Assembly: GCA_902784965.1 (NCBI GenBank)
Contig: CACZWU010000013.1
Coordinates: 1-51,100, forward strand
Direction of reading: 5' to 3'
From: an uncultured Bacteroidia bacterium
GTDB taxonomy: Bacteria > Bacteroidota > Bacteroidia > Bacteroidales > UBA932
Length of the DNA stretch: 51,100 nt
Shown one piece after another: positions 1-51,100 of this stretch (its first letter is position 1; each line of letters starts with the position of its first letter). The translations under genes and the position numbers were made by a program. The notes under the pieces are model-generated. The model worked only from the letters and a program-made list of their open reading frames with translations, was not told the origin of the DNA and did not search any database.

Positions 1-111
1 GACGGTGGTAGCTTCCACACCAGCTTCGCCATCACCATCAAACCGGAAGACGGCAACCGCTGGACGTATGTGATCCCGCAGAACGAGACGCAGTACAACC
101 ACGCCTTATAG
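1..111 (+). CDS. C-terminal end of an unidentified protein (5' end outside window)
   Basis: An open frame enters from the left edge and gives 36 residues ending in YNHAL before a TAG stop at 109-111. The piece is polar and beta-like (alternating hydrophobic residues, then PEDGNRW). It is too short to assign a family. A strong terminator hairpin follows 22 bases after the stop, which supports it being the real 3' end of a + strand gene or operon. Confidence 0.6.
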   Translation, partial: DGGSFHTSFAITIKPEDGNRWTYVIPQNETQYNHAL

Positions 112-133
112 ACGAGGCGCTGCCCCGAACCTT

Positions 134-170
134 AAAGCGGATGGCCTTCGGACCATCCGCTTTTTTTTTT
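134..170 (+). terminator. Rho-independent terminator
   Basis: An 11-bp perfect stem (134-144 with 153-163, AAAGCGGATGG paired with CCATCCGCTTT) encloses an 8-base loop and runs into ten T residues (161-170). It ends the transcript of the partial gene at 1-111 and separates it from the palindromic element that starts at 179. Confidence 0.9.
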
Positions 171-178
171 GTCACTTT

Positions 179-295
179 TTCCGCTGCAATGTACGCAGCA
201 GATTATCAGTCGTTTACTTCAACTCCTCCCCTTCTCCGCAGAGGGGAGGAGTTGAAGTAAGTTGTTGACTGACAAATGTGTACATTGCAGCGGAA
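179..295. repeat. Palindromic element, copy 1 (candidate RAYT-associated REP-like element)
   Basis: About 117 bp bounded by a perfect 16-bp inverted repeat (TTCCGCTGCAATGTAC at 179-194, its complement at 280-295). Inside is a perfect 19-bp stem (214-232 with 242-260) around a 9-base loop. Three more copies lie at 10502-10620, 12111-12227 and 13746-13866, and all four align in one orientation (CTCCTCCCC left of the loop, GGGGAGGA right of it). It sits between the terminator of the preceding gene and the promoter of the next, its right edge 18 bases before the -7 box at 314. It carries no gene; the short frames across it are translation artefacts of the palindrome. Confidence 0.85.
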
Positions 296-313
296 GAATC
301 ACGATATTTTTAG

Positions 314-321
314 TAACTTTG
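314..321 (+). promoter_or_regulatory. Bacteroidota -7 box of the MG2/plug gene
   Basis: TAACTTTG fits the Bacteroidota -7 consensus TAnnTTTG. Only five bases separate it from the ATG at 327, so the transcript probably starts at or next to the start codon. The -33 region falls on the right edge of palindromic element copy 1. Confidence 0.7.
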
Positions 322-326
322 CAATT

Positions 327-2615
327 ATGCGCAACTTCATCTTTTCCCTCCTCTGCCTGCTGCTGGCCGGAATCCTGGCGGCGCAGGAGACACCCGTGCC
401 GGAGAAAGTCTATGTTCACCTCGACCGGACCTGCTATGCCGTGGGCGAGACGATCTGGCTGGCGGGCTACGTGGCGAATGCCCAGCCTGCGGCGGATACC
501 AGCCGCTTCCTCTATGTGGAGCTGCTCGATCCGGACCAGGGTGAGGCGGTGCTGCGCGGGAAGATCAAGCGGCGTCCCTACGGCTTTGCGGGCGCCCTCA
601 ACCTGCCCGACACGCTCGCTAGTGGCACCTATCTGCTGCGAGCCTACACGCGCTGGCAGCTGAGCTGGCCCCAGGACCGGCTGTTCCATGTACCGGTGCA
701 GATCTACGGACTGGACGGAAGCCTGCCTGAAACCATTCATGCGGCAGGCCTTGATGTGAGTTTCTATCCCGAAGGCGGACGCTATTTCGTGGGAGAAGCG
801 GCTTCCGTGGGCTTTAAGGCCATGAATTCGGAAGGTCGGGGCGTCGATCTTTCCGGAAAGGTGGTCGACGACCAGGGAATGACGATTACGACAGGCCGGA
901 CCCTGCATGAGGGTATGGGGTTGCTGCATTTTACGCCTGAGGCGGGCCACCACTACCGATTCGTGCCCGATGACGGATCGGAAACCTGGCCGTTGCCCGA
1001 TCCGAGCGCGGAGGGTGCTACGCTTCAGGTCCGGCGCATTGGGGAACAGTTGCTGGTCAATGTCATCAACCGGACCGGCGCATTGTGCCGGCTGTCGCTT
1101 TGTGCCTCCGGTCAGGAAAGCGTGATCAGCGAAGTGGAGGGTGTGTCGAAGACCCTTCGCGTCGAACTGGCCGATCTGCCGGCAGGCCTGCAAAAATTCC
1201 GTCTTTCCACGCAGGATGGCCGTATTCTCTCCGAGCGGGCCGTGTTCCGCGAGAGCGGGGATGTGGCCCCCATCTTGCTGACCGTCAAGAGCGAAGGGGA
1301 AAGCTATTCACCACGCACACAGCGCAAGGTGCTGCTGCGGCTGCCCGCGGGCGTCGATACCGGCATCGTCTCGGTGTCGGTGGTCAGGCACGCTTTTAGC
1401 CCTTATCAGCAGGAAGGCGGCATCGGCAGCTATATGTTGCTGGGCAGCGAGCTTCGCGGCTTCATTGCGAATCCAGACTATTATTTTGACGCGACCGTGC
1501 CGGAAAAGGAGCGGCGCAATGCCCTCGACTTGCTGCTCCTGATCCAGGGCTGGACCTATTATGATTTCATCCCGGCCCCTGTCCAGGGACGGGAACGGAT
1601 GCAGTCGATTTCCGGCGAGGTGCGTGGCATGACCAACCGCACGCCCCGCAAATACGTGCTTTCCGTGATGGCGCCCGGACTCAACTATTCCCAGGTGGCG
1701 GAAGTGGCGAGAGGCGGGCGTTTCGTGGTGGATTCGCTGGATTTCCGCGACAGTACGGTGTTCATCCTGAACGTGACGCGCGATGGTACCCTGCAGAGCT
1801 ATGCTCCCGTGATGGACATGGATCCCGTGGCACCGGCATCTGGTCCCTGGGCAGCCCGATGGCCTTTCTTCGATACCCGTCGCAACCGGGCAGTCCCAGA
1901 CGAGGCACCGGTCTCTCCGGAGGCAGCGATCCCTTTCACGGAAGGTACCTTCCATCGCGACTCCATCCAGACCCTCACCGTGCAAGCCGATTATGTGCGC
2001 ATCAAGTCGCCCTTCGGCAGCACGCCGCGTGCCGGCGCCAAGACCCGCGAGCAACTGGGCCCCTACGACCATATGAACCTGCTCGACTACGTGCTGCTCA
2101 TCAAACCGACCTTCACCAGCAGCACTTCGGAAACCGGCGGTACCGTAGTGCGCAATGCGACCTCTTCCGAATTCGGTGATATCAAGCTGTGTGTCAATGG
2201 CATCGTGATGGATTGGGACCTGGGCCAGACCATCCATGTCGGCGATGTCGAAAAATTGAGCATCTCGACGCGCGACAGCGACAGTTTCATGCTGCACGCC
2301 GACGGCGTGGTGCTCGTGGAGTTGAGCGGTGCGGGCAATAGGACATTGGAAGAGCAGGGCAGTACACGTATCTATGTGCCGCTGGGCTGGCAGAGTCCGC
2401 AGAATTTCTACCATCCGCGCTACGACCGTCCCCACACTTGGGTACCAGACTCTCGGAACACCATCTTCTGGAATCCCTGGGTGTCCCTGCGGGGTGGCCG
2501 CTACATGAGTTTCACCTACTTCACCGACGACCAGAACGACGGCCCGTACTTCCTGAGAGTGGAGGGACGGACACCCGACGGCCGCTGGATCTCCACTTCA
2601 GCCGTGCTGGAATAA
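327..2615 (+). CDS. Secreted MG2-domain protein with degenerate TonB-plug-like C-terminus
   Basis: 762 residues from ATG 327; an upstream in-frame ATG at 276 lies inside the palindromic element and before the promoter, so it was rejected. A signal peptide (about residues 1-19, ending AAQ) is followed by an alpha-2-macroglobulin-like MG2 fold that begins with KVYVHLDR (about residue 27) and AVGETIWLAGY, the hallmark of a Bacteroidota family that joins MG2-type domains to a TonB-receptor plug. The C-terminal part (from about residue 586, LLDYVLLIKP to NFYHPRYD) resembles that plug region but has no beta-barrel behind it. It probably acts in the periplasm or at the outer membrane in envelope assembly or uptake, which is inference. 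It converges on the plug lipoprotein at 2622-3011 with six bases between stops. Confidence 0.75.
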   Translation: MRNFIFSLLCLLLAGILAAQETPVPEKVYVHLDRTCYAVGETIWLAGYVANAQPAADTSRFLYVELLDPDQGEAVLRGKIKRRPYGFAGALNLPDTLASGTYLLRAYTRWQLSWPQDRLFHVPVQIYGLDGSLPETIHAAGLDVSFYPEGGRYFVGEAASVGFKAMNSEGRGVDLSGKVVDDQGMTITTGRTLHEGMGLLHFTPEAGHHYRFVPDDGSETWPLPDPSAEGATLQVRRIGEQLLVNVINRTGALCRLSLCASGQESVISEVEGVSKTLRVELADLPAGLQKFRLSTQDGRILSERAVFRESGDVAPILLTVKSEGESYSPRTQRKVLLRLPAGVDTGIVSVSVVRHAFSPYQQEGGIGSYMLLGSELRGFIANPDYYFDATVPEKERRNALDLLLLIQGWTYYDFIPAPVQGRERMQSISGEVRGMTNRTPRKYVLSVMAPGLNYSQVAEVARGGRFVVDSLDFRDSTVFILNVTRDGTLQSYAPVMDMDPVAPASGPWAARWPFFDTRRNRAVPDEAPVSPEAAIPFTEGTFHRDSIQTLTVQADYVRIKSPFGSTPRAGAKTREQLGPYDHMNLLDYVLLIKPTFTSSTSETGGTVVRNATSSEFGDIKLCVNGIVMDWDLGQTIHVGDVEKLSISTRDSDSFMLHADGVVLVELSGAGNRTLEEQGSTRIYVPLGWQSPQNFYHPRYDRPHTWVPDSRNTIFWNPWVSLRGGRYMSFTYFTDDQNDGPYFLRVEGRTPDGRWISTSAVLE

Positions 2616-2621
2616 GGCCGG

Positions 2622-3011
2622 TCAGTACCTGTCCTTGAATTTCTTATTGGCGTTCTGGGAGGCCTTGGTGGTGACCAGGGCTACGCCGTTGGCACCGCGG
2701 ACGCCGTAGCTGGCGACGCGGGAGTCCGTGATAATCTCGATGGCAATGACATCGTGCGGGTCGATGTCATCGAGCGTCTGCACCTCGAAGCCGTCGACCA
2801 GCAGCAGGGGCTTGGTGCTGCCGTGGATAGTACTCACGCCACGGGCGGCGATGCCGTCGAAAAAGTGCGGGGAAATGGCTTCGATGTAGTCGTTGAGCGA
2901 ACGGTAATTCAGCCACGGCTGGTCGCTGTTGCCGCCGTCGTTGATCCAGCGGCCGCCTCCGCAGGATGCCAGCAGCAGGAGGCTGAGTAAGAAGATAAGG
3001 GTTCTGCGCAT
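2622..3011 (-). CDS. Small lipoprotein consisting of a TonB-plug-like domain
   Basis: 129 residues. The N-terminus has a hydrophobic run ending in a lipobox (LLASC, Cys17), so it is likely an exported lipoprotein. The rest looks like the end of a TonB-dependent receptor plug: PLLLVDGFEV, then the IEIITDSRVASYGVRGANG segment and VALVTTK, which corresponds to the usual YG-RGANGVI-ITTK signature. No beta-barrel follows, so it cannot be a receptor by itself. It may dock on a barrel encoded elsewhere or be a relic plug; this is inference. The -7 box TATCTTTG lies five bases before the ATG. Confidence 0.75.
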   Translation of the reverse strand: MRRTLIFLLSLLLLASCGGGRWINDGGNSDQPWLNYRSLNDYIEAISPHFFDGIAARGVSTIHGSTKPLLLVDGFEVQTLDDIDPHDVIAIEIITDSRVASYGVRGANGVALVTTKASQNANKKFKDRY

Positions 3012-3016
3012 GGTTG

Positions 3017-3024
3017 CAAAGATA
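3017..3024 (-). promoter_or_regulatory. -7 box of the plug lipoprotein gene
   Basis: On the minus strand this reads TATCTTTG, an exact TAnnTTTG match, five bases before the ATG at 3011. This predicts a leaderless or nearly leaderless mRNA. Confidence 0.7.
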
Positions 3025-3072
3025 GCAAAAATATCTTACGCCCCGTTTCCCGCCGCCGAGGCAGCGGAAGAA

Positions 3073-4392
3073 CTACCAGCTGACCTTCAGGATGTAAGGC
3101 ACGCCGTTCAGGACGTCGGTGCGGCCGGTGTACTGTTCGCCGTAGAAGCTGTCGACAGTGTCGACCGTCGTGGCGCAGTACACGGAGATGTAGTAGCGGC
3201 CGGGTCCCTCGACCGGGAGGGTGAAATGCTTGTCTGTGCCGTGGCCGACATTCTTCCAGCGCGCGTTCTCACGGAAGGCGAAGTCTTCCGCATCGGCGAA
3301 GAGCCACAGGTCGAAGCGGTCGGTCCATTTGGCCGGCGCAGCCAGCTCGACCGTGATCTCCTTCACGCCGCGCGGCACGTCTACCGCGAAATGATGGTAC
3401 TGGCGGTCGCCGATGCGGGTGAAGGCGGGATCGTTGTCGCTCGTGGTGCGGACCATCTCGCGCGCAACGCCATTCTCCAGCACGCCTTTGAGCCGGGCTT
3501 CCCCGTTGCCGTCCATCGCATAGCGGAGGAGGGCCGCCATGAGCTCCAGCCGGTCGCCTTCGACCATCCGCTCCGGGTGCGAGCCGATGACCACGACGCG
3601 GCCCGTCTGCGCCGATTCCTTCCAGGCCCAGGCGCTGACCTTGTCGTGGATGGGCTTCTTCAGTTGCAGCGTATCAGCGATATAGCGCAGCAGCACCTCC
3701 GTGCCGGCGGGCACGTTTTCCTCCATGTAGGCATAGCAGCCGCCATTGTGCCGGACCGAGTCGATCTGCATGTCGCCGCCGAAATCGTAGTAGCGGAGCA
3801 GGGGAGAGCCCGGTTCCACGCGCATGCCTGTGGCCGATTTCTCCAGTCCCGTGCCCACGGTCCAGCCGGGCCACAGGCACAGGTAGTCGGGACGCGGCAC
3901 ATAGCCCGTGTCGCGCACGGCGCCGAGCGAGACCATGAAAGCCCCGGCACAGGTTCCGACGATGCTGCCGCCGTTTTGCAGATAGGTGCGGAAATGCGCG
4001 CGGCCTTCCGCGGTCAGCGAGCGGGTGTGGCCCAGGGCCTTGCCGCCGTTGAGATAGACCGCGCGGAAGCGCGGGGCGCCGTCGGGGTAGAGCAGGATGC
4101 CGTTCTCGTCGAGGGCATTGCCTACCAGCCGGTCATTCTGCGCCAGCGTGTCAAGGCGGGTCATCTCGAGGCGCGGTGCAGTGCTGATCTGCTCCATCGA
4201 GAGGCCCAGCCAGTCGGCGGCCGGCAGGTCGGGATAGGAATTCAGGGAGCAGCCGCCGTCCATGAAGAGGTCTTTGTAGTAGCCGTCGGCGCGGACTTGC
4301 TGCGCGGCTTTTTGCGTGGCGGGCTGTGCGAAAGCGGCCGTGCCCGCCATCCACAGGACGAGCACGGCCGTTGCTATTTGCAAGCGTCTCAT
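3073..4392 (-). CDS. Secreted BPL_N / class I glutamine amidotransferase-like protein
   Basis: 439 residues with a signal peptide (about 1-22, ending AFAQ). The body matches the amidotransferase-like fold of BPL_N-domain proteins: a nucleophile elbow GTCAGAFM with Cys148, and SHPERM supplying His272 and Glu274, which gives a plausible Cys-His-Glu triad. The last ~120 residues look like a beta-sandwich of the bacterial pre-peptidase C-terminal type (YYISVYC...). Substrate unknown; these proteins lack the ammonia-transfer partner of real amidotransferases. Its ATG is two bases downstream of the stop of buk, so it is probably the last gene of the ackA-ptb-buk transcript, though a secreted protein there is a surprise. 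Confidence 0.75.
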   Translation of the reverse strand: MRRLQIATAVLVLWMAGTAAFAQPATQKAAQQVRADGYYKDLFMDGGCSLNSYPDLPAADWLGLSMEQISTAPRLEMTRLDTLAQNDRLVGNALDENGILLYPDGAPRFRAVYLNGGKALGHTRSLTAEGRAHFRTYLQNGGSIVGTCAGAFMVSLGAVRDTGYVPRPDYLCLWPGWTVGTGLEKSATGMRVEPGSPLLRYYDFGGDMQIDSVRHNGGCYAYMEENVPAGTEVLLRYIADTLQLKKPIHDKVSAWAWKESAQTGRVVVIGSHPERMVEGDRLELMAALLRYAMDGNGEARLKGVLENGVAREMVRTTSDNDPAFTRIGDRQYHHFAVDVPRGVKEITVELAAPAKWTDRFDLWLFADAEDFAFRENARWKNVGHGTDKHFTLPVEGPGRYYISVYCATTVDTVDSFYGEQYTGRTDVLNGVPYILKVSW

Positions 4393-4394
4393 TG

Positions 4395-5453
4395 TCAGTA
4401 TACTTTCGCGACTTCGCGGCCCTGCATCACGCTGAGGCCGTTGTGTGCCAGGGCACCCATTTCGTCCTCACCGGGATAGATCTTCACCGGAGCGATCCAG
4501 TCCACATAGGTAGCCAGGTCGGCCATCATGGCCTTGCCGTAGGCGATGCCGCCGGTTACCAGGATGGCGTTGACCTTGCCCTTGAGCACGGCTGCCATGG
4601 CGCCGATCTCCTTGGCGATGTTGTAGAGGTAGGCATCGGCGATGAGCTTGAAATGCGGGTCATCGGCCATCTTGTGCTCGATTTCGATGAAATCGTTCGT
4701 TCCCAGGTGGGCCACCGTACCGCCGCGGCCGTTGATCATCTTCTTGACTTCCAGCGGGGTATACTTGCCGCTGAAACAGATGTCAGCCAGCTGCTGGGCC
4801 GGAAGGGCGCCGGAGCGCTCGGGGCTGAACGGACCATCGCCGTTGAGGGCGTTGTTGGTGTCGATCACGCGGCCCTTGCAGTGGGCGCTGACCGAGGTGC
4901 CGCCGCCCAGGTGGACGACGATGAGGTTCAGGTCTTCATATTTCACGCCCTGCTGCGCCGCATACATCTTGGCGATGGCTTTCTGGTTGAGGGCGTGGAA
5001 GATGGAGATGCGCTTGAAGAGCGGATGCCCGGCCACGCGGGCCAGGTCGCAGAGCTCATCGACCACCACCGGGTCGGTGATGAAGGCGCGGCAGCCGATC
5101 TCCTGGGCGATGGCCTGGGCCAGGATGCCGCCCAGGTTGCTGGCGTGCTCGCCGTATTCGCCGCTGCGCAGGTCTGCGAGCATGCGGTCGTTGACCTCAT
5201 ACACGCCGGAGGGGATGGGACGCAGCAGGCCGCCGCGGCCCACGATGGCCGCAATCTCCTTGAGGGCGATGTCGTTCTCTTTCAGCGCGTCGACGATCAT
5301 TTTCTTCCGGAACTCGAACTGCGACACGATGTTGGGGTATTTCCCGATCTCCTCGGCGGAGTGCCGGAGGGTCTTGGTGAACACCTGTTCGTGGTCTTCG
5401 AACACCGCGATCTTGGTCGAGGTGCTTCCGGGATTGATGGCAAGAATCTTCAT
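4395..5453 (-). CDS. buk: Butyrate kinase
   Basis: 352 residues, the usual length of butyrate/branched-chain fatty acid kinases. It transfers phosphate from butyryl phosphate (or isobutyryl/isovaleryl phosphate) to ADP in the cytoplasm. Seen: the ASKHA phosphate-1 motif NPGSTSTK at residues 7-14, the VHLGGGTSV loop, GDGPFSPERSG, and the adenosine motif VTGGIAYG. The NPGSTSTK form separates it from acetate kinase (NCGSSSLK), which is encoded 1 kb upstream. It lies 12 bases after the stop of ptb, and the two enzymes form one pathway. Substrate preference between butyrate and branched acids cannot be told from the sequence. Confidence 0.92.
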   Translation of the reverse strand: MKILAINPGSTSTKIAVFEDHEQVFTKTLRHSAEEIGKYPNIVSQFEFRKKMIVDALKENDIALKEIAAIVGRGGLLRPIPSGVYEVNDRMLADLRSGEYGEHASNLGGILAQAIAQEIGCRAFITDPVVVDELCDLARVAGHPLFKRISIFHALNQKAIAKMYAAQQGVKYEDLNLIVVHLGGGTSVSAHCKGRVIDTNNALNGDGPFSPERSGALPAQQLADICFSGKYTPLEVKKMINGRGGTVAHLGTNDFIEIEHKMADDPHFKLIADAYLYNIAKEIGAMAAVLKGKVNAILVTGGIAYGKAMMADLATYVDWIAPVKIYPGEDEMGALAHNGLSVMQGREVAKVY

Positions 5454-5465
5454 ACTGCAGGCGGG

Positions 5466-6371
5466 CTATTTGGCGGTCAGGGCGGCCAGGGCGATGGAGT
5501 TGAGCTTGGTGTCGATGCTGTCGGCGCGGCTGCTGAGCACGCAAGGGGCCATGCCGCCAGCCATGATGGCAGCCTGGCGGACGCCCGTGCAGAGCTTGGA
5601 GTTGACCTTGTAGAACACGTTGGCGCTCTCGATGTTGGGGAAGAGGAGGCAGTCGGCGTCGCCGGCCACTTCGCTCTTGACTTTCTTGATGGCGACCGAT
5701 TCCGGGTCGATGGCCACGTCGATGGCCAGCGGTCCGTCGACCACGCAGCCGGCGATCTGTCCGCGGTCGGACATCTTGGCCAGCAGGGCGGCCTCGACGC
5801 AGGCGGGCATGCCGTCGAGCATCTGTTCGGTGGCGGCGATGGCAGCCACTTTCGGTTTCTCGATGCCGAGGGCCTTGGCGGTGGCGGCGAGGTACTTGCA
5901 GATGGCGAGTTTCTGTTTGAAATCAGGCAGCGGGATGACGGCCATGTCGCTCACGATCATGAGTTTGTGGTAGTTCGGGTTCTCGATCACGGCCACGTGG
6001 CTCAGGACGGCCTTCGGCGGGAGCAGGCCGCGCTCCTTGTTGAGGATGCCGCGCATGTATTTGTCGGTGCTGCAGAGACCCTTCATCAGGATGTCGCCAT
6101 CACCGTCGCGGACCATGGCTACGGCCTGTGCGATGGCGTCCAGCTCTTTCTTGTTGTCGATGATCGTGAAGATGGATGGGTCGATCTTCTCGTTCCTGCA
6201 GACTTCGAGGATCTTGTCCTTGTCGCCCACGAGGGTGACTTCGACAATGCCTTTCTCGATGGCCTTTGCGGCGGCGGTGATGGTGTGATCGTCTACGCCC
6301 CAGGCAGCGACCATGCGTTTCTTGGTGCGGGAACGGAGGGTTTCGAAAAGTTCGTTAAAGTTGGTAATCAT
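5466..6371 (-). CDS. ptb: Phosphate butyryltransferase
   Basis: 301 residues of the phosphate acetyl/butyryltransferase (PTA_PTB) family. It converts butyryl-CoA plus phosphate to butyryl phosphate and CoA, which buk next door then uses to make ATP. Visible family features are VIPLPDFKQK, SDRGQIAGCVVDGPLAIDVA and the C-terminal AGGMAPCVLSSRAD stretch. The length and pairing with buk favour Ptb over the longer Pta. It starts 13 bases after the stop of ackA, so the three genes are almost certainly co-transcribed. Confidence 0.88.
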   Translation of the reverse strand: MITNFNELFETLRSRTKKRMVAAWGVDDHTITAAAKAIEKGIVEVTLVGDKDKILEVCRNEKIDPSIFTIIDNKKELDAIAQAVAMVRDGDGDILMKGLCSTDKYMRGILNKERGLLPPKAVLSHVAVIENPNYHKLMIVSDMAVIPLPDFKQKLAICKYLAATAKALGIEKPKVAAIAATEQMLDGMPACVEAALLAKMSDRGQIAGCVVDGPLAIDVAIDPESVAIKKVKSEVAGDADCLLFPNIESANVFYKVNSKLCTGVRQAAIMAGGMAPCVLSSRADSIDTKLNSIALAALTAK

Positions 6372-6384
6372 ATCCGTATCAGTT

Positions 6385-7539
6385 TTATTTATTGTTTACA
6401 ATGTTCATCGTATCGGTGGCGATCACCAGTTCTTCGTTGGTGGTCACGGCCACGACCTTGACTTTCGAGCCGGGACGGCTGATGAGCACGTCCTTGCCGC
6501 GGACCTGGTTGACCTGCGGGTCGAAATCCACGCCGAGGAATTCGAGGCCCTCGCACACCTGCTCGCGCACCGGCCAGGCGTTCTCGCCGATACCGCCCGT
6601 GAAGACGATCAGGTCGACGCCGCCAAGTACGGCCGCATAGGCACCCACATATTTCTTGATGCTGTAGGCCAGCATCTTGCGGGCCAGGATGGCGCGCTCG
6701 TTGCCGGTCTTGGCTGCGGCTTCGATGTCGCGGTTGTCGGCCGATACGCCCGAGATGCCCAGCAGGCCGCTCTTCTTGTTGAGCAGGGCGTTGGCCTGCG
6801 CAAAGTCCAGATTTTCCTTTTCCTGGATGAAGGTTACGGCGCCTACGTCGAGGTTGCCCACGCGGGTACCCATCACCACGCCTTCGACCGGAGTGAAGCC
6901 CATCGAGGTATCAATGCTTTCGCCGTTGCGGATGGCAGTGATGGAGCTGCCGTTGCCCAGGTGGCAGGTGATGATGCGGCTCTTCCTGATGTCCATGCCG
7001 ACGAATTTGCAGGCCTTCTCGGCCACGTATTTGTGGCTGGTACCATGGAAGCCGTAACGGCGCAGGCGGTATTTCTCGTAGAAACGGTAGGGGAGCGCAT
7101 ACATGTAGGCGTAGTCGGGCATGGTCTGGTGGAAAGAGGTATCAAACACGGCGACCTGCGGTTTGCCGGGCATCAGCTTCTCGACGGCCTGGATGCCCAT
7201 CAGGTTGGCGGGGTTGTGGAGCGGCGCGAGCTCGCAGCAGCGGGCGATCTTGTCCATCACGTCGGGGGTCACACGGACGCTCCGGTCGAAAAATTCACCG
7301 CCGTGCGCTACGCGGTGGCCGACGGCGTCGATGCGGTCGAGTGAGTCGATGACGCCCTCTTCGGGGTTGACCAGTGCGTCGAGCACCAGTTTGATGCCGG
7401 CGGCGTGGTCGGGGACTTCGGCTTCGCCGATGCGTTCGACAAGGCCCTTCTTCATCAGGGTGTAATCTTGGGCGCTCCGCATATCGAGCAGCTGGTACTT
7501 CAGCGAGGAGCTTCCGCAGTTCAGGACAAGGATGATCAT
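6385..7539 (-). CDS. ackA: Acetate kinase
   Basis: 384 residues, slightly shorter than the typical ~400. It makes ATP and acetate from acetyl phosphate (propionate also possible). Motifs seen: LNCGSSSLKYQL (residues 6-17), FDTSFHQTMP, GFHGTSHKYV, HLGNGSSITAI and FTGGIGENA. It is the first gene of a minus-strand operon ackA-ptb-buk-amidotransferase. No phosphotransacetylase (pta) gene is in the window, so acetyl phosphate must come from a pta elsewhere or from relaxed Ptb activity. Confidence 0.95.
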   Translation of the reverse strand: MIILVLNCGSSSLKYQLLDMRSAQDYTLMKKGLVERIGEAEVPDHAAGIKLVLDALVNPEEGVIDSLDRIDAVGHRVAHGGEFFDRSVRVTPDVMDKIARCCELAPLHNPANLMGIQAVEKLMPGKPQVAVFDTSFHQTMPDYAYMYALPYRFYEKYRLRRYGFHGTSHKYVAEKACKFVGMDIRKSRIITCHLGNGSSITAIRNGESIDTSMGFTPVEGVVMGTRVGNLDVGAVTFIQEKENLDFAQANALLNKKSGLLGISGVSADNRDIEAAAKTGNERAILARKMLAYSIKKYVGAYAAVLGGVDLIVFTGGIGENAWPVREQVCEGLEFLGVDFDPQVNQVRGKDVLISRPGSKVKVVAVTTNEELVIATDTMNIVNNK

Positions 7540-7571
7540 ATTTTTCGTTTATTTTACAGGTTCGAATCATA

Positions 7572-7579
7572 CAAAGTTA
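7572..7579 (-). promoter_or_regulatory. -7 box of the ackA-ptb-buk operon
   Basis: The minus strand reads TAACTTTG, a full TAnnTTTG match, 32 bases before the ackA ATG. It is back to back with the + strand TACCTTG box at 7593-7599 that serves the ComEC-like gene, so 7540-7615 is a divergent promoter region. Confidence 0.65.
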
Positions 7580-7615
7580 GGAAAAAATATCGTACCTTGC
7601 TGAAAAATTGAGAGG

Positions 7616-8677
7616 ATGCGGCAAGGTAGGATGATCATCTGGTGTGCGCTGGCCGTTCTGGCCGGCAATGTGCTGGGCGATGCGCTCCCGCTGTCCCCGG
7701 CTGCCTATCTGGCTCTTTTGCTGGCTTTTGCGCTGGTCGCGGCCGTACGGCCGCGGTGGGGGTGGCTGTTGTTTTGCTTTCTGTGGATGGGGGCGGCGGC
7801 GGTGCAGCTGGGGCGGATGGCTCCGGCTGCCGGGCCGCCGCCGCTGGCCGTCTGGGCATCGGGGATCAAAGCCTCCTTTTCGGCCTGGCTGGGCGGGTTG
7901 CTGCCTCCGGGCGATGAACGGGCCGTCCTCCAGGCGCTTTCGATCGGCGACAAGAGCGCACTGACGCGCGATTTGCGCCTCGCGTACCGCGAGAGCGGCG
8001 CGATGCATCTGCTGGCGTTGAGCGGCCTGCATGTCGGGCTCGTGTATGCCCTGCTCGCGTGGCTGCTGAAGCCGCTGGGCGGTCACATCATTATGCGTTG
8101 GACGCGCAGCCTGCTCATCCTCTGCCTTTTATGGGCCTATGCCATCATCACCGGCATGAGCGCCTCGATCTCCCGTGCCGTGCTGATGATTACCTTCTAC
8201 GAGATATCGGGCCTCCTTTCAGGCGATCGCGACGGGCTGTCGGCGCTAGCTGGCAGCGCCTTGCTGCTTATGATCTTCCGGCCGGAATCGCCGCGCGACA
8301 TCGGCTTCCAGCTGTCCTACACGGCTGTCCTGTCCATCCTGCTGCTGCATCCCCGGCTCTCCGGCCTCCTGCAAAGCCGCTCGCGGCTGTTGACGCGGGT
8401 TTGGGAGCTGCTCAGCGTCAGCATCTGCTGCCAGGCTACATGCGGCGTCCTGGCCTGGATGTACTTCGGTACATTTCCTCGGTATTTCCTGCTGACGACC
8501 CTGCTGGCCATCCCCCTGACCACCGCCGTCATGTATGCCACGGCAGCCACTGTCGCCGCAGCCGGCCTCTCCGCGCTGTTTCCCATTCTCGTCCCTGTCG
8601 CCACATGGACGGCCGAAGCCCTCCGCTGGCTCATCCATCTGCTGAATACCCTCCTCCGGCTCATCGCCTCCCTGTGA
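7616..8677 (+). CDS. Short ComEC/Rec2-family membrane protein
   Basis: 353 residues, largely hydrophobic with about nine predicted membrane segments. The Competence domain is marked by MHLLALSGLHVGL, the ComEC signature, and by GFQLSYTAVLSILL. ComEC forms the inner-membrane channel for single-stranded DNA during natural transformation. This copy is much shorter than typical family members and has neither the C-terminal metallo-beta-lactamase domain nor a clear OB-fold DUF4131 region, so it may be a reduced Bacteroidota form or not function in uptake. Start chosen at ATG 7616, 17 bases after the TACCTTG box; ATG 7631 is an alternative. Confidence 0.8.
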   Translation: MRQGRMIIWCALAVLAGNVLGDALPLSPAAYLALLLAFALVAAVRPRWGWLLFCFLWMGAAAVQLGRMAPAAGPPPLAVWASGIKASFSAWLGGLLPPGDERAVLQALSIGDKSALTRDLRLAYRESGAMHLLALSGLHVGLVYALLAWLLKPLGGHIIMRWTRSLLILCLLWAYAIITGMSASISRAVLMITFYEISGLLSGDRDGLSALAGSALLLMIFRPESPRDIGFQLSYTAVLSILLLHPRLSGLLQSRSRLLTRVWELLSVSICCQATCGVLAWMYFGTFPRYFLLTTLLAIPLTTAVMYATAATVAAAGLSALFPILVPVATWTAEALRWLIHLLNTLLRLIASL

Positions 8678-8680
8678 TAT

Positions 8681-9088
8681 TTACAGGAGTACCTTGATGA
8701 CGTACCAAAGTCCGATGGCGCCGAACAGGACGATGAGGATGGTGGGCCAAAGGCCCAGCGTTGAGACCATCGAGTCCCACACCAGGTCGAAATTGATAGC
8801 CAGCCAGATGCAGAGGATCGTAAAGACCAGGATTCCAAGGGCGTAGAGCAATGCTTTGCCCCGATAACCGATAATCAGGAACCAGGCTTCAAGGATGACG
8901 GCCGCTCCGAGCAGATAGACGAACCCTTTCCAGCCGGTGAGAACCCGGCTTAACCAGACTTGTGCAAAGGGGAAAAAGAAATAGCTGATCACGCCGACGG
9001 CGACCAGGCCGATGGCCAGTATAGTTCCATAGGCCTTACGGTCGGTTTTCTTTTCTTCTTCCAATTCTGCTTTGCTTTTCGTTACCAT
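8681..9088 (-). CDS. Small membrane protein of unknown function
   Basis: 135 residues: a charged N-terminus (KAELEEEKKTDRK) followed by about four hydrophobic segments (ILAIGLVAVGVISYFFF; VYLLGAAVILEAWFLI; LLYALGILVFTILCIWLAI; ILIVLFGAIGLWYVIKVLL). I do not recognise the family. It lies three bases after the stop of the gntP-like gene, so it is probably the second gene of that transcript. A role linked to the permease is only a guess. Confidence 0.7.
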   Translation of the reverse strand: MVTKSKAELEEEKKTDRKAYGTILAIGLVAVGVISYFFFPFAQVWLSRVLTGWKGFVYLLGAAVILEAWFLIIGYRGKALLYALGILVFTILCIWLAINFDLVWDSMVSTLGLWPTILIVLFGAIGLWYVIKVLL

Positions 9089-9091
9089 ACG

Positions 9092-10450
9092 TCAGAATAT
9101 CAAGCTGAGAATAAAAACTTCCACCATCGCGGCCAGTCCGAGGACCAGCGTCATCAGGGTCTGCGTGCGGTAGCCGTCCCGCAGGGTCAGCCTGCCGAAG
9201 CTGGTAACCACCCAGAAGTACGAGTCGTTGGCATGGGAGACCGTCATGGCGCCGGCGCCGATGGCAACCACTACCAGCGCAGCATCGACGGGCGTTACGA
9301 AGCCCAACGCAGCCATCAGCGGCGCCAGGATGCCAGCCGTCGTAGTGATGGCCACCGTCGAGGACCCTTGCGCGCTCTTCAGCACCGCGGACAGCAGGAA
9401 CGGGAAGAAGATGCCCACGGCTTTGGACATATCGGCGTGGGACGTAATGAAATGCACCAGGTCGGACGAAGCGATGACCTTGCCCAGCACTCCTCCCGCC
9501 GCCGTCACGAAGAGGATGGGTCCGACATACTTCAGCGTGTCGTTGGTCAATGTATAGAAATCTGCGCCTTTGCCTGCACGAAACAACTGGATAATGGCCA
9601 GCACGACTCCCACCGAAAGGGCCATGATGGGCGTTCCAAGAAAGACCAGGATGTCGGCGAAACAGCCTTCTCCGTGCATCATGGACACGAAAGATGCGAT
9701 GGCCATCAACAGAATGGGCACGAGGATCGGCGCTATGGCGTCCAGCGCGCCGGGCAATTTTCCGTATTCGGCCTTCAGTTCTTCGTAGGTCTTGACGGTC
9801 TCGCCGCTGGCTGCCGTTTCGTCGGCACTCTTGACTTTCTGGCCGATCCGCCGGGCAAAGAAGTACCCCGCAATCAGTGGAAAAACGGAGCAAAGAGCGC
9901 CCATCCCGATGACCAGCAGCAGGTTGTGCTCCAAGCCGAGTGCCTGTGCCGCGGCGAGCGGGCCAGGTGTGGGCGGGATGAACACGTGGGCGATGAAAAG
10001 GCCGCACGACAGGCACATCGTCATGGTGACGCTTGACGTACCGGTCTGCCGCACCAGCGCCTTACGGATGGGATTGAGCATCACAAATCCGCTATCACAG
10101 AATACAGGGACCGACACCACCCAACCCATCAATTCCATAGCTATTTCCGGATGCTTCCGCCCTACGAGTCGGATGACCATGTCGGCAAGCTGGAATGCGG
10201 CGCCTGTCTTCTCCAATATGGCGCCGATCAAGGCACCCAGGATGATGACGATGCCGATGGAGGTAAACGTTCCGGCAAAGCCACTGCCGATGACGCCCGG
10301 TATCTGTCGGAGCGGGATCCCCGCCAGCAATGCCAGTACCAGCGATACGGCGAGAATAGCCAGGAACGGATGCACCTTGAATTTCGAGATCAGCAGGATC
10401 ATGGCGACGATGGCCACGACGAATGCGATGATGAGGGGGATGCCAGTCAT
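9092..10450 (-). CDS. GntP-family permease (gluconate or related hydroxy-acid transporter)
   Basis: 452 residues with about twelve membrane segments. GntP/gluconate:H+ symporter hallmarks include FLAILAVSLVLALLAGIPL near the N-terminus, GWVVSVPVFCDSGFVML, HVFIPPTPGPLAAA, KSAQGSSTVAI and VSHANDSYFWVV. The family carries gluconate, glycerate or similar sugar acids inward; the exact substrate cannot be read here. Start set at ATG 10450: an in-frame TTG at 10462 overlaps the probable -7 box (TAACTTG, minus strand, 10460-10466). No sugar-acid catabolic gene is adjacent, only the small membrane protein downstream. Confidence 0.88.
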   Translation of the reverse strand: MTGIPLIIAFVVAIVAMILLISKFKVHPFLAILAVSLVLALLAGIPLRQIPGVIGSGFAGTFTSIGIVIILGALIGAILEKTGAAFQLADMVIRLVGRKHPEIAMELMGWVVSVPVFCDSGFVMLNPIRKALVRQTGTSSVTMTMCLSCGLFIAHVFIPPTPGPLAAAQALGLEHNLLLVIGMGALCSVFPLIAGYFFARRIGQKVKSADETAASGETVKTYEELKAEYGKLPGALDAIAPILVPILLMAIASFVSMMHGEGCFADILVFLGTPIMALSVGVVLAIIQLFRAGKGADFYTLTNDTLKYVGPILFVTAAGGVLGKVIASSDLVHFITSHADMSKAVGIFFPFLLSAVLKSAQGSSTVAITTTAGILAPLMAALGFVTPVDAALVVVAIGAGAMTVSHANDSYFWVVTSFGRLTLRDGYRTQTLMTLVLGLAAMVEVFILSLIF

Positions 10451-10459
10451 AATTGATGG

Positions 10460-10466
10460 CAAGTTA
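10460..10466 (-). promoter_or_regulatory. -7 box of the gntP-like gene
   Basis: The minus strand reads TAACTTG, a partial match to TAnnTTTG, nine bases before the ATG at 10450. Palindromic element copy 2 begins 36 bases further upstream. Confidence 0.5.
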
Positions 10467-10501
10467 CGAAAAAAAGCGATGCCATGTGCCGCCTGTCCCT
10501 A

Positions 10502-10620
10502 TTTCCGCTGCAATGTACACATTTGATTAACAGCTGGTTGTGGAAACTCCTCCCTTTGAAAATAAAGGGGAGGAGTTCTCGTAAAGTATTGAATGACTGC
10601 TGCGTACATTGCAGCGGAAA
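10502..10620. repeat. Palindromic element, copy 2
   Basis: 119 bp bounded by a perfect 17-bp inverted repeat (10502-10518 and 10604-10620). The inner hairpin pairs AACTCCTCCCTTT with AAAGGGGAGGAGTT (about 10545-10578) with one bulged base. It shares the outer arm exactly with copy 1. It occupies the space between two divergent promoters, that of the gntP-like gene (minus) and that of the phosphoesterase gene (plus), and lies 35 bases before the latter's -7 box. Confidence 0.85.
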
Positions 10621-10655
10621 GTATGGAAAAACTTGCTGAAATGGAGAGAAAATCG

Positions 10656-10663
10656 TATCTTGG
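10656..10663 (+). promoter_or_regulatory. -7 box of the phosphoesterase gene
   Basis: TATCTTGG differs from TAnnTTTG at one position and lies five bases before ATG 10669. A TTG at 10633-10635, about 20 bases upstream, fits the -33 element. The transcript probably begins at or beside the start codon. Confidence 0.6.
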
Positions 10664-10668
10664 CAGAT

Positions 10669-12063
10669 ATGAAACGCAGAGATTTTATAAAGACATCGGC
10701 GCTGCTGGCTACGGCGGCAGGAACCGGTGAACTTTTGAAAGCATCTTCCCTTCCTTCGATGGACGAGGGTCCGGAAGCAGAGGCTGTTCCGGATGCGGTC
10801 CGGGCCGATGACCCTGTCGGCGACCGGCTCATCATTTCGGCACCGATGCTGCAGAATTTTGCGGCCACGTCCATGGGCGTCACCTTTGCCGTGAGTGCGC
10901 TGGCCAATGGCTATGTGCTTGTGGGCGAGCGCCCCGGCCTGTCGGATGCCCGGAAAGTGCTGTGCGGCGGCTACCGGGTCACAGACATCGATGACCGGGT
11001 CATCCGCGTCAGGCTGACCGGCCTCAAGCCGTCCACGAAATACTACTACCGGATTGGCGCCGACCGTATCAGCTATAAGGGCGGATACAAGATGAAAGTT
11101 CTTGGCAACGAGGAAGATCCACGAACCTATAGTTTTACGACAGCCGGCGAAGGATCGGATGCGCATTTCTGTGTCATCAACGACACGCATGTCCGCATGG
11201 AGCCTTTCGGTCTGGCCGTCGAAAAGATTGCCGAACTGGCACCGGCCTGCGTCATCTGGAACGGCGACGCCAGCAACGTGGAGGAGACGGTCGAGGACCA
11301 GATCCGCATTTTCCTGAATCCGGCCATCGAGCGGAAGGACTATGCCGCTGAGATACCATATCTTTTCTGCCCCGGCAACCACGACAACCGCGGCATGGCC
11401 AACCGGCATCTGGAGCGCGTGTGGATGTTCCGGCAACCCGAGGAGCGGAAGCCCCGCGACTGGGACCTGGGCCGGAATTACGCCATCCGCCTGGGTGACA
11501 TTGCGTTGATTGGCCTGGATACCGCTGAGGATAAGTTGGACACCAACCCGAAATTCGCCGGCCTGTTCACCAGCGGGCCCTATCGCGAATCGCAGACGGA
11601 ATGGCTGCGCGATGCACTTGCGCGCGAAGAGATCCGCACGGCCCCTTTCCTCGTGGCGTGCTGTCACATTCCGCTCTTCGACAGCAATCCCCGGCACAAT
11701 CCGGGCGATGTTGCTCCCGCCGACAGCGATCCGCAGTACAGCACGGACTATGCCTACTGGCAGCGCACCTGCGCCCGCATGTGGGCACCGTTACTGGAAG
11801 CGGCAGGCTGTCAGCTGGTTATCACTGCGCATCAGCACCGCTATCGCTATGACGCCCCAACGTCCGAACGCCCTTGGGCACAAATCGTCGGCGGTGGTCC
11901 GGAGATGGGCTTCACTGGCTCGGGCGACAAGCGTCGCGAAGACGCCGGGAAGTTCCCTACCGTCATCGAAGGGGCCGTCCGTAATGGCCAACTGGAGATA
12001 GCCGTCCACAATCTTGCGACCGGTGCCGTCCGGGACCGCTTCTCGTTCGAACCCCGTCGATAA
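10669..12063 (+). CDS. Tat-exported purple-acid-phosphatase-like metallophosphoesterase
   Basis: 464 residues from ATG 10669; an upstream in-frame ATG at 10609 lies in the palindromic element. The N-terminus MKRRDFIK plus a hydrophobic stretch is a twin-arginine signal. A fibronectin-like N-terminal domain of purple acid phosphatases follows (LTGLKPSTKYYYRIG). The catalytic calcineurin-type domain shows the metal ligands in order: NDTH, WNGDASN, CPGNHDN, CCHIP and TAHQHRY. It would hydrolyse phosphomonoesters or diesters outside the cytoplasm; substrate unknown. The gene stands alone between palindromic element copies 2 and 3. Confidence 0.88.
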   Translation: MKRRDFIKTSALLATAAGTGELLKASSLPSMDEGPEAEAVPDAVRADDPVGDRLIISAPMLQNFAATSMGVTFAVSALANGYVLVGERPGLSDARKVLCGGYRVTDIDDRVIRVRLTGLKPSTKYYYRIGADRISYKGGYKMKVLGNEEDPRTYSFTTAGEGSDAHFCVINDTHVRMEPFGLAVEKIAELAPACVIWNGDASNVEETVEDQIRIFLNPAIERKDYAAEIPYLFCPGNHDNRGMANRHLERVWMFRQPEERKPRDWDLGRNYAIRLGDIALIGLDTAEDKLDTNPKFAGLFTSGPYRESQTEWLRDALAREEIRTAPFLVACCHIPLFDSNPRHNPGDVAPADSDPQYSTDYAYWQRTCARMWAPLLEAAGCQLVITAHQHRYRYDAPTSERPWAQIVGGGPEMGFTGSGDKRREDAGKFPTVIEGAVRNGQLEIAVHNLATGAVRDRFSFEPRR

Positions 12064-12110
12064 CACCTCCATTCGTTCGCGTCCGGCCATCCGGCCTCGC
12101 GCTCCCCTTA

Positions 12111-12227
12111 TTGCGCTGCAACGGACGCAACTGATTGACAATCGTTTACAGAAAGTCCTCCCCTTCGCTGCGAAGGGGAGGACTTTCTGTAAGGCGCTGA
12201 ATGACTGATGTGCACATTGCAGCAGAA
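12111..12227. repeat. Palindromic element, copy 3
   Basis: About 117 bp. The inner hairpin is the best of the four copies: a perfect 22-bp stem (12146-12167 with 12171-12192) closed by a 3-base loop (CTG). The outer inverted repeat is imperfect (TTGCGCTGCAA against TTCTGCTGCAA). The stem middle reads CAGAAAGTCC where copy 1 has CTTCAACTCC, yet both arms changed together so pairing is kept. It lies 120 bp upstream of the transposase gene start and after the stop of the phosphoesterase gene, for which the stem may also act as a terminator. Confidence 0.85.
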
Positions 12228-12250
12228 GGATAGTGGGGTGAACGATCGGT

Positions 12251-12264
12251 GCAAATCGATTTGC
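12251..12264. promoter_or_regulatory. 14-bp perfect palindrome upstream of the transposase promoter
   Basis: GCAAATCGATTTGC is its own reverse complement. Its right half contains the TTTG that would be the -33 element for the GAACTTTG box at 12284-12291. A palindrome over a -33 site is a typical place for a dimeric repressor; which protein binds is not known. Confidence 0.4.
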
Positions 12265-12283
12265 AAAAACCGAAAATGTTCCC

Positions 12284-12291
12284 GAACTTTG
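12284..12291 (+). promoter_or_regulatory. Possible -7 box of the transposase gene
   Basis: GAACTTTG matches TAnnTTTG except for the first base. It lies 20 bases after the TTTG of the palindrome at 12251-12264 and would give a leader of about 50 bases before ATG 12347. Confidence 0.45.
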
Positions 12292-12346
12292 AAATGCAGT
12301 AGCTGCATGGTGTGGCTCCTGTCAATTCTTTTTAGAGGCGAACGAT

Positions 12347-13264
12347 ATGAAGGGAAGGAAAAAACTTATTGTCAGGGCAAATGCCGTACATCATGTCTAC
12401 CAGAACACCCGGAACGGATATTTGATCTTTTATTCCGTCAAGGACTATTTAATCCTATTTTCAGTAATCACAATCATCGCCCGCCGCTACGGGATTCAGA
12501 TCCTGGGTATCAGCATGATGCCTGATCATATACACCTTATCGTTTATGTGCGTGATCCTGAACGGTTCAGGGCATTTGTTAGAGACTATACCAGCATTTT
12601 TACAAAGCTCTACAATCGGCATTACGGGCTTACGGGTCCGTTATTCAATACGCCTTTCGGCCGTGCTCCCAAGTTGATACACAAAAAGGTCCGGTCGGCC
12701 ATCGCCTATGTTTATAACAATCCGGTCGAGGGCCACCTGGCGCTTAAGGTGGAAGATGGCCAATGGAACTTCCTGGCCTATGCAAACGCTAAGCATCCCT
12801 TTTCAGAAAAGCTGCGCATCGACAAGGCCCGGTGGGCTCTGCGGAAGGCGCTTTATACCGTAAAAGCGTGCAGGAAAGGTAGGAGGTGGCTGGATTATAC
12901 GGAAATCGAAAAGGTTACGGATCATCTGCCGCCCCGTGAATTGCGACAGTTTACAGATTATACGATTCGAAAGTACAATTGCATCGATTATGATGCGGCT
13001 ATCTCCTACTATGGGTCGTACGAAGAAATGGTGACTGCCTTAAATGCTAACACCGGCAGCGAGTATGACTTGACGGAAGATACCTATGCCAAGGATTATC
13101 GGATTTACAAGACAATGATCCTGGCATTATGTTATGGAATAAAGATGGAGACGATGGAAAAGGTGCTCCGTATTCCCCGCCCAGACAGGTATCGACTGAA
13201 ACGGAGTTTGATACGAAACAAGAGTGCGACGGACCTGGAAGTCGCCAAACTACTTCGACTTTGA
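12347..13264 (+). CDS. REP-associated tyrosine transposase (Y1/HUH, RAYT type)
   Basis: 305 residues. The N-terminal Y1_Tnp domain (about 1-130) carries the HUH metal motif HIH at residues 61-63 in MMPDHIHLIVYV, and the YVYNNPVEGHL segment (from Tyr121) matches the catalytic-tyrosine helix of RAYTs (usual form Y-I-x-x-N-P-V). Such enzymes nick and join single-stranded DNA at palindromic REP-type repeats. The C-terminal ~170 residues are basic with a possible helix-turn-helix near the end (METMEKVLRIPRPDRYRLKR), perhaps for repeat recognition. No inverted or target-site repeats of an insertion sequence flank it. Palindromic elements lie 120 bp upstream and about 480 bp downstream. The gene is more AT-rich than its neighbours. 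Its 3' end overlaps the oppositely oriented phosphatase gene by 15 bp. Confidence 0.88.
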   Translation: MKGRKKLIVRANAVHHVYQNTRNGYLIFYSVKDYLILFSVITIIARRYGIQILGISMMPDHIHLIVYVRDPERFRAFVRDYTSIFTKLYNRHYGLTGPLFNTPFGRAPKLIHKKVRSAIAYVYNNPVEGHLALKVEDGQWNFLAYANAKHPFSEKLRIDKARWALRKALYTVKACRKGRRWLDYTEIEKVTDHLPPRELRQFTDYTIRKYNCIDYDAAISYYGSYEEMVTALNANTGSEYDLTEDTYAKDYRIYKTMILALCYGIKMETMEKVLRIPRPDRYRLKRSLIRNKSATDLEVAKLLRL

Positions 13265-13726
13265 TGGGGGAAGGGTGGCGAGCAGTGCGTGGCAGCCTTT
13301 CAGGATGTCTTCGTATGCAGTTTTGAAATCGCGGGTATACCAGGGATCGGCCACGTTGCGGTGCTCGCCGGCGTAGTCGAGCAGCAAGTGTATTTTTTCT
13401 TCTGGATCGCCGCCGGCGATGCGTTGGATGCCACGGATATTGGCCTCATCCATGGCAATGATCATATCATAATTCTCGTAGTCAGAAGCTTTCATTTGAC
13501 GGGCAATTCTTTGTCCATCGTAGGCGATGCCGTGATGGCGCAAGATTTCTGCTGCCGGCGGATAGATCGGATTGCCCCATTCTTCCTCGCTGACGGCAGC
13601 TGAGGCGATCTCGAATTCGTCGGAACGGCCAGCCTCGGCAGCCAGATGCCGCATCATGGCCTCGGCCATCGGACTCCTGCAAATATTTCCCAGGCAAATG
13701 AACAGAATTTTCTTCTTTTTTGTCAT
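13250..13726 (-). CDS. Low-molecular-weight protein tyrosine phosphatase
   Basis: 158 residues from ATG 13726; the longer start at 13744 lies before the promoter. It hydrolyses phosphotyrosine in the cytoplasm. The P-loop CLGNICRS (Cys11, Arg17 of the C-X5-R motif) is at the N-terminus, and the acid DPWY loop (ADPWYTRDF) near the end, as expected. In bacteria these often oppose tyrosine kinases of polysaccharide export, but no such genes are nearby. The -7 box TATCTTTG (minus, 13732-13739) is five bases before the ATG, and palindromic element copy 4 starts immediately upstream of it. Its last codons overlap the transposase gene. Confidence 0.92.
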   Translation of the reverse strand: MTKKKKILFICLGNICRSPMAEAMMRHLAAEAGRSDEFEIASAAVSEEEWGNPIYPPAAEILRHHGIAYDGQRIARQMKASDYENYDMIIAMDEANIRGIQRIAGGDPEEKIHLLLDYAGEHRNVADPWYTRDFKTAYEDILKGCHALLATLPPSKSK

Positions 13727-13731
13727 GGTCG

Positions 13732-13739
13732 CAAAGATA
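13732..13739 (-). promoter_or_regulatory. -7 box of the tyrosine phosphatase gene
   Basis: Minus strand TATCTTTG, an exact consensus match, five bases before ATG 13726. The left edge of palindromic element copy 4 (13746) is only six bases upstream, so the element itself supplies the -33 region. Confidence 0.7.
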
Positions 13740-13745
13740 ATCATT

Positions 13746-13866
13746 TTTTTCGCTGCAACGGACGCACTTGACGGACAGGCGATTATGGAAAGTCATCCCC
13801 TTTCTGAAAACAGGTAGGACTTTCTGTAAGATGCTGAAATACTGCTGCGTACATTGCAGCGAAAAA
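13746..13866. repeat. Palindromic element, copy 4 (degenerate)
   Basis: 121 bp bounded by a perfect 13-bp inverted repeat (TTTTTCGCTGCAA at 13746-13758, complement at 13854-13866). The inner stem has decayed: GAAAGTC still pairs with GACTTTC, but the CTCC/GGAG part no longer matches (CATCCCC against GGTAGGA). Its left half is closest to copy 3 (GCTGCAACGGACGCA). It fills the gap between the divergent promoters of the tyrosine phosphatase (minus) and the glycosylase-like gene (plus). Confidence 0.8.
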
Positions 13867-13889
13867 TTGTGGATGTACAAAAGAATACG

Positions 13890-13897
13890 TATTTTTA
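13890..13897 (+). promoter_or_regulatory. -7 box of the uracil-DNA-glycosylase-like gene
   Basis: TATTTTTA, one base off TAnnTTTG, four bases before ATG 13902. A TTGT at 13867, just outside palindromic element copy 4, fits the -33 site. Confidence 0.5.
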
Positions 13898-13901
13898 CGA
13901 C

Positions 13902-14471
13902 ATGGAAACAGAGCGACATCCCTTTGAGCCTTTCCTGCCGGAAAAGGCGACCATCCTTTTCCTCGGCAGTTTTCCGCCGCAGCCGAAACGATGGTCGATG
14001 CCGTTCTATTACCCGAATTGGAACAACGATTTCTGGCGGGTAATGGGGTTGCTGTTTTACGAGGACAAAGACCATTTCGCCGTGCCCGGACAAAAACGGT
14101 TTGACCAGGCCAGGATAGAGGATTTCTGCCGGGCGCAGGGACTGGCGCTCTACGACACGGCCTGCGAGGTCAAACGTCTGAAAGACAATGCTTCCGACAA
14201 GTTTCTCGAGGTGGTGACGCCGACTGACCTGCCGGCCCTGCTGGCACGCATCCCCGAATGCCGGACGCTGGTGACCACCGGCCAGAAGGCCACGGACGTC
14301 ATCGTCGATGCTTTCAACTGCGCAGAGCCGCCCGTCGGCGGGTATGTTGCGTTATCGACGGGCCAAAGCCCGCTGACTTTCTGGCGGATGCCTTCCACCT
14401 CCCGCGCCTATCCGCTCGCCCTGGAAAAGAAGGCTGCCTTCTACCGCCGACTCTGGTCCCATTTGCGCTAA
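13902..14471 (+). CDS. Uracil-DNA-glycosylase-superfamily protein
   Basis: 189 residues from ATG 13902 (an ATG at 13854 lies in the palindromic element). The GSFPPQPKRWSMPFYYP segment at the N-terminus and the later LVTTGQKATDVI stretch fit the fold of the uracil/mismatch-specific DNA glycosylase superfamily, where the first motif forms the base-binding pocket. The C-terminal LSTGQSPLTFWRMPSTSRAY would hold the DNA-intercalating loop, with PSTSRA in place of the usual HPS-type motif. It likely removes damaged bases or is a related nucleotide-binding protein; the exact class is not certain. It stands alone, with the MATE gene starting 26 bases later from its own promoter. Confidence 0.75.
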   Translation: METERHPFEPFLPEKATILFLGSFPPQPKRWSMPFYYPNWNNDFWRVMGLLFYEDKDHFAVPGQKRFDQARIEDFCRAQGLALYDTACEVKRLKDNASDKFLEVVTPTDLPALLARIPECRTLVTTGQKATDVIVDAFNCAEPPVGGYVALSTGQSPLTFWRMPSTSRAYPLALEKKAAFYRRLWSHLR

Positions 14472-14482
14472 CACTTTTTTTG

Positions 14483-14490
14483 TATATTTG
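14483..14490 (+). promoter_or_regulatory. -7 box of the MATE-ettA-obg gene row
   Basis: TATATTTG, an exact TAnnTTTG match, six bases before ATG 14497. It probably drives the tightly packed genes from 14497 to 19260. Confidence 0.7.
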
Positions 14491-14496
14491 CCAGAT

Positions 14497-15915
14497 ATGG
14501 CAGAAAACATTCCCCTTGAACTGGGTACGGAGCCGGTGGGCAAGTTGCTGAAGAAGTACGCCACGCCTGCGATCATCGCGATGACCGCCTCCTCGCTCTA
14601 CAATATGGTGGACAGCATCTTCATCGGGCAGGGATGCGGCCCGATGGCCATTTCCGGCCTGGCGCTGACCTTCCCGCTGATGAACCTGTCGGCCGCCTTC
14701 GGCACGCTTGTGGGCGTGGGCGGCGCCACCCTGATCTCGGTGCTGCTGGGACAGAAGAACTATCTGGTGGCCAAAAAAGTGTTGAGCAACGTCTTTATCC
14801 TGAATATTCTGGTCGGCGTGCTCTTCTCGGCCATTTCCTTGATCTTTCTCGATCCGATCCTCCGCTTCTTCGGTGCGAGTGACGCCACGCTGCCTTTCGC
14901 CCGCAGCTACATGATCCCGATCCTGGCCGGCAACATCATCACGCACCTCTACTTCGGCCTGAACTCCATTGTCCGCGTGTCGGGACACCCGCAGAAAGCG
15001 ATGTATGCTACCATCCTGACAGTCACCCTCAACATGATTCTCGACCCGATCTTCATCTTCGTCTTCAAGATGGGCATCCAGGGCGCGGCTATCGCGACGG
15101 TCATTTCCCAAGCCACCTCGCTGGTCTGGATTATGTACATCATTTGCGACAGGCGCGAGTTCCTGCACCTGTCGCGCGAGACCTTCGGCCTGGACTGGGG
15201 CATCGCCCGGCGATCGCTGGCCATCGGCCTGGCGCCTTTCCTGATGAACGTGGCTTCGTGCTTCGTGGTGATCTTCATCAACAACCAGTTCAAGAAATAC
15301 GGCGGCGACCTGGCTATAGGTGCTTACGGCATCGTGAACCGGCTGGTGTTCCTCTTCCTGATGATCGTGATGGGTTTCACGCAGGGCATGCAGCCCATCG
15401 CGGGATACAACTACGGCGCGAAGCAGTACGACCGTGCGTTGGAAGTGCTGCGGCTGACCATCAAGTGTGCCCTCGTGGTGACGTGTACCTGCTTTCTGGT
15501 GGGTATGCTCATCCCGCGGGCGGCGGTTTCTCTCTTTACGCACGACGAGGAACTGATCGGCCTGGCGGCGCATGGCTTCCGCATCACGGTGCTGTTGTTC
15601 TGCATCGTCGGCCGTCAGATGGTGATCTCGAACTTTTTCCAGAGCATCGGTATGGCCAACAAGGCGATTTTCCTGTCGCTCTCCCGCCAGCTGATCTTCC
15701 TGCTGCCCTTCCTGGCCATCCTGCCGCTCTGGTTCGGCGCGGATGGCGTGTGGTTCAGCATGCCGGCCTCCGACCTGGCAGCCGTGGTGGTCTCGGAGAT
15801 CATGCTGGCCGGCCTCAAGAAAAACTTCCGGCGCGAGATGGCTGCCGCGGAAGCAGCCGGGAAAGTGGAAGAAGCACATGTCCCTGAGCCTATTGAAGTA
15901 ACTGATACAATTTGA
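14497..15915 (+). CDS. MATE-family multidrug/metabolite exporter
   Basis: 472 residues with about twelve membrane segments in two similar halves, typical of MATE (NorM/DinF-type) antiporters driven by Na+ or H+. Family signatures: ATPAIIAMTASSLYNMVDSIF at the N-terminus (helix 1), IFIGQGCGP and, in the second half, GFTQGMQPIAGYNYGAKQY. Substrate unknown. Start is ATG 14497; a TTG at 14488 overlaps the -7 box. The next gene begins six bases after its stop. It is a separate paralogue from the MATE-ATPase fusion at 41741. Confidence 0.92.
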   Translation: MAENIPLELGTEPVGKLLKKYATPAIIAMTASSLYNMVDSIFIGQGCGPMAISGLALTFPLMNLSAAFGTLVGVGGATLISVLLGQKNYLVAKKVLSNVFILNILVGVLFSAISLIFLDPILRFFGASDATLPFARSYMIPILAGNIITHLYFGLNSIVRVSGHPQKAMYATILTVTLNMILDPIFIFVFKMGIQGAAIATVISQATSLVWIMYIICDRREFLHLSRETFGLDWGIARRSLAIGLAPFLMNVASCFVVIFINNQFKKYGGDLAIGAYGIVNRLVFLFLMIVMGFTQGMQPIAGYNYGAKQYDRALEVLRLTIKCALVVTCTCFLVGMLIPRAAVSLFTHDEELIGLAAHGFRITVLLFCIVGRQMVISNFFQSIGMANKAIFLSLSRQLIFLLPFLAILPLWFGADGVWFSMPASDLAAVVVSEIMLAGLKKNFRREMAAAEAAGKVEEAHVPEPIEVTDTI

Positions 15916-15921
15916 CGCGAT

Positions 15922-16563
15922 ATGGCATCTCATCTGATTATTTCCATCGGACGGCAAATCGGCGCAGGCGGGCTGGGCCTGGCCCGGCGCCTGTCTGAAG
16001 AATTCGGCCTGAAGGTTTATGACAAGGAACTGCTGGCCGAGGTAGCCCGGGAAAGCGGGCTGGACGAGGCCTGCTTCGAGCAGCGCGACGAGCATTCCAC
16101 GCGGGGCTTCCGCACGGCCCTGCAAGGCTTCCGGTCCCTGATCGGGAGCGCTTTGTACAACCGCGCCGGCACGAACACCGTGATGACGGAAGAGCAGCTC
16201 TTCAAGATCCAGAGCGAGGTCATGCAGAAGATCGCTGCGAAAGAAGATTGTATCATTGTGGGTCGCTGTGCGGACTACATCCTCCGTGAAGAGCCAAAGC
16301 TGGTGACGCTGTTCATCTGTGCGGATCTGGAGGACAGGGTACAGAATCTGATGCGGGTCGGCGGGAAGACCGAAGAGGAGGCACGCCGCTTCATCGAAGT
16401 GGGCGACCGCAAGCGCGCGGAATATTACAACTACTATACGTTCAAGAAATGGGGGGATTCTGCGAGCTACGACCTTTGCATCGACGCCTCGAAACTCGGC
16501 AACGACATCGAAAAAGTCGTGGATCTCATCAAATTCTACCTGAAACAACGCAACCTGATTTGA
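15922..16563 (+). CDS. Cytidylate-kinase-like family protein
   Basis: 213 residues. The N-terminal SIGRQIGAGGLGLARRL is the atypical P-loop of the cytidylate-kinase-like (AAA_26) family, in which GRQxGSGG replaces the classical Walker A. Later features are CIIVGRCADYILRE and LVTLFICADLEDR. Members are P-loop kinases resembling CMP kinase, but the substrate is unproven, and a genuine cmk is expected elsewhere. It lies between the MATE and ettA genes with spacings of six and four bases, so it is in the same transcript. Confidence 0.88.
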   Translation: MASHLIISIGRQIGAGGLGLARRLSEEFGLKVYDKELLAEVARESGLDEACFEQRDEHSTRGFRTALQGFRSLIGSALYNRAGTNTVMTEEQLFKIQSEVMQKIAAKEDCIIVGRCADYILREEPKLVTLFICADLEDRVQNLMRVGGKTEEEARRFIEVGDRKRAEYYNYYTFKKWGDSASYDLCIDASKLGNDIEKVVDLIKFYLKQRNLI

Positions 16564-16567
16564 CGTT

Positions 16568-18244
<1,677 letters not shown>

Positions 18245-18249
18245 CGATT

Positions 18250-19260
18250 ATGAGTTTCGAAACCGGCACCAATTTCATAGACTACGTCCGCATCTTCTGC
18301 AAGAGCGGCGACGGCGGCAACGGGTCGATGCACCTGCACCGGGCCAAGTACGTGCCCAAGGGCGGCCCGGACGGCGGCGACGGCGGCCGGGGCGGCCATA
18401 TCATCCTGCGGGGCAACCGGCAGATGTGGACGCTCATCCACCTGAAGTACAAGAAGCACATCAAGGCGGAGGACGGCGGCGCGGGCAGCGGCCAGCTCAA
18501 GCACGGCAAGCAGGGACAGGACATTATCCTGCAGGTTCCGCTGGGCACCGTGGCGCGCGACGGCGAGACGGGCGAAGTGCTGTTCGAAATCCTGGAAGAC
18601 GGCGAGGAAAAGATCCTGGCACGCGGTGGCCGCGGTGGCCTGGGCAACAACTACTTCAAGAGCGCGACCAACCAGACGCCGCGCTATGCGCAGCCTGGCG
18701 AGCCGGGGGTCGAGGGCTGGTTCGTGCTGGAGCTCAAGGTATTGGCAGACGTAGGGTTGGTGGGCTTCCCGAATGCGGGAAAGTCGACGCTGCTGAGCGT
18801 GGTGTCTGCTGCCAAGCCGAAGATTGCGGACTACGCCTTCACGACGCTGGAGCCTCAGCTGGGCATCGTGAACTACTACGACGACCGTTCCTTCGTGATG
18901 GCCGACATCCCGGGTATCATCGAGGGCGCGCACGAAGGCAAGGGGCTGGGCCTGCGGTTCCTGCGCCACATCGAACGCAATGCGATGCTGCTTTTCATGA
19001 TTCCGGCCGACAGCAAGGACATCGCCGGCGAGTACCGCATCCTGCAACGCGAACTCAAGCTCTACAACCCGGAACTGCTCGACAAGCAGCGGGTCGTCGC
19101 CATCACGAAATGCGACATGCTCGACGACGAGCTCCGCAAGGAAGTCCGCCGCCACCTCCCTCGGAAAGTACCTTCCGTGCTGATCTCCTCCCTGACGGGC
19201 GAGGGCATCCCGGAGCTCAAGGATCTGCTCTGGAACACCCTCAACGAGCCCGTAGCGTAG
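18250..19260 (+). CDS. obg: Obg/CgtA GTPase
   Basis: 336 residues. It helps 50S subunit assembly and stress responses. The glycine-rich Obg fold is at the N-terminus ([33 protein letters not shown]), followed by the GTPase domain with G1 GFPNAGKST, switch [10 protein letters not shown]3 DIPG and G4 TKCD. The variable C-terminal OCT domain is absent, as in many Bacteroidota. It is the last gene of the MATE-kinase-ettA-obg row; the DUF362 gene converges on it with three bases between stops. All arginines at its start use CGN codons. Confidence 0.95.
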
Positions 19261-19263
19261 GGC

Positions 19264-20397
19264 TTATTTCATAAAGACAAGTTCGTACTGACGGCTACCC
19301 AGCCCGATTTTCTCCCCGTGGATCAACTGGGTTTCCCACTCCGATTCCGGCGTGGTGTTCTTGAAATGGTCGTGGTGGTCGTGGAAACCGTGCTCGTGCA
19401 GATGGTCGCCCAGCACCGAATTCCGCAAAGGTTCTGCCTTCAGGCAAGCGTTTGCGCAGGCTTGGTCGAGGGCGACGGGATCTTTCGATGCGAACATCCC
19501 GATGTCAGGGAGGATGGGCGCATCGTTCTCGGCATGGCAGTCGCAATACGGGGAAACGTCCAAGACAAGGGCAATGTGGAAATGCTCGCGTCCGTCGACG
19601 ACCGCTTTGGTATATTCGGCCATCTTGGCATTGAGGATGGAGATGGCCTGGTTCTGGGCGAAGTCGATTGCATCGAAATTGCAGGCGCCGAGGCAGCGTC
19701 CGCAACCCACGCAGTGGCTTTCGTCCACGCGCATCTTACGGGCCACCGCGTCGAATACCAGGCCGCCGTTGGCGCATTCCTTCTGGCAGCGGCGGCAGCC
19801 CCGGCACTTGTCTTCATAGATCATGGCCTTTCCGGCGGAGTGCTGGTCCTTTTTGCCCGCGCGTGAGCCACAGCCCATGCCAATATTCTTGATGGCACCG
19901 CCAAAGCCCGTCATCTCGTGCCCCTTGAAGTGGGTCAGGCTGATGAACACGTCGGCATCCATGACGGCCCGGCCGATGAGCGCTTCCTTCGTGTATTCCC
20001 CGCCTGCCACCGGTACGGCGATGTCGTCGGTTCCTTTCAGGCCGTCGGCGATAATCACCGGGCAGCCAGCCGAGAGGGGCGTGAAACCGTTCTCCCATGC
20101 GCACTCCAGGTGCTCCAGGGCGTTTTTCCGGAAGCCCGGGTACATGGTGTTGCAGTCGGTGAGGAACGGCTTGCCGCCGAGTTCCTTCACCAGGTCGACG
20201 ATGGCCTTGGCGTAGTTGGGACGGAGGTAGCTGACGTTGCCCAGCTCCCCGAAATGCATCTTGATGGCAACGAACTTGCCGTCCATGTCGATGTCGGTCA
20301 TTCCGGCCCTGCGGGCCAGCCGTTTGAGTTTGGCCGGCATGCTCTCACCGAAAGCCGTCGTCCGGAAGTCGGTGTAATAAACTTTTGCGCGTTCCAT
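19264..20397 (-). CDS. DUF362 iron-sulfur protein
   Basis: 377 residues. N-terminal DUF362 domain (VKELGGKPFLTDCNTMYPG; HFKGHEMTGFGGAIKNIGMG) with an embedded pair of 4Fe-4S sites: CRGCRRCQKEC (about residues 194-204) and CVGCGRCLGAC (about 222-232). These are ferredoxin-type clusters, so the protein likely passes electrons in the cytoplasm, but the reaction of DUF362 proteins is unknown. The tail is rich in His and Asp (DHLHEHGFHDHHDH), a possible metal-binding segment. A TACCTTTG box (minus, 20422-20429) gives a ~20-base leader. Confidence 0.85.
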   Translation of the reverse strand: MERAKVYYTDFRTTAFGESMPAKLKRLARRAGMTDIDMDGKFVAIKMHFGELGNVSYLRPNYAKAIVDLVKELGGKPFLTDCNTMYPGFRKNALEHLECAWENGFTPLSAGCPVIIADGLKGTDDIAVPVAGGEYTKEALIGRAVMDADVFISLTHFKGHEMTGFGGAIKNIGMGCGSRAGKKDQHSAGKAMIYEDKCRGCRRCQKECANGGLVFDAVARKMRVDESHCVGCGRCLGACNFDAIDFAQNQAISILNAKMAEYTKAVVDGREHFHIALVLDVSPYCDCHAENDAPILPDIGMFASKDPVALDQACANACLKAEPLRNSVLGDHLHEHGFHDHHDHFKNTTPESEWETQLIHGEKIGLGSRQYELVFMK

Positions 20398-20421
20398 GGG
20401 ATCGTTTTGAAGGGTTCACGA

Positions 20422-20429
20422 CAAAGGTA
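20422..20429 (-). promoter_or_regulatory. -7 box of the DUF362 gene
   Basis: Minus strand TACCTTTG, an exact TAnnTTTG match, 24 bases before ATG 20397 and directly after the rpsU terminator. Confidence 0.6.
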
Positions 20430-20433
20430 ATAA

Positions 20434-20466
20434 AAAAACGAAAAAAGGCCGGCGATTTCGCCGGCC
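20434..20466 (-). terminator. Rho-independent terminator of rpsU
   Basis: Read on the minus strand, an 8-bp GC-only stem (20447-20454 with 20459-20466, GGCCGGCG/CGCCGGCC, 4-base loop) is followed by T6, CG and a second T run. It ends the rpsU transcript 22 bases after the stop codon. Confidence 0.85.
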
Positions 20467-20487
20467 CTTTAAGGTACCTCTTCGGAC

Positions 20488-20679
20488 TTACTCGTCCTGG
20501 AGCTGCAGCTTCTGCACGTAGATGGCCTTGTTCATCATCTCGCGCTTTTTCACGGACGGTTTCTCAAATGTCTTGCGGGCACGGAGCTCACGGATGACAC
20601 CCGTCTTCTCGAATTTGCGTTTGAATTTCTTCAGCGCACGCTCGATGTTCTCACCTTCTTTGACCTGTACGATAATCAT
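20488..20679 (-). CDS. rpsU: Small ribosomal subunit protein bS21
   Basis: 63 residues, the normal S21 length, rich in Lys/Arg (MIIVQVKEGENIERALKKFK at the start). Start ATG 20679 is conserved in the family and is preceded by AAAGGAGGT (20688-20696) at ideal spacing; upstream in-frame codons lie before the Shine-Dalgarno site. bS21 is part of the 30S platform; in Bacteroidota it helps hold the 16S 3' tail so that the anti-Shine-Dalgarno is hidden. A strong Shine-Dalgarno on this very gene, rare in the window, suggests feedback control. Monocistronic: promoter at 20710-20717, terminator at 20434-20466. Confidence 0.95.
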   Translation of the reverse strand: MIIVQVKEGENIERALKKFKRKFEKTGVIRELRARKTFEKPSVKKREMMNKAIYVQKLQLQDE

Positions 20680-20687
20680 TTGCTTAC

Positions 20688-20696
20688 ACCTCCTTT
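20688..20696 (-). promoter_or_regulatory. Strong Shine-Dalgarno site of rpsU
   Basis: Minus strand AAAGGAGGT, eight bases before the rpsU ATG. Most start codons in this window have nothing similar, so this site stands out and fixes the rpsU start. Confidence 0.85.
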
Positions 20697-20709
20697 TTCT
20701 TAGGGACCG

Positions 20710-20717
20710 CAAAGATA
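20710..20717 (-). promoter_or_regulatory. -7 box of rpsU
   Basis: Minus strand TATCTTTG, exact consensus, giving an rpsU leader of about 25 bases that contains the Shine-Dalgarno site. The divergent xer promoter box is at 20731-20738. Confidence 0.7.
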
Positions 20718-20730
20718 GAGAAATATTTTG

Positions 20731-20738
20731 TAATTTTG
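20731..20738 (+). promoter_or_regulatory. -7 box of the xer gene
   Basis: TAATTTTG, an exact TAnnTTTG match, four bases before the GTG start at 20743. The mRNA probably begins at the start codon. Confidence 0.65.
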
Positions 20739-20742
20739 TTCA

Positions 20743-21663
20743 GTGTTGAAGGAAAATTTTATCAGGTACCTGCAGGTTGAGCGGCGCTATTCTCCGCGGA
20801 CCGTCCGTCTGTATGATGAGGCGGTGGAGGAATACTATGCTTTTGTGGAGGCGGCGCCCGACGATCCTGCGGCGATGACGCCACAGGGAATCCGGGCCTA
20901 TATCGCGCACGGGCTCGACACGGGTCATTCGGCACGGACGATGAACCTCAAACTGTCGGCGCTCAGCACCTGGTGCGGCTGGCTGCTGCGGCAGGGGCTG
21001 CTGGAGAGCAACCCCGTCCATAAGGTACCCCGGCCCAAACAGGAGAAGAAACTGCCGCAGTTCTACACCGAAAAAGCCATCGACAACTATTTCGACGAGA
21101 GCCGCCGGCGGGTGGAGGAGAACCCCGACGATTTCGCCCTGTTGCGCGACCGGATGATCATGGTCATTCTCTATGCCACGGGGATGCGCCGCGCCGAGCT
21201 CTGTAACCTGAGTATCACAGATTTCGATCCCGCGCGCCGCATTTTCCGCGTCATTGGCAAGGGCGACAAGCCGCGAGAAATCCCGGTTCCCGCTTTGATA
21301 TGTCAGGAGATTTCACTATATTTGGAAAAATTGGGTGAAGCGTATCCCGACAATCCCGCCGGAAAGTTCTTTCTCACCGACAGAGGCGCACCGCTCTACC
21401 TGGCTTTCGCCGACAATGTGGTGCGGCGCGAACTCTCCGGTATCGAGGGCTTTACCGGCAAGAAGTCGCCCCATGTGCTGCGGCACTCCCTGGCGACCCA
21501 CCTGCTCAACCGGGGCGCCGACCTGAACAGCATCAAGGAGATCCTGGGACACTCCTCGCTGGCAGCGACGCAGGTGTATACGCACAACTCGTTCGAACAA
21601 TTGAAAAAGACATATTTAACCGCTCATCCCAGAGCAAAAAACGGAGGTAACCATGGAAATTAA
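20743..21663 (+). CDS. Tyrosine recombinase of the XerC/XerD type
   Basis: 306 residues, standard Xer length. The N-terminal SAM-like core-binding domain (FIRYLQVERRYSPRTVRLY) is followed by the catalytic domain with the Arg-His-Arg-His-Tyr set: Arg in TGMRRAELCNL, HVLRHSLATHLL, LGHSSLAATQVYTH. Such enzymes resolve chromosome dimers at dif. The GTG start at 20743 lies four bases after the -7 box; TTG 20746 is the alternative. From memory, rpsU-xer-raiA is a conserved Bacteroidales order normally continuing to tRNAs and tuf; here lplA follows instead. The end overlaps raiA by 11 bases. Confidence 0.9.
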   Translation: MLKENFIRYLQVERRYSPRTVRLYDEAVEEYYAFVEAAPDDPAAMTPQGIRAYIAHGLDTGHSARTMNLKLSALSTWCGWLLRQGLLESNPVHKVPRPKQEKKLPQFYTEKAIDNYFDESRRRVEENPDDFALLRDRMIMVILYATGMRRAELCNLSITDFDPARRIFRVIGKGDKPREIPVPALICQEISLYLEKLGEAYPDNPAGKFFLTDRGAPLYLAFADNVVRRELSGIEGFTGKKSPHVLRHSLATHLLNRGADLNSIKEILGHSSLAATQVYTHNSFEQLKKTYLTAHPRAKNGGNHGN

Positions 21664-21943
21664 AGTTCAGTCCATCAAGTTCGACGCCGACCAGAAACTG
21701 CTCGATTACATCGACAAGAAGGTCAGCAAGATCGAGAAATTCTACGAAGACATCGTGCGCACGGAAGTCGATCTCTCGCTGCTCGCCGAGCCGCAGAACA
21801 AGAACGTGAAGATTCACGTTTTCATCCCGGGCAACGAACTCGTCGTGGAGCGCAACAACGACACCTTCGAAGGTGCCATCAACGATTGCGTAGCTACGCT
21901 CAAAGACCTGCTGGTCTCCGAGAAAGAGCGCCGTTATAAATAA
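21653..21943 (+). CDS. raiA: Ribosome hibernation-promoting factor (RaiA/HPF short form)
   Basis: 96 residues, the short HPF/YfiA type without the C-terminal dimerisation domain. It binds the 30S decoding region and stalls ribosomes in slow growth. The fold shows as VQSIKFDADQKLLDYIDKKV then a basic helix and FEGAINDCVATLKDLL. The start overlaps the xer stop, so it is translated from the xer mRNA, and it has its own GGAGGT (21643-21648) four bases before the ATG, one of few Shine-Dalgarno sites in the window. Confidence 0.92.
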   Translation: MEIKVQSIKFDADQKLLDYIDKKVSKIEKFYEDIVRTEVDLSLLAEPQNKNVKIHVFIPGNELVVERNNDTFEGAINDCVATLKDLLVSEKERRYK

Positions 21944-21949
21944 AATGAG

Positions 21950-21970
21950 ATGCCGGGTCAGGCCCGGCAT
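21950..21970. terminator. Small GC-rich hairpin between convergent genes
   Basis: A perfect 8-bp stem (ATGCCGGG with CCCGGCAT) around the 5-base loop TCAGG lies between the stop of raiA (21943) and the stop of lplA (21976). It has no T run, so it may act as a weak bidirectional terminator. The form ATGCCGGG...CCCGGCATGACG also recalls short dispersed palindromes seen in many bacterial genomes. Confidence 0.45.
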
Positions 21971-21975
21971 GACGT

Positions 21976-22938
21976 TCAGAAAAACAACGACAGCAAGTCG
22001 TCCGGGCTGATACCCGAGAAAAATGCGCCGGTCGCCACCGTTTGGAGGCGGCCGGCGATGGTTTTGCGATCGTAGGGACAGCCTTCGAGCAGGGCGCAGA
22101 AATCCTCCGTGGGGCGCTCGAAGAAATAATCGCCGAAGATGCGCAGGCCGCTGATGCGCCCGCCCCGCAGGTCGAAGTGCGCCTCCAGCAGGCCAGTGGG
22201 GAACTTGCGGACATTCGCCACGCTGCAGGCTGGCGAAGCGCCGAAATTCCAGCCGGGGTTGCCGAAACGTTCCGCGCGCAGGGAAGCGATGGCTGCGCAG
22301 TCCGCTTCCGTATAATCATAAGGTGTGCAGCCCAGTGCGTCGCCGAAATGGCTGGCCAGGTGTGCCACGAAATCTTCGACGCTGATGGGCACCGCCAGCT
22401 GCTCCGACAGATTGGCCACGCGGCTGCGGACCGATTGGACGGCCTTGCCCGCAAACTTTTCCGGACGGGGTTTCAAAGCGGCTGCCAGCCGGTCGGTCGA
22501 AGCGTTAAATAGCAGGGTACCGTGCTCGAGAATCCGGCCGCGATGCTTGCAGACGGCCGTTCCCGAGAATTTCCGTCCGTCGGGCAGCACCAGGTCGTTG
22601 CGCCCGGAGCACCGGCCTTCGATGCCCAGCGGCCGCAGGGCCTCCAGCACCACGTCGGTAAACTTCCTGCCGGTCAGGTCGAAGAACGAATAATTGACGT
22701 TGCCCAGGTCGTGGAAGACGGCACCGCCGCCCGTCATCCGCCGGACCACGGGGATCCGCTCCCGTTCCACATAGGAAAGGTCGATCTCGGCATAGGCATT
22801 CTGGTGCCGCCCGATGATGACGCTGTCGGCATTGCGCCACAGTCGCACGAACGGTTCGCTGCGCTGCGTGAGCAGGTATTCCTCCGCCGCCAGGTTCCAG
22901 GCGGGGTCGGTGGTCTTATCGACGATCAGCAAGCTCAT
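21976..22938 (-). CDS. lplA: Lipoate-protein ligase A
   Basis: 320 residues. It activates free lipoate with ATP and attaches it to lipoyl domains such as GcvH or 2-oxoacid dehydrogenase E2. Motifs: WRNADSVIIGRHQNAYAEI, RRMTGGGAVFHDLGN (the lipoate/AMP pocket), GRKFSGTA (conserved Lys) and HGTLLFN. The C-terminal accessory domain is present (VEDFVAHLASHFGDALG). The start codon shares one base with the stop of the AraC-type regulator gene upstream (TGATG overlap), so they form one transcript, though no functional link is obvious. Confidence 0.93.
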   Translation of the reverse strand: MSLLIVDKTTDPAWNLAAEEYLLTQRSEPFVRLWRNADSVIIGRHQNAYAEIDLSYVERERIPVVRRMTGGGAVFHDLGNVNYSFFDLTGRKFTDVVLEALRPLGIEGRCSGRNDLVLPDGRKFSGTAVCKHRGRILEHGTLLFNASTDRLAAALKPRPEKFAGKAVQSVRSRVANLSEQLAVPISVEDFVAHLASHFGDALGCTPYDYTEADCAAIASLRAERFGNPGWNFGASPACSVANVRKFPTGLLEAHFDLRGGRISGLRIFGDYFFERPTEDFCALLEGCPYDRKTIAGRLQTVATGAFFSGISPDDLLSLFF

Positions 22939-24053
22939 CAGCTATTCCCGGCCTCTTTCTGCAGGCGGGCTTTGACGGTATAGTAAGTGGTACGGGAAGC
23001 GAAGCCCGATTCGGAGATGATCTCGCTGAGGGTGGCGTCGGGATGCTCTTTCTGGTATTTGTCGGCGTATTCCAGGCGCAGGGTGTTGATGAAATGGAAG
23101 AAGCCGCCCAGTTCGGTCTTGAACAGGCCGGCAATGTAGGTGCGGTTGTAGCCCGCCCGGTCGGCCACGTCCTGGATGGTGAGGTGCGGTTCCAGGAAGG
23201 CCTGCTGCTCCACGACCACCTCGCTGATGGCCGACAGGATGGTCAGCGCCTTGGATTCCGACAGGGTGCGGTTGTAGAATTCGGTAGAGGATGCGGTCTC
23301 TTCTTCGGCGGGCTCTGGTTCTGCCGGCACGTCCTGTTTTTCAATGCGCTGCCGCTGCGGAGGCAGGATGCCGATGAGCAGGAGGACCGAAAGCCCGCTC
23401 ATGTAGAGTTGGAGCAATGCCATCACGGCCCGGCTGTCGGAGAGGGCGGCCACCCAGATGAAGGCGAAGGTCACCAGCATCCGGTAGACATTTTTCCGGG
23501 CAAAGACCTGCGGAAAGTCGTGGGGGTTGGAATATTCCTCATCGTCCACATGCTTGGACCAGTGCAGCACCATCCCGACCGCCCACAGGCAGACAAGGGT
23601 CATCAGGCCGCCCAGACACAGGACGACGGTATTGGCCAGCGGAATGCTGCCGATGCCCCATCGCTGGAACAGACCGGCGAGTGCCGGTACCAGGATCAGG
23701 CCGGCCAGTCCGGGGACGCCGGCCCAGAGGGCGGGACGTTTCCATTTCTGCCACTGCATCACGTTTCCGAAATAGGAGAGGAGCAGGATGGTCAGGAAAA
23801 AGAGCTCTGCCGGCAGGAAATAGGCCTTGACGATCAGCCAGTGGACCGGGGGATAGGGGTTCCAGGCGTAGGGAATCAGCAGGAGCGCCGAGAGCGAGAC
23901 CAGGGTGGCGATGCGCCGGCCCGGATAATAGTAGTCCGGATCCTTGTCGTAGGGCCGGCACATGTGGAACCAGCGCACCGCTGCGAACACGAGATTCACT
24001 GCGATGAAAAAGGTCGTCGTCAGGCCGGATACGTAGGGGATGTCTACTGCCAT
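22938..24053 (-). CDS. Membrane-anchored AraC-type transcription regulator
   Basis: 371 residues from ATG 24053; the upstream ATG 24095 lies before the -7 box. About six hydrophobic segments fill the first ~240 residues, followed by a Pro/Glu-rich linker (PAEPEPAEEETASS) and an AraC-type double helix-turn-helix (LTIQDVADRAGYNRTYIAGL ... ISESGFASRTTYYTVKARL). Such Bacteroidota proteins are thought to sense a membrane or periplasmic signal and activate a nearby surface-protein operon. The divergent small-peptide/lipoprotein operon, with a 21-bp-phased repeat array in between (24096-24164), is the likely target; this is inference. Confidence 0.85.
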   Translation of the reverse strand: MAVDIPYVSGLTTTFFIAVNLVFAAVRWFHMCRPYDKDPDYYYPGRRIATLVSLSALLLIPYAWNPYPPVHWLIVKAYFLPAELFFLTILLLSYFGNVMQWQKWKRPALWAGVPGLAGLILVPALAGLFQRWGIGSIPLANTVVLCLGGLMTLVCLWAVGMVLHWSKHVDDEEYSNPHDFPQVFARKNVYRMLVTFAFIWVAALSDSRAVMALLQLYMSGLSVLLLIGILPPQRQRIEKQDVPAEPEPAEEETASSTEFYNRTLSESKALTILSAISEVVVEQQAFLEPHLTIQDVADRAGYNRTYIAGLFKTELGGFFHFINTLRLEYADKYQKEHPDATLSEIISESGFASRTTYYTVKARLQKEAGNS

Positions 24054-24061
24054 TTCGGGGG

Positions 24062-24069
24062 CAAATATA
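24062..24069 (-). promoter_or_regulatory. -7 box of the AraC-type regulator gene
   Basis: Minus strand TATATTTG, exact TAnnTTTG match, eight bases before ATG 24053. Its -33 region lies just before the direct-repeat array beginning at 24096, so the regulator could control its own gene. Confidence 0.65.
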
Positions 24070-24095
24070 GCAAATTCAGCGGAAATGTACTCCAT

Positions 24096-24164
24096 TGGAC
24101 AAACTGTGAACGGAGATGGACAGGGTGTAAATGCCTTTGGACATGCTGTGAACGCGCTTGGACG
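24096..24164. promoter_or_regulatory. 21-bp-phased direct-repeat array (candidate AraC operator)
   Basis: TGGAC begins at 24096, 24117, 24138 and 24159, exactly 21 bp apart. The three full units read TGGACAAACTGTGAAC, TGGACAGGGTGTAAAT and TGGACATGCTGTGAAC, i.e. TGGACANNNTGTRAAY; the fourth is truncated to TGGACG. A 21-bp step is two helical turns, so the sites face the same side of the DNA, as AraC-family activators require. The last unit ends about 20 bases before the TACCTTTG box at 24185-24192, so it overlaps the -33 region of the peptide/lipoprotein operon. Confidence 0.75.
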
Positions 24165-24184
24165 ATGAAAAAAATCGGACCCTC

Positions 24185-24192
24185 TACCTTTG
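24185..24192 (+). promoter_or_regulatory. -7 box of the small-peptide/lipoprotein operon
   Basis: TACCTTTG, exact TAnnTTTG match, placed right after the direct-repeat array; predicted leader about 34 bases to ATG 24232. Confidence 0.65.
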
Positions 24193-24231
24193 CGCCATCA
24201 TTCAAAAAGGTAATCAATAACAATAAATGAT

Positions 24232-24408
24232 ATGGGAAAAAAGAGGTTAATGTACGAGCGGCCGCAGGTGATTGCCATGAATATCGAGCCGTCGGGTGTT
24301 CTTTGTGGCTCTAACCCAAACAGCAAAATGAACTTAGAAACCATGAACCGCAATTTCGTGGTATTCTATTTTGGAATTGACGGTATCAATAATGGCGGTG
24401 ATCTTTAA
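24232..24408 (+). CDS. 58-residue hypothetical peptide ahead of the lipoprotein
   Basis: ATG 24232 to TAA 24406-24408. The sequence begins MGKKRLMYERPQVIAMNIEP and continues SGVLCGSNP. The pattern basic start - Y-E-(R/K)-P - hydrophobic/acidic strand - GVLC-S recalls short peptides often found before surface-protein genes in Bacteroidales, but I cannot name a family. No signal peptide. It has one Cys (residue 25). It lies between the promoter at 24185 and the Shine-Dalgarno of the lipoprotein gene 19 bases downstream, so it is the first gene of that operon, or a leader peptide that controls it. Confidence 0.6.
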   Translation: MGKKRLMYERPQVIAMNIEPSGVLCGSNPNSKMNLETMNRNFVVFYFGIDGINNGGDL

Positions 24409-24413
24409 TATAT

Positions 24414-24420
24414 AGGAGGA
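24414..24420 (+). promoter_or_regulatory. Shine-Dalgarno site of the lipoprotein gene
   Basis: AGGAGGA, seven bases before ATG 24428, one of the strongest ribosome-binding sites in the window. Confidence 0.7.
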
Positions 24421-24427
24421 AACGACA

Positions 24428-26077
24428 ATGAAACAGATGAAAGCTATCACATACGGCGCTGCCGCTTCGCTGATCCTGATGATGGCCCTGCTGGCCTGCA
24501 CTTCGCAGGAGATCGGGGAAACGCCCGTTCCCGAAACGACGGTGGAGCAGGTCGTTGCGCCTGTCGAACAGCCTGTCACCGTTCCCTTCACGCTGACCCT
24601 CGGCTCGGATGAAACCAAGGTCACCATTGAGGGCCCGGAAAAAAAGTATAAAATCCAGGAAGGCGACAAGCTTTCCATTTCCGGCGTAGGCAGGACGATT
24701 ACGGGAACCTTGACCTATAATAAAAATAAGAACAAACCCGGAAAGGGTCCTGGCCAGAATAATAACAATAAGTTTGCTTTTGACGGAGAACTGACCTATT
24801 ATGCCAGTGAGGGGGATCTCTTCGAGACGAATGCCCAGATGGAGGCCGTTCTTTTCAACGATAACAACCCGTTGGATTTCGACTACAGTAAAGCTGTTGC
24901 AACGGACCTGAAAACGGCCGTCGAGCAGTTCAGCCGTTTTACGGCAAACTTCCATGCCAATGACGAAACGACGATGCTGGTACAATCGTCCGCTTTCTTG
25001 GAAGTCGAAATCACGCTCTATGGCAACAGCGGCTTGACCAGCGTGCCGGTGGCAGTCTCGGATGCCAGCGGAAAGCTGAATGCGAAAGGTGAAGTGACCC
25101 TCAAGGGTGAAAAGAAGCCGGGCAAGCACGAGACCAAAGTGAGTTTCGTCGCCGCCGTTCCGGGTGGCATCGAACCCGCGAACCCGGTGGTCAGGATCTG
25201 CGGAAGGGATATTCCTTTCACTGGCAAAGAACTGGTAGCCAGCAATTCATACAAGATCAAACGCGATGTCTATCCTGCCGCAGGCGATCCGTACTACAGC
25301 GACGGTATCTGGGGCACTGAGGGCCATGCTGCGGGTGCCGTTCCCGTGGGTATCATCGTCTATGTGAACAAGGGCAACGCTTCGGTCCACCCCAGCAAAT
25401 ACGAAGGCAAGGAACTCAAGGACAATGGCAATCATATCGCGAAATTTGCGGAGGCAATTACGGGCAAGGACAAGATTGCGCTCGTGATGGCCCTCCACAA
25501 TGCCGCTGAAAACGTGTCCTGGTCGTCTTCCAAGAAGAGTGCCCTGGATGGCAAGGGCATCACAAAGTTGATAGAGGCGATGGAAGACTTCGACGGTGCC
25601 GGACACACCCGGACCTTGTGCGGCCTGAAGGATAGTTATCCTGCCGCGAAGGCTGCCAGCGAATACGCTCCGGAGGGCACTTCCGGCTGGTTCCTGCCTT
25701 CGGCCGGACAGTGGGTAGCCGCCGTTTACGACCTCGGCCAGTCGGACGATGCGTACACCTGGATCAACGACAACAACCAGCTTCTGGAAAAATGTGTCAT
25801 CAACAATGTCCTTCGGGTGAAGGAAACCAATAACCCCAGTGAATATATCCTCAATATCTTCAACGAGTACATGAAGAAATATGAGGGCACAGCCTTCGAT
25901 GGCGACTGCAGCTATTGGACTTCCTCGGAGCTCAAGAAGGATAACAAATACGATAAAGCCATTCGCGTCAATTTCTCAAAGTCAGACGTTAACGGCCACA
26001 ACACTTGCTTCAAGGTGGGCGACAAAGACAAACCGTCGAAAGACAAACTCCACGTCCGTCCCTTCCTGATCTTCTAG
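24428..26077 (+). CDS. Fimbrillin-like surface lipoprotein with C-terminal DUF1566/Lcl-type domain
   Basis: 549 residues. A lipobox (LLAC, Cys24) predicts an exported lipoprotein. Residues ~50-240 are beta-rich with a low-complexity Asn/Lys insert (NKNKNKPGKGPGQNNNNK). The C-terminal ~270 residues carry the signature of DUF1566/Lcl domains: GWFLPSAGQWVAA, SYWTSSE and the terminal VRPFLIF. Such proteins occur in Bacteroidales fimbrial and surface-display loci, so an adhesin or pilus-tip role is possible but unproven. It is the end of the operon controlled from 24096-24192 and is followed by a strong terminator. Confidence 0.7.
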   Translation: MKQMKAITYGAAASLILMMALLACTSQEIGETPVPETTVEQVVAPVEQPVTVPFTLTLGSDETKVTIEGPEKKYKIQEGDKLSISGVGRTITGTLTYNKNKNKPGKGPGQNNNNKFAFDGELTYYASEGDLFETNAQMEAVLFNDNNPLDFDYSKAVATDLKTAVEQFSRFTANFHANDETTMLVQSSAFLEVEITLYGNSGLTSVPVAVSDASGKLNAKGEVTLKGEKKPGKHETKVSFVAAVPGGIEPANPVVRICGRDIPFTGKELVASNSYKIKRDVYPAAGDPYYSDGIWGTEGHAAGAVPVGIIVYVNKGNASVHPSKYEGKELKDNGNHIAKFAEAITGKDKIALVMALHNAAENVSWSSSKKSALDGKGITKLIEAMEDFDGAGHTRTLCGLKDSYPAAKAASEYAPEGTSGWFLPSAGQWVAAVYDLGQSDDAYTWINDNNQLLEKCVINNVLRVKETNNPSEYILNIFNEYMKKYEGTAFDGDCSYWTSSELKKDNKYDKAIRVNFSKSDVNGHNTCFKVGDKDKPSKDKLHVRPFLIF

Positions 26078-26093
26078 GCCGGAACGAGGCACA

Positions 26094-26129
26094 AAAAAGA
26101 ATGGCTCCTTCACGGGAGCCATTCTTTTT
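26094..26129. terminator. Bidirectional terminator
   Basis: A perfect 15-bp stem (AAAAAGAATGGCTCC at 26094-26108 with its complement at 26115-26129) with a 6-base loop; A and T runs on both sides let it work for the lipoprotein gene (+) and the convergent HPRT-adenylate kinase gene (-). Confidence 0.9.
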
Positions 26130-26144
26130 GTATGCACGAAGCCG

Positions 26145-27269
26145 TTACATCAGCGCGCAGAGCTTGTCGAAGACCTCGTCGATGGTGCCCAGCCCGTCGA
26201 CCTCCTTGTAGACGCCGCGGCCCTTGTAGTAGGAGATCACGGGTTCGGTCTTGGCGTGATAGGTGTCGATGCGGTTGCGGATGATTTCGGGCTTGGTGTC
26301 GTCCACGCGGTTCTCCACTTCGGCGCGATGGCGGATGCGCTCGAAGACCGTCTCGTCGGGGATGGCCAGCGAGAGCACGGTGTCGATCTTCTGGCCGCGG
26401 GCGGCCAGCATCGCGTCGAGGTGCTCGGCCTGGGCGGTGGTGCGGGGGAAGCCGTCGAAGATGAAGCCCTTCACGTCGGGATGAGTGTCGAGTTCGGAAG
26501 CGATCATGCCTTCCACCACCGAGTCGGGTACGAGTTCTCCGTTGTCGATCAGAGATTTGGCTTGCAGGCCGAGGGGCGTGCCGGCAGCGATTTCGCGGCG
26601 CAGCAGGTCGCCGGTCGAGACGTGACGCAGGCCGTAGCGTTCGACCAGCCGTGCGGCCTGGGTGCCTTTGCCGGCGCCCGGAGGGCCGAAGATCAGATAG
26701 TGCTTCATGGTTTTGGCAGGTTTTTTATCAGTATCGAGAATATAGATGTCCTTGTAGTTGCGGCCCAGCTGGTCGTAGTCCAGCCCGAAGCCCACGATGA
26801 AGCGGTTTTCGATCTCCATGGCCACGTAGTCGAGCTTGAGGTCTTTCTTGTAGACTTCGGGCTTGAGCAGCATGGTGCAGATCTTCACGTTGGCGGCTCC
26901 GGCGTCGCGCAGCAGGGCGTAGAGGTCGGTGATGGTCTTGCCCGTGTCGACGATATCTTCCACCACGATGACCGTGCGCCCCTTGATGGAAGAGGTCAGG
27001 CCCAGGACCTTGCGGGTAATACCCGTGGAGAGGGTCCCCTCATAGGAAGAAAGCCGTACGCTCGAGAATTCGCAGGGGAAATCGAGGCGTTTCATCAGCT
27101 CGCCCGTGAAGAGGATGGAGCCGTTGAGCACGCAGAGTACGATGGGAATGCCGTCGAAATCCTTGAAATCGTGGTTGATGCGTTCCGCTACGGCGTCGAT
27201 GGCCTTTTCCAGCTGCTCGTAGGAGATATAGGGGACGAAATCTTTGTCCTTGAGATGAATTTTGTTCAT
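26145..27269 (-). CDS. Fused hypoxanthine phosphoribosyltransferase - adenylate kinase
   Basis: 374 residues with two complete enzymes in one frame. Residues 1-180 are HPRT: LCVLNGSILFTGEL and the PRPP loop VVEDIVDTGKT (about 102-112), salvaging hypoxanthine/guanine to IMP/GMP. Residues 188-374 are a short-LID adenylate kinase starting MKHYLIFGPPGAGKGT, with TGDLLRREIAAGTPLG and DGFPRTTAQAEHL; it balances AMP, ADP and ATP. The junction is a short linker (DTDKKPAKT) with no stop. Met188 (26706-26708) could be an internal start giving free adenylate kinase. A frameshift or lost stop is less likely because both parts are intact. The weak box CGAAAATA (TATTTTCG, minus) at 27293-27300 may be the promoter. 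Confidence 0.92.
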   Translation of the reverse strand: MNKIHLKDKDFVPYISYEQLEKAIDAVAERINHDFKDFDGIPIVLCVLNGSILFTGELMKRLDFPCEFSSVRLSSYEGTLSTGITRKVLGLTSSIKGRTVIVVEDIVDTGKTITDLYALLRDAGAANVKICTMLLKPEVYKKDLKLDYVAMEIENRFIVGFGLDYDQLGRNYKDIYILDTDKKPAKTMKHYLIFGPPGAGKGTQAARLVERYGLRHVSTGDLLRREIAAGTPLGLQAKSLIDNGELVPDSVVEGMIASELDTHPDVKGFIFDGFPRTTAQAEHLDAMLAARGQKIDTVLSLAIPDETVFERIRHRAEVENRVDDTKPEIIRNRIDTYHAKTEPVISYYKGRGVYKEVDGLGTIDEVFDKLCALM

Positions 27270-27305
27270 CGCGTCAAATGTTTTTTACAATGCGAAAATA
27301 AGCAT

Positions 27306-27313
27306 TATCTTTG
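27306..27313 (+). promoter_or_regulatory. -7 box of the helix-hairpin-helix outer-membrane protein gene
   Basis: TATCTTTG, exact consensus. An ATG five bases later (27318) is out of frame with the gene; the real start at 27376 implies a leader of ~58 bases. Confidence 0.55.
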
Positions 27314-27375
27314 TGATATGCGAGTGCCGTGCGCACTTGTTTTTGACATTTTATCAACTTTTTGACCGAGAGACG

Positions 27376-29145
27376 ATGTGCAGAGCGATGGTAGGGTCTG
27401 GGATTCTCTCCCTTTTCCTGTTTTTTTCCGTTAATGGAGTGCAGGCGCAGAGCGGCCTGCCCCGTTTCGTCGTCGACCAGATCGAGGCGCGCGCCGAAGA
27501 TGGCGCGTCGGCCGAAGACCTGGTCGCCCACTATGAGGAGCTGCTGGCGCAGCCCCTGAACCTCAATGCAGCCACGCGGCGCGAGCTGGAAGCGAGCGGG
27601 CTGCTGACCCTTTTCCAGCAGGAAAGCATCCTGGCCTGGCGGGAACGCTACGGTGCCATCCGCTCGGCGGCCGAACTGGCGCTGGTGGAGGGCTTCACGT
27701 CCGATGTCGTGGCCGAGCTCTGCCCCTTCCTGACCTTCGGCGAGCCCCTGACCGAACGCCGCTTTTCCAACACCCTGTCCCTCAAGGGGAAGAAAAAGTG
27801 GAAACAGCCGGGCTTCTCGTTCACGGCCAAGGAATCGTTCCTGTGGAAGCAGCTGGAAGTCAACGCCGTCCTGGACAATGACCCGAAGGAACGCATTCCC
27901 GATTTCCTCTCCTTGTCGGCCCGGTACAAAGACTGGTATGCCGGCGATTTCACCGCCCGTTTCGGACAGGGCCTCGTGGTATGGAAGTCGTTCAGCCTGA
28001 CGGCCTACGGGAGCCCTTCGTCCGCGGCCCGGCGTGGAAACGGCCTGCAGCCGTACCGCTCGACCGACGAATCGAACTATTTCCGCGGCCTGGGCTGGTC
28101 GCACCGCTTCGGCGCCTGGAGCGCCAGCGTTTTCTGCTCCCGGAACGCGCTGGACGCCCGCGTCGTGGACGACGCCTACACTTCGATCGCCACCGACGGA
28201 CTGCACGCCACGGAGGCCGAACGCGCCAAGCGCCATGCGATGCACGAATATGTGATCGGGGCCAACGTCGCCCGCGAAAGCGGCCGCTGGCATTTCGGCG
28301 TGACGGCCGTCGCGTACCGCTACGACAAGCACAACGGCCGCAGGGTCCAGGACTACAACCGCTACCAGCAGTACGACGGCTGGTGGGGCAACCTGGGCTT
28401 TGACTGGTACGGCTCGCTGGGAAGCCTGCGTCTCTATGGCGAGGCGGCCTTCGACGCCCACCTGGCGCCGGCGGTCCTTGCAGGGGCCTTGTGGAGCCCG
28501 TCGTACAACTTCGAGACCAGCCTCACGGCCCGCTGTTATGCGCCGGCCTACATCGCCACGCACGCCGGTGCGCATTCCACGCTCAGTTCGGTGTCCAACC
28601 AGATTGGCGCGATGGCCTCGGCGAAACTGATTCAGGGCGCATGGACCTTTCTGGCCGACCTGGAGTATGTGTACTATCCCTGGAAACGCTATCGGACGGA
28701 GGCCGGCACGCAGCAGCTCAAGGGCCGGCTGTCCGTTTCGCGGAGTTTCCGCCAGGGAACAGTCGTGACGGCACAGCTGGCGTACGGCACGATGTGGAAG
28801 GGACGGCTGCACGCCGACCTGCCGCTGGGTACGGCGTGGAAACTGTCTGCGCGCGTGGAGGGCGGGTTGCGCGGCGGGGCCTGCTACGCAGGCGTCCGCT
28901 GGCAGCCCGGCCGGCATTGGGACCTGGCGGCCCGGGTGACCGTGTGGGCGACTGACGGCTGGGATTCGCGGGTGTATTTCTACGAGATGAACGTTCCCCA
29001 GAGCTACGCGGTGGAACCTTACTACGGGAAAGGCGCCGGGGCGTACCTCGTGGTGAAGTACGCCCCGGTCCGTCAGGTGGCGATGTGGCTGAAGCTCCAG
29101 CAGGGTTACGTGTCCTACTTCGTGCGGATCTTCATTCCCGGATAA
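27376..29145 (+). CDS. Helix-hairpin-helix protein with predicted outer-membrane barrel
   Basis: 589 residues from ATG 27376 (a longer in-frame start at 27262 precedes the promoter; ATG 27388 is possible). Signal peptide to about residue 25 (VNGVQAQ). Residues ~50-105 form a helix-hairpin-helix pair of the ComEA type (LNLNAATRRELEASGLLTLF). The remaining ~480 residues alternate aromatic/polar strands (GLGWSHRFGAWSASVF; YVYYPWKRYR), as in an outer-membrane beta-barrel, and end in FVRIFIPG. Function unknown; DNA binding by the N-terminus outside the cytoplasm is possible. Its 3' end overlaps the convergent mltD gene by 31 bp. Confidence 0.75.
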   Translation: MCRAMVGSGILSLFLFFSVNGVQAQSGLPRFVVDQIEARAEDGASAEDLVAHYEELLAQPLNLNAATRRELEASGLLTLFQQESILAWRERYGAIRSAAELALVEGFTSDVVAELCPFLTFGEPLTERRFSNTLSLKGKKKWKQPGFSFTAKESFLWKQLEVNAVLDNDPKERIPDFLSLSARYKDWYAGDFTARFGQGLVVWKSFSLTAYGSPSSAARRGNGLQPYRSTDESNYFRGLGWSHRFGAWSASVFCSRNALDARVVDDAYTSIATDGLHATEAERAKRHAMHEYVIGANVARESGRWHFGVTAVAYRYDKHNGRRVQDYNRYQQYDGWWGNLGFDWYGSLGSLRLYGEAAFDAHLAPAVLAGALWSPSYNFETSLTARCYAPAYIATHAGAHSTLSSVSNQIGAMASAKLIQGAWTFLADLEYVYYPWKRYRTEAGTQQLKGRLSVSRSFRQGTVVTAQLAYGTMWKGRLHADLPLGTAWKLSARVEGGLRGGACYAGVRWQPGRHWDLAARVTVWATDGWDSRVYFYEMNVPQSYAVEPYYGKGAGAYLVVKYAPVRQVAMWLKLQQGYVSYFVRIFIPG

Positions 29146-30716
29146 ATCTTGCTCTTGCTGTTGAGGTTGTTGAGCTTGTAGATCGTGTTGAGGGACACCC
29201 CGGTCTTCTTGGCGATGCCGCCCAGGGTGTCACCCGACTTCACCGTGTAGTAGGAAGCGCCCGAATTGCCGGAGGATGTGGTGGTCGTGCTCTTCTGGCT
29301 GGCGGTGGTCGAGGAGCCGTTGCTCTTCGGCGCACTGCCATAGATATAGAGGCGCTGACCTACCCGGATGTTGTCGCTCTTGAGGCCGTTCCAGCGCTTG
29401 AGGTTGGCCACGGTGGTGTGGTGTTTCTTGGCGATGCTGCCGAGGGTCTCCCCGCTCTTGACCTTGTGGATTACGCGCTGTTCGCCGCTGCCGCCCGTTT
29501 CCTTGATCTTCTGGACGGCCACCGAGTTGAAGAACACGGAGTCCTTGTAGCGGTAGATGCTGTCCTGCAGGTCTACGTACGACAGGGTGTACTGGTGGGG
29601 CAGGTTGAGGATGTAGGTGTGCTCGGTGCCCGGAATGATGTCGTGGAGGTACTGCGGGTTGAGGTCGCGGAGCTCGTCCATCGAGATGCCGATGTTCTCG
29701 GAGATCTGTCCGAAGTGCAGGTTCTTCTCGACGTGGAAGGTGTCGACATGGGCCGGGAGGCTGATCTGGGTCGGCACGATGCCGTGCTCCGGATAGTAAT
29801 TCAGCGTGTACAGGGCGGCGATGAAGGCCGGGATGTAGCCGCGGGTTTCGCGGGGCAGGTAGTCGTAGATCTCCCAGAAGTCGGTCTTGCCGCCGCTGCG
29901 GCGGATGGCCTTGCTCACGTTGCCGGCACCACAGTTGTACGAAGCGATGGCCAGCGACCAGTCGCCGAAGATCATGTAGTTGTCCTTGAGCAGGCGTGCT
30001 GCGGCACGGCAGGAGGTCAGCGGGTCGAGGCGCTCGTCCACATAGGAGGTCATCTCCAGGCCGTACATCTTGGCGGTATTGTACATGAACTGCCACATGC
30101 CCTTGGCCCGGGCGCGCGAGACGGCGCGGGGATTGAGGGCCGACTCGATGACGGCCATGGCCTTGAGTTCCTTCGGAAGTCCGTATTCATCGAAAATCTC
30201 CTCGAAGAGCGGCATGTAATAGGTCGACAGGCCGATGATGCGCGCAGTGGTCATCGGCATCCGCTCGGTGTAGCGGATGATGGCGTTCTTGACGGCCTTG
30301 TTGAACTGCACGGGGATGAAGGAGTTCATCTTCTTGAGCCGTTCGATGTAGACATCGTCGGGGATGTTGCTGGTCAGCGAATCGAGCTCGAGGGTCGATA
30401 CGTCGAAGTCGTTGACGTCGATCTGCTTCTGGATGTAGTAGATGCTCAGCAGCGAGTCGATGTTGTCGGAGTTGTACTCGATGAGGTTCTCGATATCATC
30501 GTCCACGAGGATGTCGCCGTCAATATCGTTAGCCGGGGCGGTGAGCATCTGGTATTCATTGTAGAGGGAGTCGTAGGCCTGCTGCAGGGAGTCGAGCCGA
30601 TGGGTCAGTTCTTCGATGAGCTGGGCCTGTTTCTTCTTCTCTTTGGCGTTCTGCGCATGGCCCGTGGCGGGGACCAGCAGGGAAGCGAGCAGGGTGAGCA
30701 GGAGGAGTCGTTTCAT
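29115..30716 (-). CDS. MltD-type lytic transglycosylase with two LysM domains
   Basis: 533 residues from ATG 30716 (signal peptide LLLLTLLASLLVPATGHAQ). The goose-lysozyme-like SLT domain lies at about 160-310: VIESALNPRAVSRARAKGMW holds the catalytic Glu, followed by SYNCGAGNVSKAI and YIPAFIAALYTLNYY. Two LysM repeats follow (IHKVKSGETLGSIAKKH and YTVKSGDTLGGIAKK) that bind peptidoglycan. It cleaves glycan strands to 1,6-anhydro ends during wall growth. Last gene of the parA-parB-DUF5683 operon, four bases after the DUF5683 stop. A longer in-frame start up to 31157 only reads antisense-type sequence of the upstream gene. Confidence 0.9.
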   Translation of the reverse strand: MKRLLLLTLLASLLVPATGHAQNAKEKKKQAQLIEELTHRLDSLQQAYDSLYNEYQMLTAPANDIDGDILVDDDIENLIEYNSDNIDSLLSIYYIQKQIDVNDFDVSTLELDSLTSNIPDDVYIERLKKMNSFIPVQFNKAVKNAIIRYTERMPMTTARIIGLSTYYMPLFEEIFDEYGLPKELKAMAVIESALNPRAVSRARAKGMWQFMYNTAKMYGLEMTSYVDERLDPLTSCRAAARLLKDNYMIFGDWSLAIASYNCGAGNVSKAIRRSGGKTDFWEIYDYLPRETRGYIPAFIAALYTLNYYPEHGIVPTQISLPAHVDTFHVEKNLHFGQISENIGISMDELRDLNPQYLHDIIPGTEHTYILNLPHQYTLSYVDLQDSIYRYKDSVFFNSVAVQKIKETGGSGEQRVIHKVKSGETLGSIAKKHHTTVANLKRWNGLKSDNIRVGQRLYIYGSAPKSNGSSTTASQKSTTTTSSGNSGASYYTVKSGDTLGGIAKKTGVSLNTIYKLNNLNSKSKIYPGMKIRTK

Positions 30717-30721
30717 GTATT

Positions 30722-31732
30722 TCAGAATGTAAATTGCAGGTTGAGTCCCAGGGCTGGCTGGTTGAAGCGGGAACCGGAACCGGTGCTGGAGCCGGTGCCG
30801 GCACTGCCGTCGTAACTGGCGTATTGGGGGACGATGGGCTGGATGACGGTGGGCTGCACCTCCACCCAGGCGATATTGTCGCTCACGTCGAAATCGGCCA
30901 TGTAGGCGAACACGTGGGCGTCGATGACATTGAGTGCGTAGACGATGATGGTGGCCAGGATGGAGTAGTCCCGCCAGCGGCGGTACTGGTCGCGGTAGGT
31001 TTCGGCCTGCTGGGCCGTGATCTTGCCGATGTAGCCCGTCTCTTCGGTGTTGCGGTCCATCTGGGTGATCCAGCGGAAACGCTTGTATTGCATGTCGTTG
31101 AAATGATAGAAATAGCCGCAGGCGACCAGGCCGCCGGTCCAGATCGGAATCTTCCACCAGTCACCGTTGTTGGCCTGGCCCAGGCCGGGCAGCAGGAGCG
31201 AGTAGATGGTCGACTTGGCCGGGACGGGTGCCTTGATGGGTGTCTTGTAGCAGATGGCGCCGTCGAGCATCTGGGCCCAGTAGAAGGCGCCGGCCGCCAC
31301 GTAGCCGGCTGTCCGCAGGTAACGGTATTTGTCTTCGCCCGTATGCTGGTACTGGCGGTTGCTCCAGATGCCGGTATAGATGCCCGCACCCATGCCGGCA
31401 TAGATGATGGGCACTTTCCACCACTGGCGGTTGTAGATCTGGGCGGCGCCGGGTACCAGGGCCGTGCCCAGCAGCATGTAGCCGGGCGTCAGCGTGTCCT
31501 GGGTGAAGTAACCCCGCACGAGTTTCCTGACGGAGAATCCCTGGATGGTGTCGGTGGCGACGGTGGTGTCGCGCGACGACGTGTTGTTGGTCTCGGAACC
31601 CGGAGGGCCGGTCACCGTCCCGCTCCGTGTGTTGCCCGAGACATCGTTGCGTGTGCTCCGGAACTGGGCACTGACGCTGGTACAGGCAAGGGCCAGCAGA
31701 AGGAGGGTGACGAATATGCGGCGAAAGCTCAT
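30722..31732 (-). CDS. DUF5683 membrane protein
   Basis: 336 residues. N-terminal signal sequence (LLLLALACTSVSAQ) and several membrane segments built around WKVPIIYAGMGAGIYTG and a repeated PG-AQ/YN-RQWWK motif (LVPGAAQIYNRQWWKVPI; LLPGLGQANNGDWWKIPI), which is characteristic of DUF5683. The C-terminus is Gly/Ser-rich (GSAGTGSSTGSGSR). Function unknown. The position between parB and the transglycosylase gene is conserved in Bacteroidota as I recall it, hinting at a link between chromosome segregation and envelope growth. Its ATG overlaps the parB stop (ATGA). Confidence 0.85.
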   Translation of the reverse strand: MSFRRIFVTLLLLALACTSVSAQFRSTRNDVSGNTRSGTVTGPPGSETNNTSSRDTTVATDTIQGFSVRKLVRGYFTQDTLTPGYMLLGTALVPGAAQIYNRQWWKVPIIYAGMGAGIYTGIWSNRQYQHTGEDKYRYLRTAGYVAAGAFYWAQMLDGAICYKTPIKAPVPAKSTIYSLLLPGLGQANNGDWWKIPIWTGGLVACGYFYHFNDMQYKRFRWITQMDRNTEETGYIGKITAQQAETYRDQYRRWRDYSILATIIVYALNVIDAHVFAYMADFDVSDNIAWVEVQPTVIQPIVPQYASYDGSAGTGSSTGSGSRFNQPALGLNLQFTF

Positions 31733-32616
31733 TCTTCCGTTTTGAGGTCTTTGATAAAGCGTTCCACCTGATCGGCGTCCTTGAAGCGGATGGTGATGGT
31801 TCCGCTGCCGCCGGCTCCCAGCCGGACGGCCACTTTCCCGTCGAAATGCCGGCCTACGCGCTCGGCAAGGGTCTGGTAGAGTGCGGGAAGGGCTTGCTCT
31901 TCCGGGGCGGAGGCGTCGGCGTTGCCTTGTTGCACTTTCTGCTCCAACTGGCGGACCGACCAGCCGTTACGGACGGTCAGGTTGAACAATTGCAGCTGCC
32001 GGTCGGGCGTATCGACCCCCAGCAGCACCTTGGCGTGACCAGCAGAAATCTTGCCAAGCTTGAGCGCCTGCTGGATTTCTTCCGGCAGTTTCAGCAGCCG
32101 CAGGCTGTTGGCGATGGTCGCGCGGTTCTTGCCCACGCGCAGGGCCATCGCTTCCTGGGTGAGGTTGCACTCGTCGATCAGGCGCTGGAAACTGAGTGCG
32201 GTCTCGATGGGATCGAGGTCTTCACGCTGGATGTTCTCGACAATGGCCATCTCGAGCATCGCCGCATCATCGGCCTTGCGGATGTAGGCCGGGATGGAGG
32301 TCAGGCCGGCGGCCCGGGCGGCGCGGAAACGGCGTTCGCCGCTGATGATCTGGTAGCTCTCGGGGCCGGTCTGCCGCAGGGTGATGGGCTGGATGATGCC
32401 GAGCGTGCGGATGGAGGCGGTCAGTTCTTCCATAGCCTCGGGGTCGAAATCGGAGCGGGGCTGGTATGGGTTGGGGATAATCTGGTTGAGCGGCACCTCG
32501 TTTACGGCAGCGGGGTTTCCACTGGCGATCCGGTGAATGTCGACGGGTTCCTTCAGCGGGTCGACGTCGCCCAGCAGGGCGCCCAATCCTCTTCCTAAAG
32601 CGTCTCTTTTTGCCAT
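31729..32616 (-). CDS. parB: Chromosome partitioning protein ParB
   Basis: 295 residues. ParB binds parS, spreads as a CTP-dependent clamp and guides origin segregation. Seen: LGRGLGALLG at the N-terminus (ParA-contacting segment), the ParB/Srx core NQIIPNPYQPRSDFD, ERRFRAARAAG (the CTP-binding GERRFRA motif), VENIQREDLDPIETA, and the helix-turn-helix LRVGKNRATIANSLRLLKL. The gene overlaps parA by 22 bases. I saw no parS-like palindrome in the window. Confidence 0.95.
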   Translation of the reverse strand: MAKRDALGRGLGALLGDVDPLKEPVDIHRIASGNPAAVNEVPLNQIIPNPYQPRSDFDPEAMEELTASIRTLGIIQPITLRQTGPESYQIISGERRFRAARAAGLTSIPAYIRKADDAAMLEMAIVENIQREDLDPIETALSFQRLIDECNLTQEAMALRVGKNRATIANSLRLLKLPEEIQQALKLGKISAGHAKVLLGVDTPDRQLQLFNLTVRNGWSVRQLEQKVQQGNADASAPEEQALPALYQTLAERVGRHFDGKVAVRLGAGGSGTITIRFKDADQVERFIKDLKTEE

Positions 32617-33383
32617 TGTCCGTTCTTTTTGATGATTTCCCGGGCCAGGTTGAGGTAGTTGTCCGAACCGGTGGACCGGGCGTCGTATAGGATGGCGGGC
32701 TTGCCGTAGGACGGGGCCTCGCTCAGTCTTACGTTCTTGGTGATCATCGTCTGGAAGACCATGTCGGGATAGTAGGTCTTGACCTCTTCCACCACCTGGT
32801 TGTGGAGCCGAAGACGACTGTCGTACATCGTGAAGAGGAATCCTTCGATGGTCAGGTCCGGGTTGAGGCGGGTCCGGACGATGTTGATGGTGTTGAGCAG
32901 TTTGCCCAGGCCTTCCAGCGGGAAATACTCCGGCTGGACGGGGATGATCACGCTGTCGGCGGCGGTCAGCGCATTGATGGTGATCAGGCCCAGAGAGGGG
33001 GCACAGTCGAGGACGATGTAATCGTAGCGGTCGCGGAGGGGGGAAAGGGCGTTTCGCAGCACGTTCTCACGCCCAGGGATGTCCAGCATCTCAATCTCGG
33101 CGCCCACCAGATTGATGTGGGAGGTGATGATGTCGAGCCGTTCCAGGTCGGTGGGCTTGACGATCTCCTCGGCCTTCCGGACGCCGATGAGCAGTTCGTA
33201 GAGCGTGTCGTGTTCCTTCGAATCAGGGTTGAAGTTGAGCCCGGAGGTAGTGTTTGCCTGCGGGTCGGCGTCGATGATGAGGGTCTTGTATTCCAGGACC
33301 GCCAGCGAGGCGGCCAGGTTGATGGCGGTGGTCGTCTTCCCGACACCACCTTTCTGGTTGGCGATTGCGATGATTTTTCCCAT
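32595..33383 (-). CDS. parA: Chromosome partitioning ATPase ParA
   Basis: 262 residues, Soj-like size without the N-terminal DNA-binding domain of plasmid ParAs. Deviant Walker A NQKGGVGKTTTAIN (residues 8-21), Walker A' IIDADPQANTTSGL and Walker B VLDCAPSLG. It hydrolyses ATP on DNA under ParB control. First gene of the operon parA-parB-DUF5683-mltD, with a TATTTTTG box (minus, 33421-33428). Confidence 0.95.
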   Translation of the reverse strand: MGKIIAIANQKGGVGKTTTAINLAASLAVLEYKTLIIDADPQANTTSGLNFNPDSKEHDTLYELLIGVRKAEEIVKPTDLERLDIITSHINLVGAEIEMLDIPGRENVLRNALSPLRDRYDYIVLDCAPSLGLITINALTAADSVIIPVQPEYFPLEGLGKLLNTINIVRTRLNPDLTIEGFLFTMYDSRLRLHNQVVEEVKTYYPDMVFQTMITKNVRLSEAPSYGKPAILYDARSTGSDNYLNLAREIIKKNGQWQKETL

Positions 33384-33420
33384 ACGGTACGACAGTCCCT
33401 GATAAGGGGAACATAATCTG

Positions 33421-33428
33421 CAAAAATA
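33421..33428 (-). promoter_or_regulatory. -7 box of the par operon
   Basis: Minus strand TATTTTTG, exact TAnnTTTG match, 37 bases before the parA ATG; back to back with a TAACTTCG box (33441-33448, +) for the diacylglycerol-kinase gene. Confidence 0.55.
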
Positions 33429-33468
33429 AGAAAAATTTACTAACTTCGCAGAACTAAAACCTTGAATT

Positions 33469-34410
33469 ATGCATCATCCATCGGATTGGCGCGTCATTGT
33501 CAGCAGCCGTTCGGGAGGGGGGAAAGCCGCACAGGAGTGGCCCCGGATTGAAAGGCTTCTGACAGACAGGAACATAACCTTTTCCGTGGAGTTTACCGAC
33601 CACGCCTATCATGCCATTTCTCTGGCGCGTGACGCGGTGCTTTCCGGTTTCCGGCGGCTGCTCGTAATCGGTGGCGACGGCGCCATCCACGAAGTGCTCA
33701 ACGGCATCTATTCCCAGACGGAAGTCAACCCTTCGGAAGTGACCGTCGGCCTGATTCCCGTGGGCTCCGGAAACGACTGGGCGCGCCTGCACAGGATTCC
33801 GCACGACGGAGAGAAAGCCGCCGGGCTGATTGCCGAGGCGGAAGCCCGCACCCGGATGCAGGACGTGGCGCGTGTCGACACGATGATGGACGGAAAACCC
33901 TACAGCCGCTACATGATGAACGTCGGCGGCCTGGGCTTCGATGCGGAGGTGATCCGCCGTTTCGACCTGGCCAAGGCCAAGGGGCATGCGGGCGACAAGC
34001 AGTACCTGAAATCCCTGGTCTCCGGCTTTTTCTCCTACAGGATGCTGAAATTCCGGGTGGCGGTCGACGGACAGGAATTCTTTCGCGGTCCGGCCCTCTC
34101 CGTGGCGCTGGGCATCGGCAAGTATTGTGGGGGCGGCATGATGCAGACACCGGATGCCGTGCCCGACGACGGGCTGATCGACCTGACGGTGGTGCGCGCC
34201 ATCAACAAGATGAAATTCCTCTTCAAGGTCCCTTCCCTGAAAAGCGGAAAGATTTTCAGGAACAAAGAAGTGATCCATACGCGGGGGACGTCCGTCGAAA
34301 TCTCGGCGACGCCCCGCTCCTATATGGAGGTTGACGGCGAGACCGTCGGCATCACGCCCGTCCACGTCACGCTGATACCGGCGGGTATCCGGGTGGTGTC
34401 GAATCTGTAG
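33469..34410 (+). CDS. Diacylglycerol kinase family lipid kinase
   Basis: 313 residues, the DagK/YegS family (DAGK catalytic domain then a C-terminal beta domain). Motifs: VSSRSGGGKA (nucleotide-binding start), LLVIGGDGAIHEVLNGI, LIPVGSGNDWAR and MMNVGGLGFDAEV. It phosphorylates diacylglycerol or a related lipid at the membrane; sphingolipid bases are a possible substrate in Bacteroidota. The gene is single, its stop three bases from the stop of the convergent FKBP gene. Confidence 0.9.
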   Translation: MHHPSDWRVIVSSRSGGGKAAQEWPRIERLLTDRNITFSVEFTDHAYHAISLARDAVLSGFRRLLVIGGDGAIHEVLNGIYSQTEVNPSEVTVGLIPVGSGNDWARLHRIPHDGEKAAGLIAEAEARTRMQDVARVDTMMDGKPYSRYMMNVGGLGFDAEVIRRFDLAKAKGHAGDKQYLKSLVSGFFSYRMLKFRVAVDGQEFFRGPALSVALGIGKYCGGGMMQTPDAVPDDGLIDLTVVRAINKMKFLFKVPSLKSGKIFRNKEVIHTRGTSVEISATPRSYMEVDGETVGITPVHVTLIPAGIRVVSNL

Positions 34411-34413
34411 GAA

Positions 34414-35415
34414 TCAGTCTTTGGGCTCGACGTAGAGCCAGAAGAAGAGCGGAGAATACTCCGGGATGGCAGGATTGCTGCCTTCCGCTCCATAGGCCAG
34501 GTCGGAATTGAATACGGTGACCACTTTTTCGCCATAATTCATCTTCAGGATCGACTGGCCGAAGCCCTTGATGACGCTGTTGTTGTTATCGAACTGATCT
34601 TCGCTGTTCTTGTAAAACGCGATGCTCATGGCGTCGTAGGTAGACTTGTTCGACCAGATGCGGTAGAACTTGGCCGTGTCCTCGATGTTGGTGTCGAACA
34701 CCTGGCCGTTGAGCAGGCGGCCGATGTAGCGTACCCTCACGGTGTTTCCCTCAGGGATGGTGTCGGCGGGCTCCGTCTTTTCCTCGATCTTTTTGAAGAA
34801 ATGGTGGTCGGCGATGGTCGACTCGCTGTCGAAATGTTCGCGGAAAAAAGCGCGCATGACCTGGTCCTGGTAGTCGATGATGTCGGTGATGACTGTGTCG
34901 ACAGCGATTTCATACACATAGTTGTTGCTTTCCGACGTAGTGGAAAAGGCATCGTACATGACGGAAAGGTGGCTGGATGCGCTCATCGGCAGGGCGATGG
35001 CCGCGTTGCCGCCACCGCGCATCGTCCGCAGCACTTCTTCCAGCGCATCCGGCAGGTAGCCCTGTGTCATGCGCCAGACATTGCCGTCGTAGCAGGCTGT
35101 ATTGCCGTTCAGGCCCAGTTGTTCGGCCAGCTCCTCGACATTGGTGTCGGTGATGGTTCCGTCGAGCGAGCGCTTGGTGTAGTGGACGCGGATGTAGGCG
35201 CTGTCGCCGATGGCACCGCCATCGCCCTTGTCCATCTCAAGGATGTAGGCGCCATAGGTGCCGTACGGCTTGACACCCGGATGGTTCACCCGGATCCAGG
35301 CTGTCATGATATGGTCGTAAGCGGTATCGCTGTCCTCTTTGGGTTCCACGGCGCAGGAAACGGCCAGGGAAGCGGTCAGCAGGAGGGCGGTCAGCAGGGC
35401 TTTGTTCACTTTCAT
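34414..35415 (-). CDS. FKBP-type peptidyl-prolyl isomerase lipoprotein with two FKBP domains
   Basis: 333 residues from ATG 35415 (a longer start reads antisense of the upstream gene). Lipobox SLAVSC (Cys21). Two FKBP-like units are visible: residues ~60-190 (GDSAYIRVHYTKRSLDGTITDTN) and ~220-333 (EGNTVRVRYIGRLLNGQVFDTN, ending SPLFFWLYVEPKD). The second keeps more of the active-site pattern. It would assist folding of exported proteins in the periplasm or on the outer membrane. It starts five bases after the stop of a second FKBP lipoprotein gene. Confidence 0.85.
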   Translation of the reverse strand: MKVNKALLTALLLTASLAVSCAVEPKEDSDTAYDHIMTAWIRVNHPGVKPYGTYGAYILEMDKGDGGAIGDSAYIRVHYTKRSLDGTITDTNVEELAEQLGLNGNTACYDGNVWRMTQGYLPDALEEVLRTMRGGGNAAIALPMSASSHLSVMYDAFSTTSESNNYVYEIAVDTVITDIIDYQDQVMRAFFREHFDSESTIADHHFFKKIEEKTEPADTIPEGNTVRVRYIGRLLNGQVFDTNIEDTAKFYRIWSNKSTYDAMSIAFYKNSEDQFDNNNSVIKGFGQSILKMNYGEKVVTVFNSDLAYGAEGSNPAIPEYSPLFFWLYVEPKD

Positions 35416-35420
35416 ATTCA

Positions 35421-35909
35421 CTATTTGTTCTTTTTGATGGCGGCCACGGCGACGTTGAACATCAGGGCCGTGTTTTCTGGCACCATTCCGACGGTGTTCC
35501 GGCCGTAGCCGTATTTGGAGGGGAAGAGGATGAGGGACTCTTCGCCCAGGTGGGCGCCGACCAGCCCTTTGTCGAGGCCGACGATCAAGTCGCCCTTCCC
35601 GATGCGTACCGTGGCGGTGTCGAGCATGAACTCGTTCACGGGGCCGTTCTGCCCGAAGGTGTAACCGGCGATGAAGAGGAAAGCGGAATCGCCGGGCTCG
35701 ATGGCGGGAACGCTTTTGAGTGTGTCGACCAGGATGACACGGACCACTCCGTCGTTGCGGACGATTTCGTTGTCGGAATAGCGGAGCTGGATGTAATCGT
35801 CGATGTATTTGTTCTGGTTGATGTTGGCTTCGCGCACCTCGCTCTCGCACGAGAGGGTGGTCAGCAGGGCGGCGGCCAGCAGCAGCCAGGTACGGATCGA
35901 CGGCTTCAT
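35421..35909 (-). CDS. FKBP-type peptidyl-prolyl isomerase lipoprotein
   Basis: 162 residues. Lipobox TTLSC (Cys21) and an FKBP fold: DSAFLFIAGYTFGQNGP, then VGLDKGLVGAHLGEESLILFPSKYGYG and NTALMFNVAVAAIKK. The GYG plus NTALMFNV ending is the usual FKBP finish. Similar small FKBP lipoproteins are associated with gliding (GldI) in Bacteroidetes, but no gliding genes are here. First gene of the two-FKBP transcript; -7 box TAATTTTG at 35930-35937. Confidence 0.85.
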   Translation of the reverse strand: MKPSIRTWLLLAAALLTTLSCESEVREANINQNKYIDDYIQLRYSDNEIVRNDGVVRVILVDTLKSVPAIEPGDSAFLFIAGYTFGQNGPVNEFMLDTATVRIGKGDLIVGLDKGLVGAHLGEESLILFPSKYGYGRNTVGMVPENTALMFNVAVAAIKKNK

Positions 35910-35929
35910 TTTTCAGATCGGATAATCCG

Positions 35930-35937
35930 CAAAATTA
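35930..35937 (-). promoter_or_regulatory. -7 box of the FKBP gene pair
   Basis: Minus strand TAATTTTG, exact TAnnTTTG match, 20 bases before ATG 35909 and just after the nrnA stop. Confidence 0.55.
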
Positions 35938-35952
35938 TACAAAAGATGTGCC

Positions 35953-36993
35953 TTATGAAAATTTTTCTTCCTCCGGCCAGTTGTCCAGCGCCTGTTCGAA
36001 ATAGGCGGGAACCGCTTCGAGCGGCATGTAGAGGCGTCCGCCCGCGGCATTCCGGTGGCCGCCGCCGTTGAAGAAACGGATGGCAAACTTGTTGACGTTG
36101 ATGGTGCCCTTGGAGCGGAGCGATACGCGGACGTATTTCCCGTCGATGTTTTCAGTAAAGAGCGCGCTGACCTGCATGGTGCGGATGGCCAGCGGCAGGT
36201 TGACGAAGCCCTCGCTGTCGCCGGGCTGGAAGTGATAGCGCTCTTTTTCTTTGTTGCTGAGCAGCATATAGGCCGCCTGGTGCTGCGGCACCACCTTCAT
36301 CTTGTCTTTCACCATGTGTCCCATCAGCCGGGTGCGCGATACGCTGTAGCAACTGAGCACCTTCTCCTGGAGGCCGTCTTTGTCCACGCCCCGCGCAATC
36401 AGTTTCGAAGCCATCTCAAAGGTGTCCGGGAAGACCGAGTTGGCGAAATTGTTGGTGTCGGTCATCATCCCGACATAGAGCGATTCGGCGCAGCGGAGGC
36501 TCAGCCTCCCGGGGTCACCGGCCACGTCGGGCAGCGAAAGAAGGGTCCAGAAAAGCAGTTCACAGGTCGAAGAGACGCCGATGGTGGAGATGGCCAGGTC
36601 GAAGCGTTCGAGTTCCGCTGCGATGTGGTGGTCGATCAGTACCTTGGACGCCCGTGTCTGCAGGATGTCCTGCTCCAGATATTCCGTGCGGCTGAGGCGG
36701 TTCAGGTCAAGGCATATCACCAGGTCGGCTTCCGCAACGAGGGCCCGGGCGCCCGGAAGGTCGTTCTCGCAGATGAGCATCCGGTCCCGCGGGTCATCCG
36801 GCTCGAGGAACGCCATGTTTTCGGGGTAGGGGCTGGGCAGGATGATGCGGGGCTTCTTCCCCCGGTCCTTCAGGTAATGGTAGGCGGCGGTAACGCTGCC
36901 CAGGGCATCGCCGTCGGGGTTGAAATGACCGACCAGCGCGATCCTGTCGGCGCTTGCGAGCAGGCTTTCCAGCCGGGAAGTATCGATCTGCAT
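35953..36993 (-). CDS. nrnA: DHH/DHHA1 phosphoesterase, NrnA-type oligoribonuclease/pAp phosphatase
   Basis: 346 residues, normal NrnA length. N-terminal DHH domain with GHFNPDGDALGS (residues 22-33), DLNRLSRTEYLE and the DHH motif in LIDHHIAAEL; the C-terminal DHHA1 domain ends with FFNGGGHRNAAGG. It degrades short RNA oligomers and dephosphorylates 3'-phosphoadenosine 5'-phosphate in the cytoplasm. The promoter box TAAATTTG (minus) is at 37019-37026; the neighbouring + strand gene diverges. Confidence 0.9.
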   Translation of the reverse strand: MQIDTSRLESLLASADRIALVGHFNPDGDALGSVTAAYHYLKDRGKKPRIILPSPYPENMAFLEPDDPRDRMLICENDLPGARALVAEADLVICLDLNRLSRTEYLEQDILQTRASKVLIDHHIAAELERFDLAISTIGVSSTCELLFWTLLSLPDVAGDPGRLSLRCAESLYVGMMTDTNNFANSVFPDTFEMASKLIARGVDKDGLQEKVLSCYSVSRTRLMGHMVKDKMKVVPQHQAAYMLLSNKEKERYHFQPGDSEGFVNLPLAIRTMQVSALFTENIDGKYVRVSLRSKGTINVNKFAIRFFNGGGHRNAAGGRLYMPLEAVPAYFEQALDNWPEEEKFS

Positions 36994-37018
36994 ACGGAAT
37001 GAGCGGGTTTTCTTGACG

Positions 37019-37026
37019 CAAATTTA
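37019..37026 (-). promoter_or_regulatory. -7 box of nrnA
   Basis: Minus strand TAAATTTG, exact TAnnTTTG match, 25 bases before ATG 36993. The divergent box TATTTTTG for the next gene is at 37058-37065. Confidence 0.55.
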
Positions 37027-37117
37027 AAAATATATTGTAGTCTTGAAATATATTTTTTATTTTTGTAGGTCAAATCAATTTTGGCGTACTAGGCAGACAA
37101 TATTAAAATTAACCGAT

Positions 37118-37813
37118 ATGAGAAAACTTTTGACCTATTTCATCTTCCCCGTTTGCATCATTGTATTGGCATACCTGCTGTACAGGAGTATCAGCGAACC
37201 TGTGAAATTCAACACCGAGCGCGACCAGCGCCTGGCTGTCGGCATCGATCGCCTGAAAGACATCCGTACCCTCCAGGTTACCTACAAGGACACCTACGGA
37301 CACTATGCTCCGGTGATGGATTCGCTGATCGACTTCTACAACAACGGCAAGATCACCATCATGCGCCAGATCGGTTCGGAAGACGACTCCGTGGCCGTGC
37401 TGCATACCGAGGCCGTCAAGAAGAGCCTGCGCAACCTCAAGGGCGAAAAACTGATGGAAGCGCTCTACGACCTCTACGAAAAGGGTGACAACAACCTGAT
37501 CATCCGCATCCCGCAGCTGACCGAAGTGAAAGACACCCTCTTCCGCAACCGTCCCGACTTCAAGGTCAACGATCTCCGCTACATCCCCTTCTCCGAGGGC
37601 GACACCGTCATCATGCGGAGCATCATCAAGCAGGTCTCCGGTGTGGACGTCCCGCTGTTCGAGGCACAGATGCCGTACTGGTCGATCCTCAAGGGCATGG
37701 ACCATCAGCAGATTGTCAACCTCGTGGCCGAGCGTGAAGACACCGGCCGCTATCCGGGCCTGATGGTGGGTTCCATCGAGAACGCGAACAACAACGCCGG
37801 AAACTGGGAGTAG
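37118..37813 (+). CDS. Membrane-anchored protein of unknown function
   Basis: 231 residues from ATG 37118 (a longer in-frame ATG at 37043 precedes the promoter box 37058-37065). One N-terminal membrane segment (FIFPVCIIVLAYLLY, about 8-22) leaves a ~205-residue soluble domain, mixed alpha/beta with many charged residues. I know it as a conserved type of Bacteroidales hypothetical protein but not its function. Its stop overlaps the GTG start of the DUF3822-like gene by one base, so with rsmD it forms a three-gene operon. Confidence 0.75.
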   Translation: MRKLLTYFIFPVCIIVLAYLLYRSISEPVKFNTERDQRLAVGIDRLKDIRTLQVTYKDTYGHYAPVMDSLIDFYNNGKITIMRQIGSEDDSVAVLHTEAVKKSLRNLKGEKLMEALYDLYEKGDNNLIIRIPQLTEVKDTLFRNRPDFKVNDLRYIPFSEGDTVIMRSIIKQVSGVDVPLFEAQMPYWSILKGMDHQQIVNLVAEREDTGRYPGLMVGSIENANNNAGNWE

Positions 37814-38274
37814 TGCTGAAATACACCCTCATACCCGAAGGGTACTTCTCTCCGGACAAAGCAGCCGACCTGCTTTCCCAGGTGGCGGTCCTCGAGGAGT
37901 CCGAATCGGTAGAAAGTTTGGAACTGCCTTGCTACAAGGCAGTTCTTCTTTATGCCGGTGACAAGGTTGCAGCCCGCTGCATCGCCGGGATGCTGACGGC
38001 CGCCGCATCGCTTTCGTGCTACAACAAGATCGTGATGCACCTGGGCTACGGCGTGGCCGATATCGTGCTGGCTGCCGGCGACAAACTGCTTCTCTGCAAT
38101 TCTTTTCCTGCTGCCGATGCGGTGACGGCGCAGTATTTCCTCTTTGCCGCCATCAAGCAGTTCCAGATCAACCCCGAACTCTCCACCGTCCATTTCTACG
38201 GCGAGGCCGATGAAAGCATCAAGGGCGACCTGTTCCGCCATTTCGCCAGCGTGGAGGTTCTCGAAATGGCCTGA
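37813..38274 (+). CDS. DUF3822-like protein
   Basis: 153 residues from a GTG start at 37813. It resembles the C-terminal half of DUF3822 proteins, an actin-like (ASKHA-type) fold of unknown role usually next to rsmD in Bacteroidota; LHLGYGVADIVLAAGDKLLLCNSF-type strands support this (residues ~76-100). At 153 residues it is shorter than the ~260 usual for the family. A perfect 11-bp hairpin lies inside the gene at 37921-37945. rsmD begins two bases after its stop. Confidence 0.65.
   Translation: MLKYTLIPEGYFSPDKAADLLSQVAVLEESESVESLELPCYKAVLLYAGDKVAARCIAGMLTAAASLSCYNKIVMHLGYGVADIVLAAGDKLLLCNSFPAADAVTAQYFLFAAIKQFQINPELSTVHFYGEADESIKGDLFRHFASVEVLEMA
37921..37945 (+). other. Perfect 11-bp hairpin inside the DUF3822-like gene
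   Basis: GAACTGCCTTG (37921-37931), loop CTA, CAAGGCAGTTC (37935-37945), followed by TTCTT. It encodes ordinary residues (ELPCYKAVL), so it may be chance, but it has the shape of an intragenic terminator or attenuator upstream of rsmD. Confidence 0.45.
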
Positions 38275-38275
38275 G

Positions 38276-38830
38276 ATGCGGATCATCGGGGGTAAGCTGC
38301 GCGGGAAAAGCGTCCTTCCGCCGGCCGGCTACAAAGCCCGGCCGACCACCGATTTTGCCAAGGAAGGACTGTTCAACACCCTCGACAACGAATTCTTTTT
38401 CGACGATCTGGCTGTTCTTGACCTGTTTGGCGGAACGGGCAGCATCTCTTTTGAATTCGCTTCCCGCGGGGCGGGTGAAGTGATTGCCGTCGAGATGAAT
38501 CCCGCCAACGTGAACTTCATCAAGAAGACAGCAACGGCGTTGGGCGTCGACAAGGTGGTCAGGGTGCTCCACCAGAACGTTTTCGATTTCCTGGAAATCT
38601 GTTCCCGGCGCTTCGATATCGTCTTTGCCGATCCGCCCTATGCCCTCGAAGGACTCGACACCCTGCCCGACCGGGTGCTGTCAAAGGGACTGGTCCACGC
38701 GGGCGGCTATTTCATCCTGGAACACCCTGCTGAATACAACTTTGCCGCACATCCCTCCTTTGTCAAGGAGAAGAAGTACGGCAATGTGCATTTCAGCTAT
38801 TTCAGCCCGGTTCCGGAAGAAGAATCCTAG
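38276..38830 (+). CDS. rsmD: 16S rRNA (guanine-966-N2)-methyltransferase
   Basis: 184 residues from ATG 38276. It methylates G966 of 16S rRNA with S-adenosylmethionine during 30S assembly. N-terminal MRIIGGKLRGKSV, SAM motif I VLDLFGGTGSISFEF, and the catalytic IV motif FADPPYALE are all present. The longer frame upstream reads out of phase through the DUF3822-like gene and was rejected. Its stop shares bases with the stop of the convergent lipoprotein gene. Confidence 0.95.
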   Translation: MRIIGGKLRGKSVLPPAGYKARPTTDFAKEGLFNTLDNEFFFDDLAVLDLFGGTGSISFEFASRGAGEVIAVEMNPANVNFIKKTATALGVDKVVRVLHQNVFDFLEICSRRFDIVFADPPYALEGLDTLPDRVLSKGLVHAGGYFILEHPAEYNFAAHPSFVKEKKYGNVHFSYFSPVPEEES

Positions 38831-39432
38831 TTCCAGGGGTCTTCGTTGGCCGGTGTGCGGATGTCGCTCAGGCAAAGGATCTCATTGAGGAACCATTGCC
38901 CGGTGCTGCCTTTCTTGCGCAGTTTGATCTCGCGGGGATTGTCGGCGCCGCCGGAGGTAACCCAGACCGTGCACCATTCGTGACCGGAGCTGTCGGTTTT
39001 GAAGGAATACTGGTTGGTGCTGACCGTAATCTTGTACGGCTTGCTGGGGGTGTAGTTGTTCTGGGGCGTGGCGCCGTGGAAATAGGAATAAGGCTTGTAG
39101 CCCTTCCCCTGGAGCCGGTCGCGGAGGAACTGGGTTTCGTAGGTGGATACGGATTCGGGTCCCTTGAGATAGTTGAGCATGGCGATGCAGTCGCGGGGGC
39201 TGTCGCCGTATCGGGTGAGTGCGGCGACCGTCAGGGCGCCCACCGCGTAAGGATCGGTCATCTCGGCCGCACCGGGGAGCTCCAGCAGGTCGTCGATGGT
39301 TTTCGGCAGACTGTTGTAGGTGTAGGTACGGCTGGGATTGCCGCCCAGGTTCAGGCCTGTGTTGCCGAGCGAGCCGCATCCGACCAGCAACAAGGCTGCG
39401 GCAACCAGCGCTACGATAAGGATAGGTTTCAT
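38827..39432 (-). CDS. Lipoprotein of unknown function
   Basis: 201 residues. Lipobox LLVGC (Cys19) after a hydrophobic N-terminus. The mature part has SLPKTIDDLLELPGAAEMTD, a helix DPYAVGALTVAALTRY, the segment CIAMLNYLKGPESVST and a beta-rich C-terminus (TVSTNQYSFKTDSSGHEWCT). It looks like a Bacteroidales family common in gut species, but I cannot name it. The box TATCTTTA (minus, 39465-39472) gives a ~30-base leader. Stop shared with rsmD in a CTAG palindrome. Confidence 0.7.
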   Translation of the reverse strand: MKPILIVALVAAALLLVGCGSLGNTGLNLGGNPSRTYTYNSLPKTIDDLLELPGAAEMTDPYAVGALTVAALTRYGDSPRDCIAMLNYLKGPESVSTYETQFLRDRLQGKGYKPYSYFHGATPQNNYTPSKPYKITVSTNQYSFKTDSSGHEWCTVWVTSGGADNPREIKLRKKGSTGQWFLNEILCLSDIRTPANEDPWN

Positions 39433-39508
39433 GGAAGTATTGGGTTTTCGTTTGTTTCAGACTATAAAGATAGGAAAAAAAATGGATTTTCGGTCCGTTT
39501 GCAAATGC

Positions 39509-40354
39509 TCAGATAACGAGGTACCTTTCTCGCAACGTTCCGATGGCATCGTCGGTCAGGCCCATGGGCCCTTTCAGATAGGCGTCGATGGAGCCGTATT
39601 CACGGTCCATCCGGTCCAGCGCTTGGATGAAATTGACGGTGTTGCAGCCCAGGATGGCTTTGACGACCGCCAGTTCTTCTTCCTTGCCGCCCAGGAACCT
39701 GACACGGCGGGAATATTTTTTCACATCTTTGGCATACACCCGGTTGGTCGCGTCAAAATCTGCCACGATGGCCTCCCGGGTGGCCCCCAGCGCTGCCATC
39801 AGAAGCGCCGAGGCGATGCCGGTCCGGTCCTTGCCCTGCGTGCAGTGATAGAGAACGGCGCCTTTCTCCGTCTCCAGGACCAGTCGGAAGAATTGGGCGA
39901 ACTGTCGCTGGCATGCCGGATCGAACAGCATTGTGGGATACATCTCCCGGGCCACTTTCTTCGCTTTTTCATTGAAAGCGGCGAAAACGACGAGTTTTTT
40001 CACGTCGAATTTCTTTCCTCCGGACAACTTCTTTTTCTCTTTTTCCGTAGCTTCGGCAGCCAGATTGCCACTGGCATCCACCGGAAGGGCGACATACTCC
40101 GCTCCCGGGACCATGCGGTCCACTTTTCCCGTCTTCTCATGCTCCGTCCTGAAATCGATGATCTTCGCGACGGGAATGCCGGAAAGGTACCGGATGTCCG
40201 CGTCGGTCGATTCGGCAAGGGATGCCGTCCGCAGGAGCGCTCCGTCACGGATTTTGCGTCCGTCCTGAACCCGATAACCGCCAAGGTCCCGGGCATTGAC
40301 GATGCCCGGGACCGGAAGGAACTGTTGCGAGAATAGGGAGGAAGGAAGTATCAC
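39509..40354 (-). CDS. Tyrosine phosphatase family protein (IphP-like)
   Basis: 281 residues. The N-terminal NARDLGGYR and LLRTASLAE, then IIDFRTEHE, and the active-site loop HCTQGKDRTGIASA (C-X5-R) match protein tyrosine/serine phosphatases of the Y_phosphatase3/IphP group. No clear signal peptide: the first residues (MILPSSLFSQQFLPVPG) could be cleaved weakly, so location is uncertain. The ATG overlaps the stop of the upstream lipoprotein gene by four bases, so the two are co-translated. A perfect 12-bp hairpin lies in its early codons (40285-40313). Confidence 0.85.
   Translation of the reverse strand: MILPSSLFSQQFLPVPGIVNARDLGGYRVQDGRKIRDGALLRTASLAESTDADIRYLSGIPVAKIIDFRTEHEKTGKVDRMVPGAEYVALPVDASGNLAAEATEKEKKKLSGGKKFDVKKLVVFAAFNEKAKKVAREMYPTMLFDPACQRQFAQFFRLVLETEKGAVLYHCTQGKDRTGIASALLMAALGATREAIVADFDATNRVYAKDVKKYSRRVRFLGGKEEELAVVKAILGCNTVNFIQALDRMDREYGSIDAYLKGPMGLTDDAIGTLRERYLVI
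40285..40313 (-). other. Perfect 12-bp hairpin in the 5' coding part of the phosphatase gene
   Basis: GGTCCCGGGCAT (40285-40296) and ATGCCCGGGACC (40302-40313) around loop TGACG. It spans codons ~14-23 (PGIVNARDLGG). A GC-rich stem this near the start, right after a translationally coupled upstream gene, could slow ribosomes or limit initiation. Confidence 0.5.
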
Positions 40355-41637
40355 GGTCGTTCTATTTCCTTCATTTCAAAGGTGGTGATGTAGGTCGAGC
40401 CATCCTCGCGCTGGCGCAGGGCGGTCCACTTCATCACGCCTTCATTGATGCTGGCAATCTCCCACCATTCGCGGTTCACAACGGTATTCTCGCCGACATT
40501 CTTCCAGCGGGTGCAGAGCAGCACGCCGTCGACGAAGTAATCTGCAAACTCATCTTTGCTCTGCTGCCACTCGCCATTGACTTTTTCGTAGTAGTGGAAG
40601 GTGCCGTCGGAGAAATACTCCCAGCGGTGGTTCTCGCCGTCGTCGAACTCGGAGTGCTCACCGGTGCTGCGGCCTTCCCACAGGCCGACGATCGCCTGTT
40701 CATAGTCATCCTCGATCTTCTCAAACCGCTGTCTTTCATCCTTGGCTTCCTTGCCCCCTTCGTCTCCTTCCGGGCCGCGGGGAGGCTCAGGCAGGGTAAA
40801 GCTGCAGATAAAATCGGTGTTCGTGATATCCAGGATCAGATAGACGGAAGCCATTTGGGACCTGCCTTCTTTCACCTTCTTCAGCGCCACTTGATTTCCC
40901 TGGATGGTCACATCGAATTCCTCGGAATCCTCCCATCCGGGTTTTTTCGGTCCGGGAGCGGGCTTCGGACCCTGCCCCTGCCCGGGTTCAATATCCGGTT
41001 TTGGACCAGGAGGCGTCCCCTTATCATCATCCGGCTTGTCGAAAGCCCGGCTCATGAAGGCTTTTGTGGCAGATACGAAGGTCAGGACCGTCTTCCGGTT
41101 GGTCGGAGTAGGCTTGTCGTCGATGTCGGCGATCATCCACTTGCCCATGAGCTTCTCAGCCAGCCATCCCGGCGTGAGGCAGTTCGCCCACGTGGTCATC
41201 TGTGCCTTCATCTCCTCGGTGGCCCGGTGGTAGACCAATTCTTCCGGGTCCAGGAGGACGCCGTTGGTCAGTTTCATGGGCCAATAGTCTTCGTACGAAT
41301 GCATCACGCCGATGTCACCCGTGACAAGCATCTGGTATTTGAATTTCCCTTCCGGGCCGCGGACGTATTCGGCGCCGACCAGCTGCTCACCTTTGAGGAG
41401 GAAGAGTTCGTAATAGCCCGTGTTGTCAATAAAGAAAGCATAGTGTTCGACCACGCGGTCGTAAGGCATTTCATCAAAGGTTCCTTCTTCCGGATAGTCC
41501 GTCACCCATTCGCCCACGAGGTCGACCTGTCTCTTCGGGGAGGGATCGCCGCCCGGAATGCAGGCATTCATCGCTGCCAGACAGCCGAGCATAGCCACCG
41601 CCATGCAGCATCTTTTCAGTAAAGTCAGTAATGTCAT
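40351..41637 (-). CDS. Large lipoprotein with repeated lipocalin-like units
   Basis: 428 residues. Lipoprotein signal: hydrophobic N-terminus with AMNAC (Cys26). Similar beta-rich units recur: LVGEWVTDYPEEGTF... (about 40-130), MGKWMIADIDDK... (about 165-205) and IVGLWEGRSTGEHSEF... (about 316-425), each starting with the (L/M/V)xGxW motif of lipocalin-like domains. A Pro/Gly-rich linker (PGPKPDIEPGQGQGPKPAPG) separates the second and third units. Function unknown, probably surface or periplasmic. A TATATTTG box (minus, 41678-41685) drives it together with the phosphatase gene. Confidence 0.7.
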   Translation of the reverse strand: MTLLTLLKRCCMAVAMLGCLAAMNACIPGGDPSPKRQVDLVGEWVTDYPEEGTFDEMPYDRVVEHYAFFIDNTGYYELFLLKGEQLVGAEYVRGPEGKFKYQMLVTGDIGVMHSYEDYWPMKLTNGVLLDPEELVYHRATEEMKAQMTTWANCLTPGWLAEKLMGKWMIADIDDKPTPTNRKTVLTFVSATKAFMSRAFDKPDDDKGTPPGPKPDIEPGQGQGPKPAPGPKKPGWEDSEEFDVTIQGNQVALKKVKEGRSQMASVYLILDITNTDFICSFTLPEPPRGPEGDEGGKEAKDERQRFEKIEDDYEQAIVGLWEGRSTGEHSEFDDGENHRWEYFSDGTFHYYEKVNGEWQQSKDEFADYFVDGVLLCTRWKNVGENTVVNREWWEIASINEGVMKWTALRQREDGSTYITTFEMKEIERP

Positions 41638-41677
41638 ACGATTGTCTATTTATAGTGTGATTATACGGGTTTGCTTA

Positions 41678-41685
41678 CAAATATA
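41678..41685 (-). promoter_or_regulatory. -7 box of the lipoprotein-phosphatase operon
   Basis: Minus strand TATATTTG, exact TAnnTTTG match, 40 bases before ATG 41637. Confidence 0.6.
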
Positions 41686-41706
41686 GTAAAAATCATTCAA
41701 AATAAC

Positions 41707-41714
41707 TAAATTTG
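41707..41714 (+). promoter_or_regulatory. -7 box of the NRPS/export locus
   Basis: TAAATTTG, exact TAnnTTTG match, 26 bases before ATG 41741. It is the only clear promoter ahead of the + strand genes 41741-51100, whose gaps are 26 bases or less. Confidence 0.6.
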
Positions 41715-41740
41715 TATCGGAAGCACAGGAATCCGGATCC

Positions 41741-43553
41741 ATGGCCCAACGCAAGGATTATATCGTCAGCACTTCGTTCAGAACGTATCTGACAGCGACC
41801 ATCCTGACGATGGTCATCGAACAGTTGTGCCTGATCTTCGATGGTATCATCATGTCCCATCTCATGGGACCCGATGCGATGTCGGCCATCAACCTGATGG
41901 GGCCTTTCGGGATGATCGTCGGTGGGGCCTTTCGGGATGATCGTCGGTGCCGTGTTCTTCCTGTTCGCCGTGGGTGGCAGCCTCCTGGCCGGCAAGGCCA
42001 TCGGCCGGCAGGACTTTATCCGGAGCCGGCAGTTATTCACCGTGTCGGTGCTGGCCGGACTCGTCTCCTCGGTCGCCATTATCGCGATATGCCTGCCCTT
42101 GCTGCCCCAACTGGTGCGGTTGCTGTGCCCGGATGCGCGCCTGCAGCCCTACCTGCGTGATTATATGCGCATGTACCTCCTGGTGACGCCGATAGTCACG
42201 CTTTCCGGTACGCTGAAACAGTTTACGGGGGTGGACGGCAGTCCGGCCGTGGTAACCCGGGCTGTCATCCTGACCATGATCCTGAACGTAATCTTCGACG
42301 TGCTGCTTGTCGCCGGCTTCGGCATGGGTCTCGACGGTTCAGCGCTGGCCACCGGCATCAGCGAACTGGGGGCTTCCGCTGTCATGCTTCGATATGTCTT
42401 CTCCCCGCGCAGTTCACTTGGATTTGAGAGGCACGTCCCAAAATGGAGAGAATTTCTCGCGGGCAGTGTAAAGGAAGGTTCCTCCCTCGTGCTGGGCATC
42501 ATCATACTTCCCCCCATCATGCTGGGTGTCAACCGCATTGTCCTGGATGCGCAGGGCGCGGACGGCGCTTTCATCCTTTCGATATGCAACCAATCCTTGT
42601 CCTTCACGATGCTGGTCCTCGCCGGTTGTTGCAACGCCCTGTCTGCATTGGGCAGCGTGATGGTTGGGGAAAAGGACTATCAAGGCCTGCGGATGCTCTT
42701 CGCACGCGCTTTCAGGTTGACGATCGCATTTACCGCGCTGGTGACTGTCGTCATCCTCATCTGGCCCGAAGGGCTGGCATCGCTGTTCGGCGGCTCCTCC
42801 CAGTATTGGAAAGACCTGTGCCGTACTCCGCTGCGCGAATACGTGCTGGTGTTCCTTCCCTATGTCGTCTACATGATCAGCCGCTTCGTCTATCTGCTGA
42901 CAGATCGCCGCGTGCTCAGCGCCATCCTGGGCACGATGACCTTCGTGCTGTTGCTGCCCGCCATATGGATCATGGCCAGGTTGATTCCCGAGCACATCTG
43001 GCTCGCTTATCCCGCCGTAGCCTTACTGACCCTGGCCTTCCAACTCGTCTCGGTGACTTGGATCTCCAGGAAGGAAAAGAACGATGTTTACTGGTTTACG
43101 CTCATCCCCAAGGAGGACGGTGTAACCAACAAGAAGAGCTTGTCGATCGCCTACGACCGCTCCGACCTTGAGGACAGCCTGGTCCAGCTCAACGATTACC
43201 TGAAGGGGCTTTCCCTCTCTGATACGATGGTATTCCGTACGAGCCTCGTGGTGGAGGAACTGGCCAAGAACATCAGCTCACACGCCGTGGCGCATCCCCG
43301 CCCGACGCAGTGCTTTGACCTGATGATCCGCCTGGATGACGACGGGTCTCTCAACCTGGTCGTGAAAGACGACGGTACGCCCTTCGATCCGATGGCCCAG
43401 AAACCCCGGCAGTACACGGCCGATGAGTTGTTGGACCTGGACCCTTCGGAGTTGCGGTTCGGCCTGCTGCTGGCCAAGAACAGCTGCTCCGAGATGCGCT
43501 ACCGTGCCATGTACGGACTCAATGTAACCTATGCAACGATGAAGGAGGAATAA
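41741..43553 (+). CDS. MATE exporter fused to an anti-sigma-type ATPase domain; frame broken by a 25-bp duplication
   Basis: Read as one gene, ATG 41741 codes for MAQRKDYIVSTSFRTYLTAT and the first MATE helices up to NLMGPFGMIVG. A 25-bp unit (TGGGGCC...CGTCGG) is present twice at 41898-41922 and 41923-41947, which shifts the frame by one; the rest is open in the second frame from GTG 41922 to 43553. With one unit removed the protein is ~595 residues. The first ~440 form MATE membrane helices; the last ~150 (from IAYDRSDLEDSLVQL) are a HATPase_c_2/RsbW-like fold with N-box VVEELAKNISSHA, G1-type VKDDGTPFDPM and FGLLLAKNS. A transporter joined to such an ATPase is unusual. As written, translation from the ATG ends at 42160; a GTG at 41922 could start the second part. 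Confidence 0.8.
41898..41947 (+). repeat. 25-bp perfect tandem duplication within the MATE-ATPase gene
   Basis: Two identical 25-base units back to back (41898-41922, 41923-41947). Because 25 is not a multiple of three, the duplication shifts the reading frame, and deleting one unit restores it exactly. Confidence 0.92.
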
Positions 43554-43557
43554 AACC

Positions 43558-44229
43558 ATGATTGATTTCAAGGGCATCCACAAGACCTATCCCGGCGAAG
43601 TTCCCCTCCACGTCCTCAAGGGAGTGGATCTCCACATTGATGAGGGCGAGCTGGTCAGCATCATGGGCGCCTCCGGTTCCGGGAAGAGCACCATGCTCAA
43701 TATCATGGGCATCCTCGACGATTACGACGAAGGGGAGTATCGCCTGGCGGGCAAACTCGTGAGAAACCTGGACGACAGGACCGAAGCGATCTACCGAAAC
43801 AAGCTGATCGGCTTCATCTTCCAGTCGTTCAACCTGATATACTACAAGAACGCCATGGAGAACGTGGCCCTGCCGCTCTATTACCGGGGCGTGAAGCGCA
43901 AGGAACGCAACGATCTGGCCATGGAGTACCTGGACAAAGTCGGCCTGGCCGAACACTGGCATCACCTGCCGATGCAGCTCTCCGGCGGCCAGCGCCAGCG
44001 GGTAGCCATCGCCCGGGCGCTGATCACGCATCCCAAGATTCTCCTGGCCGATGAGCCGACGGGTGCGCTGGACAGCAAGACCACGCAGGAGGTGATGGAC
44101 ATGCTCTGCGAAGTGAACCGCAAGGAGGGGCAGACGGTCGTCATCGTCACCCATGAGCAGGAAATCGCCAACCAGACCGACCGGAGGATTTTCTTCAAGG
44201 ACGGCGTGATATACAAGGACGAGAGATGA
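43558..44229 (+). CDS. ABC exporter ATP-binding protein (MacB type)
   Basis: 223 residues, standard LolD/MacB ATPase size. Walker A GASGSGKST (about 39-47), Q-loop FQSFNLI, signature LSGGQRQRVAIARAL, Walker B ILLADEPTGALD and H-loop VTHEQE. It would power the two permeases that follow, probably exporting the product of the NRPS downstream. GGAGG (43544-43548) lies nine bases before the ATG, inside the end of the upstream gene. Its stop overlaps the first permease start (ATGA). Confidence 0.92.
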   Translation: MIDFKGIHKTYPGEVPLHVLKGVDLHIDEGELVSIMGASGSGKSTMLNIMGILDDYDEGEYRLAGKLVRNLDDRTEAIYRNKLIGFIFQSFNLIYYKNAMENVALPLYYRGVKRKERNDLAMEYLDKVGLAEHWHHLPMQLSGGQRQRVAIARALITHPKILLADEPTGALDSKTTQEVMDMLCEVNRKEGQTVVIVTHEQEIANQTDRRIFFKDGVIYKDER

Positions 44230-45455
44230 ACGATCTGATCAATGAGGTGCTGACCTCCATGAAGAGCAACCGCCAGCGCATCATGCTGACGGGCTTTGCC
44301 ATCGCCTGGGGCATGTTCAGCCTTGTGGTGATGCTGGGGTCGGCAGGAGGTATACAGAAAGGCATGTTCAAGAGTTCTTCCCTCGACATGCCTCAGTATA
44401 CCACCATCACCACCGGCAAAACGTCCATGGCCTGGAACGGTATGGGCACCGACAGGCTGGTGAAGCTTACCCTCGACGACGCCGAGGCCCTCGAACGGCA
44501 GCGCTTCGACCATGTCGACGACGTCTTCCCCGTTTTCAGTCAGCCCGCCCTGGCTTCCTGCGTCAATGATTATCTGAAGACCGCGCTGACCGGGTGCGCC
44601 CCGGGCTATATCGTCTCGCAATACAACACGATCCTCCGCGGCCGGGACATCAATGCGACCGACCTGCAGGAACGCCGCAAGGTCTGTGTGCTTTCCGACC
44701 GTTTGTGTGAGGAACTGTTTGGTGGAGCCGACCCTGTCGGCTGGCGCCTGAACTTCGACGGCAATTCCTTCCTGGTGGTCGGGGAATGCAAGAGCCGCCA
44801 CGATTACAGCATCGTCGAGGCGTTTGCACCCATCTCCACCGTGATGGCGATGTACAGTCCGGACGACCCGGCCCTGGGCATGATACAGGTGACGTATTCC
44901 GGCATCGAGGACCTCGGAGAGCTGCAGCGCCTGACCTCCAGTCTGCGGGGCTTCCTTTCACCGCGCCTGATGTGCAGCCCGAAGGACAACAAAGCGCTGG
45001 TGATCCGGAACGACTTTGAAACGGTGATAGGCTTGTCGAAGATACTGACCTATATGGGCGTCTTCGTGTGGATCATCGGCATAGCCACCCTGATCACAGG
45101 CGTGGTGGGCGTATCCAACATCATGCTCATCACGGTGCGGGAACGCACCCGGGAGTTGGGGGTACGCCGGGCCATGGGTGCGAGCCGGGGAAGCATCATC
45201 CGGCTGGTGCTCCTGGAGTCGGTCATCATCACCGCGATTTTCGGCTATATCGGCATGATGCTCGGAATCGGGATGACACAATTGCTGTCGGCCGTCCTGG
45301 GTGGCGTTATTCCTTATTTTACCGACCCTACGGTGAAGTTCAGTACCATCATAGGATGTAACATCATCCTGATTCTCGCAGGAATAGCAGCCGGTTACGT
45401 GCCGGCGCGAAGGGCTTCCCACTGCAAGATTGTGGATGCGCTGATAGCAAGATGA
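44226..45455 (+). CDS. MacB/FtsX-type ABC permease 1
   Basis: 409 residues: N-terminal membrane helix (IMLTGFAIAWGMFSLVVMLG), a periplasmic MacB_PCD region to about residue 270, then three helices with the FtsX signature (VVGVSNIMLITVRERTRELG VRRAMGA). MacB-like permeases transmit ATP-driven conformational force to the periplasm with a MacA adaptor and an outer-membrane TolC-type channel. It overlaps the ATPase gene by four bases. Confidence 0.9.
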   Translation: MNDLINEVLTSMKSNRQRIMLTGFAIAWGMFSLVVMLGSAGGIQKGMFKSSSLDMPQYTTITTGKTSMAWNGMGTDRLVKLTLDDAEALERQRFDHVDDVFPVFSQPALASCVNDYLKTALTGCAPGYIVSQYNTILRGRDINATDLQERRKVCVLSDRLCEELFGGADPVGWRLNFDGNSFLVVGECKSRHDYSIVEAFAPISTVMAMYSPDDPALGMIQVTYSGIEDLGELQRLTSSLRGFLSPRLMCSPKDNKALVIRNDFETVIGLSKILTYMGVFVWIIGIATLITGVVGVSNIMLITVRERTRELGVRRAMGASRGSIIRLVLLESVIITAIFGYIGMMLGIGMTQLLSAVLGGVIPYFTDPTVKFSTIIGCNIILILAGIAAGYVPARRASHCKIVDALIAR

Positions 45456-45476
45456 CCATTGAACGGAGGTAAGCTT

Positions 45477-46736
45477 ATGTTTGACAAGGATTTCTGGCAG
45501 GAGGTTTGGGAAACCATCAGAAGGCAGAAGGTGCGTTCGCTGATGACCGCCTTCGGCGTATTCTGGGGCCTGCTGATCCTGATGTTCATGGTAGGCGCAG
45601 GAGTGGGCTTCAACAGCGGCGTCACTATGCATACAAAGGCCATGTCGAGCAATACCGTGGGGTATTTCACCTTCCCTACCACGATTGCTTACGGTGGTTT
45701 GGAGCGCGGACGCCGGTGGGTCATCACCGATGCCGACATCCAAGCCATCGAGCAGAAGTTCCCCGGCTCCATCCACGACCAGGTGCTTGTACTGGAGGTT
45801 CCCTCTCCCGGAGAGACCCAGCTGGTGAAAAGCGATTCCTACAGTGACATGGTCATTGTGGCGGGCGCAACCGACAATTATCCTTCCATCTCTCCGCTCC
45901 GTATCCTCGACGGACGCTTCATCAGCAAGTTCGACCTGATCGAGAGCCGGAAGGTCTGCGTGCTTGGAGAGCATCTGGCAGCCAAGCTTTTCCCGGGCCA
46001 GGAAGCCGTAGGAAAGGACGTCCATCTGGAAGGATTCAGCTGCAAGGTCGTGGGCGTGATGCGGAAGACAAGTCCGCTCTTCCACATGGGCCCCAACGAG
46101 TCGGAAAGCCTCTACCTTCCTCTCTCTACCGCACAGCTGCTCTACAACCATTGGGACGAACAGAACATAGCCTTGTTCCATCTGAACGAGGAATACCCTT
46201 CCGACAAGTATTACAGGCAGTTCGGAGACCTGCTCTACCAGCGGCATTCCATCGCTCCCAACGACGCAGAAGCCATGTTCCAGGTCGACCTGAAGGCGCA
46301 GCTCAGCCAGATGAGCGTCGTGGGCGACGGCATCAACCTGCTGTTGTGGCTCGTGGGCCTGGGCACCCTGCTGGCCGGCCTGATCGGCATCGCCAACATC
46401 ATGATGGTCACCGTCAAGGAGCGTACCCAGGAGATTGGTGTTCGCCGCGCCCTGGGTGCGATGCCCTCCGCAATCATACGCCAGATCATGTGCGAGAGCC
46501 TGGTGCTCACCCTGGCCGCCGGCATCGCCGGCCTTGTGGCGGGTTTCTGGGGAGTATATCTGGTCAGCAGCCGTCTGGCCACGGAAGAAGGCAGCCTGTT
46601 CGACAACCCGCATGTGCCTTTCATTGCAGCTATCGCGGCCCTTGCTGTCCTCGTTGCCGGAGGCTTGCTTGCGGGATGGATACCCGCAAAGCGCGCGCTT
46701 TCTATAAAGGCAATAGAAGCCCTCAGAGAAGAATAG
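45477..46736 (+). CDS. MacB/FtsX-type ABC permease 2
   Basis: 419 residues from ATG 45477, chosen for its GGAGGT at 45465-45470; an upstream TTG at 45459 is less likely. Same plan as permease 1: membrane helix (MTAFGVFWGLLILMFMVGAG), periplasmic MacB_PCD domain, and a C-terminal FtsX part with GIANIMMVTVKERTQEIG VRRALGA. The two permeases probably form a heterodimer. It ends 15 bases before the adaptor gene. Confidence 0.9.
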   Translation: MFDKDFWQEVWETIRRQKVRSLMTAFGVFWGLLILMFMVGAGVGFNSGVTMHTKAMSSNTVGYFTFPTTIAYGGLERGRRWVITDADIQAIEQKFPGSIHDQVLVLEVPSPGETQLVKSDSYSDMVIVAGATDNYPSISPLRILDGRFISKFDLIESRKVCVLGEHLAAKLFPGQEAVGKDVHLEGFSCKVVGVMRKTSPLFHMGPNESESLYLPLSTAQLLYNHWDEQNIALFHLNEEYPSDKYYRQFGDLLYQRHSIAPNDAEAMFQVDLKAQLSQMSVVGDGINLLLWLVGLGTLLAGLIGIANIMMVTVKERTQEIGVRRALGAMPSAIIRQIMCESLVLTLAAGIAGLVAGFWGVYLVSSRLATEEGSLFDNPHVPFIAAIAALAVLVAGGLLAGWIPAKRALSIKAIEALREE

Positions 46737-46751
46737 TAAAAATATGATTAT

Positions 46752-47852
46752 ATGAAAAAGATCGTTAAAGCCGTTGTCTGGTGTCTCGTAGCCGTGTTCG
46801 TAGTCTATACGTTCTACTTCCTCTGGAAGCAGTCGCAACCCGAGCCGGAAATCTATGAGCTGATCACTCCGAAGCTGCGCGACATCCGGAAGACGACCGT
46901 GGCCACCGGCAAGCTTACGCCGCGCCGACAGGTGAGCGTAAAACCCCAGATTACCGGCGTCATTACCCAGATTCTGGTCAAGCCCGGCGAGATGGTCAGT
47001 GCCGGACAGGAGCTGGCGCACATCCGGATTATTCCCGACATGAGCCAGCTTAACACCGCCCAGACGGCCGTTGAGAGCGCCCGTATCGAGCTGGAAGAGT
47101 TGCAGCGCCAGTGGGACCGCACCCGGCGGCTTTACGAGAAGGAAGTCATCAGCCGGGAAGAGTATGAGCAGGCGGAGACGCGATACAGGATAGCGAAAGA
47201 GAAGCTCGCTGCCGCCGAAGCCCAGTATGAGGTGGTGACCAAGGGCTCTTCGAAACGTTCAGGCAGCATCAACACCACAATCGTCACCAGTCCCATGAGA
47301 GGCATGGTGCTCAACGTTCCCGTCAAGGAAGGGTCGTCGGTATCTGCGACCAGCATGTTCTCTGACGGTACCACCATCTGCACGGTGGCCGACATGAACG
47401 ACGTGATGTTCAAGGGCAGCATCGACGAGACGGAAGTGGCAAGACTGCGTGTGGGGATGCCCACCGTCCTGGTGCTCGGCGCGATGCAGGATGTCGCCAT
47501 CCCCGCCGAACTGGAATATATCTCACCGGAAGGGGAGGAGAAGAACGGCGTGATCAAGTTTGAACTGTGGGCGGCCGCCACCATTCCCGAGGGCGTTGAC
47601 GTCCGTTCCGGCTACAGCGTCAACGCAAGGGTAGTCACGGAGGAACACGATGGCGTTCTTTCCATCGAGGAATCGTCCGTGCTGTTCGATGGCGGCTCGG
47701 CATACGTCTGGCGCCTCACCTCCGACCCTGCGGATACCGAATCGCAGAAATGGGAGCGCGTACCCGTAAAGGTGGGCATCAGCGACGGCATCTACGTGGA
47801 AGTGCTGGATGGGGTCCGGAATGGAGATTACCTCCGCGGAAACAAGAGATAA
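46752..47852 (+). CDS. MacA/HlyD-type periplasmic adaptor
   Basis: 366 residues. N-terminal membrane anchor (AVVWCLVAVFVVYTFYFLW). Barrel-sandwich (VATGKLTPRRQVSVKPQITG, ILVKPGEMVSAGQ), an alpha-helical hairpin (about 95-165, coiled-coil with LEELQRQWDRTRRLYEKEV), then beta-barrel/membrane-proximal parts. It links MacB-like permeases to an outer-membrane channel; no TolC-like gene is in the window. The NRPS gene starts 17 bases after its stop. Confidence 0.9.
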   Translation: MKKIVKAVVWCLVAVFVVYTFYFLWKQSQPEPEIYELITPKLRDIRKTTVATGKLTPRRQVSVKPQITGVITQILVKPGEMVSAGQELAHIRIIPDMSQLNTAQTAVESARIELEELQRQWDRTRRLYEKEVISREEYEQAETRYRIAKEKLAAAEAQYEVVTKGSSKRSGSINTTIVTSPMRGMVLNVPVKEGSSVSATSMFSDGTTICTVADMNDVMFKGSIDETEVARLRVGMPTVLVLGAMQDVAIPAELEYISPEGEEKNGVIKFELWAAATIPEGVDVRSGYSVNARVVTEEHDGVLSIEESSVLFDGGSAYVWRLTSDPADTESQKWERVPVKVGISDGIYVEVLDGVRNGDYLRGNKR

Positions 47853-47869
47853 TCCATAATTTTCGTCCG

Positions 47870-50800
47870 GTGAGCAGAGAGGAGCAAGAGGCCCTGATCA
47901 GGCTTGGAACAGGAGAGAGGGTGGAATACGACCCCTCCGAAACCTTTGTTTCCCTTTTCAGGAAGCAGGCGACGCTCCGCCCGGAAGCAACTGCGTTGGT
48001 GGATGAGGTCAGCACCATCACCTACGCGGAACTCGACAGGAAATCGGACATCCTGGCCAGAAACCTGATTCAGGCCGGTGTGGTGCAAGACAGCGTCGTA
48101 GCCATCATGCTGCCCAGAAGGAAAGAGTTCATCATAGCAGTCCTGGGAGTATTCAAAGCGGGAGGAGCTTATGTCGCCCTGGACTGCGAGTATCCTGCAG
48201 AACGCCTGCAATACATGCTGGAAGATTCTGAAGCGAAGGTGCTTATCAACAGCGCGGACATGTTGGACGGACCGTACTGCGGGCCGGTGGACAACAGCCG
48301 GCCCGAATCCCTTGCCTGCCTGATCTATACCTCCGGATCTACTGGAAGGCCCAAGGGAGTGATGATAGAGCACAGGAACCTGAGGGATTGCGTCTTTGTC
48401 CTGAGCCGGATCATGATGAGCGGCGAACGCTGGGCCGAGTTCGCCAGTTTCAGTTTCGGCGCATCCATAGTAAGCTCTTTCGGCCCTCTCGGCGTGGGGG
48501 CGACGCTTCATATCCTGTCGTCTGATTTGCGCCGTAGCATGGGTGGCATGGCCCGGTATTTCTTGGACAACGACATCACCGGGGTTTTCTTCGGCACACA
48601 GGTGGGCTCTGACATGCTCTCCAGTTTCGAAAAACTTCATCTCAGGAAGGTGCTCGTGGGAGGAGAGGCCATGAAACCTGTCAAGCCCCGTACTTCGGAA
48701 ATACAGGTCATCAACTTTTATGGCCTCTCGGAACACCTGATGGCCTGCTCCTACGTGCTGGAGCAAGGAAAGGATTATGACAGGATTCCCATAGGACGGC
48801 CTCTGCCCAACGTCACCCTGTTCGTCGTCGACGGGGAAGGAAGGCTCCTGCCCCGGGGAGAGACGGGAGAATTGTGCCTGGTAGGAAAGACGCTGACGCG
48901 CGGCTACTGGAAACAGGAGGGACTGACGAAGGAAAAGTATACGGAATGTCCCTTCATGCCGGGGAAGCGCATGTACCATACCGGCGACCTGGTACGATGG
49001 AACGAAGACGGCAACCTGGAATATCTCGGGCGAGCTGACAGCCAGGTGCAGCTGAGGGGTTTCCGCATAGAACTGGGAGAGATAGAGAACCGTGCGTGCA
49101 AGTTCGAGGGTATCAGGCAGGCGGCGGCGAGGCTTCACGACGAGCGTTTCCTTTGCCTCTACTATACCGCTTCCTCTCCCGTCGACAAGAGAGCGCTCAA
49201 GGGATTCATTTCCAGGGCACTGCCCGGGTTTATGGTGCCCACTGCCTTCATGCAGCTCGACAGCATGCCCCTCACACCCAGCGGCAAGATAGACAGGAAA
49301 CTGTTGCCTGAGCCGGAGATAGACCTGCAGGAGATTGTGCCGCCCGCCACGGAGACGGAGCGGAAGCTGTTCGACATCGTGGCAGAACTCCTGAAGATGA
49401 GTGACTTTGGCGTGACGAACAACCTGATATCCCTGGGCTTTTCGTCCCTTTCCGCAATGCGCCTGGCCCTGGCCGTCCAACAAAGGATGCAGGCACAGGT
49501 AAGAATGGCCGACATCATGCAGGACCCCACGGTCCGCGGCATCGCCACCCATTTGTCTTCGTCCGTCTCAAATCTTCCGTCCTACGGGCGTCGCGCGCTG
49601 TACCCGCTGACGGAGAACCAGCGAGGCATATACATCGACTGGGAGATGAACCGGGGCAGCACGCAGTACAACATCGCCAGTCTGTATCGCTTTGCATCCG
49701 CAGATGTCGAGCGGCTCGGCGGCGCCCTCAAGGCCGCCGTGGAGGCCCACGGCTACCTGAAGGCACGGCTGACGCTGGCAGATGGCACTGTGATGCAGGA
49801 GCGACACGACGACGAACCTGCCGAGGTGATTTTGACAACGATGGACCATGAACCCGGAGCGTCTTACTTCCAGGACAAGGTGAGACCTTTTGACCTGTTC
49901 AACGACAGGCTGTACCGCCTGGAGGTCATTACCACGCCCTCGGGTGTCTATCTATTCATCGACATCCACCATATCATCTTCGACGGCCTGTCGGCTTCCA
50001 TATTCCTGGACGACCTGCGCAAGGTTTACCAGGGCGGACAGTTGCTTCCTGAAAGCTATGAGCTCTACGATTTCGCGCTTTACGAGCAGGAGACAGTTGT
50101 CGGCGAAGCCATGGAAGCGGCGGAGAAGTATTTCGACGGTATTATGTCTGCATCGACGGCTTTGTGTTTCCCCGACTCGTCAAAGCCGGATGGGAAGGCA
50201 TATGCGAAGATCGAGACCAGAATTCCTTCCGCGGCCATCGACACTTTCTGCCATGCCAATGGCGTGACAGCCAGCAGCTACCTGCAGGCGGCCTTCGCCG
50301 AGACCATGAGCCGTCTGACACGTGAGCCGGGTGGGTTGCATCTGACCGTCAGCAACGGGAGGGGGGCGAGTCCAGCGCTGATGTCGAGCGTCGGCATGTT
50401 CGTCAGAACAATACCTGTCGTACGGCCTTCGACTGCAGAAGGAGTCACGACCAGCGACTTTGTAAAATCCATGCATGCACAGCTCCAGCAGAGCTATACG
50501 CATGAGTATTACCCCTATACCCGTTTTGTGGAGCGACACGGGATACATGCCGGGATCATGTTCGTCTATCAGGGCGGCGTCTTCGAAGGAAGAGAGATCG
50601 AAGGGGCACAGCAGCGGATGCTGGATCCCGACCTGGCCAAGTTCCCGATCACGGTGACCGCTTATCCCCGGGAAGGCGCTTACGTCATCATGATTGAGTA
50701 TGACGGCAGGCGCTACGGGAGCAAGGACATGGCGCTGGTGGCCAAGGCCATCGGCAACATGTCGCTGAGCATGTCTTCTGAGAAACTGCTGTCGGAGGCA

Positions 50801-51100
50801 AGGACCGTAAGCGCTGGAGAAGCGGCGCAGCTGCTCGAACTGGCGAAAGGGGAGACGTTCGAATATGACGCCTCCGAAACCCTGGTCGACCTGTTCCGTC
50901 GTCAGGCAGAGAAGACGCCCGACGCCCTGGCCGTGGCCTTTCAAGATAGGCGCTTGACTTACCGTGAGCTGGACGAGCTGACCGACCGGCTGGCGGCACA
51001 ACTCGTCAGCAAGTACCATGTGCAGCCGGAGGAGGCGGTTGGCGTGATGATCGACCGCTCGGAGCTGATGGTCGTCTATCCCCTGGCCATCATGAAGGCA
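47870..51100 (+). CDS. Nonribosomal peptide synthetase (A-T-C-A..., 3' end outside window)
   Basis: Open frame from GTG 47870 to the window edge, 1077 codons and continuing. Adenylation domain 1 (about 1-485): IYTSGSTGRPKG (152-163, phosphate loop), FYGLSEH, YHTGDLVRW, LRGFRIELGE and TPSGKIDRKL with the conserved Lys. Thiolation domain: LGFSSLSAMRL, Ser526 as phosphopantetheine site. Condensation domain: HHIIFDG (His700-Gly706), in full agreement with HHxxxDG. A second adenylation domain starts near residue 990. No condensation domain precedes A1, so this is the loading module. Position 197 (FSFGAS) is Gly where FSFDAS-type A domains have the Asp that grips the substrate amino group. Arginine is mostly AGA/AGG near the start, unlike obg. 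GTG start is a best guess. Confidence 0.9.
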   Translation, partial: MSREEQEALIRLGTGERVEYDPSETFVSLFRKQATLRPEATALVDEVSTITYAELDRKSDILARNLIQAGVVQDSVVAIMLPRRKEFIIAVLGVFKAGGAYVALDCEYPAERLQYMLEDSEAKVLINSADMLDGPYCGPVDNSRPESLACLIYTSGSTGRPKGVMIEHRNLRDCVFVLSRIMMSGERWAEFASFSFGASIVSSFGPLGVGATLHILSSDLRRSMGGMARYFLDNDITGVFFGTQVGSDMLSSFEKLHLRKVLVGGEAMKPVKPRTSEIQVINFYGLSEHLMACSYVLEQGKDYDRIPIGRPLPNVTLFVVDGEGRLLPRGETGELCLVGKTLTRGYWKQEGLTKEKYTECPFMPGKRMYHTGDLVRWNEDGNLEYLGRADSQVQLRGFRIELGEIENRACKFEGIRQAAARLHDERFLCLYYTASSPVDKRALKGFISRALPGFMVPTAFMQLDSMPLTPSGKIDRKLLPEPEIDLQEIVPPATETERKLFDIVAELLKMSDFGVTNNLISLGFSSLSAMRLALAVQQRMQAQVRMADIMQDPTVRGIATHLSSSVSNLPSYGRRALYPLTENQRGIYIDWEMNRGSTQYNIASLYRFASADVERLGGALKAAVEAHGYLKARLTLADGTVMQERHDDEPAEVILTTMDHEPGASYFQDKVRPFDLFNDRLYRLEVITTPSGVYLFIDIHHIIFDGLSASIFLDDLRKVYQGGQLLPESYELYDFALYEQETVVGEAMEAAEKYFDGIMSASTALCFPDSSKPDGKAYAKIETRIPSAAIDTFCHANGVTASSYLQAAFAETMSRLTREPGGLHLTVSNGRGASPALMSSVGMFVRTIPVVRPSTAEGVTTSDFVKSMHAQLQQSYTHEYYPYTRFVERHGIHAGIMFVYQGGVFEGREIEGAQQRMLDPDLAKFPITVTAYPREGAYVIMIEYDGRRYGSKDMALVAKAIGNMSLSMSSEKLLSEARTVSAGEAAQLLELAKGETFEYDASETLVDLFRRQAEKTPDALAVAFQDRRLTYRELDELTDRLAAQLVSKYHVQPEEAVGVMIDRSELMVVYPLAIMKA

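Follow-up and report, generated by a model that had tools for sequence, protein, structure and literature searches.

The window analysed here, a 51,100-nt stretch that constitutes an entire contig in the 78%-complete, 1.87-Mb metagenome-assembled genome of a rumen-type Bacteroidales bacterium, carries a RAYT gene and four palindromic elements which probably belong to one system, namely, a RAYT with REPIN-like non-autonomous repeats. It works like REPIN/RAYT and most likely is a variant of that system, although GTAG is mostly lacking in class A and the RAYT score lies below the curated cut-off. The element architecture, the matching of element classes to RAYT clades, the lineage-specific inner hairpins at unlinked sites, the lack of excess target duplications in 60 copies and the predicted RAYT fold are what the computations show. 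The relevant features of the window are the following:

179..295, plus strand: class A element 1; outer arms 183-197 / 277-291, inner arms 214-232 / 242-260
10503..10619, plus strand: class A element 2; outer arms 10507-10521 / 10601-10615, inner arms 10545-10557 / 10565-10577
12111..12227, plus strand: class A element 3 (el2), upstream of the RAYT gene; outer arms 12115-12129 / 12209-12223, inner arms 12146-12168 / 12170-12192 (23 bp, perfect)
12347..13264, plus strand: RAYT-type Y1/HUH transposase gene, complete, 305 aa; H61-I-H63, Y121 in YVYNNP
13250..13744, minus strand: low-molecular-weight protein tyrosine phosphatase gene, separating the RAYT gene from the downstream element
13748..13864, plus strand: class A element 4 (el3); outer arms 13752-13766 / 13846-13860, inner stem degenerate

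The transposase

The identification of the gene at 12347-13264 as a Y1/HUH transposase in the first-pass annotation is borne out by a Pfam Y1_Tnp match above the cut-off (27.6 bits, cut-off 23) and by the catalytic residues, which are in place: in an alignment of 38 sequences including the window RAYT, H61, H63, Y121 and N125 are invariant and P126 nearly so. Against the curated REP_Tyr_transpos family (NF047646, cut-off 80), the protein scores 36.2 bits. The fold is a prediction: the AlphaFold model (mean pLDDT 89.5) finds its best PDB fold match in the REP-bound RAYT 4er8 (E 3.1e-5, 142 columns; TM 0.63 by target length). The helical C-terminal part, predicted to begin around residue 150, was also modelled alone (pLDDT 75, pTM 0.45), with a best PDB fold match at just E 1.6; a sequence comparison of this part with PDB yielded one chain (E 0.97) and nothing convincing. 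HTH_23 is weakly detectable in the C-terminal parts of 3 of 20 homologues (best E 0.0033) and in the window protein not at all.

The genome encodes two RAYTs, the second of which, on contig C26, is 42% identical to that of the window, and no genome of the genus has more than five RAYT matches, two of those five being pieces of one gene. Few copies with low mutual identity within a genome are a trait of RAYTs. An IS200/IS605-type insertion sequence with near-identical multiple copies was considered and rejected, given the 42% identity of the two resident RAYTs and the lack of any same-genome pair close to each other on the tree. A search for relatives on plasmids found none, and that in phages returned a single weak partial match; among the matches listed, the named records with close RAYTs belong to uncultured Bacteroidales sampled from the rumen or comparable sources.

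The four elements

A covariance model confirmed the four nested palindromes of 117 bp, at 179, 10503, 12111 and 13748, and their common orientation: elements 1–4 score 114.1, 112.2, 108.7 and 103.5 bits on the plus strand and 105.8, 80.8, 78.7 and 70.6 bits on the minus strand. Among the direct repeats of the window, they form the largest family. Outer arms of 20–22 nt (90–95% complementary, spacing 79 nt) were reported at three of the four elements, as were inner arms of 13–23 nt, and all four fold as DNA much better than shuffled sequences (z -12.9, -7.9, -7.4 and -4.8, respectively; 0/200 shuffles as good in each case). The copy at 13748 has a degenerate inner stem. The claim that two elements directly flank the transposase gene fails for the downstream one, because the phosphatase gene intervenes. 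The remainder of the window was correctly described as free of copies, no fifth match being found on the contig at E <= 0.01. The genome in its 78% complete state has six class A sites (E < 1e-10), four in the window and one each on contigs C15 and C6; the binomial chance of at least four of six falling on the window contig, computed post hoc, is 8e-6. No Rfam score of the elements came near a gathering cut-off. A second 117-nt direct repeat (45067-45183 and 46345-46461, 73% identical) lies within long open frames and is not an element.

An unlikely alternative is that the elements are now host sequences, such as transcription terminators or hairpins acting in mRNA stability or regulation, which selection and template switching maintain, with the RAYT a bystander or a protein domesticated for another task. 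The sequences bordering the elements, T-rich and pyrimidine-rich on the left and A-rich and purine-rich on the right, would suit this interpretation. However, none of 15 terminator-like sites found by a simple scan of positions 1-15000 overlaps an element, element 1 follows directly upon a separate terminator-like hairpin (134-163), and elements 2 and 4 lie between divergent open frames, where no terminator is expected.

Element classes and RAYT clades

The RAYT on contig C26 is likewise flanked by elements, of similar plan and different sequence; the two RAYTs of this genome bear different element classes, A in the window and B on C26. We compared 60 RAYT-like gene loci, the C26 locus among them, 14 of which (L083-L096) contain distant, weakly matching genes and were excluded from the counts. 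All classes are built on one common plan, consisting of an outer arm, a CTGA..TCAG-like motif, a central hairpin, frequently with a TTA foot before it and frequently with TAA after it, then the motif again and the second outer arm. Each RAYT clade has outer arms of its own, with GCTGCAA in class A, GCTGGAG in B, GTGGAG in C, CGTGGC in D and CTTGGC in E. Two conserved inverted ends, a hairpin-forming spacer and RAYT-specific repeat families are all traits of REPINs. In class A, the outer arm is mostly preceded by TTCC or TTGC, and the 5' foot of the inner hairpin is TTAC in 28 of 52 parsable elements. Near one diverged RAYT, three element-like palindromes are arranged in tandem, 129 bp apart (L081:6458-6824).

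Of the central stem pairs, 11 of 18 vary on both sides among class A elements; for class B, the figure is 19 of 21. Covariation over the whole structure amounts to 0.190 in class A (shuffled mean 0.118; slid partners at most 0.098) and 0.294 in class B (shuffled mean 0.171; slid partners at most 0.120), with two of five measures in class A, those of both-side changes and further pair types, not standing out from the shuffles (75 and 83 of 500 reach the observed values). A cloverleaf with two additional small CTGA...TCAG hairpins was rejected. Among class A elements, the left hairpin is paired in 81% of cells with no both-side changes and the right one in just 46%, where the helix may be one column off. 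In class B, the small hairpins pair in 72% and 70%. The CTGA/TCAG motif is conserved; the small hairpins remain putative.

The correspondence between elements and transposases was assessed at 47 long-RAYT loci, including that of the window, scored with models A–E. Recognized elements lie on both sides of the gene at 30 loci, upstream only at three, downstream only at one and on neither side at 13, in at least six of which the upstream and downstream flanks have a repeat in common (L066, L070, L071, L077, L079 and L081). The two flanks agree in class at all 30 two-sided loci (shuffled mean 7.55, maximum 18 in 10,000 shuffles). On the tree of 46 RAYTs, of which 35 were labelled from their flanking elements and 11 unlabelled ones were not counted, the five classes require four changes, the least possible number (shuffled mean 19.2); among these labels, those of L037, L043 and L068 were taken from a single flank, while those of L048 and L059 come from an earlier element comparison, the model scan having found none in its range. 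The RAYT tree gives strong support to groups A, D and E and weak support to B (68/24). In seven of eight genomes with at least two such loci, the resident RAYTs differ in element class. Element density is 0.99 per kb near RAYTs versus 0.09 per kb elsewhere, as estimated with models trained on these very loci. An association between elements and RAYTs beyond chance is thus supported, class matching clade and elements being rare outside the genus, and part of the matching could be mere descent, because RAYTs and their flanking elements are linked and co-inherited. Judging from these sequences, RAYT and element look like an enzyme and a substrate that diverged together; the matching of class to clade is left unexplained by the host-sequence alternative.

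The same data bear on the exceedingly improbable possibility that the elements are miniature transposons mobilized by a cut-and-paste (DDE) transposase, the RAYT being nearby by chance. Multiple copies of ~117 bp with terminal inverted repeats would be typical enough of such transposons; however, the element ends track RAYT clades, the elements concentrate at RAYT genes and, as described below, target duplications are not above chance.

Distribution across the genus

Presence was surveyed in 40 genomes of the genus, with thresholds of E <= 1e-4 for elements and E <= 1e-10 for RAYTs. The class A model (R1) matched 25 genomes, R2 matched 26 and R3 24, with at least 92 matches in G002; these match numbers cover both strands, and the three models partly match one another's elements. 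RAYTs were found in 23 genomes. The expectation that the elements track the transposase is borne out insofar as R1 elements occur in 22 of the 23 RAYT genomes versus 3 of the 17 RAYT-less ones (Fisher 3.9e-7); element and RAYT presence follows ancestry, though, which confounds this contrast. A phylogeny-aware test was powerless, its four independent pairs comprising one concordant, no discordant and three without a difference; the underlying rpoB tree covers 25 genomes, the other 15 of the 40 having no usable rpoB. The sole RAYT genome without an R1 match (G005) has R2 matches, the RAYT-less genomes with R1 matches are G010, G017 and G018, and in three RAYT-negative genomes (G010, G019 and G035) a different type of Y1 gene is matched, less strongly (E 1e-9 to 1e-7). 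In other genera, R1 matched two of 60 genomes, weakly (E 1.4e-5 and 4.4e-8, under stricter filters), and weak RAYT matches occur in five of 60.

The tracking is also imperfect, as at least five genomes keep class A elements without a clade A RAYT: in G006, G028 and G033 the RAYTs found belong to other clades only, and in G010 and G017 there is no such RAYT at E <= 1e-10. The class is therefore not strictly dependent on its RAYT. Incompleteness of the assemblies weakens these absences; in G010, however, the deletion of the gene is visible. That elements outlast the matching RAYT in some genomes favours their interpretation as host sequences.

Element turnover and hairpin changes

Element turnover away from the RAYT genes was studied in 60 dispersed class A elements, mostly chosen among the highest-ranking matches and hence non-random, within a total of 90 aligned elements. 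The sequence CTCCTCCCC, initially considered a family constant, is not constant; instead, the inner stem varies by host lineage. A GA-type inner stem, defined post hoc from the alignment, is present in 33 of 34 dispersed elements from genomes of one RAYT subclade (G002, G003, G022, G036 and G039) and in none of nine from those of the window subclade (G000, G023, G026 and G032), and the elements at the RAYT loci divide in the same way (13/13 in the subclade of G002 versus 0/10 in that of the window). Outside both sets, and not counted, the GA type occurs in 4/6, 5/5 and 5/5 elements of G017, G028 and G033, and in 0/2, 0/4 and 0/2 of G006, G027 and G007, respectively. Dispersed elements are more alike within than between genomes (0.761 vs 0.716; 0/1000 permutations as high).

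Insertion appears to leave no target duplication: a 5-mer common to the 15-nt flanks was found in 3 of the 60 copies, with 3.2 expected, and old copies could have lost theirs. No clean pair of filled and empty sites was found for a lone element. When the DNA flanking element 1 was compared with 15 genomes, its left and right flanks matched different places; among 20 loci fetched via these flanks, R1 was silent in 12 and R2 recognized one site, in L199. In L037 and L043, a candidate empty site following the phosphatase gene has different neighbouring DNA and provides no clean pair. Five elements occupy the same site in two genomes each (flanks 92–100% identical); two of these pairs are identical and three differ at 5–9% of positions.

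In two of the three differing pairs, with nearly identical flanks (L226/L259 and L255/L238), the loop of one element is the exact reverse complement of the other (10/10 and 9/9 bases). Among 20 pairs compared, the loop was flagged as flipped in six (two weakly), as being in the same orientation in ten and as undecided in four; one of the flagged flips is that of element 2 of the window relative to L037:1296-1412. Template switching between the arms of inverted repeats is described as homogenizing the arms and inverting the spacers (PMC8604942). The inversions therefore suggest hairpin formation inside the cell and are no sign of RAYT action, and compensatory changes are a weaker proof of selection, because template switching yields them without selection. 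Both kinds of change fit template switching and would suit elements that are now host sequences.

The phosphatase neighbour and RAYT loss

The phosphatase gene adjoins the clade A RAYT at all 11 loci. In G010 (L143), a 1.2-kb segment with el2 and the RAYT gene is cleanly missing relative to window positions 12063-13280, both outer elements being retained. Such clean absence, along with the many class B, D and E loci where elements lie near the gene, to one side of it or to either side, could suggest that element, RAYT and, where present, second element form an autonomous IS-like unit, with single elements as solo ends. We regard this as very unlikely: same-genome RAYTs are never close on the tree, the two in this genome being 42% identical, unlike those of an active IS; clade A always resides by the same phosphatase gene; and the loss in G010 can be put down to the 9-bp direct repeat which, in its relative G039, bounds the segment that G010 has lost. 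G010 is paired with G039 in the phosphatase tree (99/94) and stands beside G022, unstarred, in the rpoB tree, in both cases among RAYT carriers. On comparison of these sequences, the loss of the RAYT in G010 thus reads as an ordinary deletion.

In relation to L037, a close relative, the window block 9094-11914 including element 2 is inverted, and collinearity returns at the start of el2, the inversion (window 9094-12230) breaking at the RAYT-upstream element. The phosphatase gene was not found in 14 of the 40 genomes, including G006, G014, G017, G028, G033 and G034, all six of which have R1 matches and no clade A RAYT. The phosphatase gene and the clade A RAYT may have been lost jointly; one shared loss or incomplete assemblies could account for the pattern.

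A possible mechanism

Considering the system as a RAYT with REPIN-like repeats, the Y1/HUH enzyme would most likely bind the element in its folded, single-stranded form, on the lagging-strand template, recognizing its clade-specific ends and hairpin; Y121 would cut the element strand, which would then be pasted or copied elsewhere without target duplication. Such a process would result in a small to moderate element population, with six known sites in this genome and dozens in some relatives. The earlier proposal that the transposase acts on the elements gains from the RAYT-type enzyme and from the match between class and clade; the action itself, that is, binding, cleavage and strand transfer, with this enzyme as the copier of these elements, we infer.

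A more speculative thought, which we hold to be doubtful, is that the genus harbours at least five diverged RAYT–element pairs on one plan, in which the C-terminal domain reads the outer arms and the HUH domain the central hairpin. If true, a single-strand transposase would read its substrates through a modular recognition code, and these substrates would also reshape the genome as points of inversion and deletion.

Comparison with known systems

The first-pass annotation had placed elements of ~117 bp with nested repeats in a different, larger class than REP palindromes. This view does not hold, as REPINs, described in 2011 in P. fluorescens SBW25 as RAYT-associated inverted pairs, already measure from 71 (GI) to 110 bp (PMC3116915); because REPINs share both the size and the plan, size makes no new class. 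As in the REPIN/RAYT system (Bertels and Rainey 2011, PMC3116915), a gene is accompanied by dispersed doublets with inverted ends and a spacer that forms a hairpin and shows compensatory changes, and each RAYT is tied to its own repeat group. Unlike the REPINs of that description, class A elements mostly lack GTAG/GTGG (GT[AG]G on either strand in 18/90) and have longer outer arms; the RAYT, unlike that of SBW25, is a 305-aa protein with a C-terminal domain, found in Bacteroidales with several specificities within one genus.

Long inverted repeats on either side of RAYT-like genes are on record since 2013, under the name of TIRtrons/TIRYTs (Di Nocera 2013, PMC3733652); these, together with TnpA-Y1 subclass 2.1 (Quentin 2018, PMC6006769), resemble our system in the location of the gene within such repeats. 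In these accounts, the repeats are partly self-complementary, some with dispersed copies, as here, and the proteins are long, with an HTH-like C-terminal region, to which the weak HTH_23 matches noted above may or may not correspond. The differences lie in the GGGGWSAS motif, present in just 3 of 90 class A elements, in the tyrosine motif (mostly Y[LV]YNNP here, YIELNP/Y[IV]HLNP there) and in protein length (305 aa versus a median of 238). Subclasses 2.4 and 2.6 (PMC6006769) are both known from Bacteroidetes, the former with ‘double foot’ REPs and YIxNNP, the latter with atypical secondary structures flanking the gene; they differ from our RAYT in median length (194 and 179 aa) and in NHxH in place of DHIH, and the REPs of 2.4 are described as bearing the GT[AG]G foot that class A mostly lacks. 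A search of the open-access literature for such elements in Bacteroidales led to no more than the general papers cited here, which is no proof of absence.

Unusual features, then, are the coexistence of several specificities, the lack of GTAG in most class A elements and a 305-aa RAYT whose C-terminal domain is unmatched in PDB. REP recognition in vitro has been solved for three RAYT–REP pairs, from E. coli, Stenotrophomonas and Marinomonas (PMC8266576). The 35 RAYTs of five labelled classes, some co-resident in one genome, offer natural matched and mismatched substrates, mostly GTAG-less, and, because these natural partners are swappable, render specificity directly testable.
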